Shown one piece after another: positions 1 to 64,000 of a DNA stretch of 64,000 nt (within the stretch, counting starts at the first letter, position 1; every line of letters begins with the position of its first letter). The DNA comes from Arcticibacter eurypsychrophilus (lineage in GTDB: Bacteria; Bacteroidota; Bacteroidia; Sphingobacteriales; Sphingobacteriaceae): contig NZ_MDFN01000001.1 in assembly GCF_001730525.1 (NCBI RefSeq), positions 1-64,000 on the forward strand, given 5' to 3'. The translations under genes and the position numbers were made by a program. The notes beneath the pieces are model-generated. The model ran no database searches and was not told where the DNA came from. It saw nothing but the letters and a program-made list of their open reading frames with translations.

Positions 1-17
1 CATTCGTTTTGGGATTG

Positions 18-48
18 CAAAAGTGCGCATTATACCCCAGTCCTGCAA
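18..48 (-). promoter_or_regulatory. Putative promoter reading out of the left edge
   Basis: On the minus strand a TTG (46-48) is followed after exactly 20 bases by CACTTTTG (18-25), one mismatch from the Bacteroidota -7 consensus TAnnTTTG. The spacing fits the primary sigma factor of this phylum. It would drive a minus-strand gene or operon lying left of base 1, which cannot be seen here. Motif only; the start site is inferred. Confidence 0.4.
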
Positions 49-576
49 GTTTTTCGCAGCCCTTTGAACAGAAAAACAGGTGCAAATCACACAAAACCTG
101 CAGGGACGCTTATCACACAGCGGGTTAAGGAGATAAAAATAATTCAATTATTTATTAATTTAAAGCGACCTAAATGCGAATTCAGCAGACAATAGTTCCC
201 TGTGATGCGAAACAAAAGGAATCAGTGCTGGATATCTATAAAAAATGAAAAGTATTATATTACAGTAAATTGTAAATACAGCTTCATCAAGCGCATTTAA
301 GCAGCTATACAATACATTAAATTCAAATGCCCAGACATAAAACCAGGCTTTTTAGTAAAAAAAGAGATCCCTATTCATAAATTATCTATACACCAGCATA
401 CAAGCATCTATTTGATTAAATTTTTAAACACGTTTAAAATAGGATAACATATCAAATTTAATAATACAGGTTTAATGAATTTAAAAACATCAATGGCATC
501 AAATATTCCACTACACCCAATCGTGAAGAAAGCAAACACAAAATATTTTGAAAGAAATGAAACCCTAAATGATCAA
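49..576. other. AT-rich intergenic region upstream of dinB, no gene seen
   Basis: About 530 bases without a convincing reading frame, RNA gene or long repeat. It is AT-rich and separates an outward minus-strand promoter from the dinB promoter. I see nothing else supportable in it. Confidence 0.5.
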
Positions 577-584
577 TATATTTG
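577..584 (+). promoter_or_regulatory. dinB -7 promoter element (near-leaderless)
   Basis: TATATTTG matches the Bacteroidota -7 consensus TAnnTTTG exactly and ends 7 bases before the dinB ATG at 592. The transcript should therefore have almost no leader. No TTG lies at the ideal -33 spacing; the nearest (548-550) is 26 bases away. Start site inferred, not seen. Confidence 0.45.
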
Positions 585-591
585 CATTTAA

Positions 592-1698
592 ATGGAAGCA
601 GCCCCGGAAATAACGTATCGAAAAATCATTCATATAGATATGGATGCTTTTTATGCTTCCGTAGAGCAACGGGACAATCCAGAATACAGAGGCAAACCAC
701 TTGTAGTAGGCGGACTGCCAGAAGGCCGTGGAGGTGTAGTAGCTACCGCCAGTTATGAAGCCAGAAAGTTTGGCATTCGCTCTGCTATGCCCTCTAAACA
801 AGCCTTAAAACTTTGCCCTCATGCTATATTCGTTCGTCCCAGATTTGAAGCTTACAAAGAAGTTTCCAAAAGGATACGGGAGATATTCAGTAGGTACACT
901 GATCTGATTGAACCCTTATCGCTTGATGAAGCCTACTTGGATGTTACACAGGATAAGCTTCAAATCGGTTCAGCTTTAGAAATTGCCCGACGAATCAAAG
1001 CCGCCATAAAAAACGAGTTACAGTTAACCGCCTCGGCAGGTGTTTCCATCAATAAGTTTGTGGCAAAAATCGCATCGGATATTAATAAGCCAGATGGCTT
1101 GAAGTTTATAGGCCCTTCATCTGTGGAGGCTTTTATGGAACAGTTACCTGTAGCGAAATTTTACGGCGTGGGCAAGGTAACTTCCGAAAAGATGAAAAAA
1201 ATGGGATTATTTATTGGCGTCGATCTCAAGAACTTATCCGAAGCCGAACTGAGCAAAAGTTTTGGTAAATCAGGCCGATTTTATTACCAGATAGTTAGGG
1301 GAATTGATAACCGTGAGGTACAGCCGAATCGAGAAACCAAATCATTGGCCGCCGAGGACACCTTTGCATATGATCTCAGCACCATGGAAGAGATGGAGGC
1401 AGAACTCGATAAGATCTCCAAACTGGTTTATGAGCGCTTGTTAAAAAAGAATTTAAAAGGACGCACCATTACCTTAAAGGTTAAATACAGTAATTTCAAA
1501 CAGATCACCAGGAACAAATCTTTTCCAATCCCACTTGCTGACCTAGAAACAATTAATGCAACGGCTAAGCAATTGTTAAAGATCATTTTTTCAGAAACTC
1601 ACCGTGTAAGACTACTAGGCATCTCTTTATCTAATTTTGGAGAGTTGGATACCAGACCAAAAGGTAATAAAAATGCGGATCAATTAAAACTTTTTTAA
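592..1698 (+). CDS. dinB: DNA polymerase IV (Y-family, DinB)
   Basis: Error-prone Y-family polymerase for translesion synthesis, acting at stalled forks with the sliding clamp. The 368 residues are full length for the family. The N-terminal palm motif IDMDAFYASVEQ with its first catalytic aspartate is at residues 16-27. The catalytic acidic pair lies in LSLDEAYLDV near 104-113, followed by the helix-hairpin-helix thumb and the little-finger domain. The C-terminus ends QLKLF, matching the short clamp-binding peptide typical of Pol IV. The ATG is taken because a -7 element ends just upstream. It is monocistronic and transcribed alone. Confidence 0.95.
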   Translation: MEAAPEITYRKIIHIDMDAFYASVEQRDNPEYRGKPLVVGGLPEGRGGVVATASYEARKFGIRSAMPSKQALKLCPHAIFVRPRFEAYKEVSKRIREIFSRYTDLIEPLSLDEAYLDVTQDKLQIGSALEIARRIKAAIKNELQLTASAGVSINKFVAKIASDINKPDGLKFIGPSSVEAFMEQLPVAKFYGVGKVTSEKMKKMGLFIGVDLKNLSEAELSKSFGKSGRFYYQIVRGIDNREVQPNRETKSLAAEDTFAYDLSTMEEMEAELDKISKLVYERLLKKNLKGRTITLKVKYSNFKQITRNKSFPIPLADLETINATAKQLLKIIFSETHRVRLLGISLSNFGELDTRPKGNKNADQLKLF

Positions 1699-1790
1699 AT
1701 AGTCAAATCCAAACTCGTCATACCCTTAACCTGATTAAAGCCAACCTGAGCTTATCATCAAAATCGTTAACTAATTTGAGTTAATTTCCT

Positions 1791-2222
1791 CTACCTAACA
1801 ACTTTAAAACGGGCCAATGGTGCCATTCTAGCTCTATTTAGAGATAAAATATCGCCGTTAAGACTGTAATTATCAGCATCCATCAACGCCTTGGTAAGAC
1901 CATTTTCAACTTCCATATTTTCGCAAGCCATCCAGGTAGACATACCCTGAGAAAATTCTATTCTTCCATTGTCCTGAAACGTAAACCTACCCCGCATTCC
2001 ATTAAAGCCTCCGGAAGCCAAAAATCGCCCATCTTTTTGCTGAAGTAAAATAAATGGTTCTTTGCCGTTCAGCTTATCAGGTACTGATTTACCTGCAAGT
2101 TCAACCAGCTTCCATCTACGCTCGGTAATTACATTGTTTTGTTGACTATCAACACTCGATTTCTTAAAGATATAACATGCACTCATAGATAGCACACAGA
2201 AAACGATCGCTAAGCATTCCAA
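1791..2222 (-). CDS. META domain lipoprotein-like protein (HslJ-like)
   Basis: 143 residues. A hydrophobic N-terminus with an LSMSAC lipobox-like motif (C16) suggests an envelope lipoprotein. Residues about 34-142 form a META domain: WKLVELAGKSVP, then GGFNGMRGRF, then MACENMEVENGLTKAL, as in HslJ, whose members are linked to stress and antibiotic tolerance. The annotated start is TTG and the extreme N-terminus is uncertain; a true start may lie a little upstream or the gene may be slightly damaged. The role is family-level inference. Confidence 0.7.
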   Translation of the reverse strand: MECLAIVFCVLSMSACYIFKKSSVDSQQNNVITERRWKLVELAGKSVPDKLNGKEPFILLQQKDGRFLASGGFNGMRGRFTFQDNGRIEFSQGMSTWMACENMEVENGLTKALMDADNYSLNGDILSLNRARMAPLARFKVVR

Positions 2223-2379
2223 TAGTAATTATTTATTCTCACAACTCTTTTACATTGCCTCAAGGTATTCTTGAGTAATTGGAGCACCTCCAAGAGCTTT
2301 GCATTCCTCTTAATACTTTAGCGCATTTTTACAATCACTTTTCATTAGATAAACCGATGATAGCTTGAATATCGTATTT

Positions 2380-2790
2380 TTATTTGAACAAACCACCTAA
2401 TCCCCCCAAAGACTTAGAAAGGCTTTCTGAAGTAATACTTTGATCATTGGGATCATTCGCTTTGTGAGCAAACTTCTGAAGGATACCCGGTAAAGCAGCA
2501 GCAATTGCACCTGTAGGCGCTGGAGGTAATCCTAGCTTACTGCCAAGGCTGCCTACCAGTCCACGGAGATGGCGTTAGTTATTGTACTTCCAGATCCTAA
2601 ATTACCGATAAGTGAAGATAACAACCCGCCTATTCCTCTTTGTTCCGCCGCATGGTTTTTTTAAGCCATCATTTATATGTGCCGCCACTTCATTACAAAC
2701 CGCATCCACTTTGTCATTAGGAATGGTGCTGACCACTTCGGGATTACCGCCTAGCTGATTCTTCACAAGATCTAATATCTGACCAAACAT
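2380..2790 (-). pseudogene. Broken YidB/DUF937-like gene
   Basis: The start at 2790 gives a clean N-terminus (MFGQILDLVKNQLGGNPEV) typical of DUF937/YidB-like small proteins. The frame then breaks near 2640-2655. In the other frames the expected remainder is readable: a glycine-rich stretch, a second break near 2570, then LGSKLGLPPAPTGAIAAALP and the end GGLGGLFK with a stop at 2380-2382. Intact homologues run about 140-150 residues, so this is one gene with at least two frameshifts. Sequencing error would be the alternative explanation. Confidence 0.7.
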
Positions 2791-3069
2791 GATTTTCTAA
2801 TTTAAAAGCCTATACTCAAACACTCCCTGATACATCTTTGGTTGCAATATTTTTTTAATCATTCAGCAGAATAACAGGTAGTTACCACAGGAATTAAACT
2901 CAGTTTATAACTAAAACGTGCGAATAATGTTTGAACACAAAAGAATACTTACAACTATTATTGACCGCCACAAGCTAAAAATGAAACCTTTTTATCATAG
3001 AGGAAGTAAAAGCAAGAATACCATATTCAAAGCATAAGTAATACTGTCCTATCATACTGATAAAAAAAC

Positions 3070-3351
3070 ATGGAAACGATCAATCTAAATATAGAAATAC
3101 AAAAACCTATTATTTCCCTAAACGGGAAGAATTACTTAATTAACACGCACGAAATCGAAGCATTCTTTAAATCTTGTGAGGCCTTTAGCTTATCTTCATC
3201 ATCAGACCTGGTAACACAAACTAGAATAATTGCAGATACATTGATAGATCAGGCACCGACGAACATTGAAGTAGGAGATTTAAAGAATAATATCAAATTC
3301 TTAAGGGAGATTGAATTTCTATTTCGAGATATTCTAACCCCAATTAAGTAG
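3070..3351 (+). CDS. Hypothetical protein, 93 aa
   Basis: An ATG-initiated frame of 93 residues, mildly acidic, with no signal peptide or membrane segment. The N-terminal half looks like beta strands (INLNIEIQKPIISLNGK) and the C-terminal half like helices. I do not recognise the family. It stands alone between the broken YidB-like gene and HipA debris, so it may be part of the accessory load. Whether it is expressed is unknown. Confidence 0.5.
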   Translation: METINLNIEIQKPIISLNGKNYLINTHEIEAFFKSCEAFSLSSSSDLVTQTRIIADTLIDQAPTNIEVGDLKNNIKFLREIEFLFRDILTPIK

Positions 3352-3440
3352 ACCTTAATTGCGATCTGATATAAAGTTATTCGATCGGTTGATTATCCGC
3401 CAAAAAAAACTTGCTCTGTGAAGCCAAGAGGTCCAGCATT

Positions 3441-3597
3441 TTATACACCAAAAATCACAACCTCCATTTCTTCCGCCTTTAATTTAAAATATGCCGCTAC
3501 ACTTTTCGCTAAATTTAAATCCAGCACATTATTTTCCGCATCAATATTCAAAGCCAATCCTTGCTTATCAATGTGGTAAATAAACAACACATGATCA
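3441..3597 (-). pseudogene. HipA-like C-terminal remnant
   Basis: On the minus strand a short open stretch reads NIDAENNVLDLNLAKSVAAY and then KLKAEEMEVVIFGV before a stop at 3441-3443. This resembles the C-terminal helices of HipA-type kinase toxins, where an LDxxLA..VA.YF pattern precedes the end. No start or upstream kinase domain remains. It fills part of the 376-base gap between 3351 and 3727; the rest of that gap shows nothing. Confidence 0.4.
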
Positions 3598-3754
3598 GAT
3601 CATAGCAGGCTTATAAAAAAAGCAACCTTACCAACATATTCTATACTAGTGAGCAATAACTATATAATTATCCGTAAATTATATCCTCGCTGTCAGAACT
3701 TTAGGTACGACCTTTGTACAGAGTAGTATGTGCCTGAAATTAAAACTGTCTCAT

Positions 3755-4990
3755 ATGAAAAACCACATCCTCATTTGCCTAGCCAGTTGCTTCATACTGG
3801 CGACATCCTGTAAAAATAAAAATTCGGAAACAACAACCCCAACGCCAGAAACAATAACACCCGTCACTTCGGTTGAAACCGATCCGCCAAATTCTACCTA
3901 TCAACCCTCTTTTGTAGGGCAGACCAGGATCAGTGCAGTTAAAACAACCTCAAGCTTTCGATTTACTATACTTACATCTTCCTTAACCAGCCCATGGGGA
4001 ATTGCTGCGCTTCCAGACGGAAAGTTCCTAATTACCGAAAAAGCAGGCAATATGCGGGTAGTAACCACTTCCGGACAGATAGGCGCCCCACTGCAAGGTA
4101 TCCCTGCCGTAAACAGCAATGGCCAGGGCGGCTTACTCGGCTTGTGTATCGATCCCGCATTTGCAACTAGTCGTATGGTTTACTGGTCATTTTCCGAAAG
4201 CCGTCCGGATGGCAACCTCCTGGCAATTGCGAAAGGTCGAATCTCGGCTAATGAAACAAGCATGGAAAACGTAACTGTCATCTACCGAGCTACACCAGCT
4301 TATTCAGGCACAAATCAATACGGTAGCAGGGTTATTTTTGATAAGACTGGAAATCTATTAGTAAGCAGTGGTGACCGTTCTGATCCAGGCATCCGCGAGC
4401 AGGCTCAAGCATTAAACTCTTCAATTGGCAAGATCATCAGAATAACCACTGATGGACAACCCGCTCCTGGTAATCCTTTTATCGGGCAGCCAGATGCACG
4501 GCCTGAAATTTATTCAAGCGGTCACAGAAACCAGCATGGACTAGCTATTCATCCGGTTACCGGTGACTTGTGGGAGGGTGAGCTTGGTCCACGAGGAGGA
4601 GACGAAATAAACATTATACGGCCCGGCGCTAATTATGGATGGCCGGTCATTACTTATGGAATTGACTATAGTGGAAAACCAATTGGTAATGCAGTCCAGC
4701 AGCAAAATGGCATGGAACAACCAGTTTATTATTGGGACCCAGTAGTGTCACCTAGTGGAATGACGTTTTACCGTGGTAACCGAATTCCTGAGTGGGAAAA
4801 TAATTTGTTTATCGCAGCACTAAGCGGACAACATATTGTCAGACTAGTCATCACAGACAACCGTGTCACCGGTGAAGAAAGGCTTCTGGTTAGTGAGGGA
4901 CAGCGCTTTCGGGATATCATTCAAGGCATTGACAATGCATTATATTCCATAACTGACCAAGGAAGATTATATCGGATCGACAAGGAATAA
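3755..4990 (+). CDS. PQQ-dependent sugar dehydrogenase lipoprotein (aldose/sorbosone dehydrogenase family)
   Basis: A soluble six-bladed beta-propeller quinoprotein of the GSDH family, oxidising aldose sugars outside the cytoplasm with PQQ. An in-frame ATG at 3728 exists, but the one at 3755 begins a good lipoprotein signal (ATSC lipobox, C19), so I chose it; 411 residues. Family motifs: PWGIAALPDGKFLITEKAG, GQGGLLGLCIDPAF, YSSGHRNQHGLAIHP, LGPRGGDEINI and GANYGWP. It is unlinked to neighbouring genes, and no PQQ biosynthesis genes are visible. The native substrate cannot be told from sequence. Confidence 0.88.
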   Translation: MKNHILICLASCFILATSCKNKNSETTTPTPETITPVTSVETDPPNSTYQPSFVGQTRISAVKTTSSFRFTILTSSLTSPWGIAALPDGKFLITEKAGNMRVVTTSGQIGAPLQGIPAVNSNGQGGLLGLCIDPAFATSRMVYWSFSESRPDGNLLAIAKGRISANETSMENVTVIYRATPAYSGTNQYGSRVIFDKTGNLLVSSGDRSDPGIREQAQALNSSIGKIIRITTDGQPAPGNPFIGQPDARPEIYSSGHRNQHGLAIHPVTGDLWEGELGPRGGDEINIIRPGANYGWPVITYGIDYSGKPIGNAVQQQNGMEQPVYYWDPVVSPSGMTFYRGNRIPEWENNLFIAALSGQHIVRLVITDNRVTGEERLLVSEGQRFRDIIQGIDNALYSITDQGRLYRIDKE

Positions 4991-5048
4991 TCAAAAGGAT
5001 TATCGAATCTAGTGTTTTGGAAAAAGTACCGTTCTTTTATATTTTATG

Positions 5049-5099
5049 ATGTTGTTTATTTACAACATAAATAATAAACTTGTTGTAAATAAACAACAT
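5049..5099. repeat. Perfect 19-bp inverted repeat with nested operator-like palindromes
   Basis: Arms 5049-5067 and 5081-5099 are exact reverse complements separated by 13 bases. Each arm itself contains TGTTGTTTATTTACAACA, a 6-bp dyad around TTATTT. The result is two operator-like sites facing each other. It lies 58 bases after the sugar dehydrogenase and upstream of toxin-antitoxin debris. No GC-rich stem or U-tract is present, so a terminator is unlikely. Confidence 0.8.
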
Positions 5100-5303
5100 A
5101 TCTTTATAATCATAAGATAGCAGCACCAACAACCAAGTAATCAACACGATGTTAATCGACTACACTCACCTTCCTAAACTTGAAATTTCATATATTAAAA
5201 TTTGATTGCGAATGATCGCATAAAATCGATTATACTGCAAAGGTTAAATCTAATGAAAAAATAGATTTTTCAGATTCGTAGAGTACCTTAATTTGATTAA
5301 AAT

Positions 5304-5480
5304 CTATAAAGTCCTGTTCAAAAACCATAGCGTTCTCTGATCATTTAGGTCTACAAGATAACTGTCAGGTGTATTCAAATCAAACTCTCTAGCTAATTCA
5401 CTACAGATAAACTCCTTTGCAATATAACAACTTTGTGCAGCGTTATTGGGTGTAAATAATTTAACCACACAGGGAATCAA
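5304..5480 (-). pseudogene. HipA-like kinase (HipA_2 type) fragment
   Basis: The minus strand reads IPCVVKLFTPNNAAQ, then AKEFICSELAREFDLNTPDS, then YLVDLNDQ, ending at a TAG (5304-5306). The VVK...E.I...LAREF.L..P....VDL pattern is the N-terminal ATP-site region of HipA_2-type kinase-like proteins. Only about 58 codons survive, without a start. It is probably a decayed toxin or kinase gene. Confidence 0.5.
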
Positions 5481-5482
5481 TG

Positions 5483-5667
5483 TTAAACCTGCTCAGACCT
5501 AGCTATACCTGTTTCATTAGCCATGACCTTCCACTTCGCAACCGCATTTTTAACCTCTAAAATCACAGCCTCCATATCAAAAGCGGGTGACAACCTCCAT
5601 CCATTATCATGAAGTATAAACATCATCACTACAATACGTTTCCCCATTTCCTCCGGAGTTTTCCATG
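5483..5667 (-). pseudogene. HipA C-terminal fragment
   Basis: The minus strand reads WKTPEEMGKRIVVMMFILHD, then NGWRLSPAFDMEAVI, then EVKNAVAKWKVMANETGIAR, ending at TAA (5483-5485). The W.LSPAFD motif and the downstream helices resemble the C-terminal lobe of HipA. The D(D/N)HxKN metal/catalytic segment that should come just before is missing, which implies an internal deletion. The fragment abuts the nucleotidyltransferase stub at 5673. Confidence 0.5.
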
Positions 5668-5672
5668 CAGTT

Positions 5673-5750
5673 TCAATCTACTATCATATATTCAACACGA
5701 TGCACATTAAGTAGCTCGATAAAATCTATGAAATCCTGTTCAAATATCAT
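5673..5750 (-). pseudogene. Truncated nucleotidyltransferase (first 25 codons)
   Basis: MIFEQDFIDFIELLNVHRVE followed by YMIVD and a stop (5673-5675) matches the opening helix and first strand of the small nucleotidyltransferases paired with partner proteins in Bacteroidota. The catalytic GxS...DxD part is gone, replaced by the HipA fragment. Its ATG overlaps the stop of the upstream partner gene as ATGA (5747-5750), which shows they were translationally coupled. Confidence 0.55.
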
Positions 5751-5956
5751 AGTCTTCTCTGGTGTACAACTTTCACCATTTTTTCAGGAAATTGGCCATC
5801 TGCCCAGGTAAAATAATTCTTACGTAGACGGCTCACTTCAGAAAGCCTCTCGGAAGCACTTTTACTCAGCCAAAATAAAACATCAAGACTATCTTCGTCC
5901 TCCATTTTTACCTGGTTAACCACCATAGCCATCTTTCTTTCGTGTTTCATTTCCAT
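5747..5956 (-). CDS. Small partner protein of a nucleotidyltransferase pair, 69 aa
   Basis: 69 residues beginning MEMKHERKMAMV and containing WLSKSASERLSEVSRLRKNY and PEKMVKVVHQRRL. This is the kind of small helical protein found just upstream of nucleotidyltransferase genes in Bacteroidota. The downstream nucleotidyltransferase start overlaps its stop by four bases, but that gene is truncated after 25 codons, so this protein is probably orphaned. I recognise the arrangement, not a named family. A regulatory or antitoxin-like role is inference only. Confidence 0.6.
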   Translation of the reverse strand: MEMKHERKMAMVVNQVKMEDEDSLDVLFWLSKSASERLSEVSRLRKNYFTWADGQFPEKMVKVVHQRRL

Positions 5957-5959
5957 AAG

Positions 5960-6241
5960 TTAAAGATGTTTAATTTGAATCACATAACAAAAATAGTTAA
6001 AAAAACGCAGCAATTTTAACGAGATCAAGTCAGCCCTTAAGTTTAAATTCGGTCTCCCATGCTGGTCTCGATGTGAGTGTATTTGTATCATATAAAAGAC
6101 TTTTGGCAGATCTTTTACTATAGCCGTTCTCTTCCAGTTAATCAGCTCATTATCATCATTACCCAAAAACAATCTGGCAGCTATTGCATCAGGATTATGC
6201 AACAAACTCATCATAAAATTTACATTCCTTTCAATATTCAT
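5960..6241 (-). CDS. Hypothetical protein, 93 aa, in toxin-antitoxin cluster
   Basis: 93 residues with a clear helical N-terminus (MNIERNVNFMMSLLHNPDAI) and a central FLGNDDNELINWKRTAIVKD segment; no membrane segment or signal peptide. The stop lies 3 bases before the start of the next gene at 5956, so the two were probably cotranscribed. I do not recognise the family. The less conserved-looking C-terminal third (LLRFFNYFCYVIQ) could reflect a frameshifted tail. Confidence 0.45.
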   Translation of the reverse strand: MNIERNVNFMMSLLHNPDAIAARLFLGNDDNELINWKRTAIVKDLPKVFYMIQIHSHRDQHGRPNLNLRADLISLKLLRFFNYFCYVIQIKHL

Positions 6242-6360
6242 AATAGCATTTCATCAAATTGATACATCACTATTGGTATGCTTTACAGACTTCACATATC
6301 TATCATACATCTCCATAATTTCAATCTATCTACCTTGATTCCTAGTAAGAGGAGTCTCGT

Positions 6361-6549
6361 TTATTCATGAACTGATATGGATTCTGAATATGCTGAAGTA
6401 GTGCAAGTGAAATTCTGCTCATTCCCATCTATATAAAACTCACTTATGTTAACTTGAAAAGTGTCGGATACCCGCTGCAAAAATACGTCAGGCTCCGGAT
6501 GATACAATTCTGCCGCGCCAACTTCTCTAATTGTTTTTCCTAATCCCAT
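6361..6549 (-). pseudogene. Xre-type regulator with its DNA-binding core deleted
   Basis: The protein begins MGLGKTIREVG, the usual opening of an Xre helix-turn-helix repressor. It then jumps to YHPEPDVFLQRVSDTFQVNI, the helix that follows the helix-turn-helix, and ends with a ISEFYIDGNEQ-type tail. The roughly 25-30 residues that should carry the recognition helices are absent, so DNA binding is unlikely. It follows hicBA on the same strand. Confidence 0.5.
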
Positions 6550-6561
6550 AATAGCATTGTA

Positions 6562-6849
6562 CTATTCTACCTCTTCACAGCTATAAGAATCATCTACCTT
6601 TACTACTTTCTTCTTTCCTTCAAGAATGTCGTAAAAGTCATCTCTTGAATAATTCAGTAATCGAAGTAAATTCTTTACTATAAACTCTGGGATTGGGTCA
6701 ATATGGCTTTGGAAGATTATAGGCCGATTTAAATCTGACCGAAAATATTTATTATGGCCCTTTTCATTCTTAATGAATTTACAATGAGTAAGCTCTAAAA
6801 AGGATTCAAATTTCGATATGGTGATATTTCTTAGGTGTCGAGTGCTCAT
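6562..6849 (-). CDS. HicA-like toxin (YcfA/HicA mRNA interferase family)
   Basis: 95 residues. The N-terminal half carries the HicA-type double-stranded RNA-binding fold, with a CKFIKNEKGHNKYFRSD stretch containing the histidine (KGHNKY) that corresponds to the catalytic position. Family HicA toxins cleave mRNA when free of HicB. The gene lies 12 bases downstream of the HicB-like gene, so the order is antitoxin first. The C-terminal DDFYDILEGKKK extension is typical of Bacteroidota members. It appears intact; activity is inferred. Confidence 0.65.
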   Translation of the reverse strand: MSTRHLRNITISKFESFLELTHCKFIKNEKGHNKYFRSDLNRPIIFQSHIDPIPEFIVKNLLRLLNYSRDDFYDILEGKKKVVKVDDSYSCEEVE

Positions 6850-6861
6850 GCAGGCTTATAA

Positions 6862-7239
6862 TTATAAAGCCATTGCAACTTGCTTCGTCTTAGTGCTTAC
6901 TCCAGGACGATTTAATACTTCTCTATATGTTTCATTGTCCTCAAGTAAATCTTTTTCTTCCGGAGCATGAATACGCCCCTTCTTTTTATTTACTGTCCAT
7001 CCAAGCTTTTCAAGCTCATCAAAAAGAGTTTTTTTATTCGCAGTGTAATCTATAAACTGTTGTAAATTAAATTCGAAGGATTCTGTTGCCGCTAAGTCTG
7101 ATATTCCGTAACCCGTTATGTCAAGAGTTGGTGCATACACATAATGCATTTCTTCATCTTGCCATAATAATAAATTTAATCCTATGTCAATCTTATTAAC
7201 GCCGCGTTCGTATCTCGCTTCAAAATGCTTATTTGCCAT
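6862..7239 (-). CDS. HicB-like antitoxin
   Basis: 125 residues. The central HYVYAPTLDITGYGISDLAA and the following ATESFEFNLQQFIDY match the partial RNase H-like fold of HicB antitoxins (YAP.LDI.GYG.....A...F...L). The C-terminal half (NKKKGRIHAPEEKDLLEDNE) is lysine-rich and probably serves in toxin or operator binding. It precedes the HicA-like gene by 12 bases, forming a two-gene operon. Such pairs neutralise the toxin and autoregulate; that part is family knowledge. Confidence 0.65.
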   Translation of the reverse strand: MANKHFEARYERGVNKIDIGLNLLLWQDEEMHYVYAPTLDITGYGISDLAATESFEFNLQQFIDYTANKKTLFDELEKLGWTVNKKKGRIHAPEEKDLLEDNETYREVLNRPGVSTKTKQVAMAL

Positions 7240-7362
7240 TTAGCTGAGCTTTCTTTTTTGAATTTCAATCATACCGCATGTGTATGCGATTTATTATACT
7301 GTAAATATGGGAGTTTTGTTCTGTATTAGTGTAAGATAAATGCTATGTTTTTGCATAGACAA

Positions 7363-8311
7363 CTAAGCCCGAATTCCTATCAACCCCAAACCCTTCAAAA
7401 TATTTACCCCAATCTCTTTATTCAAAAACCCTTTACCCTCATTACTTACCCAAGCATCCGATACAATAATACCACACGCTTTTTCCCCTAAATCACTTTT
7501 CTTAAAGTAGCTTACGTTAGTAAAACTACCTTCCTGTAAATCTGCTTTACCTGGGAACAATAAGTAGCACTTAACCGCATCAAAATAATGGTGATAGGCA
7601 AACATCTGTTCCCCTAAATCACTTTTCTTAAAGTAGCTTACGTTAGTAAAACTACCTTCCTGTAAATCTGCTTTACCTGGGAACAATAAGTAGCACTTAA
7701 CCGCATCAAAATAATGGTGATAGGCAAACATCTGCCTAAGGTCATCCATACCCACATTTTTTATTCCTTTTCGCCGGAAATAACTGTCTTTTCAATAACG
7801 ATATCAGGTTTGAGATAACGATGCGTGGATTGATGGTTCCAGAACTTGGTAGAGCGTTGGTTATGAATCACCAGTGTGCCGTCATTTGCTTTTTGCAACA
7901 TCCTGTAAATGTATTCCTCCCATAATTTATTCATATCAAACAGAATAGCAATTGAATGAGAAGAATCAGAACTTATATCGGGGCGATAGTTGAGCAAGAA
8001 CAATTTAGCAATTTGAATCGCAGATTTATATGATTCATATTTCCGATCAAATATCATTTTATCAAAGGTTGAGGCATCTACTTTCAGATCCTTCACGTCA
8101 GCGATTGAAGTTGCAACTGATAACATTGTGAAAGCAGATACTGATTATTACAAATTAGTGGTAAAATCTTAATCACTTTACCCAGAATCTGGTGGAGTAC
8201 ATGATCCCGATCATAAGTAGTTTTTGATATATAGAACAGTTCTTTATGCACCACATTTTTAATGATATGCTTCTGTAGTAACAGCCTACCCTTCAAAGCG
8301 GTATGTGATGG
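7363..8311 (-). pseudogene. mcrC copy 1: damaged McrC-family gene
   Basis: McrC is the nuclease partner of the McrB GTPase in type IV restriction of modified DNA. Compared with copy 2 (14399-15601) this copy starts at HTALKGRLLLQKHI with the N-terminal part missing. It frameshifts near 8105 and has lost about 50 bases near 7775, removing the VIDTKWK segment that holds a catalytic PD-(D/E)XK lysine. A 126-bp stretch is duplicated at 7485-7736. It cannot be functional. Nucleotide similarity to copy 2 is very high by eye, so the duplication is recent. Confidence 0.85.
7485..7736. repeat. 126-bp in-frame tandem duplication inside mcrC copy 1
   Basis: Two consecutive 126-bp units (7485-7610 and 7611-7736), identical apart from the last two bases. 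Each encodes the same 42 residues, from QMFAYHHYFDAVKC to FKKSDLGE. Copy 2 of mcrC at 14.5 kb has only one unit. Because 126 is a multiple of three, the frame is preserved. Confidence 0.92.
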
Positions 8312-8405
8312 AATTTCTTTTGATGAAGCCCTTAAATGTACCTCTTGACATCAAAAAAGATAAGAACGCCAAATGTTTTTAACTCCTTGCTGGCTATAAA
8401 GGCTT

Positions 8406-9056
8406 CTAAAGCAGTCGCAATACAAATGTTCCTAGTTTAGTTGGATATATATGATTGTCATAAATTTTTGTGACCAATTGTTTAAAAAGACCACTACGAA
8501 CGAATCTATCTTCCTCTGTATGAATACTTACATGTTTATATTGTGCTTCAGGTTCATTTAATACATCTGAAATTTGATTATGTAAATAACCCTCGCCCGT
8601 ATGCTTCATTACTAAGTAACTAGCTTTATGTTCAGAAAAATAGATATCTAGAAGTAAATGTTGAAAAGTATGTCTCGCCTGTTTATCTGTCAATAAGAGA
8701 AATAACTCATCAGCGAAGTCACCATAGGCACATACTGCCGCTAAGGTGGTTACGGATTTAATGTGCCCATTAATCTGACATCCCGGATAAGCTTACAAAA
8801 ACCAAATTTGTGAGCCCGCTACTTTTTCACTCTGTAAATAGAAAAAAGGTTGAGTAAAATCTGCCTGATGTGAAGTTGGCACCAATAATTGCCAATTCTC
8901 TTTGAATGTACCGACTAAATCCGCATTGACTTTAATAACGTTTCTTACTACTAGGCCTTTCTCTATTAATTCAATGATGCTTAACAATAAGACAGGCTTA
9001 TGAGGCGCCCTCCAATAAATTGTATTTGCTCGTTTCAGTCGAGAAAAGGCACTCAA
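8406..9056 (-). pseudogene. ScoMcrA-like HNH endonuclease with in-frame TAA and lost C-terminus
   Basis: The N-terminal part (8793-9056) reads FSRLKRANTIYWRAPHKPVL and LLSIIELIEKG, the sulfur-/modified-base recognition type domain found in HNH restriction enzymes. The frame continues through one in-frame TAA (8793-8795) into GHIKSVTTLAAVCAYGDF and then FVRSGLFKQLVTKIYDNHI, which is where the HNH domain normally begins. It ends prematurely after that, so no HNH catalytic residues remain. The protein was probably a type IV restriction nuclease. Confidence 0.7.
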
Positions 9057-9093
9057 ATATTTTTATACTGATTCTTCCAATTCCTTTTTTAGA

Positions 9094-9645
9094 TTACCCT
9101 ACCGCCAACTTCCCACTCTCTTTCCAAATATAAGCAGGCATAGGCTCCTGAAGCTTCCATTCCACGTTCATTGGCTTCTGACCACTTGTTCTCATAAAAT
9201 CAGCCTTCCCTAAAAATACATAAGACATGATATTTCCAAACTCATCCTCATTCTGCTCCCGTACAAAAATCAATATAGTTCTTCCAAGAATATGTTGCGA
9301 GATATAAGCTTGACCCGATGCATTATCAGGAGATGCTCTATTCTGAGACTGCCAATGAAAAAGCGATTCACTGATAGCATAATCATCATACAATGTAGTT
9401 GGCGAATACTCCTTTTCAGATTTCTTCAATGTCACGAATAATACCTCAGTTTTCAGTTCTTTATTTAAAGCAACACCTTCCCTATTTGACGACTTTTTAT
9501 CAAAGTGATGAAAATGTAAAGCAGTCAGAATTTCATCACGGTTATACCGGCTATGCATCCGTAAGGGCATTTCGTAATGAAGCTCAATATCCTTTTCTAT
9601 AAAGTCCACTCTATTAATTAATATTGCCAGGACCTCTTCCAGTTC
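9094..9645 (-). pseudogene. C-terminal DUF3427 part of the adjacent helicase, beyond an in-frame amber codon
   Basis: The 171-residue GTG-initiated frame at 9094-9609 is not a separate gene. It is in the same reading frame as 9646-12267 (offset 552 bases, divisible by three), and the linking codons ELEEVLAILINRVDF are open after the TAG at 9646-9648. It holds the conserved C-terminal half of DUF3427 (SRYNRDEILTALHFHHF, YVFLGKADF, MNVEWKLQEPMPAYIW). Without readthrough it would be untranslated or made as a fragment. Confidence 0.8.
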
Positions 9646-12267
9646 CTAAACCATAACAGGACTCGTCAACAGCGCTGTTAGACTTTCTTCCAAAGAACCA
9701 AATTGAAACTTAGGCCCGGCATCAAGCCAGACATCATAGTGAAACATGAGCTGAAAGAGTTGCTCCTCTTCAGTAGCATCCATCAAAACGAATCTTCCAG
9801 CAATTAGTCTTTGGATAAACCGAAAATAACTAATCGAATTCCCCTGCATCAACCGTTTAATACAACGGCTAATCTCCCTTTCATATGGCTCCGTAAATGG
9901 AGGAATTATCCCGGCATCGGCACATAACATCTTCCAACTTCCTCTTTTGTAAATTTGAGCCAGTTCCAACCGGTAGAAAGCAGTAAAATTTGCTAGATTC
10001 AAAACCAGAGTAGATTGGTGACTGAAATTAACGATCTTCGAAATCAGTTGGTTCCTGTTTAAGTTGAACGCCTTTTGGATGTTTTGCAAAATGACTTCCT
10101 TTGCCTTTTTCTCTAATATAATAGAACATCCTAGCGGAAGGTGTGGAAAATCATCTTCAATTTCTTTAAGAATTGACGTATGCGTTTTTCCAACTAAGGA
10201 CCTGAACTTATGTTCAAAGTCGTATTCTGCTCTAGCCTGACCAACGAAATCTAAAACCGTAAGGCAATCTTTACCTTCTGCTAATCTTAACCCTCTCCCT
10301 AATTGCTGCAAGAAGATGGTTAAACTCTCTGTTGGTCTTAAAAACAAAACCGTATCCAATTCAGGCACATCTACCCCTTCATTAAAAATATCAACGACGA
10401 AAAGATAATTGATCTCTTTATTTCGTAAACGTGATTTGGCTGATGCCCTATGTTCTTTGGCATTTTCACCCGTTAAATAATCAGCCTTTAAACCTGCATA
10501 TATAAACTTTTCAGCCATATAACGCGCATGTTCCGTACTTACGCAAAAACCTAATGCCCTGACCTCATTTAAATCGGTGAGGTATTTATCACAGTTAGAT
10601 AGAATCTCTGCGACACGCCGATCATCTTTAGTGTATATTTTTGTTAGCTCTTTACTTTCGTAACGACCATTCTTCCAAGCCACTGTATCAAGATCTATGG
10701 TATCTGAAACAGCAAAGTACTGAAAGGGACAAAGAAGTTTCCTATTCATGGCCTCAGGAAGTCTAATCTCTGCAGCAATAACATGACAGAAGTCTCTCAG
10801 AATATTGTCACCATCCATCCTTTCCGGCGTGGCTGTCAATCCTAGCAAGATCTGAGGTTCAAATTTCTCTAAAATTGGTCTATAACTACTTGCCGAGATA
10901 TGATGAACCTCATCTATGATGATAAAATCGTAAAACGATGCTGATAACTGAAGCTGTTCAATTCGATTATTTAAAGTCTGCACAGATGCAAACACATGAT
11001 CATACGAAGCAGGCTCCAAGCCATCCACCCATAGCTCCCCAAAGTTTGCATCCCTTAACACATGACGAAAAGTTTCTTGAGCCTGAATCAGAATCTCTTT
11101 TTTATGTGCGATAAATAAAAGCCTGGAACGAGAAGATTTATCTTTAAATCGTTTATAGTCAAAAGCCGAAATGACTGTCTTTCCGGTACCGGTTGCCGCT
11201 ACAAGCAAATTTTTATACCGCTGATGAATCGTTCTCTCTGTCGCCAGCTTTTCCAGGATCTCTGTCTGATAAGGATATGGATCCAGATTAAAAAAGGCAG
11301 TGATTCCAACAGCATTGTTGCTTTCTTTTGAAATTGCACCTTGTAAACGCGCTTTGTCCTCTCCGAGCTTATAATGTTCAAATTCCTTATCTTCCCAATA
11401 GGTGTCAAACGTCTTTTTAAACTTATCAATGATATGGCCAACTTCTTTAGTGGTGACCTTTAAATTCCATTCCAGCCCATTCGTTAAAGCAGACCTGGAA
11501 ATATTCGAGGAACCAATATATCCAGTATCGAAACTGGAGTTCCGTAGAAACAGATAAGCCTTGGCATGTAAACGTTCATGCGCAGTATTGTAGGAGACCT
11601 TGATCTCCGTATTTTTTAAACCAGCAAGAAACTCTACCGCCTTCACATCTGTCGCCCCCATATAGGTGGTGGTTATGATTCTAAGTTTCCGACCACTATT
11701 AGTAAACTCCTCCAATTCCTGCTTAAAAATTCGAATACCCGAGAATTTGATAAAGCTCACCAGCCAGCAAATCTCATCAGAAGAAAGGATTTCTTTCTTG
11801 ATCTCACTTTCCAGGGATAATCCGGAGTTACTTCCAGTGAAAAGCTCACTCTGGCTTAACCTGGTATAAGGCATAATCTGTTTAATCCTTTCGGCTAGAT
11901 TGGGATAAGGAAAGTCCACTTGATTAAAAACCGCTTGTAAAAGCTTGCCTTCATTCTCGATCAGATTATTTGATAATGTCAAGTCTGGAAGTTCACGAAT
12001 AAGTACCTGTACTATTTGATTCGATATCTCAATTTTCTTGAGGATATCACCATCGCCCTTTATAGAATTTAAAGCAAAATTTATGGTCTCCGATAAATAC
12101 TGACTTAGATATCTAGAGGCTTCTGCCTTATCTAAAGCTACACTGCTAATAAAAAAGGTGTTTTCCTTAAGATTCGCAAGCTTATTACTGACAATCTTAG
12201 TAATTAGTTGTTCGTAGATTCCTTCTTGTAATGGCATAGCATCTTTATATTTATCAAAAAATGTCAC
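9646..12267 (-). CDS. PLD-like nuclease / DEAD-box helicase / DUF3427 protein, interrupted by an amber codon
   Basis: A defence-type SF2 helicase. A PLD-like domain lies near residues 140-275 with HAK at 234-236 and GSSN at 252-255. Helicase motifs are GTGKT (360-364), DEVHH (452-456) and TAT (478-480), followed by the second RecA domain with QQLGRGLR. DUF3427 begins about residue 690 and continues past the TAG at 9646 for another 183 codons; the full length would be about 1057 residues. It lies 2 bases after the Fic gene, so the two were cotranscribed. It is either a fresh nonsense mutant or a truncated product; the truncated form keeps both enzymatic domains. Confidence 0.85.
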   Translation of the reverse strand: MTFFDKYKDAMPLQEGIYEQLITKIVSNKLANLKENTFFISSVALDKAEASRYLSQYLSETINFALNSIKGDGDILKKIEISNQIVQVLIRELPDLTLSNNLIENEGKLLQAVFNQVDFPYPNLAERIKQIMPYTRLSQSELFTGSNSGLSLESEIKKEILSSDEICWLVSFIKFSGIRIFKQELEEFTNSGRKLRIITTTYMGATDVKAVEFLAGLKNTEIKVSYNTAHERLHAKAYLFLRNSSFDTGYIGSSNISRSALTNGLEWNLKVTTKEVGHIIDKFKKTFDTYWEDKEFEHYKLGEDKARLQGAISKESNNAVGITAFFNLDPYPYQTEILEKLATERTIHQRYKNLLVAATGTGKTVISAFDYKRFKDKSSRSRLLFIAHKKEILIQAQETFRHVLRDANFGELWVDGLEPASYDHVFASVQTLNNRIEQLQLSASFYDFIIIDEVHHISASSYRPILEKFEPQILLGLTATPERMDGDNILRDFCHVIAAEIRLPEAMNRKLLCPFQYFAVSDTIDLDTVAWKNGRYESKELTKIYTKDDRRVAEILSNCDKYLTDLNEVRALGFCVSTEHARYMAEKFIYAGLKADYLTGENAKEHRASAKSRLRNKEINYLFVVDIFNEGVDVPELDTVLFLRPTESLTIFLQQLGRGLRLAEGKDCLTVLDFVGQARAEYDFEHKFRSLVGKTHTSILKEIEDDFPHLPLGCSIILEKKAKEVILQNIQKAFNLNRNQLISKIVNFSHQSTLVLNLANFTAFYRLELAQIYKRGSWKMLCADAGIIPPFTEPYEREISRCIKRLMQGNSISYFRFIQRLIAGRFVLMDATEEEQLFQLMFHYDVWLDAGPKFQFGSLEESLTALLTSPVMV

Positions 12268-12269
12268 CC

Positions 12270-13370
12270 TTAAGTTCGTATCAAACTATAGGCTGTATTT
12301 CGTCCTCCACCAGTTTCTTTTTCTAATATGCCTTTTTCTATTAGATCTTGTATATCTCTTAGCGCAGTATCCGGAGAACTCTTGGTCATCTTAGCCCATT
12401 TTGAACTTGTTAGCTTTCCGTAAAATTCATCGAGTAGTACACTAACCATATATTGCTGACGGCTATTTAACGAAACTCCACGGTTCTTTTCCCAAAAATG
12501 AGTTCTGTTTACAACGGCAGATAATGTTTCTTCCGTGTGATCCATGGCGTGAAACAAACAATCTAAAAACCAGCTTAACCAAGGGGTTATATCCAGATCA
12601 CCTTTCTGGGTTTGTTCCAGCATATCGTAGTATGTAGCTTTTTCCTGTAATATTTGCGCAGACATACTGTAAAAACGCTTGGAAGTTCCGTCGGCACGCG
12701 CGAGTTGCATATCGGTAATAGCCCGGGTTATACGACCGTTGCCGTCATCAAATGGATGTATCGTCACAAACCATAAATGCGCTATTGCTGCTTTCAATAC
12801 CAGATCGATAGTTGGTGCAGCATTAAACCAATTCAAAAACGAGTTCATTTCTGCCGATAATAGTTCAGCCTTGGGAGCCTCAAAGTGAATCTTCTCTTTA
12901 CCCATTGCCCCTGATACCACTTGCATTGGTCCCGCTTCAGGAGTGCGCCAAGCAGCAACCGTGATTTTATGCATCCCACTCCTTCCAGTTGGGAATAAAG
13001 CAGCGTGCCAATCATATAATCGATTTGCAGTTAAATCATCAGAATACCTTTGAGTTGCGTCTAACATCGTTTCAACCACCCCTTCTACATTCCGGTCGGT
13101 AGGCACTGCCCCTGCTAATTCAATACCCAGCCTGCGTGCTATAGAAGATCTTACCTGATCGGTGTTAAGCTTCACTCCCTCTATCTCGCTTGATTTAGTA
13201 ACATCCAATGTTAAGGTGTCTAATACTGCATTCTCCTGTAACTTGAAACCAGCCGAACTCATTAATCCTAATATACGTCCCTGGCGGTGTCGTACTTCAC
13301 CTAAACGAACATGTATCGCTTCGGTATCCCAATTGAACGAAGGCCAGCCTTTTAACTGATGTATGTACAT
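12270..13370 (-). CDS. Fic family protein (class II, DUF4172 N-terminus, winged-helix C-terminus)
   Basis: 366 residues. The Fic active site HPFDDGNGR is complete at 205-213; such enzymes usually transfer AMP from ATP onto target side chains. The inhibitory helix motif [ST]xxxE[GN] is visible as SSEIEG at 60-65, before the Fic core, which makes it class II and self-inhibited. The N-terminus looks like DUF4172 and the C-terminal 75 residues like a winged helix (DTALRDIQDLIEKGILEKE). It is the first gene of a pair with the PLD-helicase. It appears intact; the target is unknown. Confidence 0.88.
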   Translation of the reverse strand: MYIHQLKGWPSFNWDTEAIHVRLGEVRHRQGRILGLMSSAGFKLQENAVLDTLTLDVTKSSEIEGVKLNTDQVRSSIARRLGIELAGAVPTDRNVEGVVETMLDATQRYSDDLTANRLYDWHAALFPTGRSGMHKITVAAWRTPEAGPMQVVSGAMGKEKIHFEAPKAELLSAEMNSFLNWFNAAPTIDLVLKAAIAHLWFVTIHPFDDGNGRITRAITDMQLARADGTSKRFYSMSAQILQEKATYYDMLEQTQKGDLDITPWLSWFLDCLFHAMDHTEETLSAVVNRTHFWEKNRGVSLNSRQQYMVSVLLDEFYGKLTSSKWAKMTKSSPDTALRDIQDLIEKGILEKETGGGRNTAYSLIRT

Positions 13371-13668
13371 ATCATTGGGGATTATGCGGTAAATATATTC
13401 ATTTTTCTCCGCAGATTTGCGGACTATATATTACATATCCTTCGCATTGCATCAAATATGTATAAACGTGAGTGAGCTTTTGCTAGCTATGAAGATCGAG
13501 CCAATTTGGTGAATACAAAAGGACCCCACTTTAAATGATAATGGAATAGCCTTTTACTTTTCTATTAGTACCTTCCGTAATTTTCATTTCAGATTGTATG
13601 TCAAATTGCTAAATTTGAACTTACCTATTCGACTATTTGCAGCACAATTACACATTCAATTAAAGATA

Positions 13669-14220
13669 ATGTTTGATACGTCTTTAGAATATAAATTAGT
13701 ACAAATCAAGAGAAACCGATTCATTGATAAGGAAAGTTACCTTAAGGAATATATTTACCGTTTTTACAGACATAACTCGAAATGTTGCATCAAGTATATC
13801 GTATCTGTAAAAACCTATGAAAATGGATTGATGACGCTGGATTATTATCCTAAGCTAAATTTAACGCCAAAATTTAATTCCTTATATGACATACAGGACT
13901 TGCGTTATCGGATGCTGACCCGACAGAATTCATTTGGTGTAATTGGAGGAACAATACTAGACATTATGCTTGAGGTAAATAACCAAACAGGCAATAATGT
14001 ATGGGGATTTCTTGCCGCAAACTTACCGGATGAAACTTTAAATTCAAATAATAAGCGTTACCAAGTTTATAAAGAAGTTTTGCGCCGTACCTTTATACAT
14101 CACTTTGAGGTTTTTGGTAATAAGGAAAATAGCGCTATCTTTATGATACCCAAAGCGAAAGCATTAGACGTAGTAAAAATAATAGAACAATATGAACAGA
14201 TCTTCTCAGAAATCAATTAA
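13669..14220 (+). CDS. Hypothetical protein, about 183 aa
   Basis: A plus-strand frame runs from 13594, but the ATG at 13669 (MFDTSLEYKLVQIKRNRF) gives the more natural N-terminus. The protein is basic and aromatic, without a signal or membrane segment. It contains LMTLDYYPKLNLTPKFNSLY, FGVIGGTILDIMLEV and IHHFEVFGNKENSAIFMIPK, so it looks like a mixed alpha/beta globular protein. I do not recognise the family. It is one of the few plus-strand genes in the defence region, and its end overlaps the next small frame by 29 bases. Confidence 0.55.
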   Translation: MFDTSLEYKLVQIKRNRFIDKESYLKEYIYRFYRHNSKCCIKYIVSVKTYENGLMTLDYYPKLNLTPKFNSLYDIQDLRYRMLTRQNSFGVIGGTILDIMLEVNNQTGNNVWGFLAANLPDETLNSNNKRYQVYKEVLRRTFIHHFEVFGNKENSAIFMIPKAKALDVVKIIEQYEQIFSEIN

Positions 14221-14380
14221 TGATCAAAAAGCTGTTTATGAAATAGCCAAGGCTGGTTTTACTCCTGATGCCAAAGTAAGAATAGTTCGTTCTGCTAATA
14301 GTAGCCACTTTACTGGAATGTCACTTAGCATAGAAAGAGTAAGCGCCCTAATCATACCTGGTTATAAAATCAGAGGCTAA
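14192..14380 (+). CDS. Small hypothetical protein, 62 aa, overlapping the upstream gene
   Basis: A 62-residue frame starting inside the 3' end of the upstream gene (29-base overlap), with AKAGFTPDAKVRIVRSANSS and a C-terminal PGYKIRG. The overlap suggests translational coupling. The codons look protein-like, but I know no family. It ends 18 bases before the damaged mcrC copy 2, which runs the other way, so a truncated 3' end cannot be excluded. Confidence 0.4.
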   Translation: MNRSSQKSINDQKAVYEIAKAGFTPDAKVRIVRSANSSHFTGMSLSIERVSALIIPGYKIRG

Positions 14381-14398
14381 TATCACAGCCTCCAAACC

Positions 14399-15601
14399 TT
14401 ACAACAACCCTAACCCCCTTAAAATATTCACCCCTATCTCTTTAATCAAAAACCCTGTCCCCTCATTACTTACCCAAGCATCCGATACAATAATACCACA
14501 CGCTTTCTCCCCTAAATCACTTTTCTTAAAGTAGCTCACATTGGCAAAACCACCTTCCTGTAAATCTGCTTCACCTGGGAACAATAAGTAGCACTTAGCC
14601 GCATCAAAATAATGGTGATAGGCAAACATCTGCCTAAGATCATCCATACCTACATTTTTTACCTGGTTACAAATGTTTTTCCATTTTGTATCAATCACCA
14701 CAAATTCCTTTTCGCCAGAAATAACTGCCTTTTCAATCACGATATCCGGTTTTAGATACCTATGCGTAGATTGGTGATTCCAAAACTTAGTAGAGCGTTG
14801 GTTATAAATCACCAGTGTGCCGTCATTTGCTTTTTGCAACATCCTGTAAATGTATTCTTCCCATAATTTATTCATATCAAACAGAATAGCAATGGAATGA
14901 GAAGAACCAGAACTTATATCCGGACGATAGTTGAGCAAGAACAGTTTAGCAATTTGAATCGCAGACTTATATGATTCAGATTTCCGATCAAATATTAATT
15001 TATCAAACGTTGAGGCATCTACTTTCAGATCTTTCACATCAGCGAAATGAAGTTGCAACTGATAACATTGTGAAAGCAGATACTGATTATTACAAATCAG
15101 CGGTAAGATCTTAATCGCTTTACCCAAAATTTGGTGGAGTATGTGATCCCGGTCATAGGTAGCTTTCGATATATAAAACAGTTCTTTATGAACCACATTT
15201 TTGATAATATGCTTCTGCAGTAACAGCCTACCCTTTAAAGCGGTATGATTCACTTCTTCGGTTCTATATTTCTTAATTAAACCAGCACGAAGCAGATAAT
15301 TTACCTCATTAATAAATCGCTCGATATAAAGATCAAGAATAGCGTTACTCTTTAACTTAAAGCAAGCATTACAAACCGATGGAGTATCCAGGGAGCATCA
15401 AACACGTAACATGTTTATTAAAAAGCCCTGCCATTTATTATATTCATCCTCATCATTAAAATCAAAAGTCTTATCTGGCTTGGGAAGAATTTCTACAATT
15501 AAGTATCTTTTTACCGTTAAACAAACACCTGGTCTTGCGAAAGGAGTGGCTTCGATAAACGTTAATTTCACGGGGCCAAAAGAACCAGAAGAGCACGTCC
15601 G
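14399..15601 (-). pseudogene. mcrC copy 2: McrC-family gene with in-frame TGA and missing N-terminus
   Basis: The longest frame (14399-15253, 284 codons) carries the McrC core: ALKGRLLLQKHI, the nuclease strand KPDIVIEKAVISGEKEFVVI followed by DTKWK, and MDDLRQMFAYHHYF. The same frame continues upstream through FKLKSNAILDLYIERFINEV to a TGA at 15398-15400, and beyond it to an N-terminal part (VCLTVKRYLIVEILPKPDKT) that is open until 15602. The catalytic region is therefore intact, but the N-terminus is separated by a stop and no start codon or McrB partner is adjacent. Confidence 0.8.
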
Positions 15602-15791
15602 TCATTATTCAATCGAAGATTTGCACAGGAATCTCTTTTGGCTATAATACACCGAAAGCTGCCAAGAAAAGAATTGCTCGGATTTATCGAAAAAAAAACC
15701 ACAGCATCAAATTTACCAACTACAAATTATCCAATTTCCGTGAGTTAATTATGAGCCCTGGTAGCAAGAAGAAGATTAGCTAAGTCGCGTT

Positions 15792-17093
15792 CTATTTGAT
15801 ATTGCCTTTTATGATATCTTCAAAGATTTGATCGATGTAATTTTGCCAAGCCACAAGTAAGCTGTCTTTCATCAGCGGTTTTCCGGTGCTAATGAAAGAT
15901 TTAGTAAGCCGTTGTTCGATGACTGGATAATCGAGTAGAAGCATAGCTACTGCAACTTTAGCTGTTTCAAGGGAATCTTTCTCCTTTTTATCATTGTACA
16001 TGATGGTTATTGTTTTGCCAGCGTGGACAAATTCATTACGCTTTAAATATAATTCTGTAAGAATTTCAGATAGTTGTGGAACAGCTACATTCTTAATTTT
16101 GACCAAGCGTGGCAATATGGCTGATAAACGTAAACGCTTTTCATTTTTTGTCTGTGTCAGCAGGCTTTCAGCTGATGTCATGATCATCAGCGTAGAGATA
16201 GAAGTGTTTTGAATCAGGGCTTCATTAAAGAGTATCAGTGAATTTAGGAATAGCACTCTTAGCTTGTATGTATTTTCCGCCAAGATCATCGTCCTTATAA
16301 ATTTCAGCAATTTTCTTTGATGACTTTTTTCCGACAGCCAGTTCAGCTTAAAACGCATTACGGGATTGAAGTTTAGTGGTTCATGTCGCTGCCGCCAATT
16401 GTCTTTAGCTAAGATGGCGATATGTGAAGCTGGGTGAGTTGATTTTACAAGCGAAGCTATTGAGTTATAAAGACCATGATTTTCTAAATATATTTGCGCA
16501 TAATAATAGGTAGTTATCGCATAAATAGTAAGCCTCGAAATATTAAGCGCTTTGAAATGAATATTTGTACTTTGCTGTTTTTCCTTGATGCACAATAAGG
16601 GGTATCTTAGAAAGTCGGGCGAACGCGATTTTTCGGTATGTTCAAGTATGGATTCTGCATCTGCGAACTTTTTACCGGAGAATTTTGCAATAAGAATTAT
16701 CTTATCTTTCCTCGCTATGAGATGCGGAATAATCATGTAATTTCCGAACGCAATGACTTCACTGAAGTCGGCTTTTGGTATGGGCACAATAATCACATGA
16801 TTAGCAATGTTTAATAACAAATTCTTCCTAACGTACTCAATTATCTCTAAAACCTCATTCTCATCGAGATTTTTAGGAGCTGCCATCCGCTTCGTGATCT
16901 GACTTTCTAAAATCCAGTGAAACAGATCATCGTCGTAATACTCCTTTATCTCGGAGATTTTTATAATTTCATTCCCTAGATTTTCGTAAGGTTGGTCATA
17001 ATCAAAATCAAAATCGCCATCTTTAAAACTGGCGAATATATAGGCGTTAAATAACGATGATAAGACTTTCAATTGTTTTGGTGCTATGGTCAT
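15792..17093 (-). CDS. Apea-like HEPN-domain protein
   Basis: 433 residues. The C-terminal third contains ILTELYLKRNEFVHAGKTIT with the HEPN RNase motif RxxxxH as RNEFVH. This lies within a helical context typical of Apea-like HEPN proteins linked to abortive infection, where HEPN enzymes cleave RNA on phage sensing. The N-terminal two thirds show no domain I can name. Its start overlaps the 91-residue frame upstream by 47 bases in a different frame, so the two may be coupled genes or one gene split by a frameshift. Activity is inferred from the motif. Confidence 0.65.
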   Translation of the reverse strand: MTIAPKQLKVLSSLFNAYIFASFKDGDFDFDYDQPYENLGNEIIKISEIKEYYDDDLFHWILESQITKRMAAPKNLDENEVLEIIEYVRKNLLLNIANHVIIVPIPKADFSEVIAFGNYMIIPHLIARKDKIILIAKFSGKKFADAESILEHTEKSRSPDFLRYPLLCIKEKQQSTNIHFKALNISRLTIYAITTYYYAQIYLENHGLYNSIASLVKSTHPASHIAILAKDNWRQRHEPLNFNPVMRFKLNWLSEKSHQRKLLKFIRTMILAENTYKLRVLFLNSLILFNEALIQNTSISTLMIMTSAESLLTQTKNEKRLRLSAILPRLVKIKNVAVPQLSEILTELYLKRNEFVHAGKTITIMYNDKKEKDSLETAKVAVAMLLLDYPVIEQRLTKSFISTGKPLMKDSLLVAWQNYIDQIFEDIIKGNIK

Positions 17094-17322
17094 AGTTTTC
17101 TATAGTAGTCATTAGCACCGTCGGGTGCATCACGATATCTTTATTATTATTGAACTCCAAAATTTCGTAGTCATTGGCAAAATCATTATCAGAAATGATT
17201 AAATATGATTTTAGATAAAATTCAAGGTCGTCTTGCTCTGCGATATGAATCGTGGTGTTGCGGTAGAGCTTCACTTTATCTTTGATATCATAAGTACCAG
17301 TATGTTCATTGTAGGTAACCAA
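17047..17322 (-). CDS. Short protein (91 aa) overlapping the HEPN gene
   Basis: 91 residues, acidic, with YRNTTIHIAEQDDLEFYLKS and NDYEILEFNNNKDIVMHPTV. The last 16 codons overlap the start of the HEPN gene in another frame. Either it is a separate small partner translated just before the HEPN toxin, or it is the displaced N-terminus of the same protein after a frameshift. I cannot decide from sequence alone. No recognised domain. Confidence 0.45.
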   Translation of the reverse strand: MVTYNEHTGTYDIKDKVKLYRNTTIHIAEQDDLEFYLKSYLIISDNDFANDYEILEFNNNKDIVMHPTVLMTTIENYDHSTKTIESLIIVI

Positions 17323-17419
17323 TGCGAACCTATAAGTAATTACGCCGTAATTTAAATTTCAATAAATTCTTAGGTGCTGCCAGAAATTGACGGCTCTACT
17401 GGGATGGTTTGCATATTGA

Positions 17420-18262
17420 TTAAATGAATTTCATTACCAATCTGCAAATGGAGTTTACGCAATCCCTGGAGAACTCGGCCAGCCATTTGTCTGCCTCGTT
17501 ATCAAAGTGTGATTCGCTGTGACCATTCCTTGCATTGGAAATTGCGTTGGTGATTGTCGGAATAAGTGTTAATACGCCTTCAGGATACTTAATACCCTTT
17601 TGATCAAAATCATTTTTAAGAAAATCCCTAACCGCTACCGCCAGTTGATTTAACTTATCTAAATCAGCTTTTTCAGGTATTTTTGCGACAATAAAAGCTT
17701 TAAATATTCCTTCTAAGCAACTATAAGCATAAGTTAGGGTGAGATTAAAATTGCCGTTTTTGATTGCGGTATCCATTTTATCCAAAGATTCTTTCAGTTT
17801 GGACGCATTCCATATCGACTCCGGCAACACTGATAACGGGACAGCACTGGTGCCGAAATTTCTTAAATTATTTAACCCGTCAATATATTCCTTGGGGAAC
17901 TCCAATAATTGAAAATCATCAATTACCTCGTCAAAAGGGAGTTGTTCGCTTTTATTATTCCAGGCATTAAATAGCTCAATTATTTTGTAAGTAAGGCTAA
18001 AAAACAGATTTCGGTTTTGATTATAAACTAAATTGAGCAGAAGTGTAAGTGCATCCTGGCGATCAAACGGCTCATGGTCCATATCGAAAGAAAAAAATGT
18101 CCGATCATTTACGGCCTGCTCATAAACCTGACTCCAGATAATGTGCAAGTTCTCCCGAATCATGAATTTGGAAAATTGGTTTGTCTTTAGAAAATAACCA
18201 ATATGAACGCCATGTAAGTCATTGACCAGTGGTTCTAATATAGATAAGGGTTTAATAGACAT
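17420..18262 (-). CDS. Abortive infection protein (Abi_C-like)
   Basis: 280 residues, soluble and helical. The C-terminal region contains AISNARNGHSESHFDNEADK, the R-N-G-H...H arrangement of the Abi_C group of abortive infection proteins, themselves HEPN-like, after a helical middle (NLTLTYAYSCLEGIFKAFIV). It stands upstream of the Apea-like HEPN gene on the same strand with a gap of about 100 bases. A role in phage-induced dormancy is family inference; no partner is evident. Confidence 0.65.
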   Translation of the reverse strand: MSIKPLSILEPLVNDLHGVHIGYFLKTNQFSKFMIRENLHIIWSQVYEQAVNDRTFFSFDMDHEPFDRQDALTLLLNLVYNQNRNLFFSLTYKIIELFNAWNNKSEQLPFDEVIDDFQLLEFPKEYIDGLNNLRNFGTSAVPLSVLPESIWNASKLKESLDKMDTAIKNGNFNLTLTYAYSCLEGIFKAFIVAKIPEKADLDKLNQLAVAVRDFLKNDFDQKGIKYPEGVLTLIPTITNAISNARNGHSESHFDNEADKWLAEFSRDCVNSICRLVMKFI

Positions 18263-18885
18263 ATTTTTGTTATTAAAATGGTTAGCCTTTTTTTAGAAGG
18301 TACTTGCGAAATTTATTGATGGTATGGCATTGCCGAAGCAGCTTACATGGAACTTCTATTTGGATAAATACTATAGTCCCTTTGGAAATCACGGCTGCTA
18401 ATCAGCATAATTTTCCATAATAATAATTACTTATAACTTACTTTCCATCATCTTTTTCCTCAGTTTAAATGGTGTATAGCAAGAGGTCGTTAATCTTTAT
18501 CAATCTTTTAAGATTTTAGATAACCACTAATTAAAAACACGGTCAAAATGTTTAAAAATCAATAAACCTCCTATTTTTGAATCTATGGTCGAAACGCAAT
18601 TTGTTTGAAATCCTGCAGAAAATAGTCTTTCATAAATTAATACTTCTGGACTATTAACAAATAATATTGTTGATATCCGTTTGTTCGTTCAACATCAAAC
18701 CAATTTTGTAAGTGAACTATTTTACAGAGTATTCAACCTATTTTCCCAATACATAACACGAATTGATTTACAGTGCTTTACAAGCTTCGTGGTAAAAATA
18801 GAGAACAAAATAACTCCTTACAAATTCGGCTCAAAGACCTTAATTCAAAATTCATTATAGATAAACTTCATATTGATTGCATATG
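18263..18885. other. Intergenic region between accessory regions A and B
   Basis: About 620 AT-rich bases between the Abi_C-like gene and the zinc-ribbon nuclease. Short plus-strand frames here are not protein-like. The one notable element is the mnmE-end-like sequence at 18742-18757. I see no RNA gene, integrase or transposase remnant. Confidence 0.5.
18742..18757 (+). repeat. att-like repeat of the mnmE 3' end (left candidate)
   Basis: TTTCCCAATACATAAC matches TTTCCCAATACAAAAC at 39455-39470, the antisense of the last codons of mnmE, at 15 of 16 positions and in the same orientation. It lies in the gene-free gap between accessory regions A and B, as expected of an island junction. The identity is seen; the attachment-site role is inferred. 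Confidence 0.45.
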
Positions 18886-19623
18886 CTATTCGAAAAAGTA
18901 TAACCCATTGTGTTCATACTTCACACGCTCATGCTGTTCTAATTGTCGGACAAATCTATTCTTGCAGTGTTGGCAAGTGTGATTCTTACGGCTCAAATTC
19001 CCATATTGATTCAGGCCGCAGTGAATACATCTTACATCTCCCCATTTATATCCGGTTAAAACCGAGCGTACGTCATATTTAATATAGTTATTTCCAGTAA
19101 CCAACTGCAATCGTTCCTGGATGACATTGTCTATGCTAGTTAAGAAATCGGAAGTAAAAATTTCATTATTGTGGAACTTTACAATTTCCTCATGTACCTC
19201 TTTTGAAGTAAAACGCATCACTAACCAATTTGCAGCTTGAAGGTTGGCATCCTTGCGCCGGTCTTTTCTGGTATGTTTGTGTCCATGCGATCTTATCCCA
19301 TCTACTTCTATAGCTACTTTTACAGGATCCTTTACCGAACCACCGTAAAGCGCGAAATCAATCTCATACTCAATTCCTGGTACACTCATATCATAAATAT
19401 CAGGAACTAGCACCATTTCACTCGGTCGAATAATGTAGTCATTATGATCACCTGGAAACTGATTAAGGATCAGAAAAAAGGCTTTTTCGATATCACTTTT
19501 ACTAGGCATTAAAAGGAAATCATCCAGGTGGGTTAATAAATGATCTTGTATACCTGAGTCATCATGTTTCAGATCGTATTCAATCTGATCCCGCAGGGAT
19601 TGTATGTAGGGCTTTAAATCCAT
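18886..19623 (-). CDS. DUF559/Vsr-like PD-(D/E)XK nuclease with C-terminal zinc ribbon
   Basis: 245 residues. The centre reads EYEIDFALYGG, then VKVAIEVDGIRSHGHKHTRK and DRRKDANLQAANW. This is the D...ExD...H pattern of Vsr/DUF559-like endonucleases, with EIDF about residue 87 and IEVDG about 105. The last 50 residues hold a four-cysteine zinc ribbon (CIHCG...CQHCK). A DNA-cleaving role is likely from the fold, but no partner gene is adjacent. The fusion is uncommon as far as I know. It lies just inside the left att-like repeat. Confidence 0.65.
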   Translation of the reverse strand: MDLKPYIQSLRDQIEYDLKHDDSGIQDHLLTHLDDFLLMPSKSDIEKAFFLILNQFPGDHNDYIIRPSEMVLVPDIYDMSVPGIEYEIDFALYGGSVKDPVKVAIEVDGIRSHGHKHTRKDRRKDANLQAANWLVMRFTSKEVHEEIVKFHNNEIFTSDFLTSIDNVIQERLQLVTGNNYIKYDVRSVLTGYKWGDVRCIHCGLNQYGNLSRKNHTCQHCKNRFVRQLEQHERVKYEHNGLYFFE

Positions 19624-20111
19624 TTAACGAATCGTGTTAATTTTCAACTATTGATTGTGATACTATTTTTTCCAGTAATTCTGAATATATTTAAGAAAAT
19701 GCTGAGTATGGCACTTCAGTAACGTTGAATAATGAGATGTCTGAAGATCCTGGCGGCAACTGCGAGTATATTCGGTTGTTTGCGTTACTAGGCAGGCCTA
19801 TTTCCCAACACAATATCTAACTTCAATTTGAATAACAACGATTTACCGATAGTATAATGTGCTGGAGGTGTACATTATATTTACTATGTGAGCACCCAAG
19901 TATCAATAGGGTGTATTCGGTCAAGCGTCGCTGTTTACTCAACGAAACCTCGACGAACTTATCCCCTTTAGCACCTGAAATATACTGCCAATAACGCAGG
20001 TCGACTTTCAGCGATGTCGAGATCCTAACCATGGCGTCCAACTCCTCCCCAGAAGCACTGATGGCGTCACAATTAATAGCGATCGTACTTTAAGCTCCCT
20101 AAATCAAAAGG
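19624..20111. other. Intergenic region with att-like repeat and decayed coding sequence
   Basis: About 490 bases. A 72-codon minus-strand frame (19823-20041, containing SLKVDLRYWQYISGAKGDKF) has plausible protein character but no start context or family I recognise. I take it as a possible remnant rather than a gene. The region also holds the att-like repeat at 19799. Confidence 0.4.
19799..19813 (+). repeat. att-like repeat of the mnmE 3' end (second candidate)
   Basis: TATTTCCCAACACAA matches TATTTCCCAATACAA at 39453-39467 at 14 of 15 positions, same orientation. Together with the site at 18742 it would define two tandem inserts, 18742-19813 and 19799-39470. The role is inferred. Confidence 0.4.
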
Positions 20112-20223
20112 CGTAATCCAAAAGTTACCCTAAAGCCTCTCGAATGTTTTCCCTTACACTACTTCCAGTCTTCACCTCTATGATGCTTGTTTTTCCATCG
20201 CTTTCTAAAAGACCTCCTCCATA
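20112..20223 (-). pseudogene. PD-(D/E)XK nuclease fragment with in-frame stop
   Basis: The minus strand reads LLESDGKTSIIEVKTGSSVR, then ENIREALG, a TAA stop, and LLDYA. This is the D...ExK...Q core of a restriction-endonuclease-like fold, where the stop replaces the usual glutamine of GQLLDYA by one base. Only about 37 codons can be read. A decayed nuclease gene fragment at the 3' side of the Hsp70 operon. Confidence 0.55.
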
Positions 20224-20323
20224 AAGTTAAGAGATTCCAAAACCTTTCTTACTTGATTAATTTATTCCCAACTTTACAATTAGTAATGTAGTAAAGTTTT
20301 AATTGCAGATCGATTATAATTCG

Positions 20324-21979
20324 TCAATTTTTATCACCAGAATCATACATGTTAATTTGATGCTGTTGATTATTAAGGAGAGTAAGTTTAGAATCTTTAA
20401 AACTGAAATATTTATCATAATTTAATTGTAAAAATATCAATATTTCAGGCTTTTTGACACTTTTATCATTGTGTGATACCCTTTGATAAAGCTTTGTAAT
20501 TGGCCCTAAATGCGGTTTTTTTAACTCTAAAGTACCATTCTGTAAATTGGTGATAATGTACTTCAATACTATATCCTCTGGATGCTCCTTTAAAATATAT
20601 TCATGAACCGATGAAGAACCTAAAGCCTCTGATTCTACATCATTTTCTTCGTTTAATATTTCGTTCTGTACAATTTCCTCAATTTTCTCAATTTGAGGAA
20701 ATGGATTGACATTTGCTAAATCATGTATGTTTTTATCTAATTCTTCATTAATATTAATTTTTCCATCAGACTCTACACTGGAACCTAAATCCCTCCCTTC
20801 ATGAACTAAACCGGAATCATTAAATTCACCTTCATAATCGGAAGGAAAATCAATAAAATCTTTTTTCAGAAACCCATCAACAATTGGCTGTAGATTAGTT
20901 TTAATATCAACCTTAGTTAAATCAGTTTCTTGAATTGTTCTCTGTCCTGATGTTAACGTATCATCATCTATAATTTTAGTCTTATAGATCTTAACTTCTT
21001 TTAGGTTATATAAATCATAATAGAATTTTTTATAGCCAAAATAATAACCAATAAGATTTAACGATTGTAAAAGTTCCCTTACATACATGTTTCGAGTGCA
21101 ACTATATTCAACAATCACCTCTATATTTGTATCAGAAAGATTGTCTTTGTTCAACAACAAATTTTTAAAGTATAAGAAATAAAGTGCTGTTATATAATCT
21201 TTGCTCCCATCAGCTGATGTCAACTTATCCTTCAAGCCCGCTGTCTTCTCATTACTTTCTTCCAATAACGGGATCATTTTCGAAAGTTGTTTTTTATCCT
21301 CAAAAAACAATCTATTTTCCTGCAAATAGCTATGTAGTTTACTGCCTTTAAATGATGGACGACCGTTGTAATGGGCCAATATTTGTCCTACATCGTAGAA
21401 ATACCCGAAATCATTATTAGGAAAAAATTCATCCCTATCATACAATAAAAGATTTTCATAAAAATGTGTCCCACTATGAGAAAAAGATTTTTTACCATTA
21501 ATTTTCAACTCTATTAAATGATCAAGTGAGAAACTAATGTCAGTCGGGCAATATACTTTATTCGAAAAATACTTTTCAAAAAGCTTCCTTATTGCATCCG
21601 CACCTCTTTTATGTTCCTGAATGTCTACATAATTTTGATAATCTTCATAGGCCTCTTCAAAAATTGCATCTTCAAATTTAAAACCAATGTCAAACTTTAA
21701 CTCGTATGAATGTTTAGCAGCTCTAGTGAGAGGATAGATTTTTAATGCTTGACTAATCCTTAAATCATTAGCTTTTCCAATCTCATCACCAACTTCAATT
21801 ACTATATATGCTTCGTCACTCTCAAAAAAGGGACAATCTTCTTTGAAAATTTGAAGTAAATAATTTTTGAGAGCATTCAAATCAACTCCACTGAAGCTTG
21901 GAATGTATTTCAAAGGAATTTCCCCGAACCTAATCAATGATGCAAATTCAGTCTTTGATAACAATAAATACAGTTTCAT
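20324..21979 (-). CDS. Unassigned 551-aa protein, third gene of the Hsp70-helicase operon
   Basis: A frame is open from 22006, but the ATG at 21977-21979 (MKLYLLLSKTEFASLIRF) lies 4 bases after the helicase stop and fits better. No motif I know. The N-terminal 130 residues look alpha/beta (AYIVIEVGDEIGKANDLRIS), the middle is helix-rich with many aromatics (LQSLNLIGYYFGYKKFYYDL), and residues about 370-470 are acidic and low complexity. No signal or membrane segment. Tight coupling to the Hsp70 and helicase genes suggests it is the specificity or effector subunit; that is inference only. Confidence 0.7.
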   Translation of the reverse strand: MKLYLLLSKTEFASLIRFGEIPLKYIPSFSGVDLNALKNYLLQIFKEDCPFFESDEAYIVIEVGDEIGKANDLRISQALKIYPLTRAAKHSYELKFDIGFKFEDAIFEEAYEDYQNYVDIQEHKRGADAIRKLFEKYFSNKVYCPTDISFSLDHLIELKINGKKSFSHSGTHFYENLLLYDRDEFFPNNDFGYFYDVGQILAHYNGRPSFKGSKLHSYLQENRLFFEDKKQLSKMIPLLEESNEKTAGLKDKLTSADGSKDYITALYFLYFKNLLLNKDNLSDTNIEVIVEYSCTRNMYVRELLQSLNLIGYYFGYKKFYYDLYNLKEVKIYKTKIIDDDTLTSGQRTIQETDLTKVDIKTNLQPIVDGFLKKDFIDFPSDYEGEFNDSGLVHEGRDLGSSVESDGKININEELDKNIHDLANVNPFPQIEKIEEIVQNEILNEENDVESEALGSSSVHEYILKEHPEDIVLKYIITNLQNGTLELKKPHLGPITKLYQRVSHNDKSVKKPEILIFLQLNYDKYFSFKDSKLTLLNNQQHQINMYDSGDKN

Positions 21980-21983
21980 AATT

Positions 21984-23123
21984 TTAAAAATCGAAGTCAA
22001 AATCACCTTCTTTATTGGATAATTTTGTAGTAGTTAAATCTATAGATTGACAACTTGACTTGAATTTACTTACTAATGAATGTAGGTAATCACTATATGT
22101 AATAAACAAATTCTCATTACTTCTTGTCATTGCTACCATCAATAAAGTATCAGCATTGGATCTAGCAATACTCGTGCTATTGGATAGAAAGGGTAAAAAA
22201 ACATTTGCAAAATCCATCCCTTTAGCACTATGATAAGTCATAATTATTGTATTTTTTTTCATGGCAGCATTTGAAAATGACCCATAACTATTGCCTACAT
22301 ATTCGAGTTTAACACCTTGCTTTAATAAATGGCTATTAAGAGAGCCATAGTCGAAACTTCCCCAATTATTTTTCCTTACTTCCCATAAAGGTTTATTTAA
22401 TTTTTTCAAAACCCCATTCGCAAAATCAATTATATATTCATGCTTAGGTAATAGAATTGCAGAGGAGTAACCCTCTGAACTTGCTTCACTTGACTGCTCA
22501 TATACATACTTAATCTCCTCTTCTTTACTCAAAGCTTTGACTAGTCTGATCGTTACATCCTTTTTACTCATATCACGCTTTGCGCTAAAGATATCTAATC
22601 GAGGCATCAATGATGATACTGCTGACATGATTGATCGGGTAAGTCTGTATATTCGCGTTAAAATAAAGGGCCGCGCTGATAATATCCCTTCAGCCTCTAA
22701 TTCTGTAACAGTATTATCATATATTGACTGATTAACATCTCCGGCTACTATAACGTTATTACAACGATTTTTCATACTAGTCAAAACATCTGCCGGCAAA
22801 TCCTGAACTTCATCTACCAAAATATAATCATAAGTATTGCTATCTTTCATAAACTGGTAATGAGTCATAACAGGAATTTCTCCTAATCCGATATCCTTCA
22901 TCCCCTGTTTAAACATATCGATTAACGAATAAGTATAAACTACAACCGCTATTCTAGAATTTTTATTCTCACTAAGTTTTTTTCTAACAACATGTACAAG
23001 CATGACAGATTTACCACATCCAGCGAAACCCTTTACCCAAATATTTCCTTTCTTGTTTATTTCATCATCTACGAAACGCTTCTGATCATCATCAAGCTGT
23101 TCGTATCTTACCATCCATGACAT
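21984..23123 (-). CDS. Minimal UvrD/Rep-like superfamily 1 helicase
   Basis: Only 379 residues, yet all core motifs are readable: Walker A GFAGCGKS (32-39), Walker B DEVQD (104-108), motif III GDVNQS (128-133), motif IV near LTRIYRLTRS (155-164), motif V YHSAKGMDF (297-305) and motif VI VAMTRS (330-335). Typical UvrD has about 700 residues, so the 1B/2B accessory domains are reduced or absent, which suggests an ATP-driven switch or loader rather than a processive helicase. It lies 22 bases after the Hsp70 gene and 4 bases before the unassigned gene. Confidence 0.8.
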   Translation of the reverse strand: MSWMVRYEQLDDDQKRFVDDEINKKGNIWVKGFAGCGKSVMLVHVVRKKLSENKNSRIAVVVYTYSLIDMFKQGMKDIGLGEIPVMTHYQFMKDSNTYDYILVDEVQDLPADVLTSMKNRCNNVIVAGDVNQSIYDNTVTELEAEGILSARPFILTRIYRLTRSIMSAVSSLMPRLDIFSAKRDMSKKDVTIRLVKALSKEEEIKYVYEQSSEASSEGYSSAILLPKHEYIIDFANGVLKKLNKPLWEVRKNNWGSFDYGSLNSHLLKQGVKLEYVGNSYGSFSNAAMKKNTIIMTYHSAKGMDFANVFLPFLSNSTSIARSNADTLLMVAMTRSNENLFITYSDYLHSLVSKFKSSCQSIDLTTTKLSNKEGDFDFDF

Positions 23124-23145
23124 AGTTTAATTTTGCTAGTATTAT

Positions 23146-25593
23146 TTAAAAGGAATTTAGTTTTTTATTATTTACAGCTTGAGACAAATTTTCGCTATTA
23201 TATATCGCGTTAGTCTCCTTATTCGGCTCGGCGTCTTCAATCTCTTTTGATAATTCAGATTTACCTAAATAAGCCGCACAGGATGAAAACCAGCTATAAT
23301 CCCAAGAGTGTAGATCTTTGTCAGAATAACGCTTTTTCCAAGATTCAAACGCCTCATCAATTAATAAACCACCCTTTACCTTCTCACCATTACTTATTAG
23401 AAATCTACCGAAATTGAATTTAATAACTTCATCATTAGAATCTAAATTAAACGCTTGTTGAATGAATTTCCCATATTCGATTGCATTATTATTTTTAAAA
23501 TGCATAGCAATATTAAATGCAACGTTAGCGCTAGGAAACTTATCGAAATGCTTTTTATAAAACTTAATAGCCTTATCTTCCTTACCAGCTTTGCTATAAT
23601 GCAATCCAATATTATTGAGATTTCCGTTTCCCGGAAACAGTTCTTCCAGTAGTTCTAAAGTTTCTGCAGCTTTGAACTCCCTACCCAAAGTTTCATATAT
23701 CGTATGTAATTTTCGTAACGAAATCAAAGTAGGCTCTCCACCATTTCTTTCTGATTCTAGATTGAAATCTCGCTCGGCTTTATGCACAATACGGTCCTCT
23801 GTGCTCAATTCTTTGTTCGCAAAAGGACTTAGTGGCTCAACCATTATCTTATGATCCCCACAAACGGCCCTAATTTGAAGAATTTTATCTGCATTGATTT
23901 CTAACTCTAATCTAATCCTATCAGATGATATAAAATTAGTGCCATCATCCTTGTGCATCTTTATATTGTATAGTATTTTGTTCTTATTTCCAACACAAAT
24001 AGGCAGCTCAATCACATTTTGGTTATCCCTCTGCACGGTAAGATTATCTATCACGTTAATGTCAGACGGTATTAATGTACCAGCTTCAATAATTGGAGTA
24101 ACAATTTCCCTATAATCATCCTTATTTATTAGTAATATAGGTTCACTTGTTATTGGCTGAATAATATTCTTTCCATAGCCGTTTAGTACAAGACTATGTA
24201 TTGCGGCTCCAATTGAGACATGTGCCTGCAAATCTTTCGGTAAAAGAATAGTAGATTCTTTGAAAAAATCCTTCACCGCATATTGAATAAAAGGATTCTT
24301 TGAACTTCCTCCAATAAATAAAATATAATCTATATCTACCGGCTTCAATTTTGCTTTTTTTAATGCAGAATTAATCGGATTAAAAATGGAAATAAATTCG
24401 TATTCTTTTTCGATCTTGTTAGTAGGAGTCTTTTCTTTAATATTTGTAAAGATTGCATTTACTTTCACAAAATCTCTGATTGACATTTCGGGACCTTTTA
24501 AAACCAGTATTCCCTTGGAGGTATGAATTTCAATTTCTTTATTCCATGAAACTTTGAAGTCTTGATTTTTCAAATCCACAAGAGAACTGCTATCTTCTTT
24601 TAATGACATAGCCTCACATAACTGAATTTTTAATCGCTCAGCAGCAGCTAGCAGATTAGGTATAATCAACTCTTTGAGTTCTCTTGTTCGGAAGTCCTCT
24701 TCATTTAAAAAACTATTTTCAAACAATTTAGGAAGTAAAACATCAATGGCTATTAGTTTATCCACATCATCACCACCTAGTTTATCAAACTTTGATATAG
24801 CAATATTTTTTGAATAAACACCATGAACATCTTGTCCAATCTCTAAGATTGAAATATCACAGGTGCCTGCGCCAAAATCAAAAACTAAAACATTAGGGTA
24901 ATAATTTTCTGGTAATTTTATAACATTATTATTATCATAAGTTGAGCTCAATACATAACTTAAAAATGCGGCATTAGGTTCATCAATTAGCGATTGCCTA
25001 TTAAGCATAATTCCATTAGCTTCAATACTACTTATTAAATCTTTACGTTGATTCGCCTCAAATGAGGCAGGAATACTGATGGCGTATTCAATATTTTTAG
25101 GCAAGTGCTTTTCATCAACATACCTATCAACATGAGTTTTCAAATATCTAAAAAACAGTTTGGTAACATCTGTAGGATTTTGTAGCGTTGGACCAGGATT
25201 ATCCTTACCTAATTCACTATTGGGGTATTTACACCCTACATCTTCCCCCAATTCCATTTTGAAAGAATGCCATACATTCTTTCCGTACTTCAATTTGTAT
25301 TTCAATTTCTTTGCACCTTCTCCTATTAACAATTTATTATTATACCAAGCAACAACCGATGGTATACGATAAAAGGAATATGTGGTACCGTCATCTAATT
25401 TTTGATTTATATCAATTGATTTGGCGATGATTTCATTCGTATTTTTATCTAACATAGCAATACTTACTACTGTTGTAGATGTTCCAAAATCAATACCGAC
25501 GAAAGTCTTATTATGTATGTTATCTCTAAGGATATTCAAGTCACTATCACTTTTTATTGGTAATAGATTCTTAATGGTCAGTTCTTTACTCAT
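23146..25593 (-). CDS. Hsp70-family ATPase with C-terminal TPR-like repeats
   Basis: 815 residues. The nucleotide-binding domain is complete: phosphate-1 DFGTST (35-40), phosphate-2 DFGAGT (239-244) and adenosine motif GGSSKNP (428-434). A shortened beta region follows. Residues about 640-790 form TPR-like helical repeats (NNIGLHYSKAGKEDKAIKFY, NVAFNIAMHFKNNNAIEYGK). This is not housekeeping DnaK: it lacks the helical lid with an EEVD-like tail and shares an operon with a helicase. It is first in the three-gene unit. Role unknown; regulated assembly of a defence complex is my inference. Confidence 0.85.
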   Translation of the reverse strand: MSKELTIKNLLPIKSDSDLNILRDNIHNKTFVGIDFGTSTTVVSIAMLDKNTNEIIAKSIDINQKLDDGTTYSFYRIPSVVAWYNNKLLIGEGAKKLKYKLKYGKNVWHSFKMELGEDVGCKYPNSELGKDNPGPTLQNPTDVTKLFFRYLKTHVDRYVDEKHLPKNIEYAISIPASFEANQRKDLISSIEANGIMLNRQSLIDEPNAAFLSYVLSSTYDNNNVIKLPENYYPNVLVFDFGAGTCDISILEIGQDVHGVYSKNIAISKFDKLGGDDVDKLIAIDVLLPKLFENSFLNEEDFRTRELKELIIPNLLAAAERLKIQLCEAMSLKEDSSSLVDLKNQDFKVSWNKEIEIHTSKGILVLKGPEMSIRDFVKVNAIFTNIKEKTPTNKIEKEYEFISIFNPINSALKKAKLKPVDIDYILFIGGSSKNPFIQYAVKDFFKESTILLPKDLQAHVSIGAAIHSLVLNGYGKNIIQPITSEPILLINKDDYREIVTPIIEAGTLIPSDINVIDNLTVQRDNQNVIELPICVGNKNKILYNIKMHKDDGTNFISSDRIRLELEINADKILQIRAVCGDHKIMVEPLSPFANKELSTEDRIVHKAERDFNLESERNGGEPTLISLRKLHTIYETLGREFKAAETLELLEELFPGNGNLNNIGLHYSKAGKEDKAIKFYKKHFDKFPSANVAFNIAMHFKNNNAIEYGKFIQQAFNLDSNDEVIKFNFGRFLISNGEKVKGGLLIDEAFESWKKRYSDKDLHSWDYSWFSSCAAYLGKSELSKEIEDAEPNKETNAIYNSENLSQAVNNKKLNSF

Positions 25594-25872
25594 AATACCA
25601 TTAATTAAAAGTCGAATTTAATTGAGCCCACACAGTTTCATAAGTTAGTTTCATAATAAAAAGTTTAAAGGTTTTGATAAAATTTAGCAAACGTTCAGAT
25701 TACACTTAATTAGAAGGTAAATAGTTCTTCATACCATAGTTCATACTAAAAAAGATGCGTCCATTAGTGTTCAGGTATCAACATTCTTCATTTCAAAGAT
25801 ACAATTAGATCTATAAAAAAACATACTAGCTCATTTTTAAACGCTTATGATATCAATAAAATGATTATTAAC

Positions 25873-27246
25873 CTATTTAACAGGTAACTTAATTCCGATC
25901 TTATACACTCTACGGTAACCTTTGACTGTATTTTCTGGGGATGTTAGCTCCCCCACTTTAAAACTTTCCAGATCATATCCATTTTGAATATCGGGATAAA
26001 TAATCAAGCAATCGATCAGTCTATCTTCCTCAAGACCTAAAGCTTTAAATATTTTATCTAACCGCGCATATCCTGATACTTGCCTAATATCATTATGGTC
26101 TTTACCATAAATGTATAATGGTTTATATTTTGCATCAATTACCATTTTAACAGAACCAGAATTGACAAGAAAATCAAGCTCGTTTCCATATGTTTTGGTG
26201 TGATAATTAAGGTCGTTCTTGTTTGGAAAGCGATTTCTAAGAAAATTATAAGTATAGAGCTCAAACAACTTTGGCATATCTATCCAATAAGGAGGGGTCG
26301 TTAGCTGTTGCTTGTTAGTATTCGTTATAGAATAAGCGTATCTTTTTAAGATTAGCTTAGCTTGTTTAATAGCATCTTTATACTCAGCAAAAAAAGGATT
26401 TGGTATATGATCTTTTACTTCCAGTATATTAACTTCATTTGAAACAGCATCAAAAGCTGGCCTGCAATAATTAAGTAAATTTTCAAAATGGTCAATGGAA
26501 TCATTAAAAACTTTTTTATGATTATCAATATAGGCATGTGAAAACTGTAGTGCCTTCTTTAGTAATCGGTTTTCAAAACTATCAATACCAAATTCTTCAA
26601 ACTGACACAATGTAGTGGTAAATTTGTTCTTAAAAACGTTCTGCTTTAGGTTTTGCCCTATTAGTACCTTACCTTTTATTTTACAATTGAGATTTTGGCT
26701 AACCTTGTAATACGATTTTTTTAATCCCTTAGCTACAAGCCTCTTTAAAGTATTCAAGAACTGAACAATTAATAATGGACTTAGCCAGTCATGCTCTTGG
26801 TTGATAGGAACCTCTTTTGCATTCCAGTTAATGTAAATCAGTTTATCGATTTCCTTATAAAGAAAATCAACTGAAATACATTGATTTAGCATAGCTATAT
26901 AATCAATTGCAACGTTAGCTCCATTGTCATGATTATTCTTAAGACCTTCATCTACATCAATTTCTTCATCACCATTTTCCGCTAACTCCCCTTTAATAAC
27001 CTCTATCCTTGTATCTAATTTAGGCGCTACTACAATTGAGCAATCACCTTCAATGAGCCAATCAACACCAATGTAATAACCTACTTCAATTTTAATATAT
27101 TCTTTTAACTGCGTAGATTTATAACAATGCAAATTAGGGTTTGAGCCAAAAAACCGATTGGTAATTTTTTCAGGATTACTAAAACTATCCAACGTAATCT
27201 GATTCGCCAAATGTTCCCAATAATCAAACTGCTTAACTTTATTCAT
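25873..27246 (-). CDS. mcrC: McrC-family nuclease subunit of type IV restriction
   Basis: 457 residues, full length. The N-terminal beta domain (IEVGYYIGVDWLIEGDCSIV) is followed by a helical region (FENRLLKKALQFSHAY). The nuclease core is YGNELDFLVNSGSVKMVIDA followed by KYKPL, matching D...ExK of PD-(D/E)XK. It starts one base into the McrB stop (overlap at 27246), so translation is coupled. With McrB it should cut DNA carrying modified cytosines. This is the only intact mcrC of the three in the window. Confidence 0.85.
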   Translation of the reverse strand: MNKVKQFDYWEHLANQITLDSFSNPEKITNRFFGSNPNLHCYKSTQLKEYIKIEVGYYIGVDWLIEGDCSIVVAPKLDTRIEVIKGELAENGDEEIDVDEGLKNNHDNGANVAIDYIAMLNQCISVDFLYKEIDKLIYINWNAKEVPINQEHDWLSPLLIVQFLNTLKRLVAKGLKKSYYKVSQNLNCKIKGKVLIGQNLKQNVFKNKFTTTLCQFEEFGIDSFENRLLKKALQFSHAYIDNHKKVFNDSIDHFENLLNYCRPAFDAVSNEVNILEVKDHIPNPFFAEYKDAIKQAKLILKRYAYSITNTNKQQLTTPPYWIDMPKLFELYTYNFLRNRFPNKNDLNYHTKTYGNELDFLVNSGSVKMVIDAKYKPLYIYGKDHNDIRQVSGYARLDKIFKALGLEEDRLIDCLIIYPDIQNGYDLESFKVGELTSPENTVKGYRRVYKIGIKLPVK

Positions 27247-29207
27247 TAAGGAAACATATTTTTAATAGATTCAATTTTTTCCCTTAATTCTGAAGACTCT
27301 TTTAGCACACCATCTTTAATGTATTCTTCCAAAACAGGAATAATTTCATACTTTAAGCGCAGAGCAGTATTTGCTTCCGGATTTTTAATGAAATAACTAT
27401 GCCCAAGCCATACGTCCTGAGGCCTAAATTCTGAAGATAGATATTGTGAAGGTTCAAGCTTTGCAGAATAAGGATCAATAACAAATAGCTTAGATACCTC
27501 AAAAAACAAATCAGTTTCAAATGGAACATTCTCTAACTTTTCTGGAAGAACATCAACAAATGCAAATCGTCTTCTTATTGCATAGTCAATATGGCCAACA
27601 CTTCGATCTGCAGTATTCATAGTGCCAATTATGAATAAATTAGGTGGTAATATTATTTTCTTGTTACCATCTACTTCATACATACTGTCTACCTCTTCAC
27701 CTCTATATTCTAAAGCATAAATTAATTCTCCCAAAACAGATGAAAGATTAGCTCTATTGATTTCATCAATAATTAAAACATAATTTTTCAAGGCAGTTTT
27801 CTCTTCCAGTTTGCGAGTATCAATTTCCGCCTTGCTTGAAGTAACAAATTCATTAAACTTTTCAACAGTATTAAAAAAGTATACAGCATGCTGTTTTGTT
27901 AAGGCTTCTAAACCCTCAACATTTTCCATATCGGCCCTTATTTTTACTTCAGCGAGAATTAACTTTTCAAGCTCAGAAAACTTCATATTTAGTCCTTTTT
28001 CATGAGCTACCCAGTTATCCCCCTTATACTTAAATCTAAGTTCGTCGCATTCAAAAAGGTAAACATTTTCTGTTAAAGAATATTTATGGTTTTCATTATT
28101 TGAAATCACATCATTGACATGTTCAATAAATCTATCTAGATCGCTTCTTGCTTGAATTATTTTTTTTGATTCATCTTTTTGGGATTGGCTTAACTTGTAA
28201 TTTTCTAAAGCTTCAATCGCTAACTTTGCAAGTAAATTATTTCTACCTTCATATAATATCCCATCACCATCTAAATTTGGAACAGCCACAATACCCCTTA
28301 CGAAATCCTCATAAGTGTATGAAGGATGAAACTGGATCAATTTATATGAATCAGATGATTCAATATTATTGGTTGTCAATCCTATGTTATCGTAAATATA
28401 TTTTGCTACCGCTGCGCTATAAGGATGCAGTTGATTTTTTTGTTCCCCTTTAACACTCCATCTTTTACTTTTGTACCATTCAATAATTTCCTTAAAGTTA
28501 GGAGAGTAAAAAGAGGTACCTACTTTTAATTTGACATTATTATCTGTTATCTCCTCAATCACGTAGGTAGCTTTCTCTGCAACACTTTGAAATTGATCTC
28601 CAACCTTTAAATGCTTTTTGATATCTACGGCAGAAATAGTATCAGGTTTTTTAGCAGAAACTTGTTGGTGATTAACAAGTGCACTTGCTATTTCTTTCGC
28701 AAGTCTTGTTTTTCCAGTCCCCGGAGGACCCTGCAATATAATCTGTTTTTTGTATTTCAACAGTTCAACAATATTGTCTAATTTCTTCATTTCTAATTTC
28801 TTATTCACTCTTTGAATCCATTTTTTCGCAAAAGAACTGTCACTAATACTAGCAAAGGATGCTAGCTGAAATATGCCGTCTATTTTCCTTCCTAACTCTT
28901 GTTGTACATTATCAGTGAACCATTCTACAACTTCAACTTTTCTTCTATTTGAAAACCAGTCTAATTCCCAATTAGGATTTTTTACAAATTCTGCATTTCC
29001 TGTAATCCTAACTAAGGCCAGAGGTCCATTACTTCTAACGATTACGTAGTTTCCAATCTTAAGTTCATCTTTGAACTGACGTATTTGCGCTTCTCCCTCC
29101 TTCCACTCACCAATACCTATATAACTGGTTTTTTCTAGAACTTCTTTTATTTTATTAGGTCCCCAAGTTTTATCATTAGGATGCAATTGAATATGCCAAA
29201 CACTCAT
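27246..29207 (-). CDS. mcrB: McrB-family AAA+ GTPase with N-terminal EVE-like domain
   Basis: 653 residues. Residues 1-95 resemble an EVE/PUA-like modified-base reader (MSVWHIQLHPNDKTWGPNKI, then IGNYVIVRSNGPLALVRITG). The AAA+ module has Walker A GPPGTGKT (160-167), Walker B DEINRA (481-486) and the McrB GTP-specific signature MNTADRS (530-536). An insertion of about 150 residues separates the Walker motifs. It drives translocation by McrC after reading a modified base. First gene of the mcrBC pair; it lies upstream of the Hsp70 operon on the same strand. Confidence 0.88.
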   Translation of the reverse strand: MSVWHIQLHPNDKTWGPNKIKEVLEKTSYIGIGEWKEGEAQIRQFKDELKIGNYVIVRSNGPLALVRITGNAEFVKNPNWELDWFSNRRKVEVVEWFTDNVQQELGRKIDGIFQLASFASISDSSFAKKWIQRVNKKLEMKKLDNIVELLKYKKQIILQGPPGTGKTRLAKEIASALVNHQQVSAKKPDTISAVDIKKHLKVGDQFQSVAEKATYVIEEITDNNVKLKVGTSFYSPNFKEIIEWYKSKRWSVKGEQKNQLHPYSAAVAKYIYDNIGLTTNNIESSDSYKLIQFHPSYTYEDFVRGIVAVPNLDGDGILYEGRNNLLAKLAIEALENYKLSQSQKDESKKIIQARSDLDRFIEHVNDVISNNENHKYSLTENVYLFECDELRFKYKGDNWVAHEKGLNMKFSELEKLILAEVKIRADMENVEGLEALTKQHAVYFFNTVEKFNEFVTSSKAEIDTRKLEEKTALKNYVLIIDEINRANLSSVLGELIYALEYRGEEVDSMYEVDGNKKIILPPNLFIIGTMNTADRSVGHIDYAIRRRFAFVDVLPEKLENVPFETDLFFEVSKLFVIDPYSAKLEPSQYLSSEFRPQDVWLGHSYFIKNPEANTALRLKYEIIPVLEEYIKDGVLKESSELREKIESIKNMFP

Positions 29208-29721
29208 ATTTATTTTTAATTAATTATCGAATAATATTTCTTAATCTATCTAGAGGCTATAAATTATAACTTGCTTCCAAGTATTTTTCTTGTTTCTGGT
29301 AATAATATAATCCTACTCGTTAGCAGTAAGCGCTTGGTAGGTTTAAATTACACCAATTGTCAAAATGGCTACTGGTAACAATTATGTCAATATGAATATT
29401 GATGATATAAGGTAAAGTATTGAAGCAACAACATGGCTAAGAAACAAAACCAATAGATATTCCTAGAAAAAGTAGTGATAAGACACTAATGGATTTGAAG
29501 ATTGAGTTCATGAACTGCGGTTTAGATTCGCAAAGTACATTTTTTATGCAGTTAAAAAAAATATATTTCTTTTCTAATACTTAATATAAGCTTTCAAGCA
29601 ATGATCGACAGTTTGAGCAATGTTTAACTAAAGAGAAGGCAAAGCAATCACAACATTATTCAACCATTAGACAATGATCCATCCACCGAATTAAACCTCA
29701 TATTATCAATAATTAAACAAG
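29208..29721. other. Intergenic region upstream of mcrBC
   Basis: About 510 AT-rich bases with no convincing reading frame. It should contain the mcrBC promoter, but I cannot pick it with confidence. Downstream it runs into insertion-sequence debris. Confidence 0.4.
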
Positions 29722-29905
29722 ATTTGTCTGGATATATACCCGGATCTATGTATTAAAGGCGAGCATGTAGTGGATATTCTAGACAGACTGAAGGAAGAAT
29801 GCGAATCTGTACCAGAAAAAATACAAGTGGACATTGGAAGTGAATTCATCTTTAAAGTATTAGATGTAGATATCGGCGATACCGGGGCCAAGGGTATCGC
29901 TTGAA
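29722..29905 (+). pseudogene. IS3-family transposase fragment (DDE core piece)
   Basis: The plus strand reads KGEHVVDILDRLKEECESVP, then EKIQVDIGSEFIFKVLD. This matches the integrase-core segment of IS3-family OrfB, in which QVDNGSEF carries the second catalytic aspartate. Here the asparagine is an isoleucine. Only about 60 codons remain and no terminal repeats are visible. Confidence 0.6.
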
Positions 29906-29931
29906 GGTTGTTCTTCCTCACTTTGGGTGGG

Positions 29932-30180
29932 TTAGACAGGAGTTAACACTAGCCGTCGTTTCAGTGGATCGAAACTAGCTCTTCCATACATCTGACGCTT
30001 TAATGTCTTTAACCTGTTGACGTTTCCTTCAAACGGACCATTAATCCAGCGTTTGTTGAATGCATTTTTTACAGCATCAAAGTCAGACAAAAGACCTTTT
30101 GCAAAACCAGCTATCTCTTTACTATTGAATCAATGGCAAGCTTAATCCACTTGTAAATCCTATCACCGTTCTTCTCTGTC
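29932..30180 (-). pseudogene. ISL3-family transposase C-terminal fragment
   Basis: The minus strand reads GLLSDFDAVKNAFNKRWING, then PFEGNVNRLKTLKRQMYGRA, then SFDPLKRRLV and a stop. This is the highly characteristic C-terminus of ISL3 transposases (W.NGP.EG..NRLK..KRQMYGRA). Upstream, a frameshift near 30127 separates it from DRIYKWIKLAID. The rest of the element is missing. Confidence 0.75.
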
Positions 30181-30220
30181 ATTAATAATTAAAATGCTGT
30201 AATCAGAGTCAAAGACTACG

Positions 30221-30568
30221 CTATTTTGGAAGATTGATCACACAGTCCTTTGAGCAAGCAAAACTTCGTATAACACTTTTTTGAATAAATTCAGGATCTA
30301 TAGCACCATAAAACTTAATAGGATTCCTGTGGGACTGATCAGTTCTATCACTGGATGAACGGATGAACGGATCGCTGCGCTGAATTCCCCCCACTTTCAT
30401 AGAAACAAAACCTTGTTTAGATTTCTCGGAAGGACGTGCTTTACGTGCCCAATAATTGAATTTAATGAAATTGATGCCTTTTTCCTGACAATAGCCGATC
30501 TGGCTTAAGCCGATATGGTGCCAATCGTTTACGTGGCGTGACATCTCTGATTGTAATTCCTGGTTCAT
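30221..30568 (-). pseudogene. IS66-family accessory protein TnpA, remnant
   Basis: 115 codons starting MNQELQSEMSRHVNDWHHIG, then LSQIGYCQEKGINFIKFNYW, like the helix-turn-helix TnpA of IS66 elements (W...G.SQ..YC...GI....F.YW). GQ-type GFVSMKV follows. The latter half (NPIKFYGAIDPEFIQK) fits the TnpA end but has extra residues before the stop. No tnpB or tnpC of IS66 follows, so it is an isolated remnant even though the frame is open. Confidence 0.6.
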
Positions 30569-30644
30569 GCTCCTGATTGTTTTATTTTCATAAGCGAATC
30601 TAGAAACTTAGATAATCTGACAGGGAACGGTTTTTACCAAAAAC

Positions 30645-31532
30645 TTAGCGCTTAAGTAGATTTTTCACATCAAACTCAATGATAAGTTTTGAATTTATGA
30701 ATTCAACCTTAAGTCTTTTAAGCGATCGAATATTCATTGTTAGTTCTGCTATTTCATCTTCAATTTCGCCAATTTTTTGAACGTCAAATTTATCCTCCTC
30801 ATAAACTATCAATAAAACGGGCACAGGTGTTCTCAGTAAATTTCTTTTGTAATAAGACACCACACTTTTTAGCTTCATCAACACCTGAGCAACGTTTGCC
30901 GGCAATATTGCGCCCCTAAAATATTTAATCTCAACTATGCGATCGAGATATCCGCTTGCTGTTGCTTTTAGTAAAACATCCACTTCAAACCGATTACCTA
31001 AACGTTGTTGTGCAAGTATTCTATAATTGGGGCTGTTATAGGCTTCAAACCTAGCAATTACATCTTCCTCCACTTTTAAATAATGAAAAATAATTGATTC
31101 ATCAACTGATTTTGTGATTTTATTTATTTCATTACCCGCTTCCAGTTCATCTTTTACTTTTTCAACTACTTGCACCGGAGTTAAAGCCTTAATCTCCAAA
31201 CCCAACTTTTCAATTTCCTTTTTAAATTTTTCATTTATCACAGCTTGCCACTTAGCCCACCTGATTAAGCCTTTTATTAATGAAAATGTGCCAACACCAA
31301 AGATTACGATGCAAATTCCCAAAACGTATTTTTGTATGAACAAAACTTTGTCAATTTTATCGGTTATTAGGTATTGAACGGCTGGTTGATATTTATGTAT
31401 TGCCATAGCCTCTACATACAGCCCAAAATCCTCTTTTAAATAAAGATAAGGGGCTAAAAAACTAATAGCAATCAACGCAATTCCAATTGAAACTAGGAAC
31501 TTATTTATATCACCGTATTCAACTTTTTCCAT
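30645..31532 (-). CDS. Membrane-anchored PD-(D/E)XK-like protein
   Basis: A frame is open from 31646, but the first 38 codons look non-coding and MEKVEYGDINKF at 31530-31532 is the likely start (295 residues). Two membrane helices are visible: FLVSIGIALIAISFLAPYLY and VLGICIVIFGVGTFSLI. A cytoplasmic domain follows in which NRFEVDVLLKA and DRIVEIKYFRG (residues about 178-205) have the D...ExK look of a restriction-endonuclease fold. It lies downstream of the Gabija-like pair with a gap of about 150 bases. Not a family I can name; the nuclease call is from the motif alone. Confidence 0.6.
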   Translation of the reverse strand: MEKVEYGDINKFLVSIGIALIAISFLAPYLYLKEDFGLYVEAMAIHKYQPAVQYLITDKIDKVLFIQKYVLGICIVIFGVGTFSLIKGLIRWAKWQAVINEKFKKEIEKLGLEIKALTPVQVVEKVKDELEAGNEINKITKSVDESIIFHYLKVEEDVIARFEAYNSPNYRILAQQRLGNRFEVDVLLKATASGYLDRIVEIKYFRGAILPANVAQVLMKLKSVVSYYKRNLLRTPVPVLLIVYEEDKFDVQKIGEIEDEIAELTMNIRSLKRLKVEFINSKLIIEFDVKNLLKR

Positions 31533-31684
31533 AAGAGTTTTTTTGGCTTCGAAGCCTATAAAGATAATTAGAATCACATTTACTTTAGTCCTATCTCTAA
31601 TACATAGAACTAAGCACCTTTCCTCCCAGTACAAAAAACAAAGCAATACTGATTATTAGATAGCTATCATAACTAATGCAAAAA

Positions 31685-33613
31685 TTAGATTTCAATTACG
31701 TTACCATTAGAAAACCACTCTTTTGCTTTTTCTATTACCTGTGCATCTGGATTGTGGTAGTATACCGCTAGATTCTTTTTTGCTCTGGTACAACAGACAT
31801 AAAATATTTTTTGAGTTCTTTCTAATACAGTCGCCAAACCCGTTTCTAAAAAAAGATTTCCGAAATTATAATTATTCCAACCACCATTGTCCAGAATAAC
31901 CAAAACATTATCAAATTCAGCACCTTTAGTTTTATGTTGTGTTGAAAATGGCGTTTGCCCTTCTAAATATTCAAATAACTTTTGAAATTCACTAAATCTG
32001 ACATCTTTTACACGATTGTAGAGATATCCTTTCTTCTCTTTGAAATCAATGAGTTTGTCATCAATAATACAAATGCCTTTCTCGTTGGCATCAGTAATTA
32101 CTTCTTCTATTGTTTTATCGCCAACTTTTACAAGGCTATCAATATTTTCTCTTAGTGTTCTTTTACTTGCTATACTTATTATATTATAACGATAGTCAGT
32201 GGCTCTTAGAAACTCATTATACTTTCTATTTTTATACAGAGAAATATTAATTTGAATTTTAAATAGATGCTTTATTAGATTATCTCTTTTAGAACCCTTC
32301 TTATTGCCATCATCTTCATCATTTTTTTTATCATCAAGTAACTGGTCTTTATCTACATACATTTTAGAAAATTCAGAGTATTTTAACGATTTTGCATATT
32401 CAAATAATTCTGCATTAATACCAATAAACGCCCGCATTGTATTAGTAGGACTAACAGCATTCATCTCTCTACCACTTTTGCCTGACTGCAATATTTGAAT
32501 TACCTCACCGAATGTGTTTTCTGAAAAATCAGTCGGAAGAGCATTCTCTTTTATGAATTTTTTAATTCTATCTCTAAAACCTATTATCTGGTCTTTATCG
32601 TAAATATCCATTAACGTTCTGAACCCTGCTTTGCCTGCTATTAAATTATGAGTGAGGTTTAATTCTTTTGTCTCTTTTGAATTATGGAAATCCCAATCAT
32701 AATTCTCTTTTAAGAATTCCTCAACCTTATTAATATTACCATCAGTAGAATGCAAAAACAATACACTTCCCTGCTTTACAACACCTCCAAACATATTGGG
32801 TGCATTTGGGTCGGTAGAAGGTTCTTGTATAATACCATCTGTACGGAGTTTATTAGCTAAATTTATTACTAGTTGAGGGTTTCTTCTGTTCTGTGTCTTT
32901 GAAATTTCATTTACAGTACCTGCATCGTCTCCTTTGTACTCATTTAAATTTCCAATCCCATCTTCATAAATTGATTGCATTGCATCGCCAAAAAAGCCGA
33001 TAACATTTCTCCTTTCGCTTTTCTTAAAGTGATTGAGAAATGTATCCACAACAGTTTTACTGGTATCCTGGTATTCATCAATAAATATGAACTTATATTT
33101 ATCCTTTACAATACTGCTAAGTTTGGGGTAATTCTTAAAAAGGTAGTTTGCAACTATAAGCAATTCATCGTGGGAAATTATTCCTTCACGCAACCGCATA
33201 AACTCTTTGTATTGTATACCATCTGGTAAGTTGTCGAAGAAATTATCAGGAACAGAATTTAGATTATCAATTAATATCTTGCTAACGTCTTCAGTATTCG
33301 CTAATGAAATGATTGCTTCTTTAAGTTCTTTTTGAAAGTGCTTTATACTATCCCATAAGAAGTCATGAATTGTAGATACATTTAGGTTCTTATGATTTAC
33401 TCTTTCTTCAATTTCTTTCACTGCTGAATTGGTATATGTCATACAAGCTACCTTTGCTGTCGAATTTTCAGCTAGTACCTGACGAATAACACTTACCAGT
33501 GAATAGGTCTTACCACTTCCTGCACCGCCACTTAAAAGAAAGTTTCTTCCAGCATCAATTGATTCGAAGATTTTCTGTACTTCGGGTTCCAAGTTTAATC
33601 TTCCTTCAACCAT
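31685..33613 (-). CDS. gajB: GajB-like UvrD/Rep superfamily 1 helicase (Gabija-type)
   Basis: The ATG at 33611-33613 (MVEGRLNLEPEVQ) is preferred over the longer frame; 642 residues. Motifs: Walker A GGAGSGKT (29-36), Walker B IFIDEYQDTSKT, motif III FFGDAMQSIYED, motif V STQHKTKGAEF and motif VI CCTRAKKN. It overlaps the 3' end of the GajA-like gene by 19 bases, the arrangement of Gabija antiphage systems. In that system GajB senses nucleic acid and supports the GajA nuclease. The same pairing defines class 2 OLD loci. The protein is somewhat longer than the best-known GajB. Confidence 0.78.
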   Translation of the reverse strand: MVEGRLNLEPEVQKIFESIDAGRNFLLSGGAGSGKTYSLVSVIRQVLAENSTAKVACMTYTNSAVKEIEERVNHKNLNVSTIHDFLWDSIKHFQKELKEAIISLANTEDVSKILIDNLNSVPDNFFDNLPDGIQYKEFMRLREGIISHDELLIVANYLFKNYPKLSSIVKDKYKFIFIDEYQDTSKTVVDTFLNHFKKSERRNVIGFFGDAMQSIYEDGIGNLNEYKGDDAGTVNEISKTQNRRNPQLVINLANKLRTDGIIQEPSTDPNAPNMFGGVVKQGSVLFLHSTDGNINKVEEFLKENYDWDFHNSKETKELNLTHNLIAGKAGFRTLMDIYDKDQIIGFRDRIKKFIKENALPTDFSENTFGEVIQILQSGKSGREMNAVSPTNTMRAFIGINAELFEYAKSLKYSEFSKMYVDKDQLLDDKKNDEDDGNKKGSKRDNLIKHLFKIQINISLYKNRKYNEFLRATDYRYNIISIASKRTLRENIDSLVKVGDKTIEEVITDANEKGICIIDDKLIDFKEKKGYLYNRVKDVRFSEFQKLFEYLEGQTPFSTQHKTKGAEFDNVLVILDNGGWNNYNFGNLFLETGLATVLERTQKIFYVCCTRAKKNLAVYYHNPDAQVIEKAKEWFSNGNVIEI

Positions 33614-35691
33614 AATAAACCATTTTTGATGTATGAAGGAATATTCCAATTACTAAATTCTTTATCACTATGATATAAAATATCTAATGCAAAATGAGTT
33701 TTCTTTTTTATACACGAACTTGCTAATAAATAAGCATTACTTACAACGTCATCAAATAACTTTCGGTTTTGTAGCCCTTGAAATTCATCTTTATTACCAT
33801 TTACAAATGCACGATTAATATGAATAAATGCATCTTCAAAACTCCTAGCATTATACTTTTCGTCGTTTTCGTTTAATTCGTCCTGCTGATAGCATATACA
33901 AACAGAAGAGCCTCCCACAATAATAATTCTGTTGGCTATGGGTAATGCCATCAAGTCGTTCCAAGCAATTTCTTTTAAAAAATGATTAATCGCTGAATTA
34001 CTTGTTTTTGTTCCTTCAACAACAGGACAAGCTCCCCAAACATCTTGCCCTTTGTCATCTTGTTTTAATACTTTAATTGCATCGATATCTGTTAAAATCA
34101 AAGATTTAACACCTAAAAAATCGATAAATTTCTCAAAGATTTGAGAGTACGCTCCTACTTCAATTATGGATATATTTTGAGATAATAGCGGCAGAAAAGT
34201 GTCTTCGTTACCTTCTGCTTTTAAACGAGTTTCTTCCTCTAAATCTACTTTCCGCATAAAGGTTGGTATCAATATTCTTTCAGTATCCCCCTCAATAAGA
34301 ACCGCCTTATCAGCAAAGAAAATTTCAGCCCTGCTAATAGTTAAATACTGCTTTAAGAATTGATATTGTTTTGGATCAGTATCATATTGCTTTCTTAAAT
34401 CAGACAAATTTTTTGCAACAACATTATTTTTGTTTTCTGCTTTTAAATATTTGATATCATTGAAATCACTATCAGCAACAATGTGAGATGAATGTGTTGT
34501 TATTATGTATTGAAGTGGTCGATTTATTCCATCCTCTCGTTTTACACCTTCACCAAGCAATTTTTTTATATTTTTTATAAAAATATATTGCATTTGTGGA
34601 TGAGTGTGTGCTTCCGGTTCTTCTATAATGAGCAAATTTATATCTGCTGGCTTTTTTTCTTTGTCTCTTTTGAAATCTTGCACGAGAATTTCGATTTCAA
34701 AAATCATACTTATCAGATTCATATACCCTAAACCATTATAGTGTTCTGGTAGCTTATGGTCATCATGGGTATATACTACAGTTGTGTTACCTTCAAGTAA
34801 TTCCCTATGTTGTAATGTTGAAATAATTGCTATATCCGTATCATTAAGCTTGATCCCCCCAAAATCTTGTACTTTTTTAATTACATCACTGAACAAGTCT
34901 TTGTATATATTGCTTAATGTACTATCAGTTTCTGAAAGTTGGTCTTTGAAATTTTCAGTAGCATGATTTTTTTCGGCGTTATCTTCTTGTTTTTTATAAA
35001 GGTTGGATGTATGCTTAGACAATGTATTTTCCTTTTCTTTATTAGTTACATCTCGTCTTGCACTAATATATTTGAAGCCTAAAATATCTTTAATACTAAT
35101 CCCTTCACTTTCAAGGTCTATGAAGTTTGCATCATTAGCTTTATTAGAAGCCACATCGTATTCAATAGATAGTTTATGAGTAAAAAAATAATTTTCTAAC
35201 TCTTTCCTTAAAAAATCATTTAGATTACCAGGTTTGCTTTTCTTTCCGTCATCAACTTTTATCTTTTCTTTTGTTGTATATATTGCAAAGTCAGCTCTAA
35301 ACTTCAGGAAGTCATTATAGCTTACTGTGTATTCAAACCCCAACACAATCTTATTGTTTTCAGGGTCTAAATCCATTAATACTCTACTAACATTTGATAA
35401 ATCATCTTTTTCGTTGTATTCAATAAACACCTTTAGCTTGATACCTTTAGGTGTAAATACTTCAGGAATAACCTCAGATTTTATCAGACCTTCTAGTTCG
35501 TTTTTAAAGTCTATATTCAAATCATCATAAGAAAATTTACTTTTCTCATTCAAAAATTTGTCGAGAACAGCAAGGATAGATGTCTTTCCAGTGTTATTTT
35601 TTCCAATGACCAAAGAAAGTTCTTCTTCCAAATCCATAGAAAAATCTTTTAACAATCTAAAATTCGTAATTGTAAGTTGCGTTATTTTCAT
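33595..35691 (-). CDS. gajA: GajA-like OLD-family ATPase/TOPRIM nuclease (Gabija-type)
   Basis: The frame is open from 35790, but MKITQLTITNFRLLKDF at 35689-35691 is the natural start; 698 residues. ABC-type ATPase: Walker A GKNNTGKT (30-37) and Walker B LLIIEEPEAHTHPQ (353-366). The TOPRIM nuclease follows, with LIEGDTER (465-472) and TDIDA (534-538) holding the metal-binding acidic residues. Class 2 OLD nucleases of this kind pair with UvrD helicases, as here. A DNA-nicking role in phage defence is family knowledge. It follows the type IIG gene by about 90 bases on the same strand. Confidence 0.8.
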   Translation of the reverse strand: MKITQLTITNFRLLKDFSMDLEEELSLVIGKNNTGKTSILAVLDKFLNEKSKFSYDDLNIDFKNELEGLIKSEVIPEVFTPKGIKLKVFIEYNEKDDLSNVSRVLMDLDPENNKIVLGFEYTVSYNDFLKFRADFAIYTTKEKIKVDDGKKSKPGNLNDFLRKELENYFFTHKLSIEYDVASNKANDANFIDLESEGISIKDILGFKYISARRDVTNKEKENTLSKHTSNLYKKQEDNAEKNHATENFKDQLSETDSTLSNIYKDLFSDVIKKVQDFGGIKLNDTDIAIISTLQHRELLEGNTTVVYTHDDHKLPEHYNGLGYMNLISMIFEIEILVQDFKRDKEKKPADINLLIIEEPEAHTHPQMQYIFIKNIKKLLGEGVKREDGINRPLQYIITTHSSHIVADSDFNDIKYLKAENKNNVVAKNLSDLRKQYDTDPKQYQFLKQYLTISRAEIFFADKAVLIEGDTERILIPTFMRKVDLEEETRLKAEGNEDTFLPLLSQNISIIEVGAYSQIFEKFIDFLGVKSLILTDIDAIKVLKQDDKGQDVWGACPVVEGTKTSNSAINHFLKEIAWNDLMALPIANRIIIVGGSSVCICYQQDELNENDEKYNARSFEDAFIHINRAFVNGNKDEFQGLQNRKLFDDVVSNAYLLASSCIKKKTHFALDILYHSDKEFSNWNIPSYIKNGLLWLKED

Positions 35692-35783
35692 AAATTGAAT
35701 AGAATTTTTTGAACTTGACTTAGAAAATATGTTAATGAGAAAAGAGGTAAAATTTATATTACAATAATACTGAGAATTAACAA

Positions 35784-38700
35784 TTAGCAATTCTCAACAA
35801 TGTGTATTTCATCTGCAGTCAAATCATAAAGCTTATATACTAAAGCATCTATTTTTTTGTCCGTACTATCTATTTCTGCTTTCAATGATAAAACTTTTTT
35901 TACTTCCGCAGTAAAAAACCTTTCCCACTTCACCTCTTGATCAAGCGATAGTTTTACTTTTTGTTTCTCTAATTCTTTTATAAAATCGGCATAAGACAAG
36001 AAATACCAATCTTGTAACCTTCTAGGTAAAATTTCCAAATCAAAATTTCTTTGTAATATTCTTTGAAACATTTGAGAATGTTCTTGTAAATCTATGTTTA
36101 ATGATAACATTAAATCTGCTTTTTCAAGAAACGGAGCTTGTTGTTCAACAGTAATTTCAATAATTGGAAGTTTCCGTATATCTCCAATTAAAATCTTTGG
36201 AAACGTTAATCTATTTCCTTTAGGAGAATTCATTATATTAAACCATGATAGAAGCTTAGAATTTATTAATGTTAGAAGGTATTTTGTGTTTAGACAAGAA
36301 ATATTTATACATGATATTATTCCAGGATCATGAAATAATTTACCTGAATAATTAATTGCTGAAATTCTTGGAGGTTTACCACCAGTTATTTCTTGAATCA
36401 AAATTCTGTCCTCAAAAAAATATTTAAACTTTCGTGCACGATGTAACCAAGCACCATAATTTAAGTATTCATTATTGGAAACGTTTAAAGTATACCGCTT
36501 TATTGCTCTTCCTTGAATCCAAACTCCATAATTCTCATCTAAAGGCTGATTGTAGTGATAAACTCTGTTTTTTACTTCTTCTTTTGTTAGGTATTCCGTA
36601 GAGTATGGAACAATCCCTTGACAAACATCAATAAATTTACTTGCGACTTGAGATTTTGAGTTTATTTTATTAATAATTAATATATCTGCTTCATTTTGTA
36701 AAACTTGAAATTGTTTGTCTTCTGAATTCTTCCAATTTTTTATAAAGCCTACTTTGGTAATATTTGACACATTTGAAAGATTATCAACTTTAGAATCAAA
36801 ATTTACAATTTCACATTCCTCATTTTGTCCTTCTAATGTTAATATAAAAACTATCGCATTCAAACTTGCATCTTCAAAAACTGAATTTTTAAAAATTACT
36901 ATGTTATTAAGTCCATAAAGTTCTAAGATATGTTCTCTTAATTTTTTTGCTTGCGGAATGTTTATCCAAGTATCAGGAGTTATAAAACCAATTTTTCCTT
37001 TTGGTTTTATAATAGAACTTATTAGTTCAATAAAAAAGAAATAAATTTCAAAGTTGCCTTGAAAGGTATTGAATTTTTTTTGATAATAATTTTTACTTAT
37101 TTTATCAATAAAGGCACCATATGGTGGATTTCCAATAATGACGTCAAAACCACCGTTGTCAAATATTGCAGGAAACGCCATTTTCCAATTAAATGCTTTC
37201 TCTCCTGCAATGGCAACATCATCTATCAATGAATTTCCACATTTAATATTGTTGTTTAAATCGTTTAGTTTTCGGTTTGGTCTGGCTGTTTGTAACCATA
37301 AAGAAAGTTTTGCTATTTCTACACTTTCCTCATTCAAATCAACACCAAAAAGATTGTTTTCTAAAATGCTCTTTTCAATATCACTTAACACCAATGCTTC
37401 CCCTAATAGTTTGGCTTGTAATTCGTCTATGTACCTATGTTCGGCAATTAGAAAATCTAAGGCTTGGCTTAGAAAAGCTCCACTTCCACAAGCGGGGTCG
37501 CATATCTTAATATTTAGAAGCCAGTTACGGTAATTGATTAATTTATTTAATAAAGGTTTTTTAGTAAGTATATTTCTTTTTTTGTCAGTAAAATATTCTT
37601 CTTCAATAATTTTAAATTCTGCTTTTTTATCAGTGCACAATTTACCGATAGTATTATCAACAATGTATTTCGTTATGTATTTTGGAGTGTAAAATACACC
37701 ATCTTTTTTCCTTTTAGTAGTTGCTTTGTCTATTACTGTTCCCTCTAATCGTGCTTTAATTTCATCCAATTCATTTAATGAATTCTCGAAAATATGGCCG
37801 AGAATATTTACGTCAATTTCACTTTCAAAATCATATTCTGATAATTTCAAAGTGTGTTTATACAATAGCTCGTCATCTATTCTGATAATGTCTAAAACCT
37901 CATCCGGCTTAAACAAGCCACCATTATATGCAAAAACATCATAACGCTTGCCCTTAAATCCTGTATTTAGGTATTCAAAATACTTTTTAAATCTATTGTA
38001 CAGAGGTACGTTCTCATCGCGTTCTTGTAAATCTCGCCAGTCGTTCAAAATCAAGCGTACAGAATTAGGTGGCAACAATTGGCGGTCTTCAGCAAAGAAC
38101 AGAAACAAAAATCTATCTAATAATTTTTGTGATTTTTTGAATAACCCTAATGCCTCAAACTGAGGATTTTGTTTTACTAAATCTCGATGCAATTCCCTTT
38201 TGAACTCTGAATAATCAGAATATAAAGCTTTAGTAATGTCTTTTTCTTTGCTTAAAGATTGTTCTTTTAATTTCTTAGGTATATCATTTGCAATACTATC
38301 ATAAGACAAACATAAATAGAGCAATTCAAATTCTTTTTCTGTAAGCAGGAATAAATTAAACTCTAAAAACTCTGTTGCGTTGTCTATATAAAACCTCAAC
38401 TTTTCAAAGTTCGAAGTTATTACATAAACGCACTCTGGTTGATTGTTTTTATATCCAAATGCTTGAACTTCTATTTTGCCTAAATCCGTAGTATTTGTTC
38501 CTTTTAGTTCAATTACTGCTTTAACTTTGTTACTGATAAGAATAGCTCCATCAGCCTTTTTACTGTCTTTAACATTCTTATATTCAGATGTTAATGTAAA
38601 GTTTGGTGTAGGATTTTTCACATAGCCTAATACATAAACGAACAAATCAATTAAGAACTCTCCCTGATATTGCTCTTCTTTACTGTTACGAATATTATCT

Positions 38701-38813
38701 TGGATTTGTGTATTGTGAAAGTGGTTCTTAAATATATTCCACTGCAACATCAATTTTGACCTATCTTGACTTTGAAGTTGCTTTGTAATTACTGAATTTT
38801 GAAATAATGACAT
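35784..38813 (-). CDS. Type IIG restriction-modification enzyme (Eco57I-like)
   Basis: 1009 residues combining both activities. The N-terminal nuclease core is KADGAILISNKVKAVIELKG (about 86-105; D...ExK). The adenine methyltransferase has the SAM motif DPACGSGAF (439-447), the acidic LFGVDLNEESVEIAKLSL loop, and the catalytic motif NPPY (562-565), with a target-recognition region in the C-terminal 350 residues. One polypeptide methylates adenine in its site and cuts unmodified DNA. It is the first gene of the train with the Gabija-like pair. The recognition sequence cannot be read from this. Confidence 0.88.
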   Translation of the reverse strand: MSLFQNSVITKQLQSQDRSKLMLQWNIFKNHFHNTQIQDNIRNSKEEQYQGEFLIDLFVYVLGYVKNPTPNFTLTSEYKNVKDSKKADGAILISNKVKAVIELKGTNTTDLGKIEVQAFGYKNNQPECVYVITSNFEKLRFYIDNATEFLEFNLFLLTEKEFELLYLCLSYDSIANDIPKKLKEQSLSKEKDITKALYSDYSEFKRELHRDLVKQNPQFEALGLFKKSQKLLDRFLFLFFAEDRQLLPPNSVRLILNDWRDLQERDENVPLYNRFKKYFEYLNTGFKGKRYDVFAYNGGLFKPDEVLDIIRIDDELLYKHTLKLSEYDFESEIDVNILGHIFENSLNELDEIKARLEGTVIDKATTKRKKDGVFYTPKYITKYIVDNTIGKLCTDKKAEFKIIEEEYFTDKKRNILTKKPLLNKLINYRNWLLNIKICDPACGSGAFLSQALDFLIAEHRYIDELQAKLLGEALVLSDIEKSILENNLFGVDLNEESVEIAKLSLWLQTARPNRKLNDLNNNIKCGNSLIDDVAIAGEKAFNWKMAFPAIFDNGGFDVIIGNPPYGAFIDKISKNYYQKKFNTFQGNFEIYFFFIELISSIIKPKGKIGFITPDTWINIPQAKKLREHILELYGLNNIVIFKNSVFEDASLNAIVFILTLEGQNEECEIVNFDSKVDNLSNVSNITKVGFIKNWKNSEDKQFQVLQNEADILIINKINSKSQVASKFIDVCQGIVPYSTEYLTKEEVKNRVYHYNQPLDENYGVWIQGRAIKRYTLNVSNNEYLNYGAWLHRARKFKYFFEDRILIQEITGGKPPRISAINYSGKLFHDPGIISCINISCLNTKYLLTLINSKLLSWFNIMNSPKGNRLTFPKILIGDIRKLPIIEITVEQQAPFLEKADLMLSLNIDLQEHSQMFQRILQRNFDLEILPRRLQDWYFLSYADFIKELEKQKVKLSLDQEVKWERFFTAEVKKVLSLKAEIDSTDKKIDALVYKLYDLTADEIHIVENC

Positions 38814-39002
38814 AAAGGCGTTGCTCTGAAAAAATTAACGATGATTTGCTAATTTAAGCAAGAATACTTTAATACGATAAAAATAAGTTATGTAATTGCC
38901 ACTGCAAGTTAGTAAATAACTATTTTAATAAATGTTTGCAAATAATCTATTGCTTCTTTTAAACAACCTCTACACTATAACACAACAATCGTGACATTAT
39001 AT

Positions 39003-39247
39003 CTAGAGCATAACAGGTTCTTCTTCAAGTAATTTCGAAAGATTGCTTTCCATAATAACCATTTCTTCAAATTTTCTTCCACTCAGCTTAATGTTCAAAT
39101 CAGCCACATTATTGTCTACTCTATTTTCTATGGATAATCTATTGCTTTATCAGGCATTTTATCCACTTTAGCCCAATCTAAAATCTGCGTTGATAAAAGA
39201 TAAGATGAAAGAATTCGTTCAAATATAGCATCATTGTAATCTTTCAT
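39003..39247 (-). pseudogene. Small frameshifted gene, about 81 codons
   Basis: The ATG at 39245-39247 opens MKDYNDAIFERILSSYLLST then QILDWAKVDKMPDKAID. The frame then shifts by one base and continues IENRVDNNVADLNIKLSGRK, FEEMVIMESNLSKLLEEEPV, ML and TAG (39003-39005). The total of 245 bases is not divisible by three, consistent with one indel. Helical and acidic; I do not recognise the family. The rest of the 38814-39451 gap shows nothing. Confidence 0.5.
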
Positions 39248-39451
39248 GTTGAGTTAATTTATGCACGTTTCGCAAAAACATTGATGGCAATACAATCGCA
39301 AAACCCTTATATAGTTGCTGGAGTTCATCAAATAGCTTTCTCAGGGGAATAAATCCTTAAAATTGTTATCGAGTTCTTTTCACTTAAGATTTAGATGGTT
39401 CAAATTATACTTAGCAATGTGTTTGAGATTTTCAGAACTTTCAATCCTTCA

Positions 39452-39470
39452 TTATTTCCCAATACAAAAC
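39452..39470 (+). repeat. mnmE 3' end: candidate integration site (right end)
   Basis: TTATTTCCCAATACAAAAC is the antisense of the last codons of mnmE (FCIGK, stop). The trmE/mnmE 3' end is the known target of SGI1-type elements in Gammaproteobacteria. Near-copies in the same orientation lie at 18742 and 19799, and the defence island begins right beyond this point. Confidence 0.45.
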
Positions 39471-40810
39471 TTTGAAAAAATATTCTCCAACAAATCATCC
39501 GTAGTCACCGCCCCAGTAATTCCCCCCAAATAATACAACGCCTGCTTAATATCCATCGCCAAAAAATCAGATGTAACCGGATTATCCAAACCATACAACA
39601 CCCGATCCAACGCCTCTTCCGTCTTCCTTAGCGCTTCTACATGCCTGATATTGCTTACAATAACTTCATCATTATTAATCCGATGTAAATTCACTTTCCG
39701 AAGTACCTCAACCTTTAACTCCTCAATTCCAACCTTTTCCCTCGCCGAAATAAAGACCAACTCCAACCCCTCCATAACTTCCATCACAGCAGGAGCCAAT
39801 AAGTCACTCTTATTCACAATTCCAACAATAGGAATACCCAACGAAGCAAGTTCAGCAAGCTGCACCTCTATTTCTTCAACCCCTTGTTCCGGATCAAAAA
39901 GATACAGGATCAATCGAGCCTGCTTCATCTTTTCCTTTGTCCGCAATACGCCCTGAGCCTCTATCACATCAGCAGTCTCCCGAATCCCTGCCGTATCAAT
40001 AAACCGAAATACGACCCCATTGATAGACATCTCATCTTCAATCGTATCCCTGGTAGTCCCGGCAAATTCAGAAACAATAGCCCGCTCCTCATTCAACAAA
40101 GCATTCAACAAAGTAGACTTACCAACATTAGGCTTACCGGCAATAACCACAGGAACCCCATTCTTCATCACATTTCCCTGCTCAAAAGAACTGATCAACC
40201 GATACAACACCGCATGAATCGCTAAAGTCAAACTCCTCAACTGATCCCGGTTTGCAAACTCCACATCCTCTTCCCCAAAGTCAAGCTCTAGCTCAATCAT
40301 TGAAGCAAAATGAATCAGCTGATCCCTCAAACCCTTCAGCTCAGAAGAGAACCCTCCCCTCATCTGCTGCATAGCAACTAAATGCGAAGAAGCCGAATTC
40401 GAAGCAATTAAATCTGCAACGGCCTCGGCCTGCGACAAATCCATACCTCCATTTAAAAAGGCCCTTAACGTAAATTCACCTGGCTTTGCAGCCCTTGCTC
40501 CTGTACGGATAAATAACTTAATGATACTTTCGATGATATAAGCGGATCCATGGGTAGAAACCTCCACCACGTGCTCTTTGGTATAAGAATGCGGACCGAT
40601 AAATAAGGAAACCAATACCTCATCCAAGATCACCTCCCCATCCCGGATCGTTCCGAAATGAATCGTATGAGAGGCCTGCTTACTTAAATCCTTTCCTTTA
40701 AAAACAGTTTTTGTAATTGTAATGGCATCAGGTCCTGATAACCGGATTACTCCAATGGCTCCACTTCCTGATGGTGTAGCTAATGCCACAATTGTATCGT
40801 TATTTGTCAT
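39452..40810 (-). CDS. mnmE: tRNA uridine-5-carboxymethylaminomethyl(34) synthesis GTPase MnmE
   Basis: 452 residues, full length. The N-terminal folate-binding domain starts at IVALATPSGSGAIGVIRLSG. The Ras-like G domain has P-loop GKPNVGKS (about 224-231), the DTAG switch (FIDTAGIRE) and NKSD. The helical domain ends with the invariant FCIGK, whose cysteine is essential. With MnmG it modifies the wobble uridine of several tRNAs. It is the last gene of a minus-strand unit, 11 bases after the TIGR02757 gene. Its intact 3' end is where the defence island abuts. Confidence 0.97.
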   Translation of the reverse strand: MTNNDTIVALATPSGSGAIGVIRLSGPDAITITKTVFKGKDLSKQASHTIHFGTIRDGEVILDEVLVSLFIGPHSYTKEHVVEVSTHGSAYIIESIIKLFIRTGARAAKPGEFTLRAFLNGGMDLSQAEAVADLIASNSASSHLVAMQQMRGGFSSELKGLRDQLIHFASMIELELDFGEEDVEFANRDQLRSLTLAIHAVLYRLISSFEQGNVMKNGVPVVIAGKPNVGKSTLLNALLNEERAIVSEFAGTTRDTIEDEMSINGVVFRFIDTAGIRETADVIEAQGVLRTKEKMKQARLILYLFDPEQGVEEIEVQLAELASLGIPIVGIVNKSDLLAPAVMEVMEGLELVFISAREKVGIEELKVEVLRKVNLHRINNDEVIVSNIRHVEALRKTEEALDRVLYGLDNPVTSDFLAMDIKQALYYLGGITGAVTTDDLLENIFSKFCIGK

Positions 40811-40821
40811 ACTAATTCTCT

Positions 40822-41805
40822 TTAAAACTTCTCTTCTATCCCCAAACCAAAAAGAGCAAAATCATATCGTACCGGATCTACAGGATCAAAGGACCTCAAG
40901 CGATCAGTCAATTCCACTGCCGTAAGCCAATCTGTTTGTTTCCTGTTGATCAACATTAATTTTCGAGCTACCCGGTCTACATGTAAGTCACAAGGACAAA
41001 TCAATTGCGATGGCGAAATCCTGTTCCAAATTCCAAAGTCTACTCCTTTATCATCCTGACGAACCATCCAGCGCAAAAACATATTCAACCTCTTGCAAGT
41101 CGACTTTTGCAAAGGAGAACTTACATGTTTAATCGTCCTCCTTGGAAAATCAGGCAAACTAAAAAAGTAACTCCTGAAATGATTCAACATCTCTTCTGCT
41201 GAAAAATCAACTGAAGGGAACGGGGCAGAATCTTCACCAAATGAACCCTGAACAGTAGAACCTTCTTCAACAAACGGACCGTTAGGAGCTCGACCTTCTT
41301 CAAAGCACGAAGCTTTATCCCATATCCACTCTTCAAAAGAAGTAGCAATACCGGAATTACTTAAACCTAACCTTAACTTAGAAGATGGCAAAAAAGCATC
41401 CTCCAATGAATCAAACACCCTATAATGCGTTCTAAAGAAACTCACAAAGTACAAAAGATCCGTATCATTAAAAGTCCTATGCTTAAAACCTAATAGCGCT
41501 TTCAAATCTGTATCCTGATGCCCCATGATAAACTCATAAGGCGACCCAGACATCCTTTCAATCAAATCCCTGCACTTATTGATAATCGTCTTCCTCTGCC
41601 CCCAAGCCAATATCGCAGCAAAGAAACCCATGATCTCAATATCTTGTTTCCGCGAAAACTGATGCGGAATCACAATCGGATCAAACTCAATAAACGAAGG
41701 CCGGTTATACAGTTCCACCTTCTCATCCAAAAACGCCTTCAAATCAAGCGAATCTAAAGTCAAGCCCCGAGAATCTAACGACGAAATAATCGAATGAATA
41801 CTCAA
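40822..41805 (-). CDS. TIGR02757 (DUF2400) family protein
   Basis: 327 residues. Family features are the helical opening DLKAFLDEKVELYNRPSFIE, the PHQFSRKQDIEIMGFFAAIL segment with AWGQRKTIINKC, and the C-terminal NMFLRWMVRQDDKGVDFGIW and PCDLHVDRVARKL. This resembles a helix-hairpin-helix DNA glycosylase-like fold, but the function is unproven. An odd acidic and serine-rich insertion (about 170-205, GRAPNGPFVEEGSTVQGSFG) is not usual. It is sandwiched between metB-like and mnmE genes with gaps of 2 and 11 bases, so it is cotranscribed. Confidence 0.85.
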   Translation of the reverse strand: MSIHSIISSLDSRGLTLDSLDLKAFLDEKVELYNRPSFIEFDPIVIPHQFSRKQDIEIMGFFAAILAWGQRKTIINKCRDLIERMSGSPYEFIMGHQDTDLKALLGFKHRTFNDTDLLYFVSFFRTHYRVFDSLEDAFLPSSKLRLGLSNSGIATSFEEWIWDKASCFEEGRAPNGPFVEEGSTVQGSFGEDSAPFPSVDFSAEEMLNHFRSYFFSLPDFPRRTIKHVSSPLQKSTCKRLNMFLRWMVRQDDKGVDFGIWNRISPSQLICPCDLHVDRVARKLMLINRKQTDWLTAVELTDRLRSFDPVDPVRYDFALFGLGIEEKF

Positions 41806-41807
41806 AA

Positions 41808-42950
41808 TTACCCCCCTATTGCCTGCTGCAAATCTTCCAGCAAATCATCAATATCCTCTATCCCAACACTCAACCGCAACAAATTATCCGTTACCCCAGC
41901 AGCTAAACGAAGCTCCAAAGGTATAGACGCATGAGTCATACTCGCAGGATGATTAATCAACGACTCCACTCCTCCCAAAGATTCAGCCAATGAAAATACC
42001 TTAAATGACGAAGCCAACTTAAATGTCCTCTCCAAATCAGCATCTATAAGACTAAAAGAAATCATCCCCCCAAAATCCCTCATCTGCTTTACAGCAACTG
42101 CATGATTCGGATGATCTTCAAATCCCGGCCAATAAACCTTATCCACTAGAGGATGTGCCCTAAGATACTCCGCAACTAAACGTCCATTTTCACAATGTGC
42201 TTTCATCCGCAAATGCAGCGTCTTAATTCCTCGTAAAACCAAAAAACTATCCTGCGGACCTGGTGTTGCCCCACAAGAATTATATATAAACCACAACCTC
42301 TTATACAACTCTTCATCATTCAACATCAAAGCACCCATTACCACATCGGAATGTCCTCCAAGATACTTAGTTGCCGAATGCATCACAATATCTGCTCCCA
42401 AATCCATTGGATTCTGCAAATACGGCGAAGCAAAAGTATTATCTACCGCAAGCAGCACCCCAGCCTCTCTAGCAATCACAGATACCGCCTTAATATCAAT
42501 AATCTTCATCGTCGGATTAGTAGGTGTCTCTATCCAGATCAACTTAGTCCTAGCATTCAAATACTCCCTAATCACCAACGGATCCGATAAATCAATAAAA
42601 TGAAACTTAATTCCGTAATTAGCAAAGATCTTCGTAAAAATCCTATACGATCCTCCATATAAGTCATTCCCAGTAATCACTTCATCTCCCGGCAACAGTA
42701 ACTTCAATACCGCATCAATAGCAGCCATCCCACTTGAAAATGCTAATCCAAACCGGGCGTTTTCCAATGCAGCCAAACAATCTTCCAAGGCCTTCCTTGT
42801 CGGATTAGTTCCACGCGAGTACTCAAACCCTTTATGGTCACCCGGCGATTTCTGCCAATAAGTAGATGTTTGATAAATTGGTGTCATCACTGCCCCTGTT
42901 GTTGGGTCAGGATGCTGACCCGCATGTATAGCCTTTGTTCCGAATTTCAT
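41808..42950 (-). CDS. Trans-sulfuration PLP enzyme (cystathionine gamma-synthase or lyase)
   Basis: 380 residues of the Cys/Met metabolism PLP family. It has the opening TKAIHAGQHPDPTTGAVMTP, the tyrosine/arginine region FEYSRGTNPTR, and the PLP-binding lysine in MHSATKYLGGHSDVVMG. The C-terminal SLGGVESLINHPASMTH is typical of cystathionine gamma-synthase/lyase members. These make or break cystathionine between cysteine and homocysteine. Exact specificity (MetB versus gamma- or beta-lyase) cannot be set from sequence. First gene of the unit with TIGR02757 and mnmE, 2 bases apart from the former. Confidence 0.87.
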   Translation of the reverse strand: MKFGTKAIHAGQHPDPTTGAVMTPIYQTSTYWQKSPGDHKGFEYSRGTNPTRKALEDCLAALENARFGLAFSSGMAAIDAVLKLLLPGDEVITGNDLYGGSYRIFTKIFANYGIKFHFIDLSDPLVIREYLNARTKLIWIETPTNPTMKIIDIKAVSVIAREAGVLLAVDNTFASPYLQNPMDLGADIVMHSATKYLGGHSDVVMGALMLNDEELYKRLWFIYNSCGATPGPQDSFLVLRGIKTLHLRMKAHCENGRLVAEYLRAHPLVDKVYWPGFEDHPNHAVAVKQMRDFGGMISFSLIDADLERTFKLASSFKVFSLAESLGGVESLINHPASMTHASIPLELRLAAGVTDNLLRLSVGIEDIDDLLEDLQQAIGG

Positions 42951-42969
42951 AATCTTCTCTTGTAAATGC

Positions 42970-42977
42970 CAAAATTA
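42970..42977 (-). promoter_or_regulatory. -7 element for the trans-sulfuration/mnmE operon
   Basis: On the minus strand TAATTTTG exactly matches TAnnTTTG and lies 20 bases before the ATG at 42950, leaving a short leader. There is no TTG at the ideal -33 spacing. Motif only. Confidence 0.4.
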
Positions 42978-43025
42978 AAACAATTTCATGTTTAAGCACT
43001 TAATACATGAATTAATAACTTGAAT

Positions 43026-44186
43026 ATGTTATTTGCTCGATATCTTGCGGTGAGAAAGCGTACAGAGTGGATTTGTGCTCCATTGAAAACGGAGGATTAT
43101 GTCGTACAACCTGTAGACTTTGTAAGTCCGCCTAAATGGCACCTTGGTCATACGACCTGGTTTTTTGAAACCTTTGTTGCTAAGCCCTATATCTCTGACT
43201 ACAAGGAATATGACCCAAATTATAATTTTGTATTCAATAGCTATTACGAAACTTTAGGAGCCCGCGTCATCCGTACGGACCGTGGAAACCTGAGCCGCCC
43301 ATCTGTAGAAGACATCTATACCTACCGTAAATATGTAGATGAAGCAATGGCTTCGTTTTTAAACCAGGGTGTGATTACAGACCACGATTTAAGAGCCACT
43401 ATCATTTTAGGTCTTAACCATGAAGAGCAGCATCAGGAGTTATTATTCACCGATCTCAAGTATATTTTAGGCCATAACCCTTTGTTTCCTTCCTATTATC
43501 AGGATAGAGAGAAAGTAGAGATTAAACAACCTGCTATCCCCCTGGATCCATTTCTGACCATTGGTGAAGGAATTTATAAGATCGGGTACAAGGACAAGGG
43601 ATTCAGCTTTGATAATGAGCTTGGCCTGCACAAGGTATTTCTGGGGGAATACTCCATCAACAGGAACCTGGTGACCAATGGGGAGTACCTGGAATTCATT
43701 CAGGATGGTGGCTACCAGAACTTCCGGCATTGGCATGCGGAAGGTTGGGATTGGGTGAACACGCATAAAACGAAAGCTCCTTTATACTGGCACCTCATCG
43801 ATGGCAAATGGTTTAACTACACACTGGATGGACTGATCGAAATAAATGAACATGAACCTGTTAACCATGTCAACTATTATGAAGCGCACGCCTATGCGGA
43901 ATGGAAAGGCCAACGCCTTCCTACTGAGTTCGAATGGGAAGTAGCCGCACCTGATCTATCCTTTGGAAAGCGCTGGGAATGGACTGAAAGCGCCTACCTT
44001 CCCTACCCCGGTTTCCAACGTGCCGAAGGCGCTATTGGCGAATATAATGGCAAATTCATGATCAATCAAATGGTTTTACGTGGCTCCTCAGAGGTTACCT
44101 CCCCGGAGCATAGCCGTATTACCTATCGCAACTTTTTCAATGCCCATTTAAACTGGCAATATACCGGAATCCGTTTAGCAATCTAA
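43026..44186 (+). CDS. egtB: Ergothioneine biosynthesis protein EgtB-like (non-heme iron sulfoxide synthase)
   Basis: 386 residues from the ATG at 43026 (an in-frame TTG lies 6 bases earlier). A DinB_2-like N-terminal domain carries the iron ligands: the first histidine lies in PKWHLGHTTWFFE, and the other two in NHEEQHQELL (HxxxH). The C-terminal SUMF1/FGE-type domain includes EHEPVNHVNYYEAHAYAEWK and FEWEVAAP. EgtB joins cysteine or gamma-glutamylcysteine sulfur to trimethylhistidine using oxygen. It precedes egtD by 8 bases. Substrate preference, and ergothioneine versus ovothiol, cannot be fixed from sequence. Confidence 0.85.
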   Translation: MLFARYLAVRKRTEWICAPLKTEDYVVQPVDFVSPPKWHLGHTTWFFETFVAKPYISDYKEYDPNYNFVFNSYYETLGARVIRTDRGNLSRPSVEDIYTYRKYVDEAMASFLNQGVITDHDLRATIILGLNHEEQHQELLFTDLKYILGHNPLFPSYYQDREKVEIKQPAIPLDPFLTIGEGIYKIGYKDKGFSFDNELGLHKVFLGEYSINRNLVTNGEYLEFIQDGGYQNFRHWHAEGWDWVNTHKTKAPLYWHLIDGKWFNYTLDGLIEINEHEPVNHVNYYEAHAYAEWKGQRLPTEFEWEVAAPDLSFGKRWEWTESAYLPYPGFQRAEGAIGEYNGKFMINQMVLRGSSEVTSPEHSRITYRNFFNAHLNWQYTGIRLAI

Positions 44187-44194
44187 ATCTACCT

Positions 44195-45175
44195 ATGAAT
44201 ACTGAAACTGAATCTTCCCCGGAAACTTACGTCCTCCCTGAGCAATTAAAAGTCGATGTCCTTACTGGCCTATTGGCCTCTCCTAAATACATGCACGCCA
44301 AATATTTCTACGATGCAAAAGGCGACGAACTGTTCAGGCAGATCATGAAAATCCCTGAATATTACCTCACTGATTGTGAGATGGAGATTTTCAAAGACCG
44401 CTGCATGGATATTTTGCATACCCTCTCCATCTTCCCGAATGGCTTTGATCTGATTGAACTCGGTGCAGGTGATGCTATAAAGTCTTCCGAATTACTGAAA
44501 TGCCTGGTTCACAACGATATCAACTTCACCTATTATCCCATTGATATTTCGGGAAACGTCATCCAGTTGCTTCATGATGAGCTTCCTAAACGCATTCCGG
44601 GGATTAATTTACAAGGAATCCAGGCCGAATACTTTGAAGGATTAAAAGAAGTGGTTTCCCGATCTGATCGTCCTAAATTAATACTCCTTCTGGGTGGAAA
44701 CATCGGCAATATGCCCCCTGATGAAGCCTTGGAATTTTGCACTCTCCTGAGGGATCATTTAGCTGAAGGGGACTTTTTACTAATTGGTTTCGACTTAAAA
44801 AAAGACCCCTGGGTTATTTTCAATGCCTATAACGACCATCAAGGAATCACCGAACAGTTTAACCTGAATTTACTAACCAGGCTAAACAGAGAGCTGGGTG
44901 CGGACTTCAACCTGCAAAATTTCCGTCACTATGAAAGTTACGACCCAGAAACCGGCTCCTGTAAAAGTTACTTGTTCAGCAAAACCAAACAAACCGTACA
45001 AATCGCCGGAGAACAAATCATTTTCGAGGAAAATGAATGCATCTTCACCGAAACCTCACATAAGTATTCGTTGAAAGAGGTGGATCAGTTTGCTTCTAAA
45101 TCAGGTTTCGAACCTGTATTGCATTTAATGGATTCAAAAAAATGGTTTACTGATGTCATCTGGAAAGCGGTTTAA
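44195..45175 (+). CDS. egtD: L-histidine N(alpha)-methyltransferase EgtD
   Basis: 326 residues of the EgtD family (DUF2260). The opening LTGLLASPKYMHAKYFYDAK and GDELFRQIMKIPEYYLTDCE segments are highly characteristic; the SAM site is LIELGAGDAIKSSELL and LILLLGGNIGNM follows. It trimethylates histidine to hercynine, the substrate of EgtB, which lies directly upstream (8-base gap) and is cotranscribed. No egtE (PLP C-S lyase) follows, so a lyase encoded elsewhere is needed. Confidence 0.92.
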   Translation: MNTETESSPETYVLPEQLKVDVLTGLLASPKYMHAKYFYDAKGDELFRQIMKIPEYYLTDCEMEIFKDRCMDILHTLSIFPNGFDLIELGAGDAIKSSELLKCLVHNDINFTYYPIDISGNVIQLLHDELPKRIPGINLQGIQAEYFEGLKEVVSRSDRPKLILLLGGNIGNMPPDEALEFCTLLRDHLAEGDFLLIGFDLKKDPWVIFNAYNDHQGITEQFNLNLLTRLNRELGADFNLQNFRHYESYDPETGSCKSYLFSKTKQTVQIAGEQIIFEENECIFTETSHKYSLKEVDQFASKSGFEPVLHLMDSKKWFTDVIWKAV

Positions 45176-45198
45176 ACAATTTATACTTAACATATACA

Positions 45199-45253
45199 AA
45201 AGGCGGAGATCACAACAAGCTAAATTGCCTTGTTTATGATCCCCGCCTTTTCT
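45199..45253 (+). terminator. Terminator after egtBD, usable in both directions
   Basis: The stem AAGGCGGAGATCACAACAAG pairs with CTTGTTTATGATCCCCGCCTT across a 9-base loop, with a few mismatches, then TTTTCTTC. It lies between the convergent ends of egtD and proS and may serve both. Confidence 0.8.
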
Positions 45254-45294
45254 TCAAATCCCAAAATGCTTGTTAAGACACCTTTAAACCTCTT

Positions 45295-46767
45295 TTAATA
45301 TGCCCTCGCAAATAAAACCCGTTGCTTAGACGGTTTACCTGAATAAATGCATACCCCATCTTCCAATTTATTATCTAATGGAATACAACGGATCGTCGCT
45401 TTAGTCTCTTCTTTTATCTTTTGTTCCGATTCTGGTGTTCCATCCCAATGCGCGGACAGAAATCCTGGTTTTTCGTCCAGAAGCCTTTTAAACTCATCAT
45501 ATGTGTCTACTTCCACAATGTTCTCCGCTCTGAACTTGTACGCCTTCGAATAAATATTAGTTTGAATATCGTCCAATAATGTTTCAATGTATCCGGCTAA
45601 TCCATCGCGACTAATCGTCTGCTTTTCTTTTGTATCTCTCCGCGCAATTTCTGCCGTTCCATTCTCCATATCACGACCACCAAGGGCAACTCGAACCGGT
45701 ACACCTTTTAACTCATATTCGGCAAATTTGAATCCCGGACGTTGTGTATCCCGATCGTCATATTTTACCGAAATATCTTTGGCTTTCAATTCCGCAACCA
45801 ATGCCTTAGCCACTTCGGAGATCTGAGCCAGATCTTCGTCATTCCGGTAAATCGGAACGATCACCACCTGGATAGGTGCCAATTTAGGAGGCAATACCAA
45901 ACCTGCGTCATCAGAATGTGCCATAATCAACGCACCCATCAAACGAGTTGACACGCCCCATGAGGTAGCCCACACATGATCCAGCTTTCCTTCTTTACTG
46001 GTAAATTTCACATCGAATGCTTTTGCGAAATTCTGTCCCAGGAAATGAGATGTTCCCGCCTGCAAAGCTTTTCCGTCTTGCATTAAAGCTTCAATACAAT
46101 AGGTTTCTACCGCACCTGCAAAGCGCTCATTGGCTGTTTTAATCCCCTTAATTACCGGCATAGCCATCCAGTTTTCTGCAAAATCGGCATACACATTCAG
46201 CATACGTTCTGCTTCTTCCACTGCTTCTGCTGATGTTGCATGCGCGGTATGTCCTTCCTGCCACAAAAACTCAGTGGTCCGTAAAAACAGACGGGTACGC
46301 ATTTCCCAGCGCACTACATTGGCCCATTGATTGATCAATAAAGGCAAATCCCGGTAGGATTGGATCCAGCCTCTGTACGTATTCCAGATGATAGTTTCTG
46401 ATGTTGGACGAACAATTAATTCTTCCTCTAATTTTGCATCCGGATCCACAATAATATTACCGTTGCCATCGTTTTTTAATCTGTAATGAGTAACCACCGC
46501 ACATTCAGTAGCGAATCCTTCTACGTGAGCAGCTTCTTTAGAGAAAAACGACTTGGGTATAAAAAGAGGGAAGTAAGCATTGCTATGACCGGTGTCCTTG
46601 AACATTTTATCTAAAGCTGCTTGCATTTTTTCCCAGATTGAATAACCGTACGGCTTGATTACCATACATCCTTTCACTGCGGAATGCTCTGCCAGATCTG
46701 CTTTTGTAACAAGTTCATTATACCACTGGGAATAATCGTCGTTTTTGCTTGTAATACCCTTACTCAT
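45295..46767 (-). CDS. proS: Prolyl-tRNA synthetase (archaeal/eukaryote-like type)
   Basis: 490 residues, class II. Motif 2 ([20 protein letters not shown]), motif 3 ([20 protein letters not shown]) and the anticodon-binding domain ([10 protein letters not shown]) are readable. The C-terminus ends with AYC-less RVLFARAY, the zinc-binding-like extension of the short ProS type without an editing insert. It charges tRNA-Pro. It has its own good promoter at 46803-46834 and is convergent with egtD. Essential gene, apparently intact. Confidence 0.95.
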
Positions 46768-46802
46768 AGTAATTTTTTATAGTTTTTTTCGTATTTTTAA
46801 CA

Positions 46803-46834
46803 CAATATTAGTGTCCGTAAAGTTATAAAACAAA
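46803..46834 (-). promoter_or_regulatory. proS promoter
   Basis: On the minus strand TTTG (46831-46834) is followed by exactly 20 bases and then TAATATTG (46803-46810), one mismatch from TAnnTTTG. Both elements and the spacing fit the Bacteroidota consensus. The leader would be about 30 bases. Confidence 0.6.
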
Positions 46835-46927
46835 CCGGGCTATTTTAAACTAATCGACGTAACGTTTTCCCCGGATCTTACGTCATAGTATAGAGACAGG
46901 GAAACTGGAGATCTAACACACACGACA

Positions 46928-47896
46928 ATGAAAAAATTAATACTTCCCATGATTGCAGCAGTCGCTGTATTATTGGGGTCCTGTTCGACCATGCAGGTGG
47001 CACAGCAGTCCGCAGATAACGATGATGTTTACAATGCTCAGGCTAAAGCCAGAGAGGTTGATTATCCGGTTGCCCCGGAAAAAACCTATCGTACCGAAGA
47101 GCAGGTTTATGGAGGTACTGATTATGCGACAGGAGACACAGATTATGCCGCCAATTCGTATAGCGACGGGGATAACAACGATTATGACTACGATTACGGT
47201 TATGCTTCCCGCATAGACCGCTTTCAGTATGCTTCTCCATACAGAAGTTACTATAACGACTGGTATACCTACAGTTACAACCCATGGTATGGTTACGGAT
47301 ATGATCCATTTTTCTATAATCAAGGTCTATTCAGTCCGGGTTATTCCATGTGGTTTGGTACCGGCCTCTTTGGTGGTGGCTTCGGCGGAGGATTCGGATA
47401 TAACTCATGGGGTTATGGAAATCCTTATTACGGCGGTTACTGGGGTCCTACTTCCTATTACGGCGGCGGATATGGTGGTTACGGATATGGATATGGCAAT
47501 GGTGGATATGGTTACGGTGGCGTAGTCGGCAACCAGAGAAATAATAACCCGCGCCCTTATTTAGGTTCAGGAAACCCGAACTTGATTAGAAATGCGAATC
47601 GGGGTTCGCGTGCTGTTGGACGTACAGAGAATGGTACTATTTATGAACGCACAGGAAGACCTGGAAGCACTTCTTCCAACGGCAATTATGCCAGGCCTTC
47701 ACGTGCCACTCGTCCCGCTACTACTCAACAGGCTCGGCCTACACGAGTTGAAAGACCCGTAAGAGATCCATATGTAGACCGCACGCCCCCAACACAATCA
47801 AGTTCACCAAGATCATCTGGAGGAAACAGCAATGGTGGTGGTGGAAACAGTAATGGTGGTGGCGGAAACTCGAGACCAAGCAGAGGATCCAGGTAA
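46928..47896 (+). CDS. Glycine/tyrosine-rich lipoprotein
   Basis: 322 residues. A lipoprotein signal (MKKLILPMIAAVAVLLGSC, lipobox LGSC, C19) precedes an acidic/tyrosine-rich stretch (residues 60-130). A Gly-Tyr-rich region follows (140-200, GYGNGGYGYGGV and similar), then a basic Arg/Ser/Pro tail with GGGNSNGGGGN repeats. It is low complexity and typical of surface or envelope proteins in this phylum. I know no function. The gene lies 23 bases upstream of an outer membrane beta-barrel gene, so the two probably act together at the outer membrane. Confidence 0.75.
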   Translation: MKKLILPMIAAVAVLLGSCSTMQVAQQSADNDDVYNAQAKAREVDYPVAPEKTYRTEEQVYGGTDYATGDTDYAANSYSDGDNNDYDYDYGYASRIDRFQYASPYRSYYNDWYTYSYNPWYGYGYDPFFYNQGLFSPGYSMWFGTGLFGGGFGGGFGYNSWGYGNPYYGGYWGPTSYYGGGYGGYGYGYGNGGYGYGGVVGNQRNNNPRPYLGSGNPNLIRNANRGSRAVGRTENGTIYERTGRPGSTSSNGNYARPSRATRPATTQQARPTRVERPVRDPYVDRTPPTQSSSPRSSGGNSNGGGGNSNGGGGNSRPSRGSR

Positions 47897-47919
47897 CATT
47901 TTATTTAAGAAACCATACT

Positions 47920-49392
47920 ATGAAATTTAAAAATATATTATTGATGCTCGCAGCTACTGCGTTCAGTCAGTTCTCTTACGCGCAGTTCAACCAGGATGCT
48001 TATACGTTTTCAGGATCTACTCAAGGCTCAACTTCAAGAATCAAAGCTATTGGAAACGCATCAACCGCTGTCGGCGGTGACCTAAGCTCTATTAGTGGTA
48101 ATCCAGCAGGACTTGGCTTCTTTAATAAGTCAGAATTTAGCATTACTCCAGAGTTTAATTCCAGCAAGACTTCTTCCTCCTATTTCGGACAAAATAGGAC
48201 TGATACTAAAGATCAGTTAAATTTGAATAATGCTTCCATTCTGTTTCATTCTGCGAAAAGAGTCCCAGTAGGCGCCGAAACATCACAGGGCTTTCTGAAT
48301 TTTAATTTCGGAATCTCTTTTGGCAGAACGAATAACTTTTATGACAATTTGTATCTGGCTGGCCAGAATCCTAATAATTCAATAGCTGATTTTCTTGCCG
48401 AAAATGCAAATGCCGTTGGTGGTAGTGTTGCCGATCTCAACAATGCATATAATCCACTGGGATGGTGGGGATACGAACACTATCTAATTGATTCGGTAGG
48501 AAATAACTCTTACGGTAATATTTATGCACCTAATACCTATCTGAATTCTGATCAAACGCTGTCTAGAAGCAGAACCGGTGGACAGAACGAGTTTAACATA
48601 GCTGTTGGAACTAATTATAGTAATAAGTTATATTTAGGTCTTACGCTTGGTTTGACTAGCTTAAGGTATAACTCCTATTCAACCTTTACAGAAGTAGGAA
48701 ACACAGAACCAGATGCCGATGAATATACCACATTTTACGATTTCAATCAGGAGACTACAGGAAGCGGGTTTAACTTCAAATTAGGTATGATTTACAAACC
48801 GGTAGAAGCTGTACGCCTGGGTGCTTCTTTCACAAGCCCCACTTGGTATGACATTGAAGACAATAGCACTTTGGCTTTAGAGACCTCATATTTAGGAGGT
48901 GATAGATTCCCTGGAAAACCGGAACCTTTCAATAGTAATTATACATTGCGAACTCCTATGAAAGTGAATGGTGGGATCGCAGTATTCTTTCAACAGTTAG
49001 GATTTCTATCAGCTGATATTGAATATGTGGATTATGCAGGGATGAAGTTGGGTAATTATTCTACCTCGTCTGATGATAACATGAGAATCTCTGATCTTTA
49101 CAAATCAGTTGTAAATGCAAAAGTGGGTGGTGAAGGAAGGTTGAATGAGAACTTTTACCTGCGGGCAGGCTATAATTACTTGTCGAACCCAGAAAAAGGT
49201 ATAAGTGGTGCTACAAACATCATCAGTGGAGGTTTGGGTTACCGTTATAGTAATTTTTACTTGGATGCTACTTATGCAAACGCTTCCAGAAAACAGACTT
49301 TTTATCCTTATGAGCTGTCTTCTGCAAGTCCTCAGGCTAACTTGAAAAACACAAGTGACAACGTATACTTGACATTTGGGGTACGTTTTTAA
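47920..49392 (+). CDS. Outer membrane beta-barrel protein (OmpP1/FadL-like)
   Basis: 490 residues with a signal peptide (MKFKNILLMLAATAFSQFSY, cleavage near AQFNQ). The OmpP1/FadL N-terminal signature follows: SRIKAIGNASTAVGGDLSSI and SGNPAGLGFFNKSEF. Many alternating aromatic strands run to a C-terminal aromatic strand (DNVYLTFGVRF) as needed for barrel assembly. Such proteins transport hydrophobic compounds or lack a known cargo; I cannot tell which. Second gene after the lipoprotein, ended by a strong terminator at 49406. Confidence 0.82.
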   Translation: MKFKNILLMLAATAFSQFSYAQFNQDAYTFSGSTQGSTSRIKAIGNASTAVGGDLSSISGNPAGLGFFNKSEFSITPEFNSSKTSSSYFGQNRTDTKDQLNLNNASILFHSAKRVPVGAETSQGFLNFNFGISFGRTNNFYDNLYLAGQNPNNSIADFLAENANAVGGSVADLNNAYNPLGWWGYEHYLIDSVGNNSYGNIYAPNTYLNSDQTLSRSRTGGQNEFNIAVGTNYSNKLYLGLTLGLTSLRYNSYSTFTEVGNTEPDADEYTTFYDFNQETTGSGFNFKLGMIYKPVEAVRLGASFTSPTWYDIEDNSTLALETSYLGGDRFPGKPEPFNSNYTLRTPMKVNGGIAVFFQQLGFLSADIEYVDYAGMKLGNYSTSSDDNMRISDLYKSVVNAKVGGEGRLNENFYLRAGYNYLSNPEKGISGATNIISGGLGYRYSNFYLDATYANASRKQTFYPYELSSASPQANLKNTSDNVYLTFGVRF

Positions 49393-49405
49393 TCCCAGTC
49401 CTACT

Positions 49406-49440
49406 GCCGTCTCAAATACTACTGAGGCGGCTTTTTTTTT
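49406..49440 (+). terminator. Rho-independent terminator after the barrel gene
   Basis: GCCGTCTCA and TGAGGCGGC form a 9-bp stem (one G-T pair) around an 8-base loop, directly followed by nine T. It lies 14 bases after the stop codon. Confidence 0.85.
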
Positions 49441-49523
49441 ATCCAGAATTATTAAGTAGATTTAAACTAGCTTCATCAAGCTATTGTTTTGAGTAGAATA
49501 TAGTACTTGAGTACGATCTGTTT

Positions 49524-49678
49524 GGAGACAGAGACGGAACTGCTGTACAAAGTATCCGATCGTTATTCGCTCCTTACTCGTTTCAGCTGGCTTCTAGCTT
49601 CGGCTCGAGTCGAAGCTAGAAGCCAGCTGACTGGGTGAAGCAACGAACAAGGGACGACCTTTGGATACAGCTGTCTCC
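49524..49678. repeat. Long imperfect inverted repeat with perfect 20-bp core hairpin
   Basis: The core arms 49583-49602 and 49611-49630 are exact reverse complements (TCAGCTGGCTTCTAGCTTCG) around an 8-base loop. Outside them the sequence stays partly symmetrical, with GTATCC/GGATAC and the outer GGAGACAG (49524) / CTGTCTCC (49671). The element fills most of the 337-base gap between two convergent genes. It is more GC-rich than its surroundings. Function unknown; a MITE- or REP-like element or a structured RNA. Confidence 0.8.
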
Positions 49679-49729
49679 TAGCCGATCCCTATCTGTCCTC
49701 TAAAAGAATAGATTCCTTTATTTACCGAA

Positions 49730-51568
49730 TTAGATTACGCCATACAACGAACCGCCTTGAGTAGCCAATTGGTCGATTCGGTTCTCTACTCCAGGATCTT
49801 TAATTAACTCAGGTGCGTGATGAGGCTTTTTACGTGCGTCTATAATCACGGGACCAATACATCCCCAATGTTTATGCTCGATAAAACTGTTGATACCATA
49901 GATATCATGCGAGGGATTGCTTCGTGTGAAGGTAATCCATACCAGGTTATTGATATGAGCGGCCGTAAATTCAGCGTCATCACATAAAACCATTAATGCC
50001 AAGCCATTTAGCTCAGCTGATTTCAAGTGTTCATTCAACTGGGCCATTTCATTTTGAGCCGATTGTGTAGAAGTATAAGGTATTCCTTCCAGAGTAACTA
50101 CGCCCGGTATTGCTAATGTGGCTTTTCCAAAAGAAGCAGGGGTACTAAAATGAGAAGGAATTTCCTTCCACAGTTCCCGCTTTTTCTCTCCTGCGGCTGC
50201 AAATACAACCTTCGATCCGGAGTTCAACCCATCGCCACTGTAGTCCAGCGTGTCAATCGTCGTATTGGTATGAAAATGAAGGTCTCTTTGAAAGTCAATT
50301 CGTTCCAGGATATGGACCAGAAAATCGGCAATATTATGCGTATGTAAAGCAGGGTCATCTTCCTTTGCCGCAATGAACAGGTATTTAGCCAGACTCAGCT
50401 GACTTTTTCCTAATATATGATTGGCAATGGTTAAGATTTCCTGCGGCCTGCGGTTATTTAAATAGGGGGTATAACGTTCACTACCAATAGCAAATAACAA
50501 AGGGTGTACACCTGCGGCATCTACTGCGTTCACTTCGTGCAGTCCGGGAATTTCCTTTGGCATCGCCGAACCGGTTATTTCGTGGATCAGTGCGCCAAAA
50601 CTGGTATCTTCCTGTGGAGGTCGCCCAACGACAGTAAAGGACCAGATCGGATTCTTCTTGTGATACACCTTATGGATCTTCATGACTGGGAAAGGATGAA
50701 CCAGGCTATAATAACCCAGGTGGTCGCCAAAAGGTCCCTCTGGTTTATTCTCCTGTGGATAGATCGTTCCTGTAATTACAAAGTCTGCATCTGCTGAAAT
50801 ACAAAAGCCATCCGCATCGTAGAAGTATCTGAAACGCCTGTTACCCAATGCCCCTGCAAAGGTCATCTCCGACAATCCTTCAGGTAAAGGCATCACGGCA
50901 GCAAGCGGATGGGAAGGGGGACCGCCAACAAAAATGCTGACTTTCAAAGGTTGCCCTTTAGCATTGGCTTTACTTTGATGTACCCCTATTCCACGATGAA
51001 GCTGATAATGCAGACCAACCTCACGGTCCTGCAAATAGTCGTTTCCACCCAACTGGATGCGGTACATGCCTAAGTTGGCATTCATGATACCGGGGTGGTC
51101 GCTATCTTCAGTGTATACTTGAGGCATGGTGACAAAGGGACCACCATCCATGGGCCAATTTACAATTTGAGGAAGGGCACTGATCTTAGTTTGTCCGTAA
51201 AGAATGGCTGCAGTTTTCCCCACTTTCATGGGCAACGCGGATAAAGCGGTTAAGGCCACATTCATGTATTTGAACGGGTGTTTGATTGCTTTAATGGGAT
51301 CGTTCTTCAGTTCTACCAGGGTTTTAATCTTTTCCAGTGAATCCCTGAACATGAATTTAGAACGATCCAGCGTACCAAACAGATTAGAAACTGCGGGAAA
51401 AGGACTGCCCTTAATATTCTCAAAGAAAAGAGCGGGCCCCTGTTGTTCGTACACGCGCAAATGAATGGCGGCCATTTCCAGATAAGGGTCTACTTCTTCT
51501 TTAATCCGAATCAAATGACCGTTTTTCTCCAGGTCATTTACACAAGCTTCTAAACTCTGATATCCCAT
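49730..51568 (-). CDS. UbiD-family decarboxylase
   Basis: 612 residues, family length. N-terminal YQSLEACVNDLEKNGHLIRI, then FVTMPQVYTEDSDHPGIMN and PQENKPEGPFGDHLGYYSLV, the region that contains the conserved E...D residues of prenylated-FMN decarboxylases. It acts on aromatic or unsaturated acids and needs prFMN from a UbiX enzyme, which is not in this window. The substrate, possibly a quinone precursor, is not evident. It is the last gene of a long minus-strand train. Confidence 0.85.
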   Translation of the reverse strand: MGYQSLEACVNDLEKNGHLIRIKEEVDPYLEMAAIHLRVYEQQGPALFFENIKGSPFPAVSNLFGTLDRSKFMFRDSLEKIKTLVELKNDPIKAIKHPFKYMNVALTALSALPMKVGKTAAILYGQTKISALPQIVNWPMDGGPFVTMPQVYTEDSDHPGIMNANLGMYRIQLGGNDYLQDREVGLHYQLHRGIGVHQSKANAKGQPLKVSIFVGGPPSHPLAAVMPLPEGLSEMTFAGALGNRRFRYFYDADGFCISADADFVITGTIYPQENKPEGPFGDHLGYYSLVHPFPVMKIHKVYHKKNPIWSFTVVGRPPQEDTSFGALIHEITGSAMPKEIPGLHEVNAVDAAGVHPLLFAIGSERYTPYLNNRRPQEILTIANHILGKSQLSLAKYLFIAAKEDDPALHTHNIADFLVHILERIDFQRDLHFHTNTTIDTLDYSGDGLNSGSKVVFAAAGEKKRELWKEIPSHFSTPASFGKATLAIPGVVTLEGIPYTSTQSAQNEMAQLNEHLKSAELNGLALMVLCDDAEFTAAHINNLVWITFTRSNPSHDIYGINSFIEHKHWGCIGPVIIDARKKPHHAPELIKDPGVENRIDQLATQGGSLYGVI

Positions 51569-51602
51569 TGGGGGCTAAGTTAAAAATTAGGATGCAAAAT
51601 TG

Positions 51603-52553
51603 TTATACACTCGCTTCATTCAGTTCAGCTATTTCTTCTGCGGATAACCTTAAAGAGGCCGCTTTTGAGATATCGTCGAGCTGATCGATACTGGTTGCAC
51701 TGACTACCGGTGCAGTGATTCCGGGCTGGGCGATTATCCAGGCTAATGCGACTTGTGCCGGCGTAGCGTTATGTCGGGTCGACACATTATCCAAAGAAGT
51801 AAGCACATCTATCCCTTTTTCGTTTAAATATTTCTTCACTCCCTGACCTCGCGTACTCTTGGAAAGATCTTTCTCTGAACGGTATTTTCCGGTGAGGAAA
51901 CCACTAGCTAAGGAAAAATAAGTGGTTACTCCTACGTGATACTGCGCTGTCAAGGCTGCATATTGTTTTTCGTATGCTTCGCGTTCTACGAGGTTATATT
52001 GCATTTGAAAATTTTCGTATTTGGGCAGCCCTTTGTCACTGGCATCCAATGCTTGTTTCAAACGCTCCGGACTAAAGTTTGACGCTCCAATGACCCTGAT
52101 TTTACCTGCACTGATGAGTTTAGCATAGGCTTCCAAAGTTTCTTCTACCGGAGTTTCCAGATCATCAAAATGAGATAGGTATAAGTCGATGTAATTGGTT
52201 TGTAATCGCGATAGGGAATCTTCTACGGCTTTTGTGATATAAGCACTGGAAAGGCCTTTAAGTCCGGGTCCCATTTCTGATCCACCTTTAGTCGTCAGCA
52301 CAATTTGATCTCTCTTGTTGTTTTGCTTGAGCCAAGACCCAATAATACTCTCAGAATCACCACCTTTATTTCCTGGTGCCCATTTGGAATATACATCTGC
52401 GGTATCGATAAAATTAAATCCAAGGTCTATAAACTCATCCAAGATCCGGAAGGACGTTTGCTGATCTACTGTCCAGCCAAATACGTTTCCTCCTAAACAC
52501 AGAGATGACACTTTAAGTGCGGAATTTCCTAAATTACGTTGTTCCATTTTCAT
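51603..52553 (-). CDS. Aldo/keto reductase
   Basis: 316 residues of the AKR superfamily TIM barrel. It has LKVSSLCLGGNVFGWTVDQQ, the catalytic aspartate and tyrosine in FIDTADVYS, and YLSHFDDLETPVEETLEAYA with the active-site histidine. The NADPH-binding end includes PAQVALAWIIAQPGITAPVV. It reduces carbonyl compounds; the substrate is unknown. The gap to UbiD is 34 bases and to the PAP2 gene 55 bases, so it is probably cotranscribed. Confidence 0.88.
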   Translation of the reverse strand: MKMEQRNLGNSALKVSSLCLGGNVFGWTVDQQTSFRILDEFIDLGFNFIDTADVYSKWAPGNKGGDSESIIGSWLKQNNKRDQIVLTTKGGSEMGPGLKGLSSAYITKAVEDSLSRLQTNYIDLYLSHFDDLETPVEETLEAYAKLISAGKIRVIGASNFSPERLKQALDASDKGLPKYENFQMQYNLVEREAYEKQYAALTAQYHVGVTTYFSLASGFLTGKYRSEKDLSKSTRGQGVKKYLNEKGIDVLTSLDNVSTRHNATPAQVALAWIIAQPGITAPVVSATSIDQLDDISKAASLRLSAEEIAELNEASV

Positions 52554-52608
52554 GATTGTTTATCATGTAAAAAACGAGAAAAATGACCCGATAATCAACA
52601 GATCATTG

Positions 52609-53322
52609 TCATTTACGCCTTTCCATCCGGTTGAGGAATTCCAGGGATAGGATTAACCAAACGACACCCATACAGTAGCCAGCCAGCACATCGCTGGGAT
52701 AATGCACGCGCAGATAGATCCGGCTAATTCCGATGAGCAGGATCAGAGCAACTAGCAGACAGATCAGTAAAATTCGGACTATTTTATTGACTGTATGTCC
52801 GTGTACAAAATAGATCAGCAGGCCAAAAAAGGTCACACTAGTCATGGCGTGTCCGCTTGGGAAGCTTAAACCTATAGCAGGTTCCAGTAAGGGGATCAGG
52901 GGCCTTGGTCTGTTAAAGATGAGTTTTAACAGGTGCATCATCAGGACGCTGCTTAAAGCAATCGCACCGATCTTGATGGAGTACCATCGATGCTTCCGAA
53001 TAAAAAGGAAGTAGAGGATCAGCAGAATATTGGCCGGCAACATAAAACGCGTACCTCCCAGTTCCGTAATGGCGGCCATGATCCGCGTGGTTGTGGCATT
53101 GGAATAGGGTTCGATGAACTGACATATGGTCTGGTCAAAGGCTTGATTATGATCAATAAGAACTAACTTAACCAGTATAAAGAAGATAGTCAAACAACCG
53201 AAAAGGGCAAGGACGACAATCAGTTCGGTAGAGAACAGTCCTATAATAAAAGCTGTTTTATCTGGTTCAGAAGATGTCGAGGGCCTGTTCAATTTTCGCA
53301 TAGATGTAATCCAGTTCGGCAT
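52609..53322 (-). CDS. PAP2-family membrane phosphatase
   Basis: 237 residues with six predicted membrane helices. The three phosphatase motifs are present in order: KLIFNRPRP, LSFPSGHAM and SRIYLRVHYPSDVLAGY. It should remove phosphate from lipid phosphates such as undecaprenyl pyrophosphate or phosphatidate at the inner membrane. The start may be MPNWITS or the internal MRKLNRP at 53301; either overlaps the 3' end of bioA by more than 30 bases, so translational coupling is likely. Confidence 0.88.
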   Translation of the reverse strand: MPNWITSMRKLNRPSTSSEPDKTAFIIGLFSTELIVVLALFGCLTIFFILVKLVLIDHNQAFDQTICQFIEPYSNATTTRIMAAITELGGTRFMLPANILLILYFLFIRKHRWYSIKIGAIALSSVLMMHLLKLIFNRPRPLIPLLEPAIGLSFPSGHAMTSVTFFGLLIYFVHGHTVNKIVRILLICLLVALILLIGISRIYLRVHYPSDVLAGYCMGVVWLILSLEFLNRMERRK

Positions 53323-54544
53323 CTGAGATGCAATAAGGTGGAAGGATATAGATGATGTTTCCCAGGGGACGCAAAATAATCCCTTCTTTTAAAAAGAATT
53401 GGTATAAGTTGTCCCGGAGCGAACTGAAATAAGAGGTATCATCCCCTGTTTCCCATTCGAAAGCAATAATCGTTCCTGTCTGCCGAACCGCTTTCAGTTT
53501 CGGATTATTTTGAATGTGAAGGGCAAAAGCGGCATGCCTGGCGCAGATTCGTTGGATATTATCTTGCGTTTCTTTAGAGAGCGTCAGATCTAAACTGGCC
53601 AGGGCAGCAGCACAGGCTATTGGATTGGCGGTAAAGGAATGTCCGTGGAAAAGGGTCTTGAGTTTATCGTCGGATAGAAAGGCATCAAAAATCTCTTGTG
53701 TGGCGGAGGTTACACCCAAAGCCATCGTACCACCTGTAAGTCCCTTGGACAGGCAAACGATATCAGGTTGATGCTCCATATAATCAGAAGCAAAAAGTTT
53801 ACCGGTACGTCCGAAGCCGGTCATGACTTCATCTGCGATCGTCAGGATGCCTAACTCCCGGCAAATACCAAGGAGTTGATCCAGCCATTTGGCTTCATAC
53901 ATCAGCATGCCTCCGGAACCCTGAATTAAGGGCTCATAAATAAATGAAGAGATATCTGCTGCATTTTCCCTGAGATAGGCTTTAAGTTTTTCGATATTGC
54001 CGGCATGTGGTGTTTCGATATATTCCACATCAAAGAGCAGACTTTCAAAGGCGGCGGTAAAGGCACTTCGGGCACTTACGGCCATGGCACCAAAGGTATC
54101 ACCATGATAGGAATGCTGGAATGCAAGTACCTTATTGCGGGACTGGTTCTTATTGGAGCGATATTGAAAGCACATCTTCAGGGCTACTTCCACAGCGGTA
54201 GAGCCATTATCGGAATAAAAGATCTTCGCCTGATTAGGGGGTAAAATTTTCAGTAGACCTTCTGCAAGTTCTACTGCGGGAGGGTGTGTAAACCCGGCAA
54301 AGATGGCATGCTCCAATATACTGGCCTGTTCCGCTACCTTTTTAGCGATATGGGGATGGGAATGTCCGTGCAGGTTGACCCACCAGGAAGAAACGGCATC
54401 GAGATACTTTTTACCGTTTTCATCAATGAGATAAACACCCTCTCCCCTTACAATGGGGATCGGCAATCCGGCCGTTTTCATTTGTGTATAAGGATGCCAG
54501 ATGATCGCCTGGTCACGTTCGCTTAGACTTCTTTTTTCTTCCAT
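53267..54544 (-). CDS. bioA: Adenosylmethionine-8-amino-7-oxononanoate aminotransferase
   Basis: 425 residues, class III PLP aminotransferase. BioA features are IWHPYTQMKTAGLPIPIVRG at the start, SSWWVNLHGHSHPHI, the motif DEVMTGFGRTGKLFAS and the PLP lysine in CLSKGLTGGTMALGV. It makes 7,8-diaminopelargonate from KAPA using S-adenosylmethionine in biotin synthesis. Other bio genes are not adjacent. It overlaps the NUDIX gene by 22 bases upstream and the PAP2 gene downstream. Confidence 0.93.
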   Translation of the reverse strand: MEEKRSLSERDQAIIWHPYTQMKTAGLPIPIVRGEGVYLIDENGKKYLDAVSSWWVNLHGHSHPHIAKKVAEQASILEHAIFAGFTHPPAVELAEGLLKILPPNQAKIFYSDNGSTAVEVALKMCFQYRSNKNQSRNKVLAFQHSYHGDTFGAMAVSARSAFTAAFESLLFDVEYIETPHAGNIEKLKAYLRENAADISSFIYEPLIQGSGGMLMYEAKWLDQLLGICRELGILTIADEVMTGFGRTGKLFASDYMEHQPDIVCLSKGLTGGTMALGVTSATQEIFDAFLSDDKLKTLFHGHSFTANPIACAAALASLDLTLSKETQDNIQRICARHAAFALHIQNNPKLKAVRQTGTIIAFEWETGDDTSYFSSLRDNLYQFFLKEGIILRPLGNIIYILPPYCISDAELDYIYAKIEQALDIF

Positions 54545-54978
54545 GCAGCTTGTAATTTTTGTATAGCGATCTTATCGGTTAAAAAGGTGACATCATCCTC
54601 AGAAAGATTTTCAATAGGGATCCAGCGGAAGGATTGTTTAATCAGTGCTTGCCGGCTGAAATCAAATGCGCTGGTTGAAATCAGGCAATTCAGCGGCTGC
54701 ACGGGTTTAACCAAATAATAGATACTGATGATCTGGCTTTCGTTGAAGGATGATTTTTCGAAAAAGTCTGTGGTATAAACATGATCCAGCACATCTATCT
54801 CCGTTTCACATTCCTCCATGAATTCGCGTTTTAACGCGTCAGTGAGTCCTTCGCCATACTCAAGTCCGCCACCGGGAAACTTGCTGAAGCGAACGGTCTG
54901 ATGTTCTTCATCACTAATCAGAATTTGATTCTGTTCATTAATTAAAAGGCCGTAAACCCGAACGTTAAATAAAAACAT
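54523..54978 (-). CDS. NUDIX hydrolase
   Basis: 151 residues. The Nudix box is readable as GGGLEYGEGLTDALKREFME followed by EC (GX5EX7REUXEE pattern). It hydrolyses a nucleoside diphosphate linked to another group; the substrate cannot be told. The gene ends inside the bioA start (22-base overlap) and follows argS by 21 bases, so it belongs to the same operon. Confidence 0.9.
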   Translation of the reverse strand: MFLFNVRVYGLLINEQNQILISDEEHQTVRFSKFPGGGLEYGEGLTDALKREFMEECETEIDVLDHVYTTDFFEKSSFNESQIISIYYLVKPVQPLNCLISTSAFDFSRQALIKQSFRWIPIENLSEDDVTFLTDKIAIQKLQAAWKKKEV

Positions 54979-54999
54979 GAGCTGCTATTTTAATTGTTT

Positions 55000-56766
55000 T
55001 TACATCCTTTGTGGAACATCAATACCTAAAAGATCCATGCTTCTTTGGATTACGGAAGCAGTAACCGATGAAAGAGCCAGACGAATCTGACGAAGCTCCA
55101 GGTCCTCCTCTTTTAAAATCGGCTCCTCGTGGTAGAACTTGTTGTATACCTTGGCCAGTTCGTATACGTAGTTGGCAATTAGTGCGGGACTGTATTCCTT
55201 TGCAGCAGTTAGGATGACTTCCGTGTATCTGCTTAGCGTTAAGATCAACTCCCTTTGAACCGGAGATAGGTCCTTTATGCCCTCAAAAGAAGGAAGTGGT
55301 ACATCCGCGCGACTCAATACAGAACAGATCCGGGCATGTGTATATTGAATAAAAGGTCCGGTATGTCCCTGGAAATCGATTGATTCACTCGGGTCAAACA
55401 GTAACCGTTTTTTAGGTTCTACTTTCAGCAGGAAGTATTTTAATGCACCCAAACCGATCATACGGTAGAGTTCTTTTTTCTCTTCCTCAGTGAATCCGTC
55501 CACTTTACCGAGTTCTTCGGTGCGCTGACAGGCGGTATCAATCATTTCCTGGATCAGGTCATCGGCATCTACCACGGTGCCTTCTCTGGACTTCATTTTG
55601 CCTGATGGAAGGTCGACCATGCCGTAAGAAAGATGGTAAAGTCCCTGAGCCCAGGTTTTGCCTAGTTTATTCAGGATCAGGAATAACACCTTGAAGTGAT
55701 AGTCCTGTTCATTCCCCACTACATAGATGGATTCATTCATCTGGTAGTTATCGTATTTCAATTGAGCGGTACCCAGATCCTGTGTAATATAAACGGATGT
55801 TCCATCACCACGCAGTACCAGTTTTTCATCCAGACCGTCTGCGGTCAGGTCAATCCATACCGAGTTATCCTCTTTTTTAAAGAATACGCCTTTCTCTAAT
55901 CCCTCATCGATGATATCCTTGCCAAGCAGGTAGGTATCCGATTCATAATAAAACTGATCAAATTCAACCCCTAAGCTCTTGTAGGTTACGTCAAAGCCCT
56001 TATAAACCCAGGTATTCATGGTTTTCCAGAGCGATGTCACTTCCTCATCCCCTGCTTCCCATTGCTGAAGCATGGTTTGCGCTTCCTTAATTAAGGGTGC
56101 ATTTTTCTTTGCTTCATCTTCCGTTTGTCCGGCTGCTTTCAGCGTTTCAATTTCTTTTTTATATTCCTGATCAAACTTGACGTAGTAGTTTCCTACCAGC
56201 TTATCACCTTTTAGACCGGTACTTACGGGCGTTTCCCCATTACCGAATTTCTGCCAGGCGAGCATAGATTTACAGATATGGATGCCTCTGTCATTCACCA
56301 GGTTTGCTTTAATCACTTCATATCCGGATGCAGCGAGAATTTTAGCAACAGAGTAACCTAACAGGTTATTCCGTACATGTCCAAGGTGCAAAGGTTTGTT
56401 GGTATTAGGGGAAGAATACTCAATCATGACGCGTTTGCCATTAGCAGGCAAAACGGCGAAGTCAGGTTGAAAGATCGTTTTTTTAAATAGATCGAGCAGA
56501 TAAGCGCTGGTTAAGGATAGATTTAGAAATCCTTTGATCACATTATATCCGGAGACTTCAGGTACATTTTGTTGCAAATATTCGCCAATTTCAATACCTG
56601 TTTGTTCGGGAGACTTCTTAGAAATGCGCGTTAAGGGAAAAGTAACAACGGTTATTTCACCGTCAAATTCCTTGCGGGTTTCCTGAAGACTTATACTATT
56701 TTCGGGTAAATCAATATCATACAGGGCCTTAACTGCTTGAATGGTGTATTTGACAATAAAATCCAT
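55000..56766 (-). CDS. argS: Arginyl-tRNA synthetase
   Basis: 588 residues, class I. The HIGH motif appears as SSPNTNKPLHLGHVRNN (HLGH) and the KMSK-like loop as GKMKSREGTVVD. The N-terminal Add-1 domain recognises the tRNA D-loop, and the C-terminus ends with the usual DLLGIDVPQRM. It charges tRNA-Arg. First gene of the minus-strand train. The ATG at 56766 lies 4 bases after a perfect -7 element. It diverges from an arginine catabolic/biosynthetic cluster. Confidence 0.96.
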   Translation of the reverse strand: MDFIVKYTIQAVKALYDIDLPENSISLQETRKEFDGEITVVTFPLTRISKKSPEQTGIEIGEYLQQNVPEVSGYNVIKGFLNLSLTSAYLLDLFKKTIFQPDFAVLPANGKRVMIEYSSPNTNKPLHLGHVRNNLLGYSVAKILAASGYEVIKANLVNDRGIHICKSMLAWQKFGNGETPVSTGLKGDKLVGNYYVKFDQEYKKEIETLKAAGQTEDEAKKNAPLIKEAQTMLQQWEAGDEEVTSLWKTMNTWVYKGFDVTYKSLGVEFDQFYYESDTYLLGKDIIDEGLEKGVFFKKEDNSVWIDLTADGLDEKLVLRGDGTSVYITQDLGTAQLKYDNYQMNESIYVVGNEQDYHFKVLFLILNKLGKTWAQGLYHLSYGMVDLPSGKMKSREGTVVDADDLIQEMIDTACQRTEELGKVDGFTEEEKKELYRMIGLGALKYFLLKVEPKKRLLFDPSESIDFQGHTGPFIQYTHARICSVLSRADVPLPSFEGIKDLSPVQRELILTLSRYTEVILTAAKEYSPALIANYVYELAKVYNKFYHEEPILKEEDLELRQIRLALSSVTASVIQRSMDLLGIDVPQRM

Positions 56767-56770
56767 GGTT

Positions 56771-56778
56771 CAAAATTA
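56771..56778 (-). promoter_or_regulatory. argS -7 element (leaderless transcript expected)
   Basis: On the minus strand TAATTTTG matches TAnnTTTG exactly and ends only 4 bases before the argS ATG, so transcription would begin at or next to the start codon. No TTG at -33 with the ideal spacing. Motif only. Confidence 0.45.
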
Positions 56779-56824
56779 ATCATTAGACCGCTAATCACCC
56801 CTTAATAATGCTGATAATTTGGAT

Positions 56825-56832
56825 TAGATTTG
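56825..56832 (+). promoter_or_regulatory. -7 element for the arginine cluster
   Basis: TAGATTTG matches TAnnTTTG exactly and lies 20 bases before the ATG at 56853. This also argues against the upstream ATG at 56808. No TTG at the ideal -33 position. Confidence 0.45.
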
Positions 56833-56852
56833 TTTTAAGCATCAAAATCAGC

Positions 56853-58292
56853 ATGACACCTGCAAAGTTAGATATTAGTGTAAATTCAGAAATTGGTACC
56901 CTTAGGGCAGTTATGATCCACAGTCCGGATAGCGGAATTGGTCGTGTAGCCCCATCGAAAGCACAGGATTGGCTTTTTGAAGACATTATCCATCTGGACA
57001 CCGTTCGGGCAGATGAATATGATCATTACGTGAAGCTGCTTTTATATTTTTTAGATCCGTCGAAGATCAAAGGCAAACTAAATAACCCGGTAGATACGCT
57101 GGCAGATAAACGAGAGTTTTATAAACCGGGAAAACCCGGCTATTTCAATTCGGATAAAGTGGTGGAGGTAGAAAAGCTGTTGGCTGACATACTGGAAGTT
57201 ACAGAGATCAGGAATAAACTTTGTGCTGCTATTTGCGCCATAGAGGAATGTAGTTATGCGCTGCAATTGGAACTTGCGGCTACACCGGCGGGTTTGTTAT
57301 CGCGCATCCTGATATCGGGATCTATGCCTGATGGGGAGATGTTGTTCCCCCCTATTCCTAATCTGATTTTCACCAGAGACATTGGCATCACGATCAATAA
57401 CTTTATACTGCTGAGTAAACCAGCTAAAAAAGCGAGGGGCCGGGAGGCGCTTTTATCGCGGTATATTTTTTATAACCATCCTTTGTTTAGTGCTTCTACA
57501 CACAAGATTTTGGAGTTTCCGCATGAGGTGAAATATTTTCTGCGTCCGGGTGACGGGCAGGAGGAAAAAGCAACCCTGGAGGGAGGTGATGTCATGGTGA
57601 TTAGTCCGGATCACATCCTGATTGGTTGTTCCGAACGGACATCACCCAGTGGGGCCAATGAGGCCATCCGATTACTGTTTGAGCATGATGTGGTCAAAAA
57701 AATTACGGTGATCCGGATTCCGCACAAGCGCGATTATATGCATATCGATACACTCTTTACGCAGGTAAACAGGCATACCTGGGTGGTATTGGGTTCCGTA
57801 TGTGCTACTCCTGATAAAATAAAGAGGCAGCCTCAGGATTACCTGTCCGAGAAAAAAGTAAAAGACCATGTACAAATTTTTCAATTCAGTAAGGGAAAAG
57901 ACCGGCCGAAGAAGTTTAAAAGCATTGAAAATCTGCTTTCATCTATCAGTGAAAAAGATTTGGGGAGTACCCAGAATACGAACTTCATTTATTCAGGGAA
58001 TAATGAGTTCCCTTACGATGAACGGGAACAATGGACGGATTCCTGTAATTTACTGGCTTTAAGAGAAGGGATTGTGCTAGGCTATGACCGGAACGACCGG
58101 ACGATCCAGTCCTTTAAGACTAATGGATTTTCGGTTATTCATGTAAAAGACCTGATTACCCAGCTTGAAAATGAAGAGATCAAAGTAGAAGACTTAAGAG
58201 ATACGTTAATCCTCATGCCTTCAGGCGAGCTTTCCCGGGCAAGGGGAGGTTTTCATTGCATGAGTTTACCTTTAATCCGCGATTCCATTTAG
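56853..58292 (+). CDS. Arginine deiminase-related amidinohydrolase
   Basis: 479 residues from the ATG at 56853 (MTPAKLDISVNSEIGTLRAV). The guanidino-modifying fold is clear: FTRDIGI, EGGDVMVISPDHILIGCSER, KRDYMHIDTLFTQV with the catalytic histidine, and the C-terminal nucleophilic cysteine in GGFHCMSLPLIRD. It should hydrolyse arginine (or a related guanidine) to citrulline and ammonia. It is longer than classical arginine deiminase by roughly 70 residues. It lies 3 bases before ctlX and diverges from argS. Confidence 0.82.
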   Translation: MTPAKLDISVNSEIGTLRAVMIHSPDSGIGRVAPSKAQDWLFEDIIHLDTVRADEYDHYVKLLLYFLDPSKIKGKLNNPVDTLADKREFYKPGKPGYFNSDKVVEVEKLLADILEVTEIRNKLCAAICAIEECSYALQLELAATPAGLLSRILISGSMPDGEMLFPPIPNLIFTRDIGITINNFILLSKPAKKARGREALLSRYIFYNHPLFSASTHKILEFPHEVKYFLRPGDGQEEKATLEGGDVMVISPDHILIGCSERTSPSGANEAIRLLFEHDVVKKITVIRIPHKRDYMHIDTLFTQVNRHTWVVLGSVCATPDKIKRQPQDYLSEKKVKDHVQIFQFSKGKDRPKKFKSIENLLSSISEKDLGSTQNTNFIYSGNNEFPYDEREQWTDSCNLLALREGIVLGYDRNDRTIQSFKTNGFSVIHVKDLITQLENEEIKVEDLRDTLILMPSGELSRARGGFHCMSLPLIRDSI

Positions 58293-58295
58293 ACG

Positions 58296-59219
58296 ATGCA
58301 GACAACCCCACGCATATTGATGATCCGGCCGTCGATGTTTGGCTTTAATGACCAAACGGCGCTCAGTAATTTATTCCAGCATGTGGATCATGGTGGTGAA
58401 AATATACAGTCGCAAGCACTGGAGGAATTCAATCAGTTCGTAGCCCTGTTGCGTGTTCATGGAGTGCTGGTACTGGCTGTCGATGACGATCCTGAATTCC
58501 ATACTCCTGATGCGATCTTTCCGAATAACTGGATCTCCACACATGAAGATGGAAGTTTGTTCATCTACCCCATGGAAGCAGAAAACCGGCGGCAGGAACG
58601 AAACATCAAGATTATTAAGGCGGTACAGAACGGGTATGGCTATAAACATTACGTAGACCTGAGCTTTTTTGAACAAACGGGTAAGTATCTGGAAGGGACT
58701 GGAAGCATGGTTCTGGATCGGGTCAATCATATCGCCTACGCTTGTTTATCGAGTCGCACTAATGAAGAAGTACTCGCTTATTTCGCAGCTTTATCCGGTT
58801 ATCGTACAGCAACTTTTCAAGCTATAGATGCTTCAGGAAAAGCAATTTACCATACTAACGTGATGATGAGCATAGGAGATCGTTTTGCGGTGATCTGTCT
58901 GGAGGCCATTGCACATCCGGAAGATCGTGATGCTTTGATCCGTTCGATTACGGCGACTCAGAAAGAAATCATTCCGATCAGCTTGTCGCAGATGAATGCC
59001 TTTGCGGGAAATTTAATTCAGATCAGCAATAAACTGGGCGAAAGTTTAATTGTAATGTCCACACAAGCTTTTGAATCCCTGGATGAGAGACAAAAAAGCG
59101 CTCTAGGGCAGTACGGCAGCCTGATTCACTCACCATTGTGGACCATTGAACGCTTCGGCGGAGGGAGCGCCAGGTGTATGATTGCCGAAATTCACGTACC
59201 TTACAGCACTAATTTGTAA
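58296..59219 (+). CDS. ctlX: CtlX-family amidinotransferase/citrulline-utilisation hydrolase
   Basis: 307 residues of the amidinotransferase/dimethylarginine dimethylaminohydrolase superfamily. Opening RILMIRPSMFGFNDQTALSN, PDAIFPNNWISTHEDGS, LEGTGSMVLDRVNHIAYACL, and YHTNVMMSIGDRFAVICLEA with the catalytic histidine. The terminal cysteine nucleophile is in GGGSARCMIAEIH. Members of the ctlX group are linked to citrulline or arginine breakdown. It lies 3 bases after the arginine deiminase-like gene, so the two are coupled. Confidence 0.85.
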   Translation: MQTTPRILMIRPSMFGFNDQTALSNLFQHVDHGGENIQSQALEEFNQFVALLRVHGVLVLAVDDDPEFHTPDAIFPNNWISTHEDGSLFIYPMEAENRRQERNIKIIKAVQNGYGYKHYVDLSFFEQTGKYLEGTGSMVLDRVNHIAYACLSSRTNEEVLAYFAALSGYRTATFQAIDASGKAIYHTNVMMSIGDRFAVICLEAIAHPEDRDALIRSITATQKEIIPISLSQMNAFAGNLIQISNKLGESLIVMSTQAFESLDERQKSALGQYGSLIHSPLWTIERFGGGSARCMIAEIHVPYSTNL

Positions 59220-59292
59220 ACAATTGCAATTATTCGTGCTGAATAGAAATATTATTCGTTAAAAAATTACATTTTTGCGTAAATTTTAATAA

Positions 59293-60675
59293 ATGCAGAG
59301 TTACGAAGAGTTCCTTGACCTGAGTGTAGAATTTCCGCAGGAAGGTTTTGAGGTAATAGATGATGAACTATACTTTCATGACCTAAACCTGATGGAGATG
59401 ATTGAAACGTATGGTACACCATTACGTTTTACGTATTTGCCTTTGATCACTAAAAAGATTCAAAAGGCGAAGCTCCTTTTTCAGCAGGCTATCAATAATA
59501 ATAATTATCGCGGAAGCTATATGTACTGTTATTGTACAAAGAGCTCACACTTTAAACATATTGTCGAAGAAGCGCTTAAAAACGATATCCATTTGGAAAC
59601 CTCTTCCGCATTTGATCTTCCTATGATCGATGCTTTGGAAAAAAAGGGTTCTGTGACTAAAGATATCACTGTGATCTGTAATGGGTTTAAGACCTATCAA
59701 TATAAGCAGTATATCGTGGATATGTTCCACGATGGGTTTAAAAACATTATTCCGGTGCTGGATAATAAGGAAGAGTTCAACATGTATGATGATGAGCTTG
59801 ACCTGCCGATTAATCTGGGTATTCGTATTGCGGCAGAAGAGCAACCGGATTCGCAGTTTTATACCTCACGCCTGGGGATTAGAATAGAGGACATCATTGA
59901 CTTTTGGCATAGCAAAATTGAGGAGAACCCCAATTTTGAGGTGAAGTTGCTGCATTTCTTTATCAATTCGGGAATTTCGGATACCCCGTATTATTGGAAT
60001 GAGCTGGAGAAATATGTGACTTTATATTGTAAGTTCAAAAAGATCAATCCTGCGCTGTCCATTCTTGACATAGGTGGAGGGATGCCTTTTAAAGATTCGC
60101 TGGTATTCGATTTCGATTATGAATATATGGTGAACGAGATTGTGAAGCGGATTAAAGAAATTTGTTCGGTTAATGATGTAGAAGAGCCGGATATCATTAC
60201 TGAGTTTGGTAAATATACGGTTGCGGAAGCATCAGGGATCTTGTATAAGGTTCTGGGTCGTAAACAACAGAATGATCGTGAAAAATGGCTGATGCTGGAT
60301 GGATCGTTCATCACAAACCTGCCTGATGTGTGGGCATTGAATCAAAAATATATCCTGGTACCGATCAATAATTGGGATTCGGAGTATGAGAGGGTCAACC
60401 TGGGCGGGATTACCTGCGACGGGCAGGACTACTATAATCAGGAAGCGCATATGAACAGTGTTTTTATGCCGAAAACCAGGAAGGTGCAATACCTGGGTTT
60501 CTTCCATACAGGAGCATACCAGGAGGTGTTAAGTGGCTATGGTGGGATTCATCATTGTTTGCTGCCATCGCCTAAGCATGTGCTGATCAGGAGAAATCGG
60601 GATGAGACGTTCAACTTTGAGGTGTTCGGGGAAGAGCAGAATAGTAAACAGGTATTGAAGATACTGGGTTACTAG
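59293..60675 (+). CDS. speA: Arginine decarboxylase (PLP, fold III)
   Basis: 460 residues. The PLP lysine lies in YMYCYCTKSSHFKHIVEEAL and the rest follows the fold III barrel (DIHLETSSAFDLPMIDAL, LDIGGGMPF). EFGKYTVAEASG and the C-terminal MNSVFMPKTRK / HTGAYQEVLSGYGG complete the active site between subunits. It produces agmatine from arginine for polyamine synthesis. It is the third gene of the arginine cluster, 73 bases after ctlX, and may have its own weak promoter (TACATTTTTG at 59268). A strong terminator follows. Confidence 0.85.
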   Translation: MQSYEEFLDLSVEFPQEGFEVIDDELYFHDLNLMEMIETYGTPLRFTYLPLITKKIQKAKLLFQQAINNNNYRGSYMYCYCTKSSHFKHIVEEALKNDIHLETSSAFDLPMIDALEKKGSVTKDITVICNGFKTYQYKQYIVDMFHDGFKNIIPVLDNKEEFNMYDDELDLPINLGIRIAAEEQPDSQFYTSRLGIRIEDIIDFWHSKIEENPNFEVKLLHFFINSGISDTPYYWNELEKYVTLYCKFKKINPALSILDIGGGMPFKDSLVFDFDYEYMVNEIVKRIKEICSVNDVEEPDIITEFGKYTVAEASGILYKVLGRKQQNDREKWLMLDGSFITNLPDVWALNQKYILVPINNWDSEYERVNLGGITCDGQDYYNQEAHMNSVFMPKTRKVQYLGFFHTGAYQEVLSGYGGIHHCLLPSPKHVLIRRNRDETFNFEVFGEEQNSKQVLKILGY

Positions 60676-60705
60676 GATTTGATAGCATTCTAAATTAATA
60701 TAAAG

Positions 60706-60730
60706 AAAGAGGCTTAAAGCCTCTTTTTTT
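60706..60730. terminator. Terminator after arginine decarboxylase
   Basis: AAAGAGGCTT pairs with AAGCCTCTTT around a 1-base loop region, followed by a run of T. It lies between convergent genes and can act for both the decarboxylase and the rluA-like gene. Confidence 0.82.
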
Positions 60731-61448
60731 ATACATCAAATTTGTCCAGTAACTTGATGAGTGTGGCGAAATCCTTCGGATAAGGAGCCTCCACTGTTAC
60801 TTCATTTTCAGCATCAATTTTAAAGCTAACCTGTTTGGCATGTAAGGCAAACCGCTTCATGATCGGCAGTTCTTCTTCATCTTTGGCGATATGATATACG
60901 CGCTTGATTTGCGAAAGGAAAACAGATTGCCCCCCGTACATATCATCCCCGGCAATACAAGCGCGTTGCGTAGCTAAATGGATTCTAATCTGGTGCATCC
61001 GGCCAGTGATAGGCTGGCATTCGATCAGGGTATAGTGTTTATAGTATTTTAAGGAGTTAAAGATTGTTTCTGCTGCTTTACCATCCTGACGACTGATACT
61101 GACATTCTTGTTTCCAATGTTCAGGATCGGCAGGTTGACGTGCACATCCTCAAAGGTATGGGTGCCATTCACTACGGCATGGTATACTTTTTTTACTTTC
61201 CGACGCTCAAATTGCATGGCAACCAAACGGTAGGCAGCAGGATTTTTAGCAATAATTAAACAGCCTGAAGTTTCTTTATCGAGCCTGTGACAGATTTGCG
61301 CATCTCCGCAATACTGTCTGGCCAATCTGAGCATGCTCACCTCTCCCCCTTCGCGCTCATCCAGTGAACTAATAAAAGGAGGTTTGTTTACCACCAGCAG
61401 ATCGTCATTTTCAAACAGGATTAAATCCTGCAACTTGGGAATTCTCAC
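60729..61448 (-). CDS. RluA-family pseudouridine synthase
   Basis: A frame is open from 61625, but its first 59 codons look non-coding. The GTG at 61446-61448 begins RIPKLQDLILFENDDLLVVN, the real N-terminus of this family, and sits 4 bases after a -7 element; 240 residues. The catalytic aspartate is in ICHRLDKETSGCLIIAKN, and HQIRIHLA and KRFALHAKQVSF are present. It converts uridine to pseudouridine in rRNA or tRNA; the exact site is unknown. There is no S4 domain. Confidence 0.9.
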   Translation of the reverse strand: MRIPKLQDLILFENDDLLVVNKPPFISSLDEREGGEVSMLRLARQYCGDAQICHRLDKETSGCLIIAKNPAAYRLVAMQFERRKVKKVYHAVVNGTHTFEDVHVNLPILNIGNKNVSISRQDGKAAETIFNSLKYYKHYTLIECQPITGRMHQIRIHLATQRACIAGDDMYGGQSVFLSQIKRVYHIAKDEEELPIMKRFALHAKQVSFKIDAENEVTVEAPYPKDFATLIKLLDKFDV

Positions 61449-61452
61449 GGTG

Positions 61453-61460
61453 CAAAAATA
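61453..61460 (-). promoter_or_regulatory. -7 element for the RluA-like gene (leaderless)
   Basis: On the minus strand TATTTTTG matches TAnnTTTG exactly and ends 4 bases before the GTG start at 61448. It decides between the long open frame and the shorter start. No ideal -33 TTG. Confidence 0.45.
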
Positions 61461-61569
61461 GTGTTTTTTGGGGAAATGGGAATTGAAGGTGTAAGGGAGG
61501 TGGAATTCAGTATAAAAAGGGCTTATTAGAAACATGAAATCAAAATAATTAGCTTCTTCTCTGTCACAA

Positions 61570-62481
61570 ATATAATAAGGAATTACGGGAGATCTTTCCT
61601 GAACGGGAGAAGAAAGGAGGAACACGTGCCGCCGACTTGCTGGTTAAAGTATGTCTTTTGAAAGGGGGATTTGAATACATACTGGTGCATGTAGAAATTG
61701 AAGGAGGGAACAAACCAGGCTTTGAGAAAAGGATGTTCCAATATCAATACAGGCTAACTGACCGCTTCTTTTGAAAGGGGGATTTGAATATATACTGGTA
61801 CATGTAGAAATTGAAGGAGGGAACAAACCAGGCTTTGAGAAAAGGATGTTCCAATATCAATACAGGCTAACTGACCGCTTTGGAATTCCGGTGGAAGCAT
61901 TAGCTGTATTTACTGGAGAAAGGAACCAACGGAGACCAGGCCAGTATCATGAAAAGCTAATTTTCACCGAGATCTTATTTAAGTATAAAGCCTATCAAAT
62001 CTTTGATCATACTCATGAAGAACTACTGGGTATGGATAATCCGTTTTCACTAATTATTCTGGCAGCACAGAAGGCCCTGCTTGAAGGGAAAATACCGGAA
62101 GAAGAATTAGGTGAAGAGCGGCTTACCATTGCCCGGACTTTAATAGACAGTGGTAAATATAATCATGAAAAAATTGCACGTTTTATCATCTTTTTGAAAA
62201 ATTTGGTCTATATAAAAGATCCGAAAATTAATCGTATTTTTGATATAGAAGTAGACACCTTAATGGGAAGGAGCAACGTTATGGGAATAATAGAAACAAT
62301 AAACGAACTGAATAGGGAAGAAGGTTTTGAAATGGGCCTTGAAAAAGGCCGTGTGGAGGAAAAAGCTGAGTTTACTAAAAATCTACTATCTTCAACAGAT
62401 TTAAGCGTCTCAAAAATTGCTGGTCTGGTTGGTGTTACAGAAGATTTTGTGAGAGAAATCAGTGCAAGCTTAAAAATATAA
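61570..62481 (+). pseudogene. Rpn/YhgA-like PD-(D/E)XK nuclease broken by a 113-bp tandem duplication
   Basis: The first part (from about 61570) reads LREIFPEREKKGGTRAADLL, VKVCLLKGGFEYILVHVEIE and so on, then runs into a second copy of the same 113 bases and goes out of frame. The frame starting at 61771 (236 codons) repeats KGGFEYILVHVEIEGG and carries on through FGIPVEALAVFTGERNQRRP to the end. Deleting one unit restores a single frame. The family is linked to recombination or phage-like defence nucleases. The N-terminal part is also truncated near the RluA-like gene start. Confidence 0.75.
61655..61880. repeat. 113-bp tandem duplication in the Rpn-like gene
   Basis: Units 61655-61767 and 61768-61880 differ at only two positions (tacatactggtgcatg versus tatatactggtacatg). 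Since 113 is not divisible by three, the second unit shifts the frame. Near-identity shows it is recent. Confidence 0.9.
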
Positions 62482-62567
62482 ATAAATTCTTAGCTCCAAC
62501 CTAACCGCTTTAGGGTCATAATCCGGTAAATAAAATTGTTTATCCGATTCGTTTTCTGTAGTTATAG

Positions 62568-62575
62568 TAGCTTTG
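62568..62575 (+). promoter_or_regulatory. -7 element upstream of the MFS gene
   Basis: TAGCTTTG matches TAnnTTTG exactly, 81 bases before the ATG, which would give a leader of about 77 bases. No ideal -33 TTG. Motif only. Confidence 0.35.
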
Positions 62576-62656
62576 CGGGTATACAAATACCTTATTCAGT
62601 CATCAGTTAATCTATTATGTAGTTAATTGTTCTGGTTATCCGCAACATTATCTTAA

Positions 62657-63871
62657 ATGATCAAACAGAAAAATCAATCTATTTCTACACTTCTTGCGTT
62701 TTCATTAATACCGCTTTCGGGTTTTGCAACAGATGTTTATATTCCATCCCTGCCAAGTATGGGTGCTGACCTGCATGTAAGCAGTATCCAGGTGCAAATG
62801 ACATTGACTGTCTTTTTGATCAGTTATGGTGTTTCACAACTCTTTATTGGGAGTATTCTGGATAGTTTCGGGCGTTTTCGAATTAGTCTTGGTGCCTTAC
62901 TGGTATTTATTATAGCTAGTCTGGTTATTGCTTTAACAGATCACATCTATTTAATCTATGCGATGCGTATCGTTCACGGGATATCAGTAGCCATCATTGT
63001 GGTATCGAAAAGAGCTTATTTTGTTGATTTATACACAGGAGAAAAGCTCAAACACTACCTGAGCCTATTTACGATCATCTGGTCGGCCGGACCTATTATA
63101 GCCCCATTTTTAGGAGGTTATCTACAAACGATTTTTGGATGGCAGTCAAACTTTTACTTTTTAGCTGCATTCGCATCGGTAATAGCAGTCCTTGAAGTGA
63201 TCTATAGTGGTGAAACGCTCAGTAATCCTGCTGAATTCCATTTAAAAAAGATTGTTGGGATCTACCTGAAAATGTTCAAAACAGTCAGTTTTAGCCTGGG
63301 GCTCTTTATGCTTTGTTTTGCCTATTCCATGGTTATGGTATATAACATGACAGGCCCTTATATCATTGAACACCAGCTTGGTTTAACACCAATTGTTGCA
63401 GGCACTTGTTCCTTAATTCTTGGATTAGCATGGATGTCAGGCGGATTCATCAGTAAAGCTTTGATCACACGACCGTTTTACAAAAAGTTAGCGATCAATA
63501 CCGGCTTGCAAATTGTATTTGTGCTAATTATGATCTTTAGTTTAAACTATTTCACCAGCATATATGCGCTTGTATTCTTTGCATTCCTCATACATGCTGG
63601 TGCAGGGTTTACGTATAATATCTATTTTACCTATTGTCTCAGTAAGTTTCCTAATAATGCGGGAATCGCTGGCGGTCTTAGTGGAGGGTTCGTCTACATT
63701 GTGCTGTCGTTTTTGACGTATGCAATTTTGAACGTATTCCCTGCGAAGGATGAACGCAATCTAAGTTTCAGCTATCTTATTCTCATTATTTTATCCGCGA
63801 TAGGAATGTATCTGGTTTATCTCATGAATAGAAAGCAAAAAAACAACAAACTGGAGATGAGTAAGATGTAA
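62657..63871 (+). CDS. MFS transporter, Bcr/CflA-type drug exporter family
   Basis: 404 residues with about 12 membrane helices. The motif ATDVYIPSLPSMGADLHVSS after helix 1 and SQLFIGSILDSFGRFRISLG (motif A) are typical of the Bcr/CflA drug:proton antiporter group. The ends are rich in lysine and asparagine. It exports small molecules using the proton gradient; the substrate is unknown. It stands alone after the broken Rpn-like gene, and the remaining 129 bases to the window end hold nothing. Confidence 0.85.
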   Translation: MIKQKNQSISTLLAFSLIPLSGFATDVYIPSLPSMGADLHVSSIQVQMTLTVFLISYGVSQLFIGSILDSFGRFRISLGALLVFIIASLVIALTDHIYLIYAMRIVHGISVAIIVVSKRAYFVDLYTGEKLKHYLSLFTIIWSAGPIIAPFLGGYLQTIFGWQSNFYFLAAFASVIAVLEVIYSGETLSNPAEFHLKKIVGIYLKMFKTVSFSLGLFMLCFAYSMVMVYNMTGPYIIEHQLGLTPIVAGTCSLILGLAWMSGGFISKALITRPFYKKLAINTGLQIVFVLIMIFSLNYFTSIYALVFFAFLIHAGAGFTYNIYFTYCLSKFPNNAGIAGGLSGGFVYIVLSFLTYAILNVFPAKDERNLSFSYLILIILSAIGMYLVYLMNRKQKNNKLEMSKM

Positions 63872-64000
63872 TCTTTTAACATCTTGATTCATCTTTCACA
63901 TTGTGCCCTACTCCTTTTAGGGGTCAAATGTTTACAATTTATGATATAAAGTTTCTCACCTCGTGTTGATAAGATGAGGATGTTTAAGCGGGCCATTTTC

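Follow-up and report, generated by a model that had tools for sequence, protein, structure and literature searches.

What would be the role of a small protein in which two predicted membrane helices precede a domain resembling restriction endonucleases, and does its position beside a Gabija defense system tell us anything of that role? This question is raised by a gene encoding 295 aa at 30645-31532 on the minus strand of the window, by which we mean the whole stretch of 64,000 nucleotides analyzed here. The first-pass annotation had reported an ORF at this place, two membrane helices and a D...ExK pattern that looked like a PD-(D/E)XK fold, and it left the family without a name. The observation is confirmed, and the interpretation is supported by the analyses below, with amendments as to the neighborhood and as to the rarity of such proteins.

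As to the gene itself, five full-length homologs were found, and the six members are 288-306 aa long, all with two predicted membrane helices. The ORF matches the annotated coordinates, with an ATG at 31532, while the mechanical ORF extends upstream, to a TTG at 31646. The ATG is backed by the homologs, whose alignments begin there and not at the TTG, and at three of the six loci an in-frame stop precedes the aligned start by 2-6 codons; GTG or TTG is found at the aligned start in three of the six genes. A scan of 30400-32000 yielded eight promoter-like sites versus 6.5 (sd 2.5) in shuffled sequences, and one terminator-like site versus 0.7, counts close enough to the shuffles that nothing usable comes from them. 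Two hydrophobic regions are present in all six members, as counted by merging overlapping stretches of the hydropathy output by hand, and the two helices of the first-pass annotation thus stand as predictions. In the window protein, these regions correspond to about residues 7-34 (31431-31514, minus strand), which are conserved and overlap a helix modeled at 6-33, and about residues 59-93 (31254-31358, minus strand), which lie inside a long modeled helix (50-116). The 30 residues past the second region contain seven K/R versus three D/E, which would fit a cytoplasmic C-terminus, but this excess is small or nil in the five other members (8/6, 7/7, 6/4, 7/6, and 6/4), and the membrane orientation is therefore given as a prediction. 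A secreted or surface nuclease was dropped as a candidate, as the C-terminal side is predicted to be cytoplasmic.

The C-terminal half, residues 144-290 (30663-31103, minus strand), is predicted to form a PD-(D/E)XK nuclease domain. A single-sequence AlphaFold2 model was set aside (mean pLDDT 46.6), and the model used here was built on a six-row alignment of the window protein and its five homologs. This model has a mean pLDDT of 76.6 and a pTM of 0.50 for the whole protein, with block means of 83-91 in the nuclease part (residues 151-290) and low confidence around residues 116-143. Following the two N-terminal helices, it places a helix at 139-164, strands at 170-178, 182-190, and 198-205, a helix at 211-232, a strand at 237-244, a helix at 251-265, and a strand at 275-280. 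The core of PD-(D/E)XK enzymes runs helix-strand-strand-strand-helix-strand, and the predicted order, helix-strand-strand-strand-helix-strand-helix-strand, contains it.

Comparisons with solved structures, in which VIA-align 2 was run over candidates supplied by Foldseek, point to the same fold. The top matches are mostly nucleases, the best being Can2 (8q41, Z 10.4, 126 residues, 2.8 A), followed by McrC (6hz4, Z 10.0, 131 residues, 3.3 A), VC1899 (1xmx, Z 9.9, 118 residues, 2.8 A), whose entry title gives no function, a repair endonuclease (2vld, Z 9.9, 104 residues, 2.8 A), EndoMS (5gke, Z 9.5, 111 residues, 3.6 A), and BsoBI (1dc1, Z 9.5, 144 residues, 4.2 A). The top nuclease rows stand 2-3 Z units over the non-nuclease rows (LRRK2 Roc, GATOR1-RAG, SEAC/EGOC, and ABC transporters, Z 7.0-7.6). 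At the level of fold, the solved structure of SduA also gives a match (Z 7.4), in a range (Z below 8) where a score may reflect merely a common arrangement. With Foldseek itself, SfsA (4dap, 4e-4) was the sole PDB entry at E <= 0.001, EndoMS-type repair endonucleases came next at about 1e-3, all with low whole-query TM-scores, and six viral models reached the same threshold, of which one bears the name of a RecB-family nuclease. The expectation of a PD-(D/E)XK-like core is thus borne out by the model and by both structure comparisons, rather than replaced by an unrelated fold.

The putative active site of this domain is conserved. Of the two motifs singled out from the sequence, NRFEVDV contains D185 (30978-30980, on predicted strand 182-190), and VEIKYF contains E201 and K203 (E201-x-K203, 30924-30932, on predicted strand 198-205), placing the conserved D and E-x-K on the second and third core strands, as is typical of PD-(D/E)XK enzymes. 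These three residues are invariant in all six members, which is the outcome that the first-pass annotation had proposed to check, and so are E155 (31068-31070, in the helix before the sheet; all on the minus strand), D197, Y204, and Y228. As just 10 columns out of 147 in the nuclease region show no variation across the six members, the chance that all three residues named beforehand would fall into such columns is 10*9*8/(147*146*145), or about 2e-4, by simple counting that ignores other reasons for D, E, and K to be conserved. The Pfam family PDDEXK_9 is matched by one of the six members (E 0.0017), while GM_CSF (8e-4) and Lys_Orn_oxgnase (1.4e-3), each matched by a single member other than the window protein and treated as chance or at best a lead, have E-values that are similar or better, so that such values alone prove little. 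The case for a putative nuclease is carried by the predicted fold and the conservation of residues, not by Pfam E-values.

No curated family fits convincingly, so the protein stays as nameless as it was at first reading: nothing convincing was found for the window protein in Pfam, PADLOC, NCBIfam, or PHROG, and a PDB sequence search gave nothing better than E 0.67. In Pfam-A scans up to E 10, a setting at which the HMMER filters remove most matches above 0.1, none of the six members matched RmuC, DUF4041, or GIY-YIG, nor did they match the profiles of the Mrr_cat, NERD, or Shedu DUF4263 families; a remoter, fold-level kinship to RmuC may nevertheless exist. The window protein matched neither GajA nor GajB of PADLOC up to E 0.01. 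A few other matches were treated as chance or as leads: for the window protein, Imm70 (E 0.21, under the profile cut-off), from which a link to polymorphic-toxin immunity was considered and dropped, phrog_12444 of unknown function (E 0.0083 over 31 residues), and CreC and MakA (E 0.03-0.05); and, each for a single other member, the PADLOC Cas8b model and FtsL (both E 0.0019). The FtsL match may reflect a helix followed by a coil, and the N-termini of SNIPE, a system to which we return below, are said to resemble FtsB, PilO, and PspB (PMC13190303).

The family is patchy, with five other full-length copies, 26-42% identical to the window protein, and one remnant. Using residues 149-245 against genome contigs, two full-length members were recovered among 106 pattern matches, from an uncultured Flavobacteriaceae (L022, 42% identity over the whole length) and from Cellulophaga fucicola (L023, 39%). 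Profiles built from these two then gave three more, one in a different family of the same class (L032, genome G1213, 26%) and two in the window's own family (L036, genome G1352, 41%, and L037, genome G1337, 28%). We presume the family to belong to Bacteroidota, from the taxonomy of the two named records and from the kinship labels of the searches. A decayed N-terminal remnant (L024) is present in genome G745.

Single-sequence searches, which are less sensitive than profile searches, found the gene in its own genome only, both among 299 relatives and among 395 genomes of the phylum, the latter with 20 weak places (E 0.006-0.09) left out; the best two were read and are unrelated, and by reading L003 overlaps a LuxR-type regulator and L004 overlaps a GldN-like protein. 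The profile searches found the gene in the window's own genome, G1352, and G1337 among 231 genomes of the order, in its own genome and G1213 among 395 genomes of the class, and in G1213 alone among 46 genomes of that family, along with one remnant among 397 genomes of the family of G613 and none among 226 genomes of the order of G613, counts that come from overlapping samples and must not be summed, and that leave out marginal matches, including those in G1321 (E 9e-4) and G1590 (E 5e-4). Six low-scoring matches beside the remnant in the G613-family search were likewise uncounted, and a match in G280 sits in a 331-aa ORF judged unrelated. With the six-row profile, one copy per genome was found in four genomes, leaving out an extra match in G1213 that covers 51 model positions (E 0.08). 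Mobile sequences gave no relatives: none was found in viral contigs, none in phage records (tblastn with two members), and no significant one in plasmid records (tblastn with four members), where a single match to the window protein had an E of 9.

Unexpectedly, the conservation within the family is highest at the N-terminus with the first helix and low in the nuclease, an inverted pattern. Over the 15 pairs of the six members, a small set in which L022, L023, and L036 share more with the window protein than L032 and L037 do, the mean pairwise identity is 59% for residues 1-37, the highest among the stretches compared, 26% for the loop (38-66), 37% for the second helix (67-96), 28% for the stalk (97-143), and 28% for the nuclease (144-290), rising to 44% in the core formed by its strands 2 and 3 (181-206). 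As a plain anchor need not keep each residue, a role in binding or in assembly may be ascribed to the conserved N-terminus, and it may be the membrane part, better conserved than the nuclease, that carries the main function. A tentative idea, which we rate as improbable on balance, is that the strongly conserved helix is the recognition part of a single-gene type of defense whose nuclease drifts except at the active site, the helix docking on one conserved component of the envelope that is exploited by phages to bring in their DNA, or sensing one kind of membrane disturbance. The pattern would predict that the helix binds something that varies little between hosts.

As to the genomic neighborhood, the gene starts 152 bp past the end of gajB (Gabija helicase, 31685-33649, PADLOC E 2e-238), itself preceded by gajA (OLD-like nuclease, 33595-35790, PADLOC E 7e-281), all on the minus strand, and its GC content (0.33) is close to those of the two Gabija genes (0.32 and 0.30), the window mean being 0.375. 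The adjacency to Gabija pointed out by the first-pass annotation is thus real in this genome, but it does not extend to the family: tblastn searches (E 0.01) with GajA, GajB, the type IIG enzyme, McrB, and McrC gave nothing at the five other loci, of 9.9-19 kb each, and the adjacency looks accidental. No neighbor ORF of at least 40 aa within 6 kb, where the locus reaches that far, recurs among the six loci, and four alignments of 27-34 residues between neighbors were taken as chance. From these two results, the gene product probably acts on its own or together with housekeeping partners.

Defense or conflict genes are present near four of the six copies, PADLOC having been run on chosen neighbors, and such a raw count from six loci is weak evidence for defense. 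The window has Gabija, a type IIG restriction enzyme, and an McrBC-like pair. At L022, a gene for a PDC-S54 candidate defense protein (PADLOC E 3e-104) lies 1.8 kb downstream of the homolog; this protein (10262-11500) has, by reading, a nuclease-type-looking motif, VAECKF, near its C-terminus. The locus in G1352 (L040) has a retron RT-Toprim I-C gene (PADLOC, E 2e-177) and a DUF2971/PDC-S31 protein; here, at 9487-12773, the homolog has after it a divergent DUF2971/PDC-S31 gene as well as the retron RT, to which a Toprim-type domain is fused. The Panacea antitoxin at L023 (E 3e-21) is paired with a PemK-like protein that scores under its cut-off. At the same locus, the gene for a protein of 131 aa (756-1151), in which two hydrophobic stretches were noted by reading, ends 7 bp before the Cellulophaga homolog; it is possibly an operon partner there, and no relative of it recurs at the other loci. 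The remaining two copies are among ordinary genes by reading, flanked by glutathione peroxidase-like and TetR-type genes (L034) or by atpD-like and ilvD-like genes (L041), and PADLOC matches of the neighbors scanned there are to generic ATPase models, the best being an ABC transporter-like protein versus mad3 (E 2e-34), with one match to Cas12c (E 0.0096).

A few further features of the window may be recorded here. At 20324-25593, three genes run in the same direction and are possibly an undescribed conflict module; they encode an Hsp70-like protein (815 aa, weakly matching TPR), a small helicase of SF1 type (379 aa), and a protein of 560 aa that fits no family convincingly. The McrB/McrC-like pair is located at 25873-29207 (Pfam McrBC E 7e-27 at 25873-27246, AAA_5 E 6e-18 at 27246-29207), the AAA protein carrying about 130 residues ahead of its ATPase part. 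Near-alike copies of part of what by reading looks like an McrC-like protein are found at 7363-8126 and 14399-15253, the former split over two ORFs and with about 48 residues duplicated internally. Just downstream of the gene, a small ORF (30221-30568), without Pfam or PADLOC matches, presumably resembles an IS66-type accessory protein and may be an insertion-sequence remnant.

What, then, does the protein do? Computation supports the fold, the catalytic signature, the two hydrophobic regions, the patchy spread, and the lack of a recurring neighbor. On balance, and by analogy with ShdA and SNIPE, which are described below, we lean toward a single-gene, inner-membrane-anchored PD-(D/E)XK nuclease, a stand-alone accessory defense gene that would act on incoming DNA, with orientation, nuclease activity, DNA substrate, sensing or activation at the membrane, and defense role all being inferred. 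The two helices would place the nuclease, with E155, D185, E201, and K203, on the cytoplasmic face, joined to it by the helical stalk of low model confidence; tethering would keep the nuclease away from the chromosome and close to the sites of foreign DNA entry through the membrane; and a trigger, sensed through the conserved N-terminus and first helix, either as binding to a conserved envelope protein or as assembly on membrane disturbance, would then license cutting. Several observations weigh against this reading, namely that two of the six copies are among ordinary genes, that plasmids, phages, and viral contigs yielded no significant homolog, and that the nuclease is the less conserved part of the protein compared with the membrane part.

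Among the alternatives, we consider it unlikely that the protein is a growth-control toxin or an abortive-infection effector, with the nuclease released or activated against host nucleic acid. The GTG/TTG starts of three copies would suit the low protein level that such a toxin calls for, and a toxin-antitoxin-like pair is found near the Cellulophaga copy, but the Panacea/PemK-like genes look, by reading, like a pair of their own, and, as no small partner gene recurs, an antitoxin is not apparent. That the gene encodes instead a chromosomal DNA-maintenance nuclease like the housekeeping RmuC, whose layout follows a membrane/coiled-coil order, is quite unlikely in our view. The two copies among ordinary genes would fit such a role, yet a maintenance gene would be expected to be widespread, not limited to the own genome among 299 relatives (single-sequence search) and to the own genome plus two among 231 (profile search), the six members lack RmuC matches in Pfam-A, and the decayed copy L024 suggests that the gene is dispensable. 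In favor of such a role is also the restriction-endonuclease-like fold of E. coli RmuC, as stated in PMC10270631. A nuclease-fold domain that binds nucleic acid without cutting it would be in line with the overall variability of this domain, but a mere binder would have no expected need for a catalytic set invariant in six of six members, which makes such a role very unlikely. Most improbable is an accessory component of the window's Gabija operon, for which strand, spacing, and similar low GC would speak, as neither gajA nor gajB is found in the 9.9-19 kb around each of the five other copies and no neighbor recurs among the six loci.

The favored reading, of a tethered defense nuclease, is best judged against the systems already described. 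Can2/Card1 enzymes are top-ranked among the solved folds (Z up to 10.4), the matches spanning residues 136-295, but according to their entry titles they bind cyclic oligoadenylate, and they do so through a domain separate from the nuclease, where the present protein has predicted membrane helices instead; as the Can2 score ties within 1 with those of McrC and others, no special kinship to Can2/Card1 is implied. McrC shares the fold (Z 10.0) and is the partner of the McrB GTPase, the window's own McrBC-like pair being separate genes. As to more complete parallels, membrane-tethered defense nucleases are a known kind, while neither the family nor its two-helix layout or inverted conservation was found described in the family libraries or in the open-license papers searched, where a nameless family offers no name to query. 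The family would add a compact, nameless case to the few membrane-tethered nucleases that may cut DNA where it enters the cell, and it may help to stop viruses. Zorya and Kiwa, as reviewed in PMC12904381, likewise tie defense to DNA entry at the inner membrane (an action on entering DNA that we propose here by analogy), but each takes more than one gene, the membrane sensor and the effector being different proteins, and KwaB binds DNA but does not cleave it.

The first-pass annotation held such proteins to be rare and to appear in some defense systems, a statement that can now be made specific, as two precedents are available, ShdA of Shield (PMC10270631) and SNIPE (PMC13190303), and it is on these precedents that a tethered nuclease aimed at entering DNA is proposed. 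SNIPE, according to PMC13190303, cuts phage DNA while it is being injected, and it becomes toxic when its membrane segment is missing. It resembles the present protein, as predicted here, in being a single protein with an N-terminal membrane anchor and a cytoplasmic nuclease, and differs in combining DUF4041 with a GIY-YIG nuclease, a type of nuclease other than the fold predicted here, and in its conservation, which is highest in the nuclease and very low in the N-terminal region, the reverse of the present family. ShdA, from Pseudomonas, is described in PMC10270631 (and also in PMC11090510) as carrying an N-terminal membrane domain followed by a restriction-like RmuC domain and as occurring in the membrane fraction; it suffices alone for protection, once freed of the membrane part it acts as a DNase in vitro, and truncated shdA alleles could not be cloned. 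Its domain, of the RmuC type, its length of about 520 aa (from construct names), and its host set it apart from the present family of 288-306 aa, found in other bacteria. In sharing the order of an N-terminal membrane segment and then a restriction-endonuclease-like domain, as predicted here, ShdA is, by analogy, the nearest working counterpart of the present protein.
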